Assembly: GCA_902790465.1 (NCBI GenBank)
Contig: CADASF010000019.1
Coordinates: forward strand, 1 to 35,630
DNA length: 35,630 nucleotides
Direction: 5' to 3'
DNA from: an uncultured bacterium
Lineage (GTDB): Bacteria > Vulcanimicrobiota > CADAWZ01
Shown: positions 1 through 35,630 of the stretch, one piece after another
Layout: every line of letters starts with the position of its first letter
Numbering within the stretch: the stretch's first letter is position 1
The notes under the pieces: generated by a model
Databases searched by the model: none
What the model was told of the DNA's origin: nothing
What the model saw: the letters and a program-made list of their open reading frames with translations, nothing else
Translations under genes and position numbers: made by a program

Positions 1-1
1 A

Positions 2-571
2 GACAACGGAAACAGAAAATATATAATGGTACAGATTCCTGAAAAATGCGATGAAAAAAGCGAAGCATACAAAGCAGGGTATAAAAATATTTGTGAAATC
101 GGCAAAGAAAGAATCAGGCGAGCAGGCAAAAAGATAAAAGAAGAGACAAATGCAAATATTGACTATGGATTCAAAGTCTTTAAAGTTGATTCTTCCAATT
201 TTAAAGAAGAAATCAGTGTTCCTGCAGATGAATTTGATTTTAAAAATTTAGAAAACTGTATCGAGAACATAAAAGAAGACAGAACCTCACTTGATTTGGT
301 TTATCAATGTATTTTAAGTTCAAGAAAAGAACTGACATTGCCTATAAAAATAGAAAATATCGAAGGATTCACTGTTTATAATGTGGATAATTTTAGTATT
401 ATGTGCTGTTTTGATGAAAATATTTCTGACGAAGTTATGAAATATATGGCAGATAAAGAGCCTGAAGCAGTATATTTTAGAGATAGTTGTTTCAGGGATT
501 CGAGCCATAAATTGAATGTCAAAGAATATTTTAAGGTGATGTCCGAAACTACAAGATTTGAAGATGTATAG
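2..571 (+). CDS. Adenine-specific DNA methyltransferase (type III Mod-like), C-terminal part only
   Basis: This is the C-terminal portion of a site-specific adenine DNA methyltransferase of the type III Mod kind, which protects host DNA in a restriction-modification system. The frame is already open at base 2 and reads DNGNRKYIMVQIPE, the usual Mod stretch, so the ATG at 26 is an internal Met and the gene starts outside the window. Family-typical blocks follow: EAYKAGYKNICEIGKERIRR, then IKEDRTSLDLVYQ, LTLPI, CFDENI and VYFRDSCF. The catalytic DPPY and SAM-binding motifs must lie upstream and cannot be seen. The next genes on the strand are a toxin-antitoxin pair, a helicase and a DUF4391 protein; the last two are regular neighbours of this Mod class. 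Identification is by recalled family motifs and I am confident of the class. Confidence 0.85.
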   Translation, partial: DNGNRKYIMVQIPEKCDEKSEAYKAGYKNICEIGKERIRRAGKKIKEETNANIDYGFKVFKVDSSNFKEEISVPADEFDFKNLENCIENIKEDRTSLDLVYQCILSSRKELTLPIKIENIEGFTVYNVDNFSIMCCFDENISDEVMKYMADKEPEAVYFRDSCFRDSSHKLNVKEYFKVMSETTRFEDV

Positions 572-614
572 GTGCTTGGAAAACTACCCAAATATCCTCT
601 ATTTAGAGGAGAAG

Positions 615-838
615 TCATTGCGAGGGAGCTTCACAAATAGTTAAAAACTCTAACGAGTTTTTAAAACCTTACCCTCACAAGGAGGGAGCGACCGTGGCAA
701 TCTCAACCGCTTAATTTAAATTTAGTAATTTATTAAACAGATCAGGTAGAAATTGAATAAATAGAGCCGATCGACTTAATTTTTAAGTAAATAATAATTT
801 ACAGGCTTAGATTGCCACGGCTACGCCTCGCAATGACA
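615..838. repeat. Paired REP-like palindromic element with a nested insertion
   Basis: The left unit (615-703) begins TCATTGCGAGG and ends CCGTGGCAATCT. The right unit (about 811-838) is the same in inverse orientation, so the pair forms a BIME-like inverted arrangement. The left unit is split by 52 bp (630-681) flanked by the 8-bp direct repeat GAGGGAGC (622-629 and 682-689), as a small insertion with target duplication would be. The 52-bp insert carries a hairpin (AAAAACTC-TAAC-GAGTTTTT). An uninterrupted relative lies at 16695-16735, and a decayed trace (GATGTCATTGC) at about 6338. Together with the next entries this fills most of the non-coding stretch 572-1093. Confidence 0.65.
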
Positions 839-845
839 AAGTGGC

Positions 846-959
846 AGTATACAGGCATATATTGGATATGCACTAAATATTGTTTGCCGACAAATTTTAG
901 AAAAGAATGATCCAAATTATAACATAATATTAGAAGAAGAATTAAGCGAAGAGATTTAA
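846..959 (+). pseudogene. 3' remnant of an unidentified gene
   Basis: An open frame without a start reads SIQAYIGYALNIVCRQILEK, continues NDPNYNIILEEELSEEI and stops at TAA 957-959, directly before an intrinsic terminator. It begins right beside the REP-like element, which suggests that the element or a deletion removed the rest of a gene that once followed mod. The last ten codons plus the terminator recur at 7361-7453. I do not recognise the family. Another frame also stays open here for about 25 codons, so the coding assignment is tentative. Confidence 0.35.
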
Positions 960-1016
960 ACTTTCAATCCTCTTTCAGTCGAAAGGGGATTTTTTGTTTT
1001 TAGAAATATTGTATAA
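925..1016 (+). repeat. Duplicated gene 3' end plus terminator, copy 1
   Basis: About 92 bp starting TAATATTAGAAGAAGAATTA and running through the terminator into TTTTTAGAAATATT is nearly identical to 7361-7453. The shared part covers the last codons (ILEEELSEE plus I or M, then stop), the hairpin and the T-tract. Two copies of one gene end within 6.5 kb point to a multicopy gene or to a recombination scar. Confidence 0.7.
966..997 (+). terminator. Rho-independent terminator after the gene remnant
   Basis: Stem AATCCTCTTTC (966-976) pairs with GAAAGGGGATT (981-991) with one G-U wobble, loop AGTC, followed by a T-rich run. It isolates the upstream mod region from the toxin-antitoxin promoter just downstream. 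Confidence 0.75.
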
Positions 1017-1037
1017 GCCGTGAAAATATGTTAAAAT
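1009..1037 (+). promoter_or_regulatory. Extended -10 promoter for the RelB-YafQ pair
   Basis: TTGTAT (1009-1014), a 17-bp spacer and TAAAAT (1032-1037), with a TG dinucleotide one base before the -10 element. It lies 57 bp upstream of the antitoxin ATG. The same TGTTAAAATAA block occurs in the promoter at 22567-22595. Confidence 0.5.
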
Positions 1038-1043
1038 AAATAT

Positions 1044-1066
1044 GGGGCTGTGAAAAAAATATTTTT
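1044..1066 (+). repeat. Solo end of the GGGGCTGTGAAAA element
   Basis: The 23 bp GGGGCTGTGAAAAAAATATT plus TTT are identical to the right-hand end (inverted) of the small element at 16668-16812. Only one end is present here, in the 5' leader of the antitoxin gene. Confidence 0.6.
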
Positions 1067-1093
1067 AGAGAAAAAAATAGAGAGGAATAAAAT

Positions 1094-1351
1094 ATGTCAA
1101 TATCTACAATAAGTATTCGTGTTGATTCTGAATTAAAGAAAAAAGCAGAAAGTTTATTTAAAGATTTAGGGCTTAATATGACTTCAGCAATAAAGTTATT
1201 TCTTAACAGTGCTGTGGAAAATCAAGAAATTCCTTTAATCCCAAATGAAGAAACAAGGCTTGCTCTTGCCGAATCTGAAGAAATGAGAAATAATCCTGAA
1301 AAATATAGAAGATATAAATCTTTTGATGAGATGATAGAGGATATTTTATAA
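1094..1351 (+). CDS. RelB/DinJ-family antitoxin
   Basis: An 85-aa antitoxin of the RelB/DinJ family, which neutralises the toxin encoded next to it and usually represses the shared promoter. The N-terminal ribbon-helix-helix is plain: STISIRVDSELKKKAESLF, then LGLNMTSAIKLFLNSAVENQ with the typical IPL/IPN turn. The C-terminal part is charged (AESEEMRNNPEKYRRYKSFDEM) and would wrap the toxin. The ATG has GAGAGG eight bases upstream. The stop overlaps the toxin start (TAATG). Autoregulation at the 1009-1037 promoter is family knowledge, not something visible here. The pair sits between mod and the helicase, within a defence-type locus. Confidence 0.9.
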   Translation: MSISTISIRVDSELKKKAESLFKDLGLNMTSAIKLFLNSAVENQEIPLIPNEETRLALAESEEMRNNPEKYRRYKSFDEMIEDIL

Positions 1352-1623
1352 TGCTTGACATAGTAGCTTCTAATTTATTTAAAAAAGATATTAAATTGGC
1401 AAAAAAGAGAGGATTTGATATATCTCTTTTACGTGAAGTTGTTACGACTTTAGCACAGAAAAAGCAACTTGATGAAAAATATAGAGATCACGCTTTACAG
1501 GGAAAATATAAGGGTTTTCGTGAATGTCATGTTGAGCCAGATTGGCTTCTTGTTTATCAAATAAGAAAAAAGGAAATAGAATTGTATCTTTTTAGAACTG
1601 GAACCCATAGCGATTTATTTTAG
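1351..1623 (+). CDS. YafQ-family mRNA interferase toxin
   Basis: A 90-aa RelE-superfamily toxin of the YafQ branch, a ribosome-dependent mRNA endonuclease. The residues used by E. coli YafQ are present with nearly the same spacing: His47, His60, Asp64, Trp65, His86 and the C-terminal Phe90, inside HALQGKYKGFRECHVEPDWL and TGTHSDLF. The length is normal and no catalytic position is missing, so an active toxin is expected. It overlaps the antitoxin stop by one base, the usual antitoxin-first order. The helicase gene begins 26 bases after its stop, so the toxin-antitoxin pair and the helicase may share a transcript. Confidence 0.93.
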   Translation: MLDIVASNLFKKDIKLAKKRGFDISLLREVVTTLAQKKQLDEKYRDHALQGKYKGFRECHVEPDWLLVYQIRKKEIELYLFRTGTHSDLF

Positions 1624-1649
1624 ACAGAAAATGACAGGGGATTGAACTC

Positions 1650-4600
1650 ATGGATATTATCGACAACGACGAATTAACTCTTGCAGATGATCTTAAAACA
1701 ACCATAAAAAAAGAAAGCGACATCAACATAATAGCTGATTCCTTTTCTATTTTTGCGTTCAAAGAACTTTACAGACAGCTAAAAAATATTGAAAGATTCC
1801 GCTTTATTTTCACTTCCCCAACATTTACAAATCAACAAAAGAAAGAACAACGAGAATTTTATATCCCCCAACAAAACAGAGAAAAAAATCTCTATGGAAC
1901 AGAATTAGAAGTAAAACTCAGAAATGAGCTAACTCAAAATTCAATTTCGAGGGATTGTGTAAAATGGATCGAAGAAAAAGCCGAGTTTAAATCAAACAAC
2001 AATTTTAATAGAAAAATTAATGGCTTTATTACTGTTAAAAATACAAACAATGACATTACTTCATATTCCCCCATAAATGATTTTACCGCTTCTGAGATTT
2101 TAGGTGAAACAGAAAATAATTTAATCAACAAAATAGGTACTGTAAACTCAAAATATTACATCAGGCATTTTAATAATTATTGGAATGATGACGAATTTTT
2201 AAGTGTAACAGACAAAATAATCGAGAGCATAAAAACAATTTATGCAGAAAATTCGCCTGAACTTATTTATCTTTTGACATTGTTTAACATATTTAGAGAA
2301 TATTTAGAGACAGTTTCAGAAGATTTCATGCCGAATGAAGCAAATGGCTTTAAAGACAGTGTAATTTATAATATGCTGTACGATTTCCAGAAAGACGCTG
2401 TTACATCAATTATCAACAAATTAGAAAGATACAATGGCTGTATTTTGGCAGATAGTGTCGGCTTAGGAAAAACATTTACAGCACTTGCAGTTATAAAATA
2501 TTACGAGAACAAAAATAAATCTGTTTTGGTTCTATGTCCTAAAAAGTTGTCTGAAAACTGGAACACTTACAGGGAAAATTACAAGACAAATATTTTGTTA
2601 AAAGACCGCCTTAATTATGATGTTCTTTTTCATACTGATCTATCGAGAACAAAGGGAGAATCTAATGGAAAAGATTTAGAGAGAATAAATTGGAATAATT
2701 ATGACTTAATAGTTATTGATGAATCACATAATTTTAGAAATGGCGAAGATGTAAATAAAGTCAATAGATATTCCCAACTTTTAAATAAAGTCATAAAATC
2801 AGGTGTTAGAACTAAAATTTTAATGTTATCTGCAACGCCTGTAAACAATACATTTGACGATCTCAAAAATCAATTTTATCTGATAGCAGAAGGTGATTTT
2901 AATTCACTTGAAAACAAACTCGACATATCAAAACCGATAGACAAAATTTTTAACAGTGTAAACAAAGAATTTAACAAGCTAAAAAATGGAAATGTCAAAA
3001 TAAATGATGTCAAAAACAGAATCGAAACAGATTTTTTTAAATTGCTTGAAAATTTGACACTTGGAAGGTCTCGTTCACACATACAAAAATATTACAATTT
3101 TGGGGATATCGGAAGATTTCCAAACAAGCTAAAGCCTATTTCTATTGCTCCAAAATTGACAGACATAGAAAACATAACATACACAGATATTTATGAAAAA
3201 TTAAATTCCCTTTCTCTTGCTATCTATTTGTCCGCAACTTATATTTTGGACAGTAAAAAAGAAAAATATGCAAATAAATATAAAAGTTCTCTAAGCATAG
3301 AAGGACGACAAAAAGGCATTGAATTTTTGATAAGAAAAAATTTGATGAAGCGTTTGGAGAGTTCCATTTTCTCTTTTGTTACAACACTAAAAAAAATAAA
3401 AGAAAAAATAGAAAAAGAAATCAAATATATTGAACAGTACAGCCAAAAAGACAGAATTTTAGAAGATGATTTGAGTGATGAAAATTTTGATGATGAAGAA
3501 ATTGATTATATAGAAGATCAAAATTTCAAGATTTCACTTCAAGATATGGATTATATAAGTTGGCTTGAAGATTTAAGAGAGGATTTTGTACAATTTGAAG
3601 ACATTATTTCAACTGTAGAAAAAATAACATCAAGTACAGACAAAAAATTACAAGAACTTTTAAATTTAATTTCGGATAAGATAGAAAATCCTATAAATGG
3701 CAATAACAAAAAAATAATAGTATTCACAGCTTTTGCAGATACTGCTGAATATTTATATAAAAATTTAAGTGAAAAAATAAAAGCTAAATATAATATCGAG
3801 TCCGCACTTATCACAGGAAGAGGAACAAGGACGACATTAAAAGGGATTTCCAACAGATACAACGATATTTTGACAAATTTTTCTCCAATATCTAAGAACA
3901 GAGAAATTACAGGAAATAAAGAAATTGATTTGCTCATTGCCACAGACTGTATTTCAGAAGGTCAAAATTTACAGGATTGTGATTTTTTGATAAATTATGA
4001 CATACACTGGAATCCAGTCAAAATTATTCAAAGGTTTGGAAGAATTGACAGAATCGGAAGTAAAAACAAAAATATTCAGCTTGTCAATTTTTGGCCTGAT
4101 ATAGAACTTGATGAGTATTTGAATTTGACTCAAAGAGTAAAAAATAAGATGAAGCAAGTCATAATTTCAGGCAGTGGTGAAAAAAATATAATTGAAGATG
4201 ATAATTATGAGCTTGAGTACAGAAATGAGCAGTTGAAAAAACTCAAAAATGAAGTATTGGAATTTGAAGATGTTTCAGGAAAAATTTCAATAACTGATTT
4301 GGGGTTGAATGAGTTCAAGACAGATTTGTTAAATTACAGAAAAGCAAATGATGAACTTTCAAAAAAGCCGTTGGGATTACATGCCATAGTATCGAGAGAT
4401 AGCGAAACAGAAGAAGGCGTTATTTTTTTGCTTAGAGAACTTGGAGAAAATAACAAGACAAATAATCCGTTATTCCCATTTTATCTTACATATATTGGCA
4501 AAAGTGGAAACATAATTTTTGATTATCAACAACCTAAGGAGATCTTGGAGTTGATGAGAAAATTATGTTATGGCAAAAAAAATCCCGATCTGCAACTTTG

Positions 4601-4805
4601 TAAAATTTTCAATGAAAAAACAGATGATGGGCGGAATATGTCGGAGTATTCAAGACTTCTAAACAAAATGATAAATTCTATCACAAAGACGAAAAAAGAA
4701 GATGAGCAGATGAAAATTTTCACAGATGAAGTAATGGAAAATATAATTGCTTATAATGTAAATGATTTTGAATTAATGCACTTTTTGGTGATTGAAAAAG
4801 CATGA
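1650..4805 (+). CDS. SNF2-type superfamily 2 helicase/translocase with N-terminal PLD-like region
   Basis: A 1051-aa DNA helicase/translocase. The first ~200 residues (INIIADSFSIFAFKEL and following) resemble the PLD-like front module of helicase-related proteins seen next to Mod methyltransferases. The motor follows: Walker A LADSVGLGKT near residue 268, the DEAH variant VIDESHNF near 357, LMLSATPVNN near 393, the second RecA lobe from VFTAFADTAEYL near 690, and motif VI IIQRFGRIDRIGS near 790. A very acidic insert lies around 605-640. The ATG at 1650 follows AGGGGA at good spacing. The stop overlaps the DUF4391 start (ATGA), so the two are translationally coupled. By context it is part of a restriction or defence operon; it is not a type III Res subunit, as no PD-(D/E)XK end is visible. 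Confidence 0.85.
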   Translation: MDIIDNDELTLADDLKTTIKKESDINIIADSFSIFAFKELYRQLKNIERFRFIFTSPTFTNQQKKEQREFYIPQQNREKNLYGTELEVKLRNELTQNSISRDCVKWIEEKAEFKSNNNFNRKINGFITVKNTNNDITSYSPINDFTASEILGETENNLINKIGTVNSKYYIRHFNNYWNDDEFLSVTDKIIESIKTIYAENSPELIYLLTLFNIFREYLETVSEDFMPNEANGFKDSVIYNMLYDFQKDAVTSIINKLERYNGCILADSVGLGKTFTALAVIKYYENKNKSVLVLCPKKLSENWNTYRENYKTNILLKDRLNYDVLFHTDLSRTKGESNGKDLERINWNNYDLIVIDESHNFRNGEDVNKVNRYSQLLNKVIKSGVRTKILMLSATPVNNTFDDLKNQFYLIAEGDFNSLENKLDISKPIDKIFNSVNKEFNKLKNGNVKINDVKNRIETDFFKLLENLTLGRSRSHIQKYYNFGDIGRFPNKLKPISIAPKLTDIENITYTDIYEKLNSLSLAIYLSATYILDSKKEKYANKYKSSLSIEGRQKGIEFLIRKNLMKRLESSIFSFVTTLKKIKEKIEKEIKYIEQYSQKDRILEDDLSDENFDDEEIDYIEDQNFKISLQDMDYISWLEDLREDFVQFEDIISTVEKITSSTDKKLQELLNLISDKIENPINGNNKKIIVFTAFADTAEYLYKNLSEKIKAKYNIESALITGRGTRTTLKGISNRYNDILTNFSPISKNREITGNKEIDLLIATDCISEGQNLQDCDFLINYDIHWNPVKIIQRFGRIDRIGSKNKNIQLVNFWPDIELDEYLNLTQRVKNKMKQVIISGSGEKNIIEDDNYELEYRNEQLKKLKNEVLEFEDVSGKISITDLGLNEFKTDLLNYRKANDELSKKPLGLHAIVSRDSETEEGVIFLLRELGENNKTNNPLFPFYLTYIGKSGNIIFDYQQPKEILELMRKLCYGKKNPDLQLCKIFNEKTDDGRNMSEYSRLLNKMINSITKTKKEDEQMKIFTDEVMENIIAYNVNDFELMHFLVIEKA

Positions 4806-5428
4806 AGATTACAGAATTTGTACCAGAACAAAAAAATTATACTAAAAAAATAAAAGAAATTTTTGATGAAAATTTCAAAGAAAAAATCTATTTATTAAAA
4901 AGGATTCAAGACGAGGATAATCATAAAGTTTTATTAAACATATTTGAAATTGTTTCTGATTCTTTAGAAGTCAATGAGTCTCTTTTGAAATTTATTGACA
5001 AAAAAACACCTGTACATAATTTATTTGTCTTTAGAACTAACGAAAAAGAAGAATTTCAATATAAAATCTTGCTTGCATACAAAGAAATTTACAAAGATGA
5101 TGACAATAAAAGTCTTGTAAAAAACATTGGCAAATATTTCAGCACAAATTGGATTTCTAAAGAAAGATATATTGAATATACAACTGACATTTGCATGGAA
5201 AATATATTTGAAGAGCTTTTTTTCAAAATTTCAAAGTACAAAAAAATTGAAGGTGAATCTCTGAAAAGTATTATTGAAATTAACGATAGAATAATATCTC
5301 TAAAAAGTGAAATTAAAAAATTAAATGTAAAATTAGGAAATGAAAAACAAGTAAACAAACGATCAGAAATACATCACAAAATTCAAGTCTATAAGCAGAA
5401 ATTGGACGAAATAGAGAGAATACATTAA
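4802..5428 (+). CDS. DUF4391 domain protein
   Basis: A 208-aa protein of the DUF4391 family, known mainly as a companion of Mod-like methyltransferases and PLD/SNF2 helicases; its biochemical role is not established. Family features are visible: an early FVPEQKNYTKKIKEIF segment, a middle TPVHNLFVFRTNEKEEFQYKI strand pair, then YFSTNWIS, and a C-terminal helical hairpin (SLKSEIKKLNVKLGNEKQ, NKRSEIHHKIQVYKQKLDEI) expected to form a coiled coil. The start codon overlaps the helicase stop in ATGA. An ECF sigma gene begins 21 bases after its stop and might be read through from this operon, but that gene has its own strong ribosome-binding site and an unrelated function. Confidence 0.8.
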   Translation: MKITEFVPEQKNYTKKIKEIFDENFKEKIYLLKRIQDEDNHKVLLNIFEIVSDSLEVNESLLKFIDKKTPVHNLFVFRTNEKEEFQYKILLAYKEIYKDDDNKSLVKNIGKYFSTNWISKERYIEYTTDICMENIFEELFFKISKYKKIEGESLKSIIEINDRIISLKSEIKKLNVKLGNEKQVNKRSEIHHKIQVYKQKLDEIERIH

Positions 5429-5449
5429 AGAAAGGGGGGAATTTGTGCT

Positions 5450-6055
5450 ATGGTTTTAACTTGTATGTCAGATTTGTCAACTTTATCTGATGAAGTTCTA
5501 GCTACAAAGGCGAGCAGGTCTGACATGGAGTCTTTTGAAGAATTGATGAAAAGATATGAAAAACCTGTTTTGGGAATTGCTTTAAAAATCACTGGAAATA
5601 AAGAAAATGCCGAAGAGGTTTTGCAGGATACTTTTATAAGTGTATATAAAAATTTGCCAAATTTTAGAAATGATTCTTCTTTTAAAACTTGGCTTTATAA
5701 AATAGCAACAAATGCTTCTTTGGGAAATGTAAGGAAAAATAAAAAAAATACAGATAATATTTCTGAAGAAATTGTTGATGATGATTTATCTGTAAGTCCA
5801 ATAACTGAATGGCCAGAAACTCCTGAGAGTATTTATGAGAAAAAGGAATTTTCTTCATTTATAAAAGAAGCTATAGATAAATTGCCCGAAAAATATAAAA
5901 CTGTTTTTATTTTAAAAGATATTGAAGAATTTACAAATCAAGAAATTGCGGATATTTTGGGAATATCTCTTCCTGCCGTGAAGTCAAGATTGTTAAGAGC
6001 GAGGCTAAAAGTAAGAGAATTATTGGCTTCTTATGGAAAGGAGGCATTAGCATGA
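5450..6055 (+). CDS. ECF-type RNA polymerase sigma factor
   Basis: A 201-aa group 4 (ECF) sigma-70 factor directing RNA polymerase to a small alternative regulon. Region 2 runs from about residue 25 (SFEELMKRYEKPVLGIALKI, AEEVLQDTFISVYKNL, SSFKTWLYKIATN), followed by an acidic linker (EEIVDDDLS), then region 4 from about 145 (LPEKYKTVFILKD, NQEIADILGIS, VKSRLLRARLKVREL). There is no region 1.1 or region 3, as expected. The ATG at 5450 follows AAAGGGGGGA nine bases upstream. It overlaps the next small gene by ATGA, the normal sigma/anti-sigma layout. No cognate promoter motif can be deduced from this window alone. Confidence 0.93.
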   Translation: MVLTCMSDLSTLSDEVLATKASRSDMESFEELMKRYEKPVLGIALKITGNKENAEEVLQDTFISVYKNLPNFRNDSSFKTWLYKIATNASLGNVRKNKKNTDNISEEIVDDDLSVSPITEWPETPESIYEKKEFSSFIKEAIDKLPEKYKTVFILKDIEEFTNQEIADILGISLPAVKSRLLRARLKVRELLASYGKEALA

Positions 6056-6299
6056 GCGATTTTTTATGTAATGAACAAAAAGAACAGATAAGTTTATTTG
6101 TATATGGTCAACATATTGAAAAAAAATGCGAATGTACTGATCCAAATTCTGAAAAATGCAATAAATGTGATGATGTAGTAAATAGTTATTATAATGCTGT
6201 TGGAATATTTAAAAAATATGTTAAATATGAAGAGCCTAAAAATGAAGAGATAACGCAGATAAGAAATAAAATTATGGATAAAATAAAAAATATGTGAGT
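6052..6299 (+). CDS. Small Cys-rich protein, putative soluble anti-sigma factor
   Basis: An 81-aa protein translationally coupled to the ECF sigma gene (ATGA overlap), a position normally held by the cognate anti-sigma factor. Residues about 18-42 carry His and Cys clusters (HIEKKCECTDPNSEKCNKC), compatible with a zinc site akin to the ZAS fold but not the textbook HxxxCxxC. Unlike most anti-sigmas it has no membrane segment and no extracytoplasmic sensor. If it is an anti-sigma it would sense a cytoplasmic signal, with thiol oxidation or metal status the natural guesses from the Cys content. The function is inferred from position and composition only. Confidence 0.6.
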
Positions 6300-6373
6300 G
6301 TTATATAGTGGCTGGGAAAAATTAAATAGAATAGATGTCATTGCCTCTAAATAGTGGTTATTTTGTGGTTTAA

Positions 6374-6402
6374 TTTATAAATATTCATTTCTTTCGTATA
6401 AT
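6374..6402 (+). promoter_or_regulatory. Possible promoter of the methyltransferase gene
   Basis: A perfect TATAAT (6397-6402) with a poor -35 (TTTATA, 6374-6379) at 17 bp, 28 bp upstream of the ATG at 6430. The leader GAAAGAGGACGAGAAAGGAC is purine-rich and supplies the ribosome-binding site. The preceding 6300-6370 holds only a decayed trace of the intergenic repeat. Confidence 0.4.
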
Positions 6403-6429
6403 GGAAAGAGGACGAGAAAGGACAAAAAA

Positions 6430-7203
6430 ATGATTTTTATTGGTGAAAAAATAAATGGAATGTTTTCCACAATAAGAAAAGCAATAGAAGAAAGAAATTC
6501 AGAAATTATAATAAAAGAAGCAGAAAAACAGCTTGAAGCTGGAGCAGATTATCTCGATGTCAATGTTGGCACAGCAAAAGACAAAATAGAAGCTATGAAA
6601 TGGCTTGTGAATACAATTCAACAAATACCTAATGTAAAACTTTGTATAGATTCTCCAAACGCAGAAGTTCTCGAAGAAGGAATAAAACTTTGCAAAAATA
6701 GACCTTTTTTAAATTCTGTAAGTGCAGAACAATCAAAAATTGAAAGAATAATGCCTATTGCTCAAAAATACAATACAAAATTGATAGCATTAGCAATAAG
6801 TGAAAATGGAGTTCCTGCTGACAGTGATGAAATAATTGCAAATTCTGCAATCATAATGGAAGCAACTGCAGAATATGGCATAAAAAATGAAGATTTATAT
6901 ATCGATCCTGTTGTGTTACCTGTAAATGTTTCGCAAGACAATCCACGAAAAGTTTTAACTGCTATATCTGCAATAAAAGAACTCGATATTCCAGCTCCAA
7001 GAACAATAGTTGGCTTGTCAAATATTTCACAAAAATGTTCTGATAGAAAAATTATAAACAGAACTTTTCTTGCAATGGCAAAATATGCTGGATTGGATGC
7101 TGCCATTGTAGATGCTTGTGATGAAGAATTAATGAAAACAAATCTTACATCAGAGATTTTGCTAAATCAGACTATTTACTGCGATTCTTTTTTAAAGAAG
7201 TGA
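6430..7203 (+). CDS. Methyltetrahydrofolate:corrinoid methyltransferase-like (pterin-binding) protein
   Basis: A 257-aa pterin-binding TIM-barrel enzyme of the dihydropteroate synthase/MeTr superfamily. It most resembles methyltetrahydrofolate:corrinoid/iron-sulfur protein methyltransferase (AcsE type), which moves the methyl group of CH3-H4folate to a cobalamin protein. Supporting segments are FIGEKINGMF at the start, EAGADYLDVNVGT near residue 37, KLCIDSP near 77, PFLNSVSAE near 97, LYIDPVVLPVN near 157 and IVGLSNIS near 195 (the NxS loop). The length fits a stand-alone MeTr rather than full methionine synthase. No corrinoid protein, CO dehydrogenase or MetH fragment lies nearby, so the acceptor is unknown. 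A true folate-pathway DHPS is less likely, given the EKINGMF and VGLSNIS motifs. Confidence 0.82.
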   Translation: MIFIGEKINGMFSTIRKAIEERNSEIIIKEAEKQLEAGADYLDVNVGTAKDKIEAMKWLVNTIQQIPNVKLCIDSPNAEVLEEGIKLCKNRPFLNSVSAEQSKIERIMPIAQKYNTKLIALAISENGVPADSDEIIANSAIIMEATAEYGIKNEDLYIDPVVLPVNVSQDNPRKVLTAISAIKELDIPAPRTIVGLSNISQKCSDRKIINRTFLAMAKYAGLDAAIVDACDEELMKTNLTSEILLNQTIYCDSFLKK

Positions 7204-7360
7204 GACTTAAAATATTTTGTTTATGAAACTGATGTTCTTGTTCGCCCAGCTCTGTGGATAAATCTTCAATATTTTAATCATTAATGATTCTACCCAAACA
7301 GCATCTATTTAGAGGCTATTTTGGTGTATTTCAAAATATTAATCAACTAACACAACGCCC

Positions 7361-7453
7361 TAATATTAGAAGAAGAATTAAGCGAAGAGATGTAAATTTT
7401 CAATCCTCATTCATTCGAAAGGGGATTTTTTTATTTTTAGAAAGATATTTTAT
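7361..7453 (+). repeat. Duplicated gene 3' end plus terminator, copy 2
   Basis: Matches 925-1016 with only a handful of substitutions. It keeps the last codons (ILEEELSEEM, stop), the hairpin and the T-run, but nothing upstream of them, so it is a fragment with no parent gene here. Confidence 0.7.
7402..7433 (+). terminator. Weak Rho-independent terminator in repeat copy 2
   Basis: AATCCTCATTC (7402-7412) pairs with GAAAGGGGATT with one mismatch and one wobble, followed by a run of T. It is weaker than its sister at 966-997 and is the only terminator seen after the methyltransferase gene. Confidence 0.55.
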
Positions 7454-7594
7454 AAAAAAATAGAAGTTATTTTTTGTTAGTTTTTTTGCAATAACAAAAT
7501 TGCTATAACAACGACATTTTTTCTACGACAACAGACTGACGACGAAAGACGACGAAAAAGAGAAGAAGATAAAAGAGACAAAGGAGAAAAAAAC

Positions 7595-8758
7595 ATGATT
7601 TCTGAGAGAGCAATGAAGATGGGGGAGAGTATAACACTTTCCATAACATCAACTGCAAAAAAGATGAAAAAAAATGGTGAAGATGTTGTAATCATGGCCT
7701 CTGGTGAGCCAGATTTTGATACCCCCGAGCATATAAAAAATGCTGGTATCGAAGCCATAAAAAGTGGTTTTACAAAATATACAGCAGCTTCTGGAATTGA
7801 TGAATTAAAGCAAGCTATAATTGAAAAATACAAAAGAGATTCAAATCTTGTTTATGAACCAAGTCAAGTCATAGTTACAGTTGGCGGAAAACAGGCTCTT
7901 TTCAATGTATTTTTTTCAATTTTAAATGACGGTGATGAAGTAATTGTTTTTCGTCCTTACTGGGTAAGTTATTTAGAACAGATTGGACTTGCTGGTGGAG
8001 TTCCTGTACTTGCTGAATTGTCAGATTGTGTAAAAGACCCTGAACTCATAAAAAAATATATAACTCCAAAGACAAAGGCAATTTTGTTTAATTTCCCATC
8101 AAATCCTTCTGGATATGTAATTCCTGAAGATATTTTGAAAAAATTTACAGAGATTGCAATTTCAAATGATATTTATATTGTATCTGATGAAGTTTATGAG
8201 AAGTTTATATATGATGGATTAACTTTTAAGTCTCCAGCTTCTTTTTCTGAAAAATCAAAGGAAAAGACAATAATAATAAATGCACTTTCAAAGACATATT
8301 CAATGACAGGTTGGAGAGTTGGTTATGCTCTTGGTCCCAAAGATGTTATAAAAGCAATGGGAGCAATTCAGGGACATCAGACATCAAATGTCTGTTCTAT
8401 TGCACAGAAGGCAGGAGTTGTTGCTCTTACAGCTTCACAGGATTGTGTAAAAAATATGGTTGATGAATTTGCAAAGAGAAGAGCTTACATGTTTGAGAGA
8501 TTGTCAGCTATTGATAAAATCAAGATAGAAAAGCCAATGGGAGCTTTTTATATGTTCCCAGATGTCTCTGCTTTTTATGGAGATAAAATAAAAAATTCTG
8601 CTGAATTTTGCACTCGTCTTTTGAATGAAGAAAAAGTTGCAATTATACCTGGAAGTGGATTTGGTGAGGATAAGCATGTAAGATTGACATATTCAGCTTC
8701 TATGGAAGACATAAAGAAGGGCATGGATAGATTGGAACATTTCTGTAACAATCTATAG
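7595..8758 (+). CDS. Pyridoxal-phosphate aminotransferase, aspartate/aromatic type (class I)
   Basis: A 387-aa fold-type I aminotransferase, likely an aspartate or aromatic amino acid transaminase moving amino groups between an amino acid and 2-oxoglutarate in the cytoplasm. Visible landmarks are ASGEPDFDTP near residue 31, YTAASGIDELKQAI near 63, VTVGGKQALFN near 93, FNFPSNPSGYV near 167 (substrate Asn), SDEVYEKF near 195 (PLP Asp/Tyr), the Schiff-base lysine in SKTYSMTGWRVGYALG near 232, and HVRLTYSAS near 365. The length is standard for the AspB/AspC Ib subgroup. The ATG follows AAAGGAG by eight bases. It is monocistronic, ended by a strong terminator. Substrate choice cannot be settled from sequence alone. 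Confidence 0.92.
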   Translation: MISERAMKMGESITLSITSTAKKMKKNGEDVVIMASGEPDFDTPEHIKNAGIEAIKSGFTKYTAASGIDELKQAIIEKYKRDSNLVYEPSQVIVTVGGKQALFNVFFSILNDGDEVIVFRPYWVSYLEQIGLAGGVPVLAELSDCVKDPELIKKYITPKTKAILFNFPSNPSGYVIPEDILKKFTEIAISNDIYIVSDEVYEKFIYDGLTFKSPASFSEKSKEKTIIINALSKTYSMTGWRVGYALGPKDVIKAMGAIQGHQTSNVCSIAQKAGVVALTASQDCVKNMVDEFAKRRAYMFERLSAIDKIKIEKPMGAFYMFPDVSAFYGDKIKNSAEFCTRLLNEEKVAIIPGSGFGEDKHVRLTYSASMEDIKKGMDRLEHFCNNL

Positions 8759-8765
8759 TTTTTGA

Positions 8766-8811
8766 ATAAAAAAAGGGGCTGTAATTTTTAAAATACAGCC
8801 CCTTTTTTTGT
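8766..8811. terminator. Bidirectional intrinsic terminator
   Basis: A perfect 9-bp stem GGGGCTGTA (8775-8783) / TACAGCCCC (8794-8802), with an A-run before and a T-run after. It can end transcription of the aminotransferase (+) and of the minus-strand gene whose stop is at 8814. Confidence 0.88.
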
Positions 8812-8813
8812 TA

Positions 8814-9215
8814 TTAAAAATTAAAATCTTCACTTGATACTTTCCAAGAGTCATCTTCTTTTTTAAAATTTATAACTCCAGTAAAGTTGCAATTAGCCCC
8901 TTTGTGCTTTGGATTTCTTGCCTTCCCTTTTATTTCCATTGTTGCTGTTGAATAGTCAAATTTTTCTACGCCTGTTGTATATTCTATTGGACTTGTATAA
9001 TTCATCAAAAATATCATTGCTTTAGGATCTTTTTGTTTTTTTATTTCGTCAATAATATTTGATGTTACATATTTGGAGACTTCTTCTATTTTTAGAGTTT
9101 TTACGGCTGACAATTTTTTTGCATATATTTCTTTTAAACTTGCTTCTTGAGAAAATGCTGTTTGAAAGAGGCAAGATAAAAATATGAATGTAAATATTAA
9201 AATTTTAGTCTTAAT
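8814..9215 (-). CDS. Small exported protein, function unknown (probable ATT start)
   Basis: I do not recognise this gene. A TTG at 9113 would give 99 aa with no ribosome-binding site. Reading further upstream in frame gives KTKILIFTFIFLSCLFQTAF-SQEA, a textbook signal peptide with cleavage expected after AFS. It is preceded in the mRNA by GGAG ten bases before an ATT codon (9215-9213), and the frame is closed by TGA six bases further upstream. I therefore place the start at ATT 9215, giving 133 aa. The mature part (VKTLKIEEVSKYVTSNII, PIEYTTGVEKFDYSTATMEI, KEDDSWKVSSEDFNF) looks like a small alpha/beta secreted domain of the NTF2-like or DUF4878 sort, but that is only an impression. It shares its strand with the exported 9324-10499 gene. 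Confidence 0.7.
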   Translation of the reverse strand: MKTKILIFTFIFLSCLFQTAFSQEASLKEIYAKKLSAVKTLKIEEVSKYVTSNIIDEIKKQKDPKAMIFLMNYTSPIEYTTGVEKFDYSTATMEIKGKARNPKHKGANCNFTGVINFKKEDDSWKVSSEDFNF

Positions 9216-9267
9216 TTTTGATCAACTCCATTTTATTTATTTTTTATATTAATAATTTATTATAAAA

Positions 9268-9304
9268 ATAAAAAATCCCCTTGATTTTTCAAGAGGATTT
9301 TCTA
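9268..9304 (-). terminator. Intrinsic terminator of the 392-aa exported protein gene
   Basis: Read on the minus strand, AAAATCCTCTTGA / TCAAGGGGATTTT form a 13-bp stem with one wobble, then a T-rich tail. It lies 20 bases after the stop at 9324. Confidence 0.8.
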
Positions 9305-9323
9305 TTTTATTTATTATGATATT

Positions 9324-10499
9324 TTATTTGAGTTCGCCCCAAGTAATTTGGAATCCATCCCATGTTACATAAGCATTACCATATTCAGAAAGTCTGAGTT
9401 GGTTGAGAGATACTCTTGCCTGTTCGTGAATAGGTCTCATTTGGAAGTTATTAACAGCTTTTCCATAATAATATGAAACAGTTGTTGATTTGAGGCTTAA
9501 GTCTGACATTATAGCAGTTGATCCATTTTTAGACATTGTCAAATATTGATATAATCTGTCATTTTGATTGACCTGTACTCTCTTTTTATTTATATCAATT
9601 ACATAAGTCTTAGGATTTGCATAAGTTGTGAATTCTCCCTCTTTTCTTTCAAGGGCTTTTTCAGAAACTGTGTATATTATTTTATCTTTTCCAGCTGAGA
9701 AGTGAATAAAATAAGGAGCTTCGTCAAGAATTGTTGTTTTGCCTCTATCATAGTAACAGAGAACTTTATTTCCCTCTTTAAATTTATATTTTTCAGCAAT
9801 TTTTGGATCATTGCTCTTTTTCATTTTTCCTACCCAAAAACATTTGCCAGCATCTACCCATTCGACATAGTCAGCATTGTTACCAATTACATTTTCAAAT
9901 TTTGTAGTATCAAATGTTTTTTGGAAAATACTATATCCAGTTTTTGTAGGGTCAACATAAGCAATAGCTTTACAGATGATTTGATCTTTTTTATCATAAA
10001 AATATCCACTTGCACCAATTTTTCCATCTGGATAAGTTTGTATGACTCCAGTATCACATCTGAAACCTTCTTGACCTTTTTTATGCTCGAAAAGAACAGT
10101 AGCTTTTTTGGTAGGTATGTCAACTTTTATAAATTTAGATCCTCTTTCTGCAGTTATAAGACATGTTTTTCCATCATGGGTAAGAGCTGCATTTTGAAGA
10201 GCTGTGCAGGGAAGAAGAACTTCACTAATTTTGACTGAATCACGGGTTTTGCCTGAAAAGTCAAAAACCCAAAGTTTATAGACAGTGCCTTTTTGTTTCA
10301 TTTTAGTATCTGAAACTTTTTCGTATGCTGTTACAATATTTCCATTTTGTGATATGTTCATAATACCAAATCTCAAAATAGAAATTTTCAGTGCTTTTAA
10401 TTTTGGTTGCGTTATTCTGATAGTTGTAGCATTTGCAGTTGTCAAACCAAAAACAAATACAGCAAGTAGCACAAGAACAGTTAATCTGACAAATTTCAT
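9324..10499 (-). CDS. Exported protein, probable beta-propeller-like, function unknown
   Basis: A protein of about 391 aa with a clear Sec signal peptide: MKFVRLTVLVLLAVFVFGLT, then TANA-T as the likely cleavage site. The mature chain is strand-rich, with recurring blocks of about 40-50 residues of the type NGNIVTAYE, HDGKTCLITAERGSKFIKVD, PDGKIGASGYFYDKKD, AGKDKIIYTVSE, KNGSTAIMSD and YGNAYVTWDG. That pattern is like blades of a WD40/TolB-type propeller, although no named family is recognised. The ATG at 10499 is chosen over the adjacent TTG because AGGAGG then sits nine bases upstream; TTG remains possible. The upstream region carries four 39-bp tandem repeats that may control this gene. 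It is probably periplasmic or surface-exposed. Confidence 0.75.
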   Translation of the reverse strand: MKFVRLTVLVLLAVFVFGLTTANATTIRITQPKLKALKISILRFGIMNISQNGNIVTAYEKVSDTKMKQKGTVYKLWVFDFSGKTRDSVKISEVLLPCTALQNAALTHDGKTCLITAERGSKFIKVDIPTKKATVLFEHKKGQEGFRCDTGVIQTYPDGKIGASGYFYDKKDQIICKAIAYVDPTKTGYSIFQKTFDTTKFENVIGNNADYVEWVDAGKCFWVGKMKKSNDPKIAEKYKFKEGNKVLCYYDRGKTTILDEAPYFIHFSAGKDKIIYTVSEKALERKEGEFTTYANPKTYVIDINKKRVQVNQNDRLYQYLTMSKNGSTAIMSDLSLKSTTVSYYYGKAVNNFQMRPIHEQARVSLNQLRLSEYGNAYVTWDGFQITWGELK

Positions 10500-10554
10500 C
10501 AAACAGATCCTCCTGAAAAAAATTAATAATTGCCTTCAAAATTTATGCAAATAC

Positions 10555-10709
10555 AATTCGCTTTTAAAAGAAAGATTCTATAAAATCAAATAAATTCGCT
10601 TTTAAAAGAAAAATTCTATAAAATCGAATATAATTCGCTTTTAAAAGAAAAATTCTATAAAATCGAATATAATTCGCTTTTAAAAGAAAAATTCTATAAA
10701 ATAAACCCT
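10555..10709. repeat. Four intergenic 39-bp tandem repeats
   Basis: Copies start at 10555, 10593, 10632 and 10671 (periods 38, 39, 39). Each reads AATTCGCTTTTAAAAGAAAA then ATTCTATAAAATCGAAT, with near-perfect identity between the last three. Every unit contains the palindrome CTTTTAAAAG and is bounded by ATTCG and CGAAT, which are inverted relative to each other. The array lies in the divergent region between the exported propeller gene (-) and tldD (+). There are no unique spacers, so it is not a CRISPR. An operator array, tandem promoters or a recently expanded AT-rich minisatellite all fit. Apart from this and the tldD leader I see nothing else in 10500-10844. Confidence 0.85.
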
Positions 10710-10844
10710 TTTCCTTTACTTAATAATATTTTTTTAGAAGGACTTCAAAACATTTTTATTAAATTAATAGTGAATATATCTAAATTATAATATTTACAGA
10801 TTGAAAAAGTTTTATATATACACTAAAATGGGAGGTAAGCAGTA

Positions 10845-12218
10845 TTGAAAGAGAAATTAGAAGAAGCTGTAAATACTCTCAGAGTTGATTATATGGATAT
10901 CCGAATTGAGGATAGACATGAGACGAGAATTCAATATCTTGGTAAAAAGTTAGAACAACTCGGAGAAACTGACAGCTTTGGTGGAACTGTCCGAGTCAGA
11001 GATAAAGGAAGATGGGGAATTGTCTCATTTACCGATATGGATGATTTTGATAAAAGTATTTTTCTTGCAGCAAGAGAAGCTAAGACTGGAAAATCTGAAG
11101 ATTACAAATTAGCTGAATCTCCTGCAGTTGAAGACTATGTAAAAAAGAGCATTTCTGCAGATTCTGATCCTATCAATATAAATATCGACGAAAAAGAAAA
11201 ACTTGTAAGAGATTACAATGATATGATTTTGTCCTCTGATAGAATCAATAATTCATCAGTTTTTTATAAAGATGTCGATGTAAAGAAATATTTTGTAAGT
11301 TCTGAGGGAACTTATGTTGAGCAGGACAGAACAGAATGTGGAATGTCTATTCAGGCCATTGCAAAAGACGGAACAAATGTTCAAAAATATGCAGATTCAC
11401 TCGGTGGAATAGATGGTTTTGGAGTTGTAAAAAATCTCGATGACAAGATAAAAGAGATTTCCGAAAAAGCAGCTTCACTACTCGATGCAAAACCTGCAAA
11501 AGGTGGTCATTTTGACTGTCTAATAGACCAGAGAATGGCAGGAACATTTATCCATGAAGCATTTGGACACATGAGTGAATCAGACCATATCTGTGGCAAT
11601 GATAAATTACAGAAAGAAATGATCCTAGGCAGAAAAATTGGAGCTGAAGCTCTTACAGCCATTGATGATGGAACCATGGAGCATGGAATGGGAACAAATA
11701 AATATGATGATGAAGGTGTACTCTGTCAGAAAAATTATTTGATAACAGATGGTAAAATTTCAGGTCGTCTCCATTCCAAAGACACAGCAGGCAAAATGGG
11801 TGAAAAAGTTTCAGGAAATGCTCGTGCAATTGACTTCAAATTTGAACCAATAGTCAGAATGACAAATACCTATATAGAACCTCGTGATTGGACATTTGAG
11901 GAAATGCTAGCAGGTATAGAAAATGGCTATTATGTAAAAGGTTCTCAAGGTGGAATGACAAATCTCGATGTATTTACATTCAGTGCTGGTGAGGCATACA
12001 AAGTTGAGAATGGAAAACTTGGTGAGAAAGTCAGAGATCTTACATTGACTGGAAATATTTTTGATACAATGAATCGTATTGACGCTATTGGAAATGATTT
12101 GATCATGTACAACAGTGGCGGAAGTGGCGGTTGTGGAAAAGCAGGTCAAGCTCCTTTGCCAATCGGAAGAGGAGGCCCACATTTAGTTATAAGAGATGTT
12201 ATTGTGGGAGGTCGTTAA
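10845..12218 (+). CDS. tldD: TldD metalloprotease subunit
   Basis: A 457-aa TldD, the catalytic subunit of the TldD/TldE zinc protease that degrades unfolded peptides and, in some bacteria, matures peptide antibiotics or removes leader peptides. The metal and catalytic motif is HEAFGH at residues 237-242, in MAGTFIHEAFGHMSESD. Other family marks are GGTVRVRDKGRWGIVSF near 45, DDEGVLCQKNYLITDGKISG near 287 and the C-terminal GGSGGCGKAGQAPLPIGRGG. The start is TTG at 10845, nine bases after GGGAGG. The tldE start follows the stop by one base, so the two are coupled. No peptide-precursor gene is seen in the immediate neighbourhood. The length is in the family's range. Confidence 0.94.
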   Translation: MKEKLEEAVNTLRVDYMDIRIEDRHETRIQYLGKKLEQLGETDSFGGTVRVRDKGRWGIVSFTDMDDFDKSIFLAAREAKTGKSEDYKLAESPAVEDYVKKSISADSDPININIDEKEKLVRDYNDMILSSDRINNSSVFYKDVDVKKYFVSSEGTYVEQDRTECGMSIQAIAKDGTNVQKYADSLGGIDGFGVVKNLDDKIKEISEKAASLLDAKPAKGGHFDCLIDQRMAGTFIHEAFGHMSESDHICGNDKLQKEMILGRKIGAEALTAIDDGTMEHGMGTNKYDDEGVLCQKNYLITDGKISGRLHSKDTAGKMGEKVSGNARAIDFKFEPIVRMTNTYIEPRDWTFEEMLAGIENGYYVKGSQGGMTNLDVFTFSAGEAYKVENGKLGEKVRDLTLTGNIFDTMNRIDAIGNDLIMYNSGGSGGCGKAGQAPLPIGRGGPHLVIRDVIVGGR

Positions 12219-12219
12219 T

Positions 12220-13530
12220 ATGGAAAAAGAAATTATTCAAAAAGCGATAAAACAATATGGCTGTGATGATGCAGAGTTATTTGTTGTAAAGATTGAAAAA
12301 TATCCTGTTTCATTTGAAGCAAGCAAATTGAAATCTGTAAAATCAAGATTGTTGAGAGGTTATAGCCTCCGTACAATAAAAAATGGCAGACTTGGTTTTT
12401 CATCTTGTACTTCTCTAAAAGACAATGGCGATAAGCTCATTGAATCGGCAATTTCTGCTGGTGAATTTGGACCAGTCGCAGAGTTTTCATTTTGGAAAGG
12501 TCAAAGATTCCCACAACCTGATGTATTTTTCCCAGAGACAGTAAGTTTTGAAATAGAAGAAGCAGAACTCATGGGAAGAAGAATTGTAAGAAGACTTAAT
12601 GAAATGCTCCCTGAAGCATATATTGATGTATCTGTTTCAAAGAGTTTCCAAGAAGTCTCTCACTATACATCAGAGACAGAAAAGACATATTATAAGAGTT
12701 TATTCTCACTTGGAGCAACATCTCTTACTGTTCGCTCAGGAGAACTTTTATATATAAATGAAGGAAAAGACAGTTGTACAATTCCTGAAGACCCAATGGC
12801 AATAATTGGAAATATCATTTGGAAAGAAAAAATGTCTCAAAATTCTGTTGAATGTCCTTCTAAACCTATGCAGGTTATATTCACACCAAAGACAATGCCT
12901 ATTCTTATGAAGGGATTCACAACAGGTCTTGCAGGTAGAAATGTCGCTTCTAAATCATCTCCACTTTCAGACAGAATTGGTGAGAAGATTCTTGATTCAA
13001 GAGTTTCTATCTATGATGATGGTATAATGTCAGCAGGTCCTGCTTCTGCTCCATTTGATGATGAAGGTGTTCCAAAACAGAGATTCCCACTTTTTGCAAA
13101 AGGAGTTTTGAAAAATTACTTCTTAGACCTTGCTTCTGCAGCAGCTCTCAAAACTGAACCAACAGGTTCTGCTGAAAGAAGATTTTTGGCAGCTCCTATT
13201 GCTGAACCTTCAAATTTGGTCATGGAACCAGGAAATACGGAATATGAGGACATGATCGAAAATATGGAAGATGGCTTGGTAATCGATCAAGTAATCGGTG
13301 GAGGACAGAGCAATCTTTTAAACGGCGAATTTTCAATGAATGTTGAACTCGGTTTTAGAGTTAAAAAAGGCAAAATCGTTGGAAGAGTTAGAAATACCAT
13401 GGTTGCAGGAAATGTCTATGAACTTTTCTCAGACAAAATAGAAGCTATTGGAAATAAATGCGAATCAGACGGAAGTGTATTTACACCTTATGTTTTGTTT
13501 AAAGATGTAAGTATTTCTGGAAGAGAGTAA
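12220..13530 (+). CDS. tldE: TldE/PmbA subunit
   Basis: A 436-aa TldE (PmbA), the non-catalytic partner of TldD; together they form a heterodimeric cage-like protease. It has the fold signatures of the family (RGYSLRTIKNGRLGFSSCTS near residue 40, SPLSDRIGEKILDSRVSIYD near 250, FDDEGVPKQRFPLFAKGVLK near 285, EFSMNVELGFRVKKGKIVGR near 390) and lacks HExxxH, as expected for TldE. The ATG at 12220 is chosen because GGGAGGT (12206-12212) lies eight bases upstream; the same frame is open back to 12196, inside tldD. It is the second gene of a two-gene operon closed by a strong terminator. Confidence 0.93.
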   Translation: MEKEIIQKAIKQYGCDDAELFVVKIEKYPVSFEASKLKSVKSRLLRGYSLRTIKNGRLGFSSCTSLKDNGDKLIESAISAGEFGPVAEFSFWKGQRFPQPDVFFPETVSFEIEEAELMGRRIVRRLNEMLPEAYIDVSVSKSFQEVSHYTSETEKTYYKSLFSLGATSLTVRSGELLYINEGKDSCTIPEDPMAIIGNIIWKEKMSQNSVECPSKPMQVIFTPKTMPILMKGFTTGLAGRNVASKSSPLSDRIGEKILDSRVSIYDDGIMSAGPASAPFDDEGVPKQRFPLFAKGVLKNYFLDLASAAALKTEPTGSAERRFLAAPIAEPSNLVMEPGNTEYEDMIENMEDGLVIDQVIGGGQSNLLNGEFSMNVELGFRVKKGKIVGRVRNTMVAGNVYELFSDKIEAIGNKCESDGSVFTPYVLFKDVSISGRE

Positions 13531-13545
13531 ATATTATAAAAAGGT

Positions 13546-13590
13546 AAAAATCCGCTTTTTTTATTTCAAAATAAAGAAGGCGGATTTTTC
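13546..13590 (+). terminator. Terminator of the tldD-tldE operon
   Basis: Stem AAAAATCCGC / GCGGATTTTT with an A/T-rich, partly paired interior and a trailing T-rich tract. Confidence 0.85.
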
Positions 13591-13633
13591 ATTTTTGTCT
13601 TTATTTATGACGAAATTGCAAGGTTTTATTATC

Positions 13634-13661
13634 TTGTTTTTGCTGAAAGTAATGTTATAAT
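13634..13661 (+). promoter_or_regulatory. Promoter of the 662-aa coiled-coil gene
   Basis: TTGTTT (13634-13639), a 16-bp spacer and TATAAT (13656-13661), 57 bp upstream of the TTG start. Confidence 0.5.
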
Positions 13662-13718
13662 TGTTATTATTAACTTGGTGATTAAATATTTGATATAAAT
13701 TATTGAGGGAGGAGACAA

Positions 13719-15707
13719 TTGGCAAAAGAATACTCACCATTAAAGCTAATTAAAAATAAAGTATATCCTTCTTATCAGCTGAGTGGTACTATTGAAGGAA
13801 ACAAAATTACAACAGAAGAAGCATTTAAAATCTGCATTCTGGAAACAATGTACTGGATACGGCAGAAATTTGAAAACATAGAAATTCCTGAAGAACTAAA
13901 ATCTGTTTTACCTCCACAGTATAAAGATTTTAGTCTAGAGAATATTCATTCTTTTTATCTAGATAGAGGCTATATTATAGAAGTAGTTTATCTAGATTCT
14001 GAAAAAAGCTGGAATTTTCAACTTGTCGAACCTGACCTTGGTGCTGGAGAAAACAAGCCTGTCGCAGGCAGAGTTTTTAGGACGGATATTTCATTTAGAA
14101 TTTTAAATAATGCTATTTTGTTTGCGTTTTCTACTATAGTTTCTGAACCAGAGAACTGCACAGAAACTGTTATCTCCTTACGTAATGGCGTAATTAAGCT
14201 CCTTGTAAGAAATTCTTTGTTGGATTTGTCACATGTTTCAATACCCATCAAAGAAGAATATTTTTCTTTAGATTCAGAAACTAGGCTGAAATTTATATCA
14301 CAGAGTATAGAAAACAAAGCAAGAACACTTCCATTGATTGTATTTGCAGAATATAAGAAAACAAAAGACAATCCAAAGACACAGAATATTGAAAACAAAG
14401 CAAAAAAGCGATTAAGTTTTGTATTAGCAGACAATAAAACAAAAGAAAAAACACCGTTAAATCAACAAAAAGAATTCGATTACTTAGGAGATATTTTTCA
14501 GAAAAAAAATATCTCTTTGGCTTCAGAACCTATCAAGACAGGATATTTATATGATTTAAACAACATTGCAAAGTCTTCAAAATCTATCAAGGCAGAAGAT
14601 TTATATGATTTAAACGACATTGCAAAGGCTTCAGAATCTATCAAGGCAGAATATTTATATGATTTAAACGATATTGCAAAAGATTTTATGGGATATGCAA
14701 TTATATATGGTCTTCCCTATGATAAAATAAAAGATTTTGTAAAAATTACCAAAGTTGAAATAAAACCAGGACAAGCCATTTTTTTTGAACCTCAAATGTA
14801 TGGAGATAAGACTATATATGATTGTTTTAAACAAAAAGAACAAGTACTCAACAGATTGCAGAAAATGAAAAAATATTATCGGTTGAAGAAAGATGCAATT
14901 TTTGATGAGAATATTTATTTTGTTCAGAAAGCAAAAATTTTAAATTTAGAAGAACTGCTTTCACGGTGTGATACATTAAATGAAAAAGCTGTTTTATATT
15001 CTAATATTCAAAAAGAACTCAAAAATCTAGAAAATGAGAATAAAGAGTTACAACAATATAAGACCAAAATCTCTATATTAGAAAATAAACTTGACGATGC
15101 AAAGCATAGCATTAAAAAATTAAATAAAAAGCTGGAAAGAGCTGAAGAACAACATAAACTTGAAATATCAAAACTCAACAAAACAAATGACCAACTCCAG
15201 ATTCAGGTAGATTATTATAAGTCATTAAAAAATCGTCCTACAACCCCTCAAGAGATTCCTAAATGGGTAAAGGACAATTTTTCCCAAACAATGGAACTGC
15301 ATAAAAGAGCTATTGATTTACTGGAAAAATTGCCATCTCATGAAGTAGATATGAAAAGAATGTGTGATTCTTTAGAATATCTTGCCAGAGAATACTATTT
15401 ATTTTATTATGCAAAAAAAATTACCGAAGACAAAGCTTTTTCAGATGCAAATTTAAAATATAACCAAAAATTCAATGTTACTTTTTCTGGCAATATGAGT
15501 ATCAAGGTACTCCCTAATGATTATAAAATTAGATTTGATAAACGGGATGGAAATGGAATCAAGGAATATCCTTTAAATATGCATTTAAAAACTGGTGTTG
15601 ATTCACAGTTTTTGATCAGAATCTATTTTCACTATGATGAATATAATAAAAAAATTATTGTTGGAAGTCTTCCAAAACATCTGCCCACTTACACACAGAA
15701 AACATAA
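13719..15707 (+). CDS. Unrecognised 662-aa protein with internal repeats and a coiled coil
   Basis: I do not recognise the family. Translation begins at TTG 13719, just after GGGAGGAG. Residues 1 to about 230 look like a compact globular domain (YPSYQLSGTIEGNKITTEEA, TMYWIRQKFENIEIP, FQLVEPDLGAG, PVAGRVFRTDISFRI). Residues 271-324 are three in-frame copies of an 18-aa unit, IKAEDLYDLNDIAKASES-like. A second folded segment follows (MGYAIIYGLPYDKIKDFVKI), then a heptad-like coiled coil at about 425-500 (ENENKELQQYKTKISILENK) and a strand-rich C-terminus with VTFSGNMSIKVLPNDYKIRF. There is no signal peptide or membrane span, so it should be cytoplasmic. It has its own promoter and lies upstream of the MYG1 and rtcB-prfH genes, but an inverted repeat separates them, so no shared role is implied. 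Confidence 0.85.
   Translation: MAKEYSPLKLIKNKVYPSYQLSGTIEGNKITTEEAFKICILETMYWIRQKFENIEIPEELKSVLPPQYKDFSLENIHSFYLDRGYIIEVVYLDSEKSWNFQLVEPDLGAGENKPVAGRVFRTDISFRILNNAILFAFSTIVSEPENCTETVISLRNGVIKLLVRNSLLDLSHVSIPIKEEYFSLDSETRLKFISQSIENKARTLPLIVFAEYKKTKDNPKTQNIENKAKKRLSFVLADNKTKEKTPLNQQKEFDYLGDIFQKKNISLASEPIKTGYLYDLNNIAKSSKSIKAEDLYDLNDIAKASESIKAEYLYDLNDIAKDFMGYAIIYGLPYDKIKDFVKITKVEIKPGQAIFFEPQMYGDKTIYDCFKQKEQVLNRLQKMKKYYRLKKDAIFDENIYFVQKAKILNLEELLSRCDTLNEKAVLYSNIQKELKNLENENKELQQYKTKISILENKLDDAKHSIKKLNKKLERAEEQHKLEISKLNKTNDQLQIQVDYYKSLKNRPTTPQEIPKWVKDNFSQTMELHKRAIDLLEKLPSHEVDMKRMCDSLEYLAREYYLFYYAKKITEDKAFSDANLKYNQKFNVTFSGNMSIKVLPNDYKIRFDKRDGNGIKEYPLNMHLKTGVDSQFLIRIYFHYDEYNKKIIVGSLPKHLPTYTQKT
14529..14690 (+). 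repeat. Three in-frame 54-bp tandem repeats
   Basis: Copies at 14529, 14583 and 14637 encode an 18-residue unit with core YDLNDIAK. The second and third copies are nearly identical at the DNA level, so the expansion is recent. Confidence 0.9.
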
Positions 15708-15718
15708 ATAGACAGATG

Positions 15719-15768
15719 TGTTGACATACTTCCCATAAATTTAGGGGCATTACGGTGCATTTCGGTAA
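15719..15768 (+). repeat. Left 50-bp inverted repeat flanking the MYG1 gene (IS200/IS605-like end)
   Basis: Starts TGTTGACATACTTCCCATAA and ends GTGCATTTCGGTAA. It matches the reverse complement of 16819-16868 at 46 of 50 positions. It contains the near-palindrome CCCATAAATTTAGGGG, which could form the subterminal hairpin that Y1 transposases recognise; that link is inference. It also supplies most of the MYG1 leader. Confidence 0.8.
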
Positions 15769-15792
15769 CTTTTTTCTGAAAGGAACAATTAA

Positions 15793-16632
15793 ATGATATT
15801 TTTTTCTAAGGGTATTACCCACAGTGGGGCATTTCATGCAGATGATGTCTTTGCAACAGCATTATTGAAAATAATAGAACCTTCTTTTACTGTGAAACGG
15901 GTTTTATCCGTTCCCGATAATGTAAAAGACTGTATTGTCTATGATATTGGCGGTGGTCCTTACGATCACCATGATAAGAACATTCGCTATCATGAAAATG
16001 GCAAAAGATATGCTTCTTTTGGACTACTATGGCGAGAATATGGAGAATATGTTACTGGTTCTTATGAGTCTTATAAACGCATTGAAGAAAATTTTGTTTC
16101 CATCATTGATGAATCGGACAACCTCGGAGAATATAACCCCATTTCTAGAACAATTACAGCTTTCAATCCAGTATGGAATAGTAAAGAAAATGTAGATGAT
16201 GCTTTTGAAGAAGCTGTTGCCTTTGCCAAATGTGTTCTTGAGAAAATTATACGACATGAACGTTCGATAGATTCTGCTGATGACGAAATTAAGAAGGCAA
16301 TTGTCAATATGAGAGATAAAATTGTCATTCTCCCACAAGAAATTCCTTTCACTGAAACGCTAATAAATTCAGAGGCAATTTTTGCAATATTTCCTTCAAA
16401 CCGAGGAGGATATTGTATTAGAGGAATTCCTGTGAAATATGGTACTCGTGTTACAAAGATGTCATTTCCTAAAGAATGGCGAGGAGAAACACCAGAAACA
16501 CTCCAGAAATTAAGTGGAAATGCAGATTTAGTATTTTGTCACAACAGTGGTTTTATAGCTTCAACAAATACTTATGAATCCGCAATTTTGATAGCAAAAC
16601 AAGTGATTAACTGTACTGCCCCTAAATTTTAA
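15793..16632 (+). CDS. MYG1-family (UPF0160) predicted metal-dependent hydrolase/exonuclease
   Basis: A 279-aa MYG1-family protein of the DHH-like superfamily. The eukaryotic relatives are 3'-5' RNA exonucleases of nucleus and mitochondria; bacterial members are uncharacterised. The family start THSGAFHADDVFATALLKI (His10, His15, Asp17) and VYDIGGGPYDHHD (near residues 50-60) supply the expected metal ligands. RYASFGLLWREYG, FNPVWN, the C-terminal EWRGETPETL and FCHNSGFIAS also fit. The length is slightly short of the usual 290-330. The ATG at 15793 follows AAAGGA. The gene is the only one between the 50-bp inverted repeats, so it may have travelled as cargo of a small element. It sits just upstream of the RNA-repair pair rtcB-prfH, which is suggestive but not proof of shared function. 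Confidence 0.9.
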   Translation: MIFFSKGITHSGAFHADDVFATALLKIIEPSFTVKRVLSVPDNVKDCIVYDIGGGPYDHHDKNIRYHENGKRYASFGLLWREYGEYVTGSYESYKRIEENFVSIIDESDNLGEYNPISRTITAFNPVWNSKENVDDAFEEAVAFAKCVLEKIIRHERSIDSADDEIKKAIVNMRDKIVILPQEIPFTETLINSEAIFAIFPSNRGGYCIRGIPVKYGTRVTKMSFPKEWRGETPETLQKLSGNADLVFCHNSGFIASTNTYESAILIAKQVINCTAPKF

Positions 16633-16667
16633 TAAGGTTCATTGTTTTCTATTAATTTGGAAATTCT

Positions 16668-16812
16668 GGGACTGTGAAAAAAAAAAGTAAATAGAGGCGA
16701 TGTCATTGCGAGGTAGCTATGCGACCGTGGCAATCTCATGCACTTTTTTATTAGCTAACACAATGAGTTAATTTACGAAAATTATATAAAAAAATATTTT
16801 TTTCACAGCCCC
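16668..16812. mobile_element. Small non-autonomous element (MITE-like) with GGGRCTGTGAAAA termini
   Basis: About 145 bp bounded by inverted repeats GGGACTGTGAAAAAAA (16668-16683) and TTTTTTTCACAGCCCC (16797-16812), one mismatch in 16. It has no coding capacity. Its interior carries one REP-like unit. Its right end abuts the right 50-bp repeat, and an isolated copy of that end sits at 1044-1066. With the following repeat it makes up most of the gene-free stretch 16633-16976. Confidence 0.65.
16695..16735 (+). repeat. Single REP-like unit
   Basis: TCATTGCGAGG, a short middle and CGACCGTGGCAATCTC match the left unit at 615-703 with its insertion removed. The upstream flank AAATAGAGGCGATG resembles TTTAGAGGAGAAG at 603-615, so the repeat extends about 12 bp to the left. 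Confidence 0.65.
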
Positions 16813-16818
16813 TTTTTT

Positions 16819-16868
16819 TTACCGAAACGCACTGTAATGTCCCTAAATTTATGGGGAGTATGTCAACA
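16819..16868 (-). repeat. Right 50-bp inverted repeat flanking the MYG1 gene
   Basis: TTACCGAAACGCACTGTAAT through to GGGGAGTATGTCAACA, the inverse partner of 15719-15768 (46 of 50 identical). It is in the same orientation as the interrupted third copy at 22345-22451. Confidence 0.8.
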
Positions 16869-16925
16869 ATAAAAATTGCTGTAATGATGGTAAAAGAGAT
16901 AGAAAGAGAGGAGATATATATATAA

Positions 16926-16967
16926 AAGGAGCATTGGGGCTCCTTAATTTTATAAAAAATTAAGGAG
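16926..16967 (+). promoter_or_regulatory. rtcB leader: two competing hairpins, one hiding the ribosome-binding site
   Basis: Three segments can pair in two exclusive ways. A = AAGGAGC (16926-16932), B = GCTCCTTAATTTT (16939-16951), C = AAAATTAAGGAG (16956-16967). A with B gives a 7-bp stem with a 6-base loop. B with C gives a perfect 12-bp stem with loop ATAA, and C contains the AAGGAG ribosome-binding site (16962-16967), nine bases before the rtcB ATG. B carries CTCCTT, the same sequence as the 16S rRNA anti-Shine-Dalgarno. There is no T-run, so it is not a terminator. Translational control is inferred from the pairing. Confidence 0.7.
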
Positions 16968-16976
16968 AAAAAATAT

Positions 16977-18125
16977 ATGAGAATTGAAGGAAAGTATAGT
17001 TCTGCAGAAGTTTTTACTGTAAATAATAAAGAAACAGCTATTGACCAGTATGCCATAGCACAATTACAGATGTTATGTGATAATCTTGTATCAAAAGATT
17101 CTGTAATAAAAGTAATGCCAGATGTTCATCCAGGAAAAGTATGTACTATTGGTTTGACTATGACTGTTGGAAATTCAATAATGCCACAAGTTGTGGGAAT
17201 AGATATAGGCTGTGGAATGACAATTTCACAGATCAGGACTAAAAAAATTGAATATCAAAAATTAGACACAGTCATAAGAGACAATGTCCCTTCAGGTTTT
17301 GCAGTGAGAAAAAAGCCACATTTAAAAGCAGATGATTTTGATTTATCTTCTTTAAAATGTATAAAACACATAAGAGAGGAAAACGCATTAAAAAGTCTTG
17401 GAACTCTTGGAGGGGGAAATCATTTCATAGAAGTAGGCAAAGATGAGGATTCCAATTTTTATGTAAATATACATTCTGGAAGCAGAAATCTTGGAAAAGA
17501 AGTTACAGAATATTATATGAAAGAAGGGCAGAAAATTTTAAAGGAACAAAATTTAGAAGTTCCGTATGAATTGACTTATCTTACAGATGAACTAAAGAAC
17601 GATTACATACATGATTTAAATATTGTTCAAGATTTTGCAAATTTAAATAGACAAATTATGATTGATGAACTTGTTAAAGGCATGAAATGGAAAGTTATCG
17701 ATCAGATAAATTGTATTCACAACTATATAGATTGTCGAAAAGAAACTGTTGATATATTATCTTCTCCTGTTCTCAGAAAGGGAGCTATTTCTGCATTGAA
17801 AGATGAAGATGTAATAATTCCAATAAATATGCGTGATGGTATAATTTTAGGAAAAGGTAAAGGCAATAAAAATTGGAATTGTTCAGCCCCTCATGGTTCA
17901 GGTAGAATTTTAAAAAGAGTTGATATAAAGGGAAAATATACTGTTTCTCATTATAAAACAGCTATGAAGGGAATTTATTCTCCAAGTATTAATTCAAATA
18001 CACTTGATGAAGCGCCATTTGCATATAGACCTATTGCTGAAATTCAAGATGCAATTTCTGAAACAGTTTCAATAGAGAAAGTAATTAAGCCAGTATATAA
18101 TTTTAAGGCTGGAGCAGAGGATTAA
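16977..18125 (+). CDS. rtcB: RtcB RNA ligase (short, PrfH-associated form)
   Basis: A 382-aa RtcB, the Mn2+/GTP-dependent ligase joining 2',3'-cyclic phosphate or 3'-phosphate RNA ends to 5'-OH ends. Visible active-site segments are MPDVHPGKVCTIGLT near residue 47, VGIDIGCGMT near 74-83 (metal Cys), LGTLGGGNHFIEV near 142, HSGSRNLG near 163, INCIHNYI near 244 (metal His) and SAPHGSGR near 306, whose His is the predicted guanylylation site. It is shorter than E. coli RtcB and is followed by prfH. This is the RtcB2-PrfH pairing, reported to religate 16S rRNA cut in the decoding centre. The start is ATG 16977 with AAGGAG inside a hairpin. No archease or RtcR is present. Confidence 0.94.
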   Translation: MRIEGKYSSAEVFTVNNKETAIDQYAIAQLQMLCDNLVSKDSVIKVMPDVHPGKVCTIGLTMTVGNSIMPQVVGIDIGCGMTISQIRTKKIEYQKLDTVIRDNVPSGFAVRKKPHLKADDFDLSSLKCIKHIREENALKSLGTLGGGNHFIEVGKDEDSNFYVNIHSGSRNLGKEVTEYYMKEGQKILKEQNLEVPYELTYLTDELKNDYIHDLNIVQDFANLNRQIMIDELVKGMKWKVIDQINCIHNYIDCRKETVDILSSPVLRKGAISALKDEDVIIPINMRDGIILGKGKGNKNWNCSAPHGSGRILKRVDIKGKYTVSHYKTAMKGIYSPSINSNTLDEAPFAYRPIAEIQDAISETVSIEKVIKPVYNFKAGAED

Positions 18126-18239
18126 GTGAAAGCCTTCCCTTGGGAAGGTTTGGAAGGGAAAAACAAATCTTAGCCTGCGTTAGCAGGCGTCCATATTTTC
18201 CCCTCAAAGATGAGGGGATAGGGGAGTTGAATTTTTTTT
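18126..18239. repeat. Hairpin-rich spacer between rtcB and prfH
   Basis: Three successive hairpins: CCTTCC-CTTG-GGAAGG (18133-18148), GCCTGC-GTTA-GCAGGC (18173-18188) and CCCCTCA-AAGA-TGAGGGG (18200-18217, 7-bp stem). The composition (CTTCCCTTGGGAAGG, GAGGGGATAGGGGAGTTGA) is G+C-richer than its surroundings and resembles small palindromic elements scattered in many bacterial genomes. None has a T-run typical of a terminator, so read-through into prfH is likely. Confidence 0.6.
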
Positions 18240-18827
18240 ATGAAGATACAATTAAGTTCGGGTTTAGGACCTAAAGAATGTAGATTAGCAGTTGCAAAAC
18301 TATTTGATTCACTATCAAAAGAATATAAAGACATAAAATTTATATCAGGAAGAACTGATGGAAATGATTGTTATTCATCAGTAATTTTTGAAACTGACAA
18401 TGATCTTTCATCACTTGAAGGGACTATTGAATGGATTTGTAAAAGTCCATATAGACCACATCATAAGAGAAAAAATTGGTTTGTTGATGTAAGTGTAATC
18501 AGAGATGAAGAAACAATAGATGAATCAGGAGAGATAAAATTTGAGAGATTTCACTGTGGGGGAAATGGCGGACAAAATGTAAATAAAGTCGAGACAGGTG
18601 TTAGACTTATTCATATCCCTACAGGTATCACAGTAACATCGACAGAAGAGAGAAATCAATTACAGAATAGAAGAAAAGCACTTGATAAGTTAAATAAGAG
18701 ATTGGAAGAAATCAATTATAAAATAGAAAGTAAAAATAAAAATAATGCTTGGAGAGAACATACTAAAATTGTAAGAGGAAATCCAGTTAGGATTTATGAA
18801 GGTATGAACTTTGCAAGGAAAATGTAA
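18240..18827 (+). CDS. prfH: Peptide chain release factor homologue PrfH
   Basis: A 195-aa class I release factor homologue of the PrfH type. The GGQ loop that triggers peptidyl-tRNA hydrolysis is in [16 protein letters not shown] near residue 108, followed by the conserved [20 protein letters not shown] and NRRKALDKL. The stop-codon recognition (PxT/SPF) domain of RF1/RF2 is missing and replaced by a shorter N-terminal part ([35 protein letters not shown]), as known for PrfH. PrfH releases the nascent peptide from ribosomes whose 16S rRNA was cut at the decoding centre so that RtcB can reseal it. The pairing with rtcB here is the classical one. The start is ATG 18240; its ribosome-binding site (GGGGAG) is placed rather far, about 13 bases upstream. 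Confidence 0.94.
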
Positions 18828-18872
18828 ATAGTGCTAATATACAAAAAATGATTCACAAGACAGAAGATATAT

Positions 18873-18903
18873 AAGCTGTGAAAATTTTTCATAGCTTTTT
18901 TTA
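18873..18903 (+). terminator. Terminator of the rtcB-prfH unit
   Basis: AAGCTGTGAA pairs with TTCATAGCTT (one G-U wobble) around a short A/T loop, followed by a T-run from 18896. Confidence 0.75.
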
Positions 18904-18988
18904 TTTTTTGTATTGTAAAAAAATAAACATTGTGCTAATATTTAAAGAATATAAAAAAAATAATATTATACATATCAAGGAGGATATT

Positions 18989-20326
18989 TTGGAAGCTACA
19001 CTGCCAATAGGTGGCTTTAGCAATGACATAGTTTCAATAATAATAGTCATTGTCTGTATATGCTTCGTTGCATTTTTTTCATCATCTGAGGCTTCACTTA
19101 TGTCTGCAAATAGAATAAAGTTGAAGAATCTCATTGAAAAAGGTGATAAAAATGCTATTTTGGTTGAGAAAATAGTTTCTCAACATGAACGATTATTTTC
19201 TACGATTCTCGCAACAGAGAACATGTTTATTATATTTGCCTCTACTTTTGTTGGAACGATTACAACGAAATATTTTGGAGATGGAAATGGTGTTATAATT
19301 TCTTCATTTATGATGACTATTTTTATTGTTATTTTTGGAGAGATTACACCAAAGACTTTTGCAGCACAACATGCTTTAAATATGGCTTTGATTGTCGCTC
19401 GTCCAATAAACTTTTTTATAACAATACTAAGCCCATTCATTTTTGTTTTATCTTCAATTTCAAAATTTATAATAAAATGTTTGGGGGTAAAGCCTGATTT
19501 AAATCCATATTATCTTTCTGAAGAAGAAATAAGAATGGTTATAAGTGATGGTGTTAAAGGTGGAGTTCTTGATAAGAAAGAGACAGAAATGCTTGAAGGC
19601 GTTTTTGATTTTTCTAAAAAGACTGCACAAGAAGTCATGGTTCCAAGAGTTCACATGGTTACAGTCGAGGAAGATGAGTCGATTTTTGATGTTTTAAAAA
19701 TAATAAACGAAACAGGTCATTCAAGAATTCCTGTTAGAAAAGAGACTCCTGACAATATAACAGGTGTTCTTTTTGCTAAAGATATATTGAAATATTATGA
19801 TAGAGATTTAAAGACTTTAAAAGTTTCTGAAATTGCAAGACAATGTCATTATGCTCCAGAGAGTATTTATATAATGAATTTATTAAATGAACTCAGAGAG
19901 AAAAAGACAAGTATCGCTATATTGATAGATGAATTTGGCGGAACTGCTGGTCTTGTAACAATAGATACTTTGATTGAAGAAATTGTTGGCGATATAGATG
20001 ACGAATTTGACAAAGAAGAGTTTGAATTTGAAAAACTTGAAAATGGTGATATTATAGTTAATGCTTCAATGACTGCTGATGATTTTACTGAAAAAGTTGG
20101 AATTGAATTGCCAGATGGTGATTATCAGACAGTTGGTGGTTTTGTAATTGATGAAATTGAAAAAATTCCTTCAAAAGGTGAATCTGTAAAATATGCCAAT
20201 AACGAATTTATTGTAGAAAAAACAGAAAATCATAGACTTACTAAAATAAGAGTTAAAAAATTGAAACAGGTTCAAAAAACAGTTGGAACAGATGATAAGA
20301 GAAAGGCTGTAAAGGGTGATAGCTAA
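18989..20326 (+). CDS. CNNM/CorC-HlyC family membrane protein (DUF21 + CBS pair + CorC_HlyC)
   Basis: A 445-aa 'hemolysin family' protein, likely a CNNM-type Mg2+/divalent-cation transporter of the inner membrane. The order is an N-terminal DUF21 membrane domain with about four hydrophobic spans (IVSIIIVIVCICFVAFFSSS, a segment around LATENMFIIFAST, MMTIFIVIFGEITPKTFA, FFITILSPFIFVLSSI), then two CBS domains (VMVPRVHMVTVEEDE; SRIPVR; FAKDILKYYD; ILIDEFGGTAGLVT), then a C-terminal CorC_HlyC domain (GDIIVNASMTADDF, YQTVGGFV). The frame is open further upstream, but I choose TTG 18989 because AAGGAGG (18977-18983) lies five bases before it and the upstream part overlaps the prfH terminator. It overlaps the RNase gene by 11 bases. 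Confidence 0.88.
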   Translation: MEATLPIGGFSNDIVSIIIVIVCICFVAFFSSSEASLMSANRIKLKNLIEKGDKNAILVEKIVSQHERLFSTILATENMFIIFASTFVGTITTKYFGDGNGVIISSFMMTIFIVIFGEITPKTFAAQHALNMALIVARPINFFITILSPFIFVLSSISKFIIKCLGVKPDLNPYYLSEEEIRMVISDGVKGGVLDKKETEMLEGVFDFSKKTAQEVMVPRVHMVTVEEDESIFDVLKIINETGHSRIPVRKETPDNITGVLFAKDILKYYDRDLKTLKVSEIARQCHYAPESIYIMNLLNELREKKTSIAILIDEFGGTAGLVTIDTLIEEIVGDIDDEFDKEEFEFEKLENGDIIVNASMTADDFTEKVGIELPDGDYQTVGGFVIDEIEKIPSKGESVKYANNEFIVEKTENHRLTKIRVKKLKQVQKTVGTDDKRKAVKGDS

Positions 20327-22331
20327 AACAGGGTATGTTGTTGAAATATACAACAATAAAAAAATAATTTCTGCATATTGTTTTGATGTTGTAAAGAGTT
20401 CAATATTAAAATGCTTTTCTGAAGAGGGCAAAGAATTAAAAATTCAGCAAGATAAGATTTTGTCTTCAGTACCTTCTGCAAATACAGATATGTCTAATAA
20501 GGAGAGTTTGAAGAATTATTTAAAATCTATTTCTGCAGAGAGAAATTTAATAGCAGAATCTATATCTGTAAATGATTTATGGGAATTGTGTCTTGAAGAT
20601 AAAGAAAGTTATAATTTAAATGAACTTGCTGAAATATGGTTTGGAAGTAATTTTTCTGCAAATGAATTGTACGCTTTGCAACGACTTCTTTTAGAAGGTA
20701 CTATCTATTTTAAAAGAAAAAATGATTTATTTTTTGTAAATTCAAAAGATGAAGTAAATAAAATAATAATACAAAGAGAAGCTGAAAATAAGAAAAAAAT
20801 AAGAACAAACCAATTTATCGAAATAATGAAAAAAATTTCTTCTGGAGATATGAACGAGATTCCAAAAGAATATAAAGATTTTACAGATGAATTGGTTGAT
20901 TCGGTTTTATATAAAAAAGATTCCAAACATTTTAATAATGCTGTTTCTTTGTGTAAAGAAGCTGGAGTGAATTTTGAGGAACTGTTTAATTTTCTTGTAA
21001 AGGCTTCTGTTTTTGATATAGATGAAAATTTGATGTTGAGAAAGTTTAAAATTCCAATTGAATTTTCAGATAAAATCAATGAAGAAGTAAAGAATATCAT
21101 AAGTTCTTATGAAAATGATTTAGTTGAAGGATATGAAGATTTTACATTTCTAAATGTCATTACAATTGATGATGAAAAAACAAATGATATTGATGATGGA
21201 TTAAGTGTTGAGGAAGATGACGATAAAATTAGAATTGGAATTCATATTGCTGACGCTTCTTCATTTGTTCCTGTTGAGTCATCTTTAGATGAAGAGGCTT
21301 TGGCAAGATCGACATCAATATATCTACCAGACCTAAAAATAAATATGTTACCTCCTCTTATTTCTGAAAGTTATGGAAGTCTTTGCGAAAATGAAAAAAG
21401 AAAAGCACTTTCTTTCTTTTTTGAAATTGAGAGAATAGTTGATAATTTTGAAATAAAAAAATTTTATATAAAGAAGACTATCATAAAATCACAGGCACGA
21501 CTTACTTATGATATTGCAGATGAACTTTTAGAAGAAGATCATGATCTTGCTCTTATGTATAAAATAGCAACTTATTTTATGAATAAGAGAAAATTAGAAG
21601 GTGCCATAATATTGTCCCGTACAAATATAAATATAACTGTAAAAGACAGGATTCCATATATTTCTTATTTTGATGGCGAAAGACCGTCTGGAATTATTGT
21701 TTCTGAATTTATGCTTCTTGCCAATAGTTATGCTGGTAAATTTTGTCATGACAATAATATACCAACAATATATAGAAATCAACCTCCTCCTTCTCCTGAA
21801 GAAATAGCAACTTTTGATTTGACTTCTGAAGAGGGAAAATTTAAAGTAAGAAAATTTTTAAAAAAAGTCGTTCTTGCTTCAGAATCTTCTGGTCATTATT
21901 CTGTTGGTTGTAAATATTATATACAGGTAACTTCTCCACTTAGACGATATATTGATCTCGTCATTCATAGGCAATTGAAATCTTTTCTCGATTTTGGCTT
22001 CCCTGTTTATTCAAGAGAGAGGATAGAATATATAATATCAATGGTTAATAATTCAATTAATGATTCTTTGCAACTTGAAAAAGATAGAGCTCGCTATTGG
22101 CTTTTGAAATATATTGAAATGCACAGAAATGAGCCTCAAAAAGTTGTTATTTTAAGAGTTTCTCTTGATAAAGTATATGTAAGACATTGTGATACACTTC
22201 TTGAATTGGATATTGGAATTCACAATCCAAGTTATTATTGTGAAGGACAGATTGCTGAGGCAAGTATTGTAAAAGTTTCAGCAAGAGAAGATACATTGAA
22301 ATTGACATTTAATGTTGTACAAGCAAATTAA
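20316..22331 (+). CDS. RNase II/R family exoribonuclease (RNB domain)
   Basis: A 671-aa 3'-5' exoribonuclease. The RNB catalytic domain begins near residue 275: VITIDDEKTNDIDDGLSVEE contains the Asp set that binds Mg2+, followed by IGIHIADASSFVP, STSIYLPDLKINMLPPLIS, LARTNI-type segments, SEFMLLANSYAGKF and the diagnostic QVTSPLRRYIDLVIHRQL near 545. The N-terminal 200 residues are not an evident pair of cold-shock domains and look like the winged-helix front of the shorter RNase II forms in cyanobacteria-like lineages. The last 70 residues are probably an S1-like fold. GTG at 20316 lies inside the end of the CorC-type gene, so the two are coupled. It takes part in mRNA and structured RNA turnover; no terminator is seen after it. 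Confidence 0.88.
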   Translation: MIAKTGYVVEIYNNKKIISAYCFDVVKSSILKCFSEEGKELKIQQDKILSSVPSANTDMSNKESLKNYLKSISAERNLIAESISVNDLWELCLEDKESYNLNELAEIWFGSNFSANELYALQRLLLEGTIYFKRKNDLFFVNSKDEVNKIIIQREAENKKKIRTNQFIEIMKKISSGDMNEIPKEYKDFTDELVDSVLYKKDSKHFNNAVSLCKEAGVNFEELFNFLVKASVFDIDENLMLRKFKIPIEFSDKINEEVKNIISSYENDLVEGYEDFTFLNVITIDDEKTNDIDDGLSVEEDDDKIRIGIHIADASSFVPVESSLDEEALARSTSIYLPDLKINMLPPLISESYGSLCENEKRKALSFFFEIERIVDNFEIKKFYIKKTIIKSQARLTYDIADELLEEDHDLALMYKIATYFMNKRKLEGAIILSRTNINITVKDRIPYISYFDGERPSGIIVSEFMLLANSYAGKFCHDNNIPTIYRNQPPPSPEEIATFDLTSEEGKFKVRKFLKKVVLASESSGHYSVGCKYYIQVTSPLRRYIDLVIHRQLKSFLDFGFPVYSRERIEYIISMVNNSINDSLQLEKDRARYWLLKYIEMHRNEPQKVVILRVSLDKVYVRHCDTLLELDIGIHNPSYYCEGQIAEASIVKVSAREDTLKLTFNVVQAN

Positions 22332-22344
22332 TTGATTGATCAAA

Positions 22345-22451
22345 TTACTGAAACGCACTGTAATGCCCCTAAATTTATGAACTGCACCTCCTTTTTAGTT
22401 TTGTACTAAAAATTGGGTTCACTTCATGAATTTATGGGGAGTATGTCAACT
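22345..22451 (-). repeat. Third copy of the 50-bp repeat, interrupted by a 49-bp insertion
   Basis: TTACTGAAACGCACTGTAAT through CCCCTAAATTTATG (22345-22379) and GGGGAGTATGTCAAC (22437-22450) are the two halves of the repeat at 16819-16868. Between them lies a nested insertion, described separately. Together with the promoter at 22567-22595 this accounts for the gene-free stretch 22332-22663; nothing else is seen there. Confidence 0.78.
22378..22428. mobile_element. Nested ~49-bp insertion with inverted ends
   Basis: The insert begins TGAACTGCACC and ends GGTTCACTTCA, imperfect inverted repeats (9 of 11). It is flanked by the direct repeat AATTTATG (22372-22379 and 22429-22436), as in target-site duplication. 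The termini resemble IS3-group ends, so this could be an extreme internal-deletion derivative; that affiliation is inference. Confidence 0.55.
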
Positions 22452-22566
22452 TTATTGAGGAAATTTTTCACATTATGCAAAAAATAAAAATTCTATAATA
22501 TTCATTAAAGTACAATTTGTTTAAAAAAAGTTAACAAAAATTGGTCAATAATTTCATATTTTTTTA

Positions 22567-22595
22567 TTGAATTATGAAAATAATCATGTTAAAAT
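22567..22595 (+). promoter_or_regulatory. Extended -10 promoter of the Gln/Met/His-rich protein gene
   Basis: TTGAAT (22567-22572), a 17-bp spacer and TAAAAT (22590-22595) with TG one base upstream of the -10 element. It shares TGTTAAAATAA with the toxin-antitoxin promoter at 1009-1037. Confidence 0.55.
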
Positions 22596-22663
22596 AATGC
22601 TAAGAATATCTTTATGTTTTTACAGGTATTTGTTAAAACATAAAAATGCAAGGAGTTTAAAAA

Positions 22664-24643
22664 ATGATTAGTGGTAACTATTTTAGTACAAACAATTTTA
22701 ACACTGGAAATTATGTAGGTGGTACAAAAACTAATGTTTTTGATGTCATCCAGAAACAGCAAGAAGAGCAGAAAGCACAACAAGCTGCACAACAGCAAGC
22801 TCAACAGGCTCAAACACCAAAGCAACCACAGCAAGCAGCTCCAGCTCAATCTTCAGCTCCAGTACAGACTACAGCTCCTGTACAGGAAGAAACTGTTTGT
22901 GAAAACACAAATACAACTGAGACAGTAGAAAATAACTACAGTGATATTCACCATCATCACCATCATCATCACAATCGTTTTCATCGTTGTTGCCATCATC
23001 ATCACAATATGTTCCACAATCCTGAATATCAGACAAGATATATCGGTGCATTTTCTTCATATATGGGACAAATTGGTGGTAATTTCTCATTCGGTATGAA
23101 TGGTTTTGCTTATGGCAATATGGGAATGATGGGAATGCAGCCAATGCAACCAATGCAACCAATGGGTGGCATGTATATGAACATGGGAATGAACATGAAC
23201 ATGACAGGTATGTACGGCATGGGAATGGCTCAACAGTTCAATGATATTCCAACCTTCTGCTGTGGAAGATATGAAGGTATTCAAAATGTTTCTCTTCTTG
23301 ACAACATCATGTCAAAATATCGTGGGCTTGCATATTCACCAGAACAAATGGGACTCAATATGTCATCACCATCTGCAATTTCTTCATTCCAATTTATGCC
23401 AATGAATTTCCCAAATGTTGGTTCTTCAGCATTTAACTTTGCAATGACAGGTCAAATGCCACAGTTCTCAGGTAATACTTCAGAGATGATAAGTCAAATG
23501 ACAAGTACTCTTGATGAATTGAAAAACATGAAGGGTGAGATGGGAATCAATTTAGGTCAACTTGAATCTCAGATTGCAACTCTTGAACAACAGCTTGAAG
23601 CATTAAAAGCAGAAGAACAACAGCTTCAGGGTGCAAAACAGCAAAAAGAACATGAGAAACAGCATATTACCTCTGAGCAGACAAAACAGAAAAATACTCA
23701 GACACAATTAAATAATGAATCCCAAAAATTGTCTCAGACAAATCAGCAACTTACCGAAAGTATTACATCTCTTACCGAAAGTATTACAGCAAATAAAACT
23801 GCTCTACAATCTCTTGAAGCATCTGCAACAGCAGCAACATTGAATCCTGCTGCAGAAGCTGCTCTTCAAGCACAGATTGCTTCTCTTAAAACTCAGATTG
23901 CAACAAGCCAAGTCATGCTCAATCAGCAAAAAGCTCAGTTAGAGCAAGTTAAAGCACAACAACAGGCAAATCAGCAACAGCTTCAGAATGTTGCTCAACT
24001 TCTTCAACAGCTCGACACAAAACTTCAGAATGTCAATAATGATATTACTAATATTGATAATAGATTGGGTACTGTTAAAGAAGAAATTTCAGCCCTTACT
24101 GAAAAAGTAAATGAAGGATTGAATTTTGTCGTTGAAAGAAGAAGTGAAAGTGGAATGATTGGTGCAAGAACAAATTTCTTGAACATGTTCAACAATTCAG
24201 CTAATTCAATGCTCAGCAATCTTGGCAATTTTGGAATGGGTGGTCAGATGGGCCAGGTAGGTCAGATGGGCCAGATGGGTCAGGTTTCATCACTTGCTGA
24301 TTTAAATTCCAATTTGTCAAATTTGATTTCACAGTTGACAAATAATGGTAATTCATTAAATATTGGAATGTCTCTCCTCGGTGGCAATCCAATAACAAGT
24401 TTGGGAGTAACAGGTGGACAATTTGGAGCTTTTGAACGCAATCTATTGAATTATGCAAATGGAACAACAGGACAATTTGGAGCAATTGGAAGCAATGCTT
24501 ATGCTTTTGGTGGAGCTCATGAAGCAGGTAAAATAGGTACAGATTTCTTCAAATTCGGTGGCGACTCAATATTTGGCTTCAAAGGTTTGAGTTCAGCATT
24601 CAATGGATTGATTGGTCTTCAATCTATAGCAAGTCTTTTCTAA
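22664..24643 (+). CDS. Gln/Met/His-rich coiled-coil protein, function unknown
   Basis: A 659-aa low-complexity protein that I cannot assign. Residues 27-70 are Gln/Ala/Pro-rich (QEEQKAQQAAQQQAQQAQTP). Residues about 95-122 hold eight consecutive His, then CCHHHHNMFH. Residues 140-190 are Met/Gly-rich (MGMMGMQPMQPMQPMGGMYM). Residues about 280-485 are a long Gln/Glu/Lys coiled coil (LESQIATLEQQLEALKAEEQ and onward). The C-terminal third is Gly/Asn/Met-rich with GGQMGQVGQMGQMGQ. There is no signal peptide and no transmembrane span. The His/Cys and Met clusters could bind Ni, Cu or Zn ions. It is monocistronic, with a strong promoter, AAGGAG ribosome-binding site and terminator, implying high expression. 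A filament-forming or scaffold role is possible but unproven. Confidence 0.88.
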   Translation: MISGNYFSTNNFNTGNYVGGTKTNVFDVIQKQQEEQKAQQAAQQQAQQAQTPKQPQQAAPAQSSAPVQTTAPVQEETVCENTNTTETVENNYSDIHHHHHHHHNRFHRCCHHHHNMFHNPEYQTRYIGAFSSYMGQIGGNFSFGMNGFAYGNMGMMGMQPMQPMQPMGGMYMNMGMNMNMTGMYGMGMAQQFNDIPTFCCGRYEGIQNVSLLDNIMSKYRGLAYSPEQMGLNMSSPSAISSFQFMPMNFPNVGSSAFNFAMTGQMPQFSGNTSEMISQMTSTLDELKNMKGEMGINLGQLESQIATLEQQLEALKAEEQQLQGAKQQKEHEKQHITSEQTKQKNTQTQLNNESQKLSQTNQQLTESITSLTESITANKTALQSLEASATAATLNPAAEAALQAQIASLKTQIATSQVMLNQQKAQLEQVKAQQQANQQQLQNVAQLLQQLDTKLQNVNNDITNIDNRLGTVKEEISALTEKVNEGLNFVVERRSESGMIGARTNFLNMFNNSANSMLSNLGNFGMGGQMGQVGQMGQMGQVSSLADLNSNLSNLISQLTNNGNSLNIGMSLLGGNPITSLGVTGGQFGAFERNLLNYANGTTGQFGAIGSNAYAFGGAHEAGKIGTDFFKFGGDSIFGFKGLSSAFNGLIGLQSIASLF

Positions 24644-24673
24644 GAAATTTGATAAAAAATTAAGTTAAATATT

Positions 24674-24704
24674 AAAGGAAGGTTTATACAACCTTCCTTT
24701 TTTT
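24674..24704 (+). terminator. Terminator of the Gln/Met/His-rich protein gene
   Basis: A perfect 11-bp stem AAAGGAAGGTT / AACCTTCCTTT with loop TATAC and a T-run. Confidence 0.9.
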
Positions 24705-24722
24705 CACGGTTGGAAAGAAATT

Positions 24723-25532
24723 ATGTATAAATTTGTTGAAAAAAATAATATAAAAATATTGAAATTTGATATTCTTGAATCTTTTGGAATTACAGAACAT
24801 TATTATTCATTGAGAAATGGTGGTGTTAGTTCCCCTCCTTTTAATTCTTTAAATTTGGGGCTTCATACAACTGATAAACCTGAAAATGTTATTGCCAATA
24901 GAAAACTTCTTGAAGAAAATTTTTCTATTCCTGTAAGAGATGTGATAAAACTCGAACATGGAGATAAAATATTGCCAATTTATGATGATAAAATTCCAAG
25001 TGAAATTCCGTTTGCAGATGGTATTATGACAAATGTGAAAAATGTTCCATTATCTATTTTTTATGCAGATTGTACAGGAATTTTTATTCTAGACCCTGTA
25101 AAAGAAGTTATTGCGTTAGTTCATGCAGGTTGGAGGGGGACATTAAAAGCTATTGCTTTAAAAACTGTAAAAGCAATGAATAGAGAATATGGAACAAATC
25201 CTAAAGATTGTGTTTCTGCTATTTGTCCTTCTATAGGTCCATGTTGTTTTGAAGTTACTGAAGATACTGCAGATCTATTTTTAAATAGTTTTAATTCTTA
25301 TTATCCTCAAAGTTTTTTGAAGGATTTATCTCTGTGTATCTCTAAAAATAATAAGGGGTATTTTGTCAATCTTTGGAATTTAAATAAAATACAGCTTTTA
25401 TGTGCAGGTTTGAAATCTGACAATATTGTTTCATCAAATATTTGTACTTCATGTCATAATGATTTATTTTTTTCATATCGCAAAGAAAATAGAGTTACTG
25501 GGCGTATGGGAGCTGTGTTTATGTTAATATAG
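24723..25532 (+). CDS. pgeF: Peptidoglycan editing factor PgeF (YfiH/laccase-domain family)
   Basis: A 269-aa multicopper-polyphenol-oxidase-type protein of the YfiH family. In E. coli PgeF removes wrongly incorporated L-Ser from the UDP-MurNAc peptide; other homologues act as purine nucleoside phosphorylases. Conserved zinc-site segments are YSLRNGGVSSPPFNSLNLGL near residue 27, KLEHGDK near 78 (His), SIFYADCTGIFI near 109 (Cys), ALVHAGWRGTLKAI near 132 (His), ICPSIGPCCFEV near 167 and the end motif FSYRKENRVTGRMGA. The length is typical. The ribosome-binding site is weak (GGAAAG). The response-regulator gene begins 26 bases after the stop, so it may be co-transcribed with the regulatory genes. 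Confidence 0.9.
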   Translation: MYKFVEKNNIKILKFDILESFGITEHYYSLRNGGVSSPPFNSLNLGLHTTDKPENVIANRKLLEENFSIPVRDVIKLEHGDKILPIYDDKIPSEIPFADGIMTNVKNVPLSIFYADCTGIFILDPVKEVIALVHAGWRGTLKAIALKTVKAMNREYGTNPKDCVSAICPSIGPCCFEVTEDTADLFLNSFNSYYPQSFLKDLSLCISKNNKGYFVNLWNLNKIQLLCAGLKSDNIVSSNICTSCHNDLFFSYRKENRVTGRMGAVFMLI

Positions 25533-25558
25533 ATTTTTGTTAAAAGGAAGAAAAGTAA

Positions 25559-26254
25559 ATGGCAAAAGAAAAAATTCTTGTAGTTGATGACGAGAAGAAT
25601 ATTGTTGAATTACTAAAATATAACCTTGAAAAAGAAGGTTATGAAGTGATGTGTGCTTATGATGGATTTGAGGCTGTAAATGTAACTCGTCAAGAGCATC
25701 CAGACCTCATAATTCTTGATATAATGTTGCCAGGTCAAGGTGGTCTTGAAGTATGTAGAATAATACGTAAAGAAACAAAAACACCTATTATAATGGCTAC
25801 TGCAAAAGGTGAAGAAATTGATAAGATATTGGGATTAGAACTTGGTGCAGATGATTATGTTACAAAACCTTTTTCACCAAGAGAACTTGTTGCAAGAGTT
25901 AAGGCTGTTTTGAGAAGAACAAGCTCTAAAGTTGATGAAAAAGATGAGTTAGTTTTTGAGGACTTGACTATAAATTTGATGAAGCATGAAGTCAGACTCA
26001 AAGGCAAAGAAGTTGATTTAAAGCCAAAAGAGTTTGATTTATTAAAACTTTTGACTACAAACCCTGGAAAAGTTTTTACAAGAGATTTTCTTTTGGAACA
26101 ACTTTGGGGATATGATTATTTGGGAGATACAAGAACAGTTGATGTCCATATGAGAAGATTGAGACAGAAAATAGAGGAAGACCCAGCAAATCCAAGATAT
26201 TTAAGAACTGTTCATGGAATAGGATATAAATTTCAATTTGAGGCAAGAGACTAA
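25559..26254 (+). CDS. OmpR/PhoB-family response regulator
   Basis: A 231-aa transcription regulator. The receiver domain spans residues 1-118 with acidic pocket VDDEKN, phospho-acceptor Asp in LIILDIMLPG near 53, the Thr in IIMATAKGEE and conserved Lys in DDYVTKPFSPREL. The winged-helix DNA-binding domain spans about 135-230 (LKPKEFDLLKLLTTNPGKVF, TVDVHMRRLRQKIEEDP, YLRTVHGIGYKF). This is the PhoB/PhoP/WalR subgroup. ATG 25559 follows AAAGGAAG. The stop overlaps the start of the first kinase (TAATG), so that kinase is its probable partner, and a second kinase follows. The ATA rather than LTA around the conserved Thr is mildly unusual. Confidence 0.93.
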   Translation: MAKEKILVVDDEKNIVELLKYNLEKEGYEVMCAYDGFEAVNVTRQEHPDLIILDIMLPGQGGLEVCRIIRKETKTPIIMATAKGEEIDKILGLELGADDYVTKPFSPRELVARVKAVLRRTSSKVDEKDELVFEDLTINLMKHEVRLKGKEVDLKPKEFDLLKLLTTNPGKVFTRDFLLEQLWGYDYLGDTRTVDVHMRRLRQKIEEDPANPRYLRTVHGIGYKFQFEARD

Positions 26255-27309
26255 TGGCACGCAGAACTGAAACTTGTTTTCAGGAAGTTATAATTGACAA
26301 TTTAGATGATGCTTCTATTGCTGTTGATAAGAATGGAAATATTAAGATTTTTAATTCAAGTGCGGTAGCATTATTTGGAGTTTCCCAAGAAGAGGCTTTA
26401 AACAAAAAGATTTGGGATATTGTTAAATTTAAAGAATTAAACAATCTTATAATGGACTCAGCAAGGAATATTTCTAAAAATAAGATTGAAAAAATTGTCA
26501 TAATAGGTCAAACAACTCCGTATTTGATAAGGATTTTTCAGGCAGTGAAAGATAGTAAAATTTACGGAGCTATTGCTGTGCTTAGAAATCTAAGCGAATA
26601 TGCAAAAATAGAAAAGGCTTTGAATAATTATGTTGGCAATTTATCTCATGAATTAAAAGCACCTTTGACAGCAATAAAAGGCTATGTGGAAACATTACTT
26701 GAAGAATCATATTTTTCTAATCCTGAGATAAGTAGGAAATTTTTGCAAATAATAAATGATGAGACAAACAGAATGACAAGAATGATTGTTTCATTACTTG
26801 ATTCAAATAGAAGTGATGGAACATCACAAGAACAGGATTTATCTTTGATTAGTCCTTATAATGCTATTGTTCAATCTGTCAAACTTTTTGAAGGTCTTGC
26901 TAAACAAAAAAATATAGATATAGAAATAGATGTTCCTGAAGATATTTCATTTATAATGGCGAAAGAGGATTCTCTTCGTCAGATTTTTGTAAATATTCTC
27001 GACAATGCACTAAAATTTACAGGAATAAAGAAATCAGGAAAAATAAAAATATTGGGAATACCTGATGGCAAAAAAGTTAAGTTTGTTATAACAGATACAG
27101 GAATAGGAATTCCTGAAAATTCTATTCCATTTGTTTTTGATAGATTTTATAGGGTTACAGATGGTATTGCTTCTACATTAGGAGGCACTGGATTAGGTCT
27201 TTCCATAACGAAAAAACTTGTTGAAGATATATCTGGAACAATAGATATTTCAAGTAAATTTGGTGAATGGACTAAAGTTTCTGTTTCTTTCCCTGCTGGT
27301 CCACATTAA
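26254..27309 (+). CDS. Soluble PAS-containing histidine kinase
   Basis: A 351-aa histidine kinase resembling the cytoplasmic part of PhoR/WalK. The PAS domain (about 12-115) includes DASIAVDKNGNIKIFNSSAV and later AIAVLRNLSEY. HisKA carries the phospho-His in NLSHELKAPLTAIKGYVETL near residue 131. The HATPase domain has the N box (FVNILDNALKFTG), G1 (VITDTGIGIPENSI) and G2 (GGTGLGLSITKKLVEDI). There are no transmembrane segments, unlike most PhoR relatives, so the signal must be cytoplasmic or delivered by a partner protein. It overlaps the response-regulator stop by one base. Confidence 0.92.
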   Translation: MARRTETCFQEVIIDNLDDASIAVDKNGNIKIFNSSAVALFGVSQEEALNKKIWDIVKFKELNNLIMDSARNISKNKIEKIVIIGQTTPYLIRIFQAVKDSKIYGAIAVLRNLSEYAKIEKALNNYVGNLSHELKAPLTAIKGYVETLLEESYFSNPEISRKFLQIINDETNRMTRMIVSLLDSNRSDGTSQEQDLSLISPYNAIVQSVKLFEGLAKQKNIDIEIDVPEDISFIMAKEDSLRQIFVNILDNALKFTGIKKSGKIKILGIPDGKKVKFVITDTGIGIPENSIPFVFDRFYRVTDGIASTLGGTGLGLSITKKLVEDISGTIDISSKFGEWTKVSVSFPAGPH

Positions 27310-27330
27310 TCATCAATATTTGGGAGGTTT

Positions 27331-28512
27331 ATTATAGACAGTTTTTTTAATTCAGATGTGCTTTCTGCTGTTAAAAATAAAATGAAAGTTGCTTTTGATA
27401 GTGGAAAAGATGTAGGATATTTGTATTTTGAAGTAATTGATGGTGATGAAATAGCAGAAGATTTTAGTAAAAAAGAATTAAATATATTGATGAATAATCT
27501 TCTGATTGGAATGAGAGATAGAGCAGGAAGGCTTTTCAGAGAAGAGGATTCTTTTATAATAGACCCTGAAAATAGTTATAGATTTATTCTTTTTTTATTT
27601 TGTCCTCCTCGTAATAATAGCACTTTTTCTGAAACAGATTTAAAACTTGTTTCAACAAGAATAATGAGGTATTTAGAGACATGTGTAAGAGAAGAGTGCG
27701 GTTATAGAGAAATTGCCGAGCATGTCCAGTTTGAAAGTGGTTATGTAAATTTGGGAAGAGATACTGGACTTAGTTTGGATTTGCTTATTTATACTGCATA
27801 CAGACAGGCTGCTTTTTTAGCCCAAAGAGAAAAAATAACAGCAGAACTCCTTTCAAATATATCCCATGAGTTACGAACTCCTCTGACATGTATTAAGGGA
27901 TATGCTGAATCTCTTTTGGAAGGTGCTATTGACAATAGGGAATTATGCGAAAAGTTTATAAAAATTATAAATGAAGAGGCATGTCGTCTTGAAAGGCTTA
28001 TTAATGATCTTCTGGATATGTCCATGATGGAATCGAGACAGATTCAGATGAAGTGTAAGGATACGGACATTATAGAGTTGATCAATAAGGTCATTGATAT
28101 AATGACACCTTATGCAGATAAAAAAGATATTGTAATCAAAACCTTAAATTCAGGTGCGATTATAATAGATATAGATGAAGATAGAATAAAACAGCTGTTG
28201 ATAATATTGATAGATAATGCAATCAAATATTCAAGCCCTGGTACAACTGTTTTGATAAATTGCAATAACGAAAATAGCTCTTGCGTTTTGAGTGTGGAAG
28301 ATCAAGGAACTGGAATTCCTGACAGCGAAAAAGAAAGAGTTTTCGAGAGATTTTATAGATTTGAAAAGAATAATAGTAGAAATGACGGAAGAGGTTTAGG
28401 TCTTGCCATTGCGAGATTTATAACTGAATCACATGGTGGAGTTATATATGTTGATAAAGGATATAAAAAAGGTTGTAGATTTATTATAAAACTTCCACTT
28501 AGTGAGTTATAA
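27331..28512 (+). CDS. Second soluble histidine kinase with degenerate GGDEF-like N-terminus
   Basis: A histidine kinase of about 390 aa. The first ~165 residues (VGYLYFEVIDGDEIAEDFSK through SGYVNLGRDTGLSLDLLIYT) have the strand/helix order of a degenerate GGDEF domain, without the GGDEF motif; this reading is tentative. HisKA has its His in NISHELRTPLTCIKGYAESL near residue 179, and HATPase shows LIDNAIKYSS, VEDQGTGIPDSEK and GRGLGLAIARFI. No membrane span is present. The first standard start is GTG 27358, but the ribosome-binding site GGGAGG (27322-27327) is 30 bases before it. In frame, ATT 27331 or ATA 27334 lie 3 and 6 bases after it, so a non-standard start is likely. It is the third gene of the regulatory operon. 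Confidence 0.87.
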   Translation: MIDSFFNSDVLSAVKNKMKVAFDSGKDVGYLYFEVIDGDEIAEDFSKKELNILMNNLLIGMRDRAGRLFREEDSFIIDPENSYRFILFLFCPPRNNSTFSETDLKLVSTRIMRYLETCVREECGYREIAEHVQFESGYVNLGRDTGLSLDLLIYTAYRQAAFLAQREKITAELLSNISHELRTPLTCIKGYAESLLEGAIDNRELCEKFIKIINEEACRLERLINDLLDMSMMESRQIQMKCKDTDIIELINKVIDIMTPYADKKDIVIKTLNSGAIIIDIDEDRIKQLLIILIDNAIKYSSPGTTVLINCNNENSSCVLSVEDQGTGIPDSEKERVFERFYRFEKNNSRNDGRGLGLAIARFITESHGGVIYVDKGYKKGCRFIIKLPLSEL

Positions 28513-28513
28513 T

Positions 28514-28789
28514 TTATTCTTCAAAATATTTATCTTCTTTTAGAGGTGAAAATCTTCTAAGTCTATTTTCTTCTTTATTTGGTGGATCGACATATATAAT
28601 ATGGTGTTCATCATTTGTTTTGTCAGGTTCAGATATAAAATTTGACAGTGATGGATTTGACATTATATATGTAGCTACATCTTTCAAAGAATTTGTTGGA
28701 TCAAAATAGTAAGATGTACCTTCTGAATTTTTAATTATTAGAAGTCCTCTTTTTGTTATATGTATGTATTGTTCAGATTTGTTTTCCAT
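28514..28789 (-). CDS. Small hypothetical protein
   Basis: A 91-aa protein read from ATG 28789 (an in-frame TTG at 28807 would add six residues). It is convergent with the kinase gene, separated by one base. The sequence (QYIHITKRGLLIIKNSEGTS, YYFDPTNSLKDVATYIMSNP, RFSPLKEDKYFEE) looks like a genuine soluble protein with balanced composition, but I do not recognise it. There is no good ribosome-binding site upstream; TATAAT on the minus strand lies only three bases before the ATG, so the transcript would be nearly leaderless or start further away. It fills the otherwise empty gap 28513-28855. Confidence 0.6.
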   Translation of the reverse strand: MENKSEQYIHITKRGLLIIKNSEGTSYYFDPTNSLKDVATYIMSNPSLSNFISEPDKTNDEHHIIYVDPPNKEENRLRRFSPLKEDKYFEE

Positions 28790-28867
28790 AATATTATAAT
28801 AACACAAAAAAACATTTTTGTAAAATAATATTTTGATATTTTTAAGAATTTTAGATTGAGATTTAAA

Positions 28868-29602
28868 ATGGATTTACAGGAAATTGCAGTTTTAGGAGTA
28901 AAAGTTAAAGATATAACAGTATCTGAAACGGCAGAATTGATTGAAAAATTTGTTTTGGAAAGAGATAAGCCACACCTTATAGTTACATTGGGAACAGAAA
29001 TGGTAATGGCTTCTCAAAAAGATTCAGATATTAGAGATTTAATAAATGGGGCTTCTTTAGTATGTGCTGACGGAGCAGGTGTAGTTTGGGGAGCGAGAAA
29101 AGCTGGTTTAAAATTGCGAGAAAAGGCTGCAGGTGTAGAAATTCTTGAGGAAGTCGTAAAGAGATCTTCTGAATCTAAGTTGAGAATATTTTTGTTAGGT
29201 GCAAAACCTGGTACTGCAGAAAAAACAGCAGAAAATTTAAAAAAGAAATATCCAAATTGCAATATTGTTGGTACATATCATGGCTATTTTAAAGATGATT
29301 CTGAGCCTATAGATATTATAAAAGAAGCAAAACCAGATGTTATATTTACCGCACTTGGTTTTCCAAAACAGGAAAAATGGTATTTGAATCATGCCAAAGA
29401 ATTGGATATACCTGTTGGCATGGGCGTAGGCGGAAGTTTTGATGTTTTATCTGGCAAAATAGAGAGAGCTCCAATGTGGATGAGAAAATTGAGTCTTGAA
29501 TGGTTATATAGACTTATAAAAGAGCCTTCTCGATTTGGAAGAATGATGTCTATTCCAAAATTTATTTTTGCCGTTTTGTTTTCTAAAAATGACAAAAAAT
29601 AA
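28868..29602 (+). CDS. WecG/TagA/CpsF-family glycosyltransferase
   Basis: A 244-aa GT26-family glycosyltransferase. Members add ManNAc or related sugars to undecaprenyl-linked GlcNAc during teichoic acid, enterobacterial common antigen or exopolysaccharide synthesis at the membrane. Family landmarks are VTLGTEMVMASQKDSDIRDL, the catalytic-region SLVCADGAGVVWGARKAG near residue 60, IFLLGAKPGTAEKTAENL near 101, IVGTYHGYF near 130, ALGFPKQEKW near 162, GVGGSFDVLSGKIERAPMWM near 184 and the C-terminal LEWLYRLIKEPSRFGRM that binds the membrane. I take ATG 28868; TTG 28856 is possible, and both lack a strong ribosome-binding site. It overlaps comF by 14 bases. Confidence 0.9.
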   Translation: MDLQEIAVLGVKVKDITVSETAELIEKFVLERDKPHLIVTLGTEMVMASQKDSDIRDLINGASLVCADGAGVVWGARKAGLKLREKAAGVEILEEVVKRSSESKLRIFLLGAKPGTAEKTAENLKKKYPNCNIVGTYHGYFKDDSEPIDIIKEAKPDVIFTALGFPKQEKWYLNHAKELDIPVGMGVGGSFDVLSGKIERAPMWMRKLSLEWLYRLIKEPSRFGRMMSIPKFIFAVLFSKNDKK

Positions 29603-30245
29603 TTTTCTTGATTTTTTTGATGTTTTTCTCAATTTTCTTTTTCCTTCTAAATGTGTGATATGTGGTAAAATTGGAGATATTTTATGTAATGAATGTTTTT
29701 CCAAGATAAAACACTATCCACAGCAGAAAATAAATCCGCCCTTAAATGTAGATTTGATGATAGTTTGTGGATATTATGATGGAATTTTGAAGAAATTGAT
29801 AAGAAAGTTTAAATTTTCTAAAAAAAAATCTCTTTATCTGCCTTTGTCTCATTTTGTTGAAGATTGTTTGAAAGATACAAATTATTTTCATTCAGTTGAT
29901 TTAATTACTTCTGTTCCTCTTCATAAAAATAGATTGAAAGAGAGAGGATTTAATCAGTCTGAATTGATAGCAAAACATTTATCTAATTTTTTAAATTTGC
30001 CTTATGAGGAAAATATTTTAGAGAGAACTAAAGAAACTTCTTTTATGTATAATCTTTCTAAAAATGATAGAAAAAGGAATGTAAAGGGAGTTTTTTCTGT
30101 TAATAGAAATATTAAAGGATTGAAAATTTTAATTGTTGATGACATTTTGACAACAGGAGCTACTCTTTCAGAAGTTGCTTTAGAAATGAAAAGAAAAGGG
30201 GCAAATTCTGTTTATGCTTTGACTGTTGCAAGATCTGTTATTTAA
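29589..30245 (+). CDS. ComF-family phosphoribosyltransferase-like protein
   Basis: A 218-aa ComF/GntX-type protein, linked to DNA uptake in competent bacteria. It has an N-terminal zinc ribbon with two CxxC pairs (FPSKCVICGK, ILCNECF) and a C-terminal phosphoribosyltransferase domain (DLITSVPLHKNRLKERGFNQ, then the PRPP loop ILIVDDILTTGATLSEVALE). ATG 29589 is preferred over an in-frame TTG at 29568, because it starts just before the normal family N-terminus (FLDFFDVFLNFLFPSKC). It starts inside the glycosyltransferase end and is followed after 18 bases by the SPOR gene, so this is probably one operon. No other competence genes are in view. Confidence 0.9.
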   Translation: MTKNNFLDFFDVFLNFLFPSKCVICGKIGDILCNECFSKIKHYPQQKINPPLNVDLMIVCGYYDGILKKLIRKFKFSKKKSLYLPLSHFVEDCLKDTNYFHSVDLITSVPLHKNRLKERGFNQSELIAKHLSNFLNLPYEENILERTKETSFMYNLSKNDRKRNVKGVFSVNRNIKGLKILIVDDILTTGATLSEVALEMKRKGANSVYALTVARSVI

Positions 30246-30263
30246 TTTTGGAGAAAATTTTTT

Positions 30264-31235
30264 ATGAGTAAGAAAAAAAATCGTAAAAATGACAAAAAAA
30301 AATCTGAACAACTTGATAAGGATTTAGAGAAAGTAAAAGAAGAAATTTCTGAAGATTCAAATGACAAAGAAACTGAAGAAGTTGATGATATAGAAGATAA
30401 AAACGAAGAATCAAAAGAAGAATCAGAAGAAGAATCAGAAGAAGAATCAGAGGATGAGGATGATTCTGAAGAGGATGAGGAAGATAACTCAGATGAGGAT
30501 GATTCTGAAGAGGATGAGGAAGATAACTCAGATGAAGAAGATTCTGAAGATAAAGTAGAGAAAATAGAAGATTCTAAAAAGATTGAAGAAGTTTCTGAGA
30601 AAGAAAAAAATAAAAAACAAAAAAGTAAAGATAAGAACAAAGAAAATAAAGAAGAAGATTCAGAGGAAGAACCTGATTATTTCTGGGTTAAAGTTCTTAT
30701 AGTTACATTAATTATTATATGGGCAGCATTGATTGCAGGAAGTTGGGCAGGAAATTATTTTTTAAAGAGTGAGTTTTTCAAAAAATACAACAGTCAGGTT
30801 GTTGATGAAAACAAGCCAAAAGTTTGGAAGACTGTTGTAGAAGTTGATAAGAGTGGTGCTGTAAGTAAATCAGCTGTTTTGGCAGATAATACAGATGATT
30901 TACAAATTGATGATTTTAGAAATACAAATGAGCCAATTCCAGGGATTGATGATCAATCTTTAAAGAATTTAAAAGACATAGAACCATTGCAAGAACCTTC
31001 AGATGATTCTTCTGCTATTGAGATACAGATAGCTTCCGAAGAAACCATGGACAATGCAAATAAAATTGCTGAGGATTTAAAAGCAAAAGGATATAATCCT
31101 CTTGTTGAGCCATTTGTTGAAAATGGGGTAAATAGGTTTAGAGTTAAAATATCTGAATCTTCAGAAGAAAATGCAAATAAAAAATTAGAAGAGCTTAAAG
31201 CTCTTGAATATAAACCGTTTATTATTGGAAAATAA
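30264..31235 (+). CDS. SPOR-domain membrane protein with a long acidic N-terminus
   Basis: A 323-aa bitopic protein. A basic start (SKKKNRKNDKKK) is followed by a highly acidic cytoplasmic stretch to about residue 110, rich in Glu, Asp and Ser, then a Lys-rich part. One membrane span lies near 143-168 (VKVLIVTLIIIWAALIAGSW). A linker precedes a C-terminal SPOR domain from about 250 (AIEIQIASEETMDNANKIAE, GVNRFRVKI, LEYKPFIIGK). SPOR domains bind septal peptidoglycan stripped of stem peptides, so a cell-division or envelope role is likely. The cytoplasmic half includes two identical 13-residue acidic repeats. Six bases separate it from ribF. Confidence 0.87.
   Translation: MSKKKNRKNDKKKSEQLDKDLEKVKEEISEDSNDKETEEVDDIEDKNEESKEESEEESEEESEDEDDSEEDEEDNSDEDDSEEDEEDNSDEEDSEDKVEKIEDSKKIEEVSEKEKNKKQKSKDKNKENKEEDSEEEPDYFWVKVLIVTLIIIWAALIAGSWAGNYFLKSEFFKKYNSQVVDENKPKVWKTVVEVDKSGAVSKSAVLADNTDDLQIDDFRNTNEPIPGIDDQSLKNLKDIEPLQEPSDDSSAIEIQIASEETMDNANKIAEDLKAKGYNPLVEPFVENGVNRFRVKISESSEENANKKLEELKALEYKPFIIGK
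30453..30530 (+). repeat. Two 39-bp tandem repeats in the SPOR gene
   Basis: Two identical copies at 30453 and 30492 encode an acidic 13-aa unit (DEDDSEEDEEDNS). Confidence 0.9.
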
Positions 31236-31240
31236 TTTTC

Positions 31241-31798
31241 ATGAAAATAATAGATTTTCGCAAATTGAAAAACCGTTTTGAGTTTTCTCCAATTTGTCTT
31301 TCTATGGGATTTTTTGATGGAGTACATATTGGACATCAGAAGTTAATTTCTGATGTCTGTTTTTACGCTGAAAAGATTAATGGTTTTTCTGCTGTTTTGA
31401 CATTTTATAATCACCCAAAAACTGTTTTAGCCCCTGATCATGTCCCTTCTCTCTTGATGAGTTTTGAGGAAAAAATGGATATAATAGCTTCTTTGGGAGT
31501 TGATTTTGCATTTGTCTCTGAATTTGATGAAGAATTTGCTTCAATTACTGCTGAAGAATTTGTGTCAAAAATTTTAGTAGAGAAGTTAAATGTAAAATAT
31601 GTTTGTATTGGAAAAAATCATAGATTTGGCAAAAATGGTATGGGGGATGAGGAGGTTATAAAAAGGTTTGGAATAGAGGTAAAATCTCTTGATTTGTGTT
31701 CTATTATTGGAGAAAATGTCAGCAGTTCAAATATAAGGAAAGCCATTGAAGATGGAAATATTGAACTTGCTACAAAAATGTTGGGAAGAAAATTTTAA
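31241..31798 (+). CDS. ribF: FAD synthetase (FMN adenylyltransferase), single-domain RibF
   Basis: A 185-aa FAD synthetase, which adenylates FMN to FAD. The nucleotidyltransferase motifs are present: LSMGFFDGVHIGHQKLI near residue 20 (HxGH-like), LTFYNHPKTVL near 52, CIGKNHRFGKNGMGD near 125 and VSSSNIRKAIEDGN near 163. In most bacteria RibF is about 300 aa and carries a C-terminal riboflavin kinase domain after the LGRxF/Y junction. Here the stop codon falls exactly after LGRKF, with no kinase remnant in any frame behind it. A riboflavin kinase must therefore be encoded elsewhere, or FMN is salvaged. The start is ATG 31241, close after the SPOR gene. Confidence 0.88.
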   Translation: MKIIDFRKLKNRFEFSPICLSMGFFDGVHIGHQKLISDVCFYAEKINGFSAVLTFYNHPKTVLAPDHVPSLLMSFEEKMDIIASLGVDFAFVSEFDEEFASITAEEFVSKILVEKLNVKYVCIGKNHRFGKNGMGDEEVIKRFGIEVKSLDLCSIIGENVSSSNIRKAIEDGNIELATKMLGRKF

Positions 31799-31857
31799 AT
31801 ATGATTCTGTAGTGTTAGTATTTTACGAGACAGAAAAAGACAGAATAGGGGTATGAC

Positions 31858-33816
31858 ATGGATAAAAAATTTGTTGATGAAATTATAGATGAACTTTCTA
31901 AAAAGTTTACAAAAAATGACAGAATGATTAGATGTGTAAATCAGACTGTCGAAGCATGGACAGACGAAGATGGAAGTTTTGAAGAATTGAAAAATTTCTG
32001 TCTTACATATTATGTTGAAGATGAAGAAAAAATAAATTCTTTGCTTAAAAAGGCTGAACATAATTTTGATGTCATTGATGGATACATACTTGAAATGTAC
32101 AGAAATATTCTTGAACCTGTTCATCTCGATACTGGAAAACTTGAACAGAGCGACAGTCTTTTTGCTGAATTTAATCCAATGACACATCTTACAGAAGATT
32201 TCTTTGCTTCAAAGATTGCTTTTTTAGTTCTTTTAAATTTTCCAGTTTATACACTTGAAGAAAAAGATAGTTTAGGAGCAAAATGGTCAAACATTGAATG
32301 GACAAAAGCTCGCCTTGCTGACAGATTTTCAGAGAGAATTCCTCCAAAAGTTTTATTGGCTTCATCACTTCCAATGTCAAAGGCAGGTGTATATATTTCT
32401 GATTACAATATCTGCATGGATCACATAATAGTTGACGGCAAAGTTGGTGTATTTCCAAAAGGAATGAAACTCATAAGCCATTGGGGACTTAGAGATGAAT
32501 TAAAAGGTCTTTACAGAGAACCTGAAAGCATGAGAAAAAGAGAAATTATTGAGCTAATTCTCAAAAGAATTGTACATGGTGAAATTCCAGAATGTGTAAT
32601 CAATAATGAAGAATATGACTGGGATCCTGTTTCAAATGAAGTTTTCAAAAATGGTGAGAAAATTGAATTTAAGCAAGAGGGTAGTAGAAGATATGAATAT
32701 TTGAGACAGATATTCTTAGCAGATAAAAGTCTTGATTCTTATGTTCCAAAATGTCCAAATGCAATAGATAGAAATTTTGAATTCAGCGTTGAAATTTCTG
32801 AAGATAGAGTAAGAAAAATGCTTGTCTCTATTCTTGAAAGTGATGTCATAAAAGATATGGCAAAGATAGTAGAAAAAAAGGTTGGAAGACCTCTAAGAGC
32901 TTTTGATATTTGGTATCCAGGTTTTAAAGATGCTTCAACTCTGAATGATGATGAATTGAACAAAATAATTGAAGAAAAATATGGAAATAGAGAGGGATTC
33001 CAAAATAAGATCTCTGAAATTTTGAGAGCTTTTGGATTTGCAAACTATAAAGCAGATTATTTGGCTTCAAAAATAAATGTCGATTCTGCAAGAGGTGCAG
33101 GTCATGCGATGGGAGCAGGAGGCAAACAATTCAATTCACATCTAAGAACGAGATTTGACGGCAAGAAAATGAATTATATATCATATAATGTCGCAATACA
33201 TGAACTTGGACATTGTGTCGAACAGGTGTTTTCCTTGAATAATGCTCCTTCAACTTTGATGAGTGGAGTTCCGAATACTGCATTTACAGAGGGATTTGCA
33301 TTTGTATTCCAAGGAAGAGACCAAGAAGTTCTTGGTGTTGGTGGAAGCAAAGAAAAAAGCGATGTTATGCACAGAATACATGGTTTTTGGCATTGCTTTG
33401 AGCTTTGTGGTGTTTCTCTTGTATGTGTTGATACTTGGCATTTTATGTATGACCATCCAGAAGCTACAGCAGAAGAAATAAAAGATTTTGTTGTAAAGAT
33501 TTCAAAAGAATATTGGAATAAATGGTTTGCTCCAATATTCAATGAAAAAGATTCAATTCTTTTGGGTGTATATTCACACATGATAGAATATGGCTTGTAT
33601 TTGCCAAATTATCCCTTGGGTGAAATTATAAGAAGTCAGATTGAAAGCTATCTTGAAAATAAGAGTTTGGCAGATGAAATGGAAAGACTATGTTCACAGG
33701 GCAAATTAACTCCAGACATCTGGCTTTTGAGAGGAACAGGAAATAATATTTCAACAGAGTTTATAATAAAATCTGCAAAACAAGCTGTAGAAAAATTTGA
33801 AAAAATAGATAAATAA
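31858..33816 (+). CDS. Zinc metallopeptidase with HELGH motif, M3-like
   Basis: A 652-aa cytoplasmic protein (no signal peptide). The zincin motif is NVAIHELGHCVEQVFSL, with HELGH near residue 448, and a plausible third ligand is the Glu in AFTEGFAFVFQ about 30 residues later, the gluzincin arrangement. The long helical N-terminal part and overall size resemble M3/M32-type oligopeptidases. The HELGH instead of HEFGH and the preceding GAGHAMGAGGKQFNSHLRTR put it outside the standard oligopeptidase F group. Intracellular peptide breakdown is the likely role; the exact family is unsure. ATG 31858 follows GGGGTATG rather weakly, and the 60-base gap after ribF has no clear promoter. It is ended by a strong terminator. 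Confidence 0.75.
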   Translation: MDKKFVDEIIDELSKKFTKNDRMIRCVNQTVEAWTDEDGSFEELKNFCLTYYVEDEEKINSLLKKAEHNFDVIDGYILEMYRNILEPVHLDTGKLEQSDSLFAEFNPMTHLTEDFFASKIAFLVLLNFPVYTLEEKDSLGAKWSNIEWTKARLADRFSERIPPKVLLASSLPMSKAGVYISDYNICMDHIIVDGKVGVFPKGMKLISHWGLRDELKGLYREPESMRKREIIELILKRIVHGEIPECVINNEEYDWDPVSNEVFKNGEKIEFKQEGSRRYEYLRQIFLADKSLDSYVPKCPNAIDRNFEFSVEISEDRVRKMLVSILESDVIKDMAKIVEKKVGRPLRAFDIWYPGFKDASTLNDDELNKIIEEKYGNREGFQNKISEILRAFGFANYKADYLASKINVDSARGAGHAMGAGGKQFNSHLRTRFDGKKMNYISYNVAIHELGHCVEQVFSLNNAPSTLMSGVPNTAFTEGFAFVFQGRDQEVLGVGGSKEKSDVMHRIHGFWHCFELCGVSLVCVDTWHFMYDHPEATAEEIKDFVVKISKEYWNKWFAPIFNEKDSILLGVYSHMIEYGLYLPNYPLGEIIRSQIESYLENKSLADEMERLCSQGKLTPDIWLLRGTGNNISTEFIIKSAKQAVEKFEKIDK

Positions 33817-33824
33817 GTTGTTGC

Positions 33825-33878
33825 AAAAAATTCCCTTTAGTTCTGTTTTTTGAGCTAAAGGGGATTTTTTCTTTTTTT
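33825..33878 (+). terminator. Strong terminator after the metallopeptidase
   Basis: AAAAAATTCCCTTTAG (33825-33840) pairs with CTAAAGGGGATTTTTT (33855-33870) over 16 bp with one wobble, followed by a T-run. Confidence 0.9.
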
Positions 33879-33926
33879 AAGAAAAAAAATAATGTACAGT
33901 GATAAATTACTAATACGCCTTAGTTT

Positions 33927-33983
33927 TTACATTTGTGAAATAAACTATTTTACATTATTATTTTTATTACATTCGTGAAATAA
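33927..33983 (+). promoter_or_regulatory. Two direct repeats 40 bp apart, possible operator
   Basis: TTACATTTGTGAAATAA (33927-33943) and TTACATTCGTGAAATAA (33967-33983) differ at one of 17 positions and start exactly 40 bp apart, about four helical turns. They lie just upstream of a possible -10 TATACT (33991-33996), so they may bind a regulator of the repeat-protein gene. Confidence 0.45.
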
Positions 33984-34060
33984 TTCTCTATATACTATTT
34001 ACAAATGAGAATTTAGCGTGATGTTATTTTATATTGAAAATCTTTGGAGGTATTTATATT

Positions 34061-35630
34061 ATGATGAATCAAACTATTAATATAAATGTGATGTATCAAA
34101 TAAATAATGTTGGAATTGACTATGTTCCTCAGAGCTTTTTTAGTAACTATTTTATGCAAATGATGATGCATGTGCAGATGATGCAAATACAGATGCAAAT
34201 GATGCAGATACTCCAAAGAATGGCTGAGAAGTCTTTACTTATTATTGGAAGTGGTCAATTTAGACAAATGCCTTTATTTCCAAATTTTTCTTCTCAAGTA
34301 AAAGGTAAATTTCAAGTTTCTTCAAGTTCAAAACAAGTTTCTTCTTCTCAAGTAAAAGATAATTCTCAGGTTTCTTCAAGTTCAAAACAAGTTTCTTTTT
34401 CTCAAGTAAAAGATAATTCTCAGATTTCTTCAAGTTCAAAACAAGTTTCTTCTTCTCAAGTAAAAGATAATTCTCAGGTTTCTTCAAGTTCAAAACAGGT
34501 TTTTTCTTCTCAAGTAAAAGATAATTCTCAGGTTTCTTCAAGTTCTCATGTAAGTAAGGCAAAAGTTAAAAGTTCTGTGAGAACGAAAACTTCGGAAAAA
34601 GTCACAAATATATTCAATAAAATAGGTGTAGATGTTAAAAATAATTTTGTTGCTCCAATAGCTAACAAAGTTAGTAGATATGGATCGAAATTTGCTAATT
34701 CAATTGTTGCTTATTTAGGTGGTAAAGTTACTGGTGAAACTTTATGGTCTACTCCTAATGTTCAACAGCCTGCTCAAAATGTATCTCCTCAATATACAAC
34801 TTCTAATACTCAATTATCAATTCAAGGTTCACCTTCACAATCTGTTCCTAAATCTCAGCAGTCAGTTCAAGGTGGTGCTTCCTATTCAACTTCTAATGCA
34901 CAACTGTCAATTCAAGGTTCCCGTTCACAGTTTGTTCCTAAATTTAAGCAGTCAGTTCAAGATTCATTTTCAATAGGTAGTCAGTCTGATAAATCATCAA
35001 GTATAGATATGGAAGATAAAGCTGTAGAAGTTGATGGTTGGTTGCTTAGGAATGATTTTGATAATAAAAATGATATTACCAAAGAAGTTTCTAAAAAGGT
35101 GGATCTGAATTCTAATATTGATATAGAGATTATTGCTGAAGCAATTTTTGAAAAAGTTGAGCAGAATTCTAATATTGATATAGATTCTATTGTAAAAATA
35201 ATTTCTGAAAAAATTAAGCAGGGTTCTAATATTGATATAGATTCTATTGTAAAAGAGATGTCTGAAAAAGTTGAGCAAGGTTCTAATACCGATCAGAATT
35301 CTAAAGTATCTCAGGGCTCAGTCCAAATAGATGGTCAATATCCTCAAAATAATTATGAATATCAACAAGTATCTCAGGGCTCAGTCCAAATAGATGGTCA
35401 ATATCCTCAAAATAATTATGGATATCAACAAGTATCTCAGGGTTCAGTTCAAATAGATGGTCAATATCCTCAAAATAATTATGGATACCAACAAGTATCT
35501 CAGGGTTCAGTCCAAATAGATGGTCAATATCCTCAAAATAATTATGGATATCAACAAGTATCTCAGGGTTCAGTCCAAATAGATGGTCAATATGCTCAAA
35601 ATAATTATGGATATCAACAAGTACCTCAAG
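34061..35630 (+). CDS. Low-complexity repeat protein, open at the window edge
   Basis: A frame open from ATG 34061 to the last base (523 codons), so the gene is 3'-truncated by the window. TGGAGG lies eleven bases upstream of the first ATG; a second ATG follows at once. The protein has a Met/Gln-rich front (FMQMMMHVQMMQIQMQMMQI), then four repeat families in turn: 18-aa Ser/Gln/Lys repeats, two 30-aa repeats, three 19-aa NIDIDSIVK-type helical repeats, and at least five 21-aa VSQGSVQIDGQYPQNNYGY repeats that run off the window. Between the first two lies a non-repetitive stretch (VTNIFNKIGVDVKNNFVAPI). There are no Cys residues, signal peptide or membrane span in the part seen. The function is unknown; an extended surface, matrix or filament protein is a guess from composition. 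Confidence 0.88.
   Translation, partial: MMNQTININVMYQINNVGIDYVPQSFFSNYFMQMMMHVQMMQIQMQMMQILQRMAEKSLLIIGSGQFRQMPLFPNFSSQVKGKFQVSSSSKQVSSSQVKDNSQVSSSSKQVSFSQVKDNSQISSSSKQVSSSQVKDNSQVSSSSKQVFSSQVKDNSQVSSSSHVSKAKVKSSVRTKTSEKVTNIFNKIGVDVKNNFVAPIANKVSRYGSKFANSIVAYLGGKVTGETLWSTPNVQQPAQNVSPQYTTSNTQLSIQGSPSQSVPKSQQSVQGGASYSTSNAQLSIQGSRSQFVPKFKQSVQDSFSIGSQSDKSSSIDMEDKAVEVDGWLLRNDFDNKNDITKEVSKKVDLNSNIDIEIIAEAIFEKVEQNSNIDIDSIVKIISEKIKQGSNIDIDSIVKEMSEKVEQGSNTDQNSKVSQGSVQIDGQYPQNNYEYQQVSQGSVQIDGQYPQNNYGYQQVSQGSVQIDGQYPQNNYGYQQVSQGSVQIDGQYPQNNYGYQQVSQGSVQIDGQYAQNNYGYQQVPQ
34280..34549 (+). repeat. Five 54-bp repeats (18 aa)
   Basis: Copies at 34280 (diverged), 34334, 34388, 34442 and 34496. The unit reads QVSSSQVKDNSQVSSSSK; the middle three differ at very few bases. 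Confidence 0.93.
34796..34975 (+). repeat. Two 90-bp repeats (30 aa)
   Basis: Copies at 34796 and 34886 share STSNxQLSIQGS, a Ser/Gln/Val-Pro-Lys segment and QQSVQ- or KQSVQ-type ends. They are more diverged than the other families. Confidence 0.85.
35111..35281 (+). repeat. Three 57-bp repeats (19 aa)
   Basis: Copies at 35111, 35168 and 35225 of SNIDIDSIVKxxSEKVEQG. Hydrophobic residues are spaced as in an amphipathic helix. Confidence 0.9.
35306..35630 (+). repeat. 63-bp repeats (21 aa), five complete plus a partial
   Basis: Copies at 35306, 35369, 35432, 35495 and 35558 and the start of another at 35621. The unit is VSQGSVQIDGQYPQNNYGYQQ, nearly identical between copies. The array continues past the window. 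Confidence 0.95.

Follow-up and report, generated by a model that had tools for sequence, protein, structure and literature searches.

The gene for an rtcB-like RNA ligase in the window (the whole 35,630-nucleotide stretch analysed here) is preceded by a short leader with three arms, in which a middle arm (B) can pair with either of two Shine-Dalgarno copies (A and C). The preliminary description read these arms as a switch and speculated that it senses free anti-Shine-Dalgarno sequence to control rRNA repair. The locus raises the question of whether the leader belongs to the rtcB operon or to something more general. The motif is probably a single copy of a ~45-56-bp leader module that inserts at scattered sites in the genome of this rumen bacterium, a portable ribosome-binding leader that would set the translation of its host gene. 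The features of the locus are given in Table 1.

Table 1. Features of the rtcB leader and the genes that follow it.
Feature	Position	Strand	Basis or remark
Arm A, AAGGAGC	16926..16932	+	Read from the sequence; near-invariant among module copies
Arm B, GCTCCTTAATTTT	16939..16951	+	Pairs with A or C
Loop, ATAA	16952..16955		Between arms B and C
Arm C, AAAATTAAGGAG	16956..16967	+	Carries the Shine-Dalgarno serving rtcB; 9-nt spacing to ATG
Spacer, AAAAAATAT	16968..16976	+	Ahead of ATG; intact-start copies end in TAT here
Probable native Shine-Dalgarno of rtcB, GAGAGGAG	16906..16913	+	Start codon now 63 nt away; sequence and congener alignment
Inserted module	16924..16976	+	Empty congener rtcB leader, and filled/empty pairs elsewhere pointing to TAT/ATG; left boundary uncertain by several bases owing to a TATATATAT run
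rtcB-like RNA ligase gene	16977..18125	+	PF01139, E 1e-56; start ATG at 16977
prfH, peptide chain release factor H	18240..18827	+	TIGR03072, above cut-off; next gene after rtcB

The three-arm leader and the rtcB operon

The three arms are present at the positions first described. Arms A and B can form a 7-bp hairpin, predicted to be the structure that the nascent transcript adopts before C is made, or B and C can form a perfect 12-bp stem, which is the predicted MFE structure. The window contains this A-B-C arrangement a single time, and the 200 dinucleotide shuffles made from the window contain none. For 16900-17020 as a whole, the fold is only modestly better than in shuffles (z = -1.84). 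The view of one hidden ribosome-binding site with two alternative stems is also borne out, with predicted stabilities that are near equal; by prediction, the Shine-Dalgarno of C is hidden in one of two mutually exclusive hairpins, as in a translational attenuator. Opening C is predicted to cost 1.1 kcal/mol (1.0-1.5 kcal/mol across most contexts), and 5.3 kcal/mol when A is barred from pairing. No sensor part is visible in the module: it has no Rfam aptamer (Rfam 15 gave 0 matches at or above the gathering score in the window) and no ATG, GTG or TTG at Shine-Dalgarno distance after A. Leader peptide control was rejected on this missing start codon. The proposed mimicry of the 16S rRNA 3' end by arm B is nothing specific, since every arm complementary to GGAG contains CTCC.

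A switch specific to rtcB would work through free 16S 3' tails, or ribosomes stalled after decoding-centre cleavage, that displace or compete with arm B and so turn rRNA repair on. Colicin E3 cuts 16S rRNA in the decoding centre and the E. coli counterpart of rtcB-prfH protects against it (PMC9223846), and the position of the module before rtcB-prfH speaks for this explanation. The ordinary nature of arm B as a CTCC anti-Shine-Dalgarno arm speaks against it, as do the relatives. The rtcB of the congener (uncultured rumen bacterium RUG13696) has 95% protein identity and a plain leader, AGAAAGGGAAGTGATAAAAATG, without the module. The two leaders align as far as the old Shine-Dalgarno, which is matched by the stretch immediately ahead of the congener's start codon, with a local score of 37 that was reached by 0 of 1000 shuffles (shuffle maximum 36); the empty site in the congener is known from 94 nt of leader at the edge of a contig. 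Fifteen further rtcB leaders, taken from Lachnospiraceae and genomes like them, do not have the module either; a release-factor-like GGQ motif was detected immediately downstream in only some of these. RtcB has no match in two more distant family members. The preliminary description had named a lack of conserved alternating pairing in relatives as grounds for giving up the idea, and the pairing is indeed missing from the congener operon and from the 15 other leaders.

The native Shine-Dalgarno of rtcB in the congener has a predicted opening cost of ~1.1 kcal/mol. Since this is about the same as the cost in the window, the net effect of the module on rtcB may be small. The window's genome has two more RtcB paralogues with ~46-49% identity, L159/L162 (C60) and L161/L165 (C15). 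The paralogue on C60 has an ordinary leader without the module.

A 145-bp repeat at 16668-16812 lies between a MYG1-like gene and rtcB and has imperfect terminal inverted repeats, GGGACTGTGAAAAAA ... TTTTTTTCACAGCCCC. Stretches related to it number in the dozens in the congener, and at L142 and L147 the repeat also splits leader-module copies.

Module copies and insertion before start codons

A BLAST search with the leader against the window's own genome gave 25 matches. The pattern AGGAGC-N5-32-GCTCCT was found at 33 sites per strand compared with 1 for the control. The pattern GCTCCT-N5-32-AGGAG was found 139 times compared with 10 for the reversed pattern, and these many CTCC...GGAG palindromes correspond to the short, multi-copy palindromes with a conserved foot that mark REP/RAYT systems. 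A reading of part of the genome (searches and stretches covering 613 kb, plus local stretches) resulted in 28 module copies, and 4 were read in the sole congener, leaving out three more of its contigs; both genomes were assembled from metagenomes. A search of 56 further genomes of the phylum, outside the genus, did not find the exact 18-base A:B hairpin.

The copies share a constant left part, AGGAGCATT(T/G)AAGCTCC, followed by a variable stem and then GGAG-N5-6-TAT-ATG. Among the 18 copies with a start codon 4-13 nt after C, 15 have 9 nt between C and the ATG. The orientation is always sense relative to the host gene. Some copies are truncated or have no start codon, and tandem arrays at L004, L007, L136 and L146 would fit repeated insertion at one spot. 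Hairpins of the module kind are found in 6 of 219 ORFs started from a Shine-Dalgarno, and so are not the usual ribosome-binding site of this genome.

The genes downstream of the module are unrelated and include rtcB, malQ (PF02446), hsdS (PF01420), AAA-ATPase_like/PDDEXK_9 and Rpn-like tails, together with DUF6273-like genes (assigned by eye). Because the leader element is one of about thirty near-copies before start codons genome-wide, it is not a sensor dedicated to ribosome repair. The same module before genes of such different kinds, its absence from the rtcB leaders of relatives and its apparent insertion leave little of the proposed rtcB-specific control by free anti-Shine-Dalgarno, and a switch of that kind is extremely improbable. 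rRNA-repair sensing by the module was rejected on its distribution.

Insertion of the module is well supported by comparison of filled and empty sites, which differ by 45-56 bp immediately before the start codon. The cleanest pair is found in Rpn-like tails, where the empty site (L149:408) reads GGGGAGCATAT directly followed by ATGCAATATG and L148 has the same flanks plus 53 bp. Given in full, the empty site is GAGAGGGGAGCATAT joined to ATGCAATATGATTTACATTTAATGCAAATT, and the filled site adds the 53 bases TTAAGAGGAGCATTGAAGCCCCTTAATTTTGAAAAATTAAGGAGAAAACATAT with identical bases on either side. This insert runs TTAAGAGGAG...AAAACATAT; its ends are not inverted and no terminal inverted repeats of the MITE type are present. 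There is a TAT on both sides of the insert, which could belong to the element rather than to a target-site duplication. The second pair is in full-length Rpn genes, in which L132 and L116 encode EEERTMY directly followed by MQYGLK and L126 encodes EEERTMY-KERSIEAPSTKEKTY-MQYGLK, a 45-bp insertion in frame. Both Rpn insertions are exactly at TAT/ATG. In-frame insertion was observed in L126, and most module copies are at gene starts or are frame-shifting. The malQ site is filled in the window's genome and empty in the congener, and the two genes are 95% identical in DNA.

Known Rpn proteins start a separate small internal product, RpnS (PMC10327210). The TAT/ATG insertion site corresponds to this RpnS start, and we infer that the start is used here. 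The locus L149:1-895 has a full-length Rpn-like gene and then a second, different RpnS-like tail with a module before it, the module being open in frame.

Of the 24 non-tandem module sites, 13 have an SD-like sequence upstream, compared with 76 of 735 module-free TATATG sites (Fisher, p = 3e-7, an approximate value that overstates independence because the copies are related and partly tandem). This enrichment would be compatible with targeting and with selection alike.

Pairing, translation and alternative origins

Under the portable leader explanation, the module would insert in the sense direction between an existing Shine-Dalgarno and the start codon, at TAT/ATG in the cleanest cases. The insertion would part the old Shine-Dalgarno from its gene, and arm C would substitute for it. 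Arm A would compete with C for B, so that the RNA would alternate between a closed (B:C) and an open (A:B) state. Transcription would make A:B first and C would initially be open. Arm A would set the balance, since without it B:C would nearly close the site. The effect on rtcB, as on every host gene, would likely be a moderate, general setting of translation with no response to rRNA damage. The sequences show directly how many copies there are, where and in which orientation they lie, which sites are filled or empty and which arms are complementary; the module is inferred to be mobile at present, to affect translation and to open co-transcriptionally.

The stem extensions TAATTTT, TCAT, AAAAA, TAAAAT, TCTACGA and TCG are complementary between B and C despite their differing sequence. 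When compared by stem type, the mean complementarity is 9.4 bp with the own partner and 6.0 bp with a swapped partner. A swap of B and C over all copies is weakly informative, since stem types recur among copies, and the comparison at the level of types is clearer. Predicted stabilities in intact copies are about -9 kcal/mol for A:B and -8 to -12 kcal/mol for B:C. With arm A present, C is predicted to open at lower cost in most intact copies, much as in rtcB; L148, L149 (GCCCC for GCTCC) and L126 have no gain from A in the energy model. The single copy common to both species has kept A and B, and its C has drifted from AAGGAG to AAGCAGG. In this copy A:B is preserved better than B:C. The complementarity of B and C could instead reflect palindrome correction at the DNA level rather than RNA function.

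The main rival to a portable leader is a selfish palindromic repeat without a regulatory role (REP/MITE-like, perhaps moved by an IS200/IS605-type transposase), in which copies with a working Shine-Dalgarno before an ATG were kept as the least harmful. The truncated copies, the numerous other CTCC...GGAG palindromes (nested ones included) and an IS200-like TnpA gene in the congener, with fragments at contig ends in the window's genome, are consistent with such a repeat. The sense orientation and the mostly 9-nt spacing among intact-start copies argue against it, as does the near-constant arm A, which by prediction makes C easier to open in most copies. The module end also differs from the right end of this TnpA element (GAGCCATTCATGTGCTC...TGGCTC). 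A selfish repeat without a regulatory role is unlikely. On a comparison that covers one right end, that of the single IS200-like TnpA found, IS200/IS605 ends are an improbable parent of the module, as the congener element has a different right-end hairpin. The Y1_Tnp matches are IS200-like or degenerate.

The TnpA gene of the congener (L134:1-480, contig C6) is apparently complete. The window's genome has TnpA fragments at contig ends only, suggesting that a multi-copy element has collapsed there. CTCC...GGAG palindromes that have no arm A are numerous (L114:4059, L114:5076, L119, L148, L155 and others). They have a recurring context, CAAATTAGCTCC...GGAGAAAAAATACTGG, widely differing stems and no start codon after them. 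Nested palindromes (L121:9827, L123, L124, L023) have the hairpin AAGCTCCTTAATGAAATTAAGGAGAAAAAAAATG in the loop of CTCCTTCG...CGAAGGAG, as if inserted. Two further CTCC...GGAG palindromes (L019:1470-1632) are seemingly inside the coding sequence ...YNNFPWPFVFSPTNVGAESSLRKNSLLNFEKIKEK..., possibly of a methyltransferase (by eye).

A transcription attenuator, with A:B and the following TTAATTTT as an intrinsic terminator and B:C as the antiterminator, is very unlikely. The A:B hairpin does contain GC and has a weak U-run after it in the rtcB leader and in other TTAATTTT copies, and unrelated viral contigs carry an identical hairpin that has a long T-run and resembles a terminator. The U-run is absent in copies with TCAT, TCTACGA, AAAAA or TAAAAT stems, however, so the module does not conserve it, and transcription attenuation was rejected on this point. 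A phage origin was also rejected: the 18-base A:B hairpin is in 9 viral contigs and the C arm is in none of them, and several of these hairpins resemble plain terminators.

A stronger form of the portable leader explanation is possible, though doubtful. The module would then be a mobile element aimed at ribosome-binding sites, in the gap between Shine-Dalgarno and start codon, with internal starts (that of RpnS, for example) among its targets. It would bring a complete two-state leader of its own and rewire how each recipient gene is translated while leaving that gene intact. Promoters, terminators and protein-binding sites are already known as cargo of small repeats. A repeat that inserts at start codons with a switchable Shine-Dalgarno would, if true, be a route to spread translational control genome-wide, and a module at internal starts such as RpnS could shift a toxin-antitoxin ratio. 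Before a gene-specific role is proposed for a neat leader switch, other copies of it should be looked for.

Comparison with known systems

A limited literature search, with most subscription papers outside its scope, found no described equivalent of Shine-Dalgarno-carrying repeats. Translational attenuators and riboswitch expression platforms use Shine-Dalgarno, anti-Shine-Dalgarno and anti-anti-Shine-Dalgarno arms to expose or hide one Shine-Dalgarno. The module has the same three-arm architecture around one Shine-Dalgarno; unlike these systems, it has no aptamer and no leader peptide start at Shine-Dalgarno distance after A, and its downstream genes have no common function. Rickettsia palindromic elements are palindromic inserts in frame inside protein-coding genes. 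The module resembles them in a single case (L126), but this insert is at an internal start site and most copies are at gene starts.

Small RpnS-like genes are also found downstream of some rpn genes (PMC10327210). Similarly, several module copies are at the site that corresponds to the intragenic RpnS start, and L149 has a downstream RpnS-like tail; a hairpin module at the RpnS start is not mentioned in the consulted passages of the RpnL/RpnS description (PMC10327210). The IS605B stem-loops of Borrelia are at gene 3' ends and match the ends of their element (PMC2775950). The module is likewise a free-standing, gene-linked hairpin in a genome with an IS200/IS605-type transposase, but its sequence does not match the right end of the TnpA element identified.

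The pneumococcal BOX, RUP and SPRITE are small interspersed repeats, with SPRITE at 3' ends and terminator-like (PMC3049150). Like them, the module is short, AT-rich and hairpin-forming, has tens of copies per genome and is nearly absent from relatives. Unlike them, it has no terminal inverted repeats that could be seen, sits at start codons and carries a Shine-Dalgarno at a fixed distance from the ATG.

What the first reader, a model, noticed from the sequence alone, without database searches (positions are those of the whole stretch)
22664..24643. Highly expressed-looking protein joining a poly-His/Cys patch, Met-rich patch and 200-residue coiled coil
Strong extended -10 promoter, good ribosome-binding site and perfect terminator around a protein of very skewed composition (eight His in a row, then CCHHHH; MQPMQPMQPM). 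Metal storage on a filament or scaffold is one idea. Similar skew (Met/Gln front, repeats) appears in the gene at 34061, suggesting a class of such proteins in this organism.
Basis: partly seen in the sequence, partly recalled or inferred. Interest (0 to 1): 0.52.

Follow-up and report, generated by a model that had tools for sequence, protein, structure and literature searches.

The report
Metal-binding-headed coiled-coil hairpin protein
An uncultured bacterium related to gut bacteria of cattle and horses carries a conserved, previously unnamed protein that joins a histidine, cysteine and methionine-rich head to a long stiff helical hairpin; it looks like a building or scaffold protein, possibly exported by a flagellum-derived secretion machine, but its job is untested.

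Summary
ORF 22664-24643 (659 aa) has eight His in a row, CCHHHH, a 57-residue stretch with 17 Met, and a long coiled coil. It is a real, selected gene: orthologues occur in all 4 genomes of its GTDB family and in full length nowhere else among 149 genomes of its phylum. The metal-ligand head is among the better conserved parts (patch 9-14 His and 2-6 Cys; Met region 24-30% Met; a second CC pair), while linkers and tail drift. The extended -10 promoter, no better than chance by scanning, is conserved in all four species. The coil is predicted as a two-arm antiparallel hairpin with a conserved Pro turn. It is homologous to coils ending in a transglycosylase domain elsewhere in the phylum, and more weakly to a paralogue in the same genome. 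No Sec signal or membrane helix is seen by hydropathy. The genome has a flagellar-type export apparatus, but no flagellin was found and only three FlgC/F/G-type rod proteins, plus many Sec-less enzymes with Asn/Ser/Gln-rich N-termini. I favour an exported, metal-cross-linkable scaffold or spike, with moderate confidence. High expression and metal storage are untested. The gene at 34034 belongs to a different multi-copy family.

The parts
22531..22536 (+). TTAACA element upstream of the promoter
   Evidence: present in 4 of 4 aligned upstream regions; function unknown
22567..22595 (+). extended -10 promoter TTGAAT-17-TAAAAT
   Evidence: not above chance by scan; conserved in 4 of 4 orthologues by reading the rows
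22650..22655 (+). ribosome-binding site AAGGAG
   Evidence: sequence
22664..24643 (+). whole gene, 659 aa
   Evidence: orthologues
22664..22747 (+). N-terminal segment aa 1-28, Asn/Ser/Thr-rich, no Sec signal by hydropathy
22748..22939 (+). Gln/Ala/Pro linker aa 29-92, variable (19-45% identity)
22940..23074 (+). His/Cys patch plus EYQ..AF..YMGQ motif, aa 93-137 (51-89% identity)
23075..23245 (+). Met/Gly/Asn/Tyr-rich region aa 138-194
   Evidence: 14-19 Met per 57-68 residues in 4 of 4
23246..23329 (+). second CC pair and GIQNVSLLDNIM motif, aa 195-222
   Evidence: 61-64% identity
23330..23476 (+). Ser-rich linker aa 223-271
23477..23833 (+). coiled-coil arm 1, aa 272-390
   Evidence: AlphaFold; 3.5-residue periodicity
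23834..23845 (+). hinge with Pro, aa 391-394
   Evidence: hinge Pro conserved in all 9 aligned coils
23846..24232 (+). coiled-coil arm 2, aa 395-523, ending in the conserved KVNEGLN-VVERR segment
24233..24640 (+). Gly/Asn/Ser-rich C-tail aa 524-659, variable, last residue Phe in 4 of 4
24674..24705 (+). intrinsic terminator, 11-bp stem then T run
24723..25532 (+). downstream neighbour, Cu-oxidase_4 (PgeF/YfiH) gene, next to this gene in all 4 species

Best explanation
A lineage-specific structural protein. Shown: a conserved gene; a conserved His/Cys/Met ligand head; a long two-arm coiled coil homologous to other Sec-less coils of the phylum; no Sec signal or membrane helix by hydropathy. Predicted: the coil folds back at a Pro turn into a rod of about 17 nm (119-129 residues per arm at 0.15 nm each), so the ligand head and the Gly-rich tail lie at the same end and the turn is the free tip. 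Inferred: the head binds soft or borderline metal ions (Cu, Zn or Ni) and, with the sticky Met/Gly/Asn/Tyr region, cross-links the rods into a layer, spike or matrix. Inferred with less certainty: the protein leaves the cell without Sec, most likely through the flagellum-derived type III export apparatus, and works at the cell surface or in its surroundings.
For: Orthologues in 4 of 4 genomes of the family, 48-59% identical to the target; ligand patches kept while linkers and tail drift; promoter footprint kept. Hairpin: helices 272-390 and 395-523, pLDDT mostly 74-98; best PDB match an SMC coiled-coil fragment, TM-score 0.93 by target length, E 1.1e-3; 3.5-residue periodicity in both arms; a paralogue predicted the same way, 219-359 / 365-505. 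Homology beyond coil composition to the G004 coil-SLT protein: z 14-21 over three kinds of shuffle, no shuffle of 400 reaching it in any, E 2e-28. Export: no hydrophobic segment, maximum 19-residue hydropathy 1.16; FHIPEP export gate in 11 of 11 genomes tested; flagellin in 0 of 6; FliF, FliK, rod and Sec-less SLT proteins in one gene row. N-terminal composition: 15, 17, 3 and 6 of 365 background ORFs score as high for the four orthologues (target, G001, G003, G002). M91 effector-type proteases show the same distribution: 4 of 4 family genomes, 0 of 7 others.
Against: No tool measured export, metal binding or assembly. The N-terminal score was trained on 11 proteins, 10 of which I picked from a list ranked by similar residues, so it is partly circular. 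The G004 and G005 coil-SLT relatives do not score (180 and 208 of 365 background ORFs reach them), though the start codons used there are uncertain. The M91 protein scanned carries RTX repeats, which as a rule go with type I secretion (recalled). The gene's constant neighbour is PgeF, not a secretion gene. AlphaFold gives the head (1-230) and tail no confident fold and pTM is 0.42. Many cytosolic coils also lack Sec signals.
Confidence: 0.38

Rival explanations
1. A cytoplasmic scaffold: a coiled-coil rod with low-complexity ends that self-assembles or forms condensates inside the cell and organises cell pole, division or envelope synthesis; metal binding is incidental or structural.
For: No Sec signal; coiled coil with disordered, low-complexity ends; neighbours are housekeeping genes (RNase R, PgeF, response regulator); weak hits to crescentin and SMC coils.
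Against: Crescentin 15.6 bits against a cut-off of 100 and SMC 42 against 567, so membership fails. Two homologous coils carry a C-terminal transglycosylase domain, which acts on the cell wall outside the cytoplasm.
Confidence: 0.3
2. A metal-storage, chaperone or detoxification protein (Ni, Cu or Zn).
For: His, Cys and Met patches conserved in 4 of 4; Met-rich MxM patterns resemble Cu(I) ligands (recalled).
Against: No metal-handling gene recognised next to it in the window (reading); PgeF acts on purine nucleosides or peptidoglycan precursors by recall despite its 'Cu-oxidase' name. Much of the protein is a 250-residue hairpin, which storage would not need. No known storage family was found.
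Confidence: 0.12
3. A translocator, tip or appendage part of the flagellum-derived type III machine itself, standing in for the missing hook and filament.
For: Export gate, rod and FliK genes without flagellin, and no Flg_bbr_C protein beyond FlgC, FlgF and FlgG types; coil hairpin without Sec signal.
Against: The export gate occurs in genomes of the phylum that lack this gene; the gene is not in the machine's gene rows.
Confidence: 0.1
4. A low-complexity ORF with no conserved function, its tracts being replication-slippage products.
For: Repeat-like tracts; the G001 copy has an expanded Met/Pro repeat.
Against: Intact, 48-59% identical orthologues with invariant motifs in 4 of 4 genomes and a conserved promoter.
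Confidence: 0.02

Closest known systems
SMC/Rad50-type antiparallel coiled-coil hairpin
   Same: predicted two-arm hairpin; best PDB match 5nnv, TM-score 0.93 by target length
   Different: no ATPase or hinge domain; SMC_prok_B 42 bits against a cut-off of 567
Coil-SLT proteins of the same phylum (G004, G005; unnamed)
   Same: homologous coil with a Pro turn; G004 keeps a deiminase-like gene nearby that is 54% identical to the gene before the G002 orthologue
   Different: they end in a PF01464 transglycosylase domain and no match to the His/Cys/Met head was found in them
Flagellar and type III exported muramidases and scaffolds (FlgJ-like; recalled)
   Same: Sec-less proteins with a low-complexity N-terminus; the genome encodes a Sec-less SLT protein beside FliK-type and other flagellar genes
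   Different: this protein has no catalytic domain and lies outside those gene rows
His-rich or Met-rich metal-handling proteins (LarC-like loops, Hpn, Cu-binding Met motifs; recalled)
   Same: dense His and Met ligands
   Different: no shared domain found; attached to a long coiled coil

Membership tests
SMC/Rad50 ATPases | Walker-type ATPase heads and score above the curated cut-off | tested here: not met
   42.3 bits against 567.35, coil region only
Crescentin / bacterial intermediate filaments | Rod_CreS above the gathering score | tested here: not met
   15.6 against 100 bits
Coil-SLT proteins of the phylum | homologous coiled coil | tested here: met
   E 6e-21 and 2e-28; z 14-21 over shuffles for G004
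Coil-SLT proteins of the phylum | C-terminal SLT domain | tested here: not met
   no SLT match in the target; present in L006 and L007
Type III (flagellar-type) secreted proteins | export apparatus present in the genome | tested here: met
   FHIPEP, FliF, FliM, FliK and rod proteins
Type III (flagellar-type) secreted proteins | no Sec signal, N-terminus of export type | tested here: inconclusive
   no Sec signal by hydropathy; composition score in the top 1-5% of 365 ORFs, from a small and partly circular training set
Type III (flagellar-type) secreted proteins | export depends on the apparatus | not testable with these tools
   needs an experiment
Metal-binding proteins | conserved clustered ligands | tested here: met
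   9-14 His and 2-6 Cys in the patch, a second CC pair, 14-19 Met in 4 of 4
Metal-storage proteins | stoichiometric binding and a known storage fold | tested here: inconclusive
   no known storage family found; binding not testable here

The most novel reading that the evidence does not exclude
A gut bacterial family has turned a flagellum into a secretion device without hook or filament that delivers M91 and clostripain-type enzymes and builds, from this protein and its hairpin paralogue, a metal-cross-linked coiled-coil layer or spike at the cell surface: a new kind of metal-hardened bacterial appendage or matrix.
Probability: 0.15. Interest if true: 0.78.

Novelty: new variant of a known kind. 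Interest (0 to 1): 0.47.

Why it matters
It names a conserved protein family that none of the libraries searched describes, shows that its striking tracts are under selection rather than slippage, and points to a testable idea: flagellum-derived export without hook or filament in gut bacteria, with effector-type proteases and exported coiled-coil structures. A published sheep study links rumen type III secretion genes, most of them from unidentified bacteria, with methane yield (PMC5549432, passages only); whether this lineage contributes is unknown.

Tried and rejected
A search for relatives in viral contigs, phages and plasmids found none. The single-protein scan of genome contigs found none; the alignment scan found three named records, which by equal contig lengths are the contigs of G001-G003. 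PHROGs, NCBIfam and PDB sequence searches gave only coil-type matches, below the curated cut-offs where such exist. The promoter scan alone is no evidence. Codon adaptation was dropped as uninformative. The promoter motif was sought in 0.53 Mb of the genome and in its full form found only at this gene, so no shared regulon was seen. The gene at 34034 was compared and is unrelated. Conserved linkage to PgeF was first read as functional, but it is the head of a longer conserved gene block, and several other phylum loci viewed have a radical-SAM gene before PgeF instead, so I count it as shared descent only. The phylum's name was not determined; Riflebacteria was a guess used for paper searches, not a result. 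Paper searches for flagellin-less type III export, for a named relative genome and for metal-rich coils gave nothing on this family; only listings were seen, except passages of PMC7509429 and PMC5549432.

Full report
What is there. The window is a whole contig (G000:C19, 35,630 bases). The ORF at 22664-24643 encodes 659 aa. Its order is: an Asn/Ser/Thr-rich start; a Gln/Ala/Pro linker; a patch with eight His, then CCHHHH; a Met/Gly/Asn/Tyr region; a CC pair with GIQNVSLLDNIM; a long coiled coil; and a Gly/Asn/Ser tail that ends in Phe. Against 376 ORFs sampled from the same genome it is the richest in Gln and third in Met, and its His run of 8 compares with 3 for the next. The densest His window belongs to another protein (L063), which looks like a LarC-type nickel protein (recalled).

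Is it real? Yes. A search of 149 genomes of the phylum finds full-length relatives in the 4 genomes of the GTDB family, one of them the window's own, and only a coil match in G004 (G005 had a weak match and none at the threshold). The three others are public records: RUG13696, CO.B36.metabat-bins.133 and Horse_feces333, so the family is at least partly from gut material (horse by its title; RUG as rumen genome is recalled; the origin of CO.B36 was not looked up). Identity to the target is 59, 49 and 48%. Region by region, the His/Cys patch with its EYQ/YMGQ motif is 89, 53 and 51% identical and the CC/GIQNVSLLDNIM motif 64, 61 and 61%, against 45, 31 and 19% for the linker and 49, 16 and 12% for the tail. 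The Met region itself is 58, 51 and 40% identical but keeps 24-30% Met in all. The long unbroken His run is a feature of the two same-genus species; the other two keep a His/Cys-dense patch instead.

Signals. Its conservation is the better argument: TTAACA, TTGAAT, a 17-18 nt spacer, ATGnTA(A/T)AAT and AAGAATAT can be read in all four upstream regions (in the G002 row the -35 is displaced by an alignment gap and was read by eye). Intergenic DNA that keeps these blocks at such protein divergence is likely functional. The terminator region folds at -15.9 kcal/mol, z -3.5. Nothing here measures expression.

Fold. AlphaFold with four sequences gives two long helices, 272-390 and 395-523, with pLDDT mostly 74-98 through the arms, and no confidence for 1-230 and 522-659. 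Foldseek's best match is an SMC coiled-coil fragment (5nnv_D, TM-score 0.93 by target length, 1.6 A), but no match passes E 0.001, and such hairpins match many unrelated coils. Both arms show a period of 3.45-3.5 residues. The hinge Pro is invariant in nine aligned coils. In that alignment the family lacks seven residues in each arm relative to the G004 coil-SLT protein, as expected of paired arms, though this depends on gap placement. The geometry puts head and tail at one end and the turn at the other.

Relatives. G004 and G005 encode coils that end in a transglycosylase SLT domain. For the G004 coil none of 400 shuffles reaches the real score in any of three designs, z 14-21; for G005 none does, z 7.6-10.4; for the paralogue of the same genome z is 3.5-6.1 and 3 of 400 local shuffles reach it, so that last homology is probable only. 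The gene before the G002 orthologue is a deiminase-like gene (PAD_porph just under its cut-off); its 54% identical relative lies two genes before the coil-SLT gene in G004, which supports common descent. The paralogue (L117 6960-9608 in G000; also in G001 and G002) is predicted as a hairpin with 141-residue arms turning at NPYT.

Export context. The genome carries FliM, FliN- to FlhA-type genes in a row (FliM and FlhA by family, the others by reading) and, elsewhere, genes read as FlgB, FlgC, FliE, FliF, FliG, FliH, FliI and FliJ, then a Sec-less SLT protein and FliK (FliF, FliK, SLT and a rod domain by Pfam, the other names by reading and recall). Flagellin is found in 0 of 6 genomes, and only three Flg_bbr_C proteins occur in G000, which fits rod proteins without hook or hook-associated protein; FlgE, FlgK and FliD were not searched one by one, and one further hook/rod-like protein lies before FliM (L050 4963-5787, LlgE_F_G_D1). 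Many enzymes without Sec signals have Asn/Ser/Gln-rich N-termini: clostripain (C11) and a tandem row of M91 'effector protein' proteases, the one scanned having RTX repeats. M91 occurs in 4 of 4 family genomes (8, 7, 1 and 2 matches) and in 0 of 7 others tested, the same distribution as our protein. The four orthologues score in the top 1-5% of 365 background N-termini in a composition model (15, 17, 3 and 6 at or above target, G001, G003 and G002). That model is weak: 11 training proteins, mostly chosen from a list ranked by similar residues, and the coil-SLT proteins do not score. RTX repeats may instead point to type I secretion. So export is an inference, and the type III route a guess within it.

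Mechanism. The most economical reading is a rod with a ligand-rich, sticky end: metal ions bridging His/Cys/Met clusters of several molecules would bind rods by one end into a brush, spike or layer. His, Cys and Met together suggest no single metal. Storage would not need a conserved 250-residue hairpin. A cytoplasmic scaffold remains nearly as likely.

The gene at 34034. It is unrelated to our protein. Its first 120 residues recur in short proteins of G000 and G001 with a Met/Gln-rich start, most with a Gly-zipper-like end.

Verdict. Confirmed observation, real and conserved family, function unproven. Scores: interest 0.47; probability of the most novel reading 0.15.

Noticed in passing
34034-35629 and L126-L129: The 34034 gene runs off the contig and shares a Met/Gln/Asn/Tyr-rich N-terminus with about 150-210 aa proteins in G000 and G001; three of the four seen have a Gly-zipper-like end finishing in FFGF: a separate multi-copy family.
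   Followed up: partly
L050 (G000:C8), L122 (G000:C2), L057 (G000:C7): Flagellar-type export, rod and switch genes without flagellin (0 of 6 genomes) and with only three Flg_bbr_C proteins.
   Followed up: partly
L060 (G000:C11) 4700-19829: Eight tandem genes for M91 effector-type proteases; the one scanned also has RTX repeats; the family is in 4 of 4 family genomes and 0 of 7 others.
   Followed up: partly
G004 and G018: Many FHIPEP matches (14 and 17), most covering only the C-terminal half: apparent expansion of export-gate C-domains in large genomes of the phylum.
   Followed up: no
L117 6960-9608; L119 4832-7498; L118 6962-9439: Paralogous 825-888 aa hairpin proteins, Gln/Lys/Asn-rich, without a Sec signal by hydropathy.
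   Followed up: partly
L122 12111-12503: Small protein with an apparent signal peptide and a His/Asp-rich stretch in the same genome.
   Followed up: no
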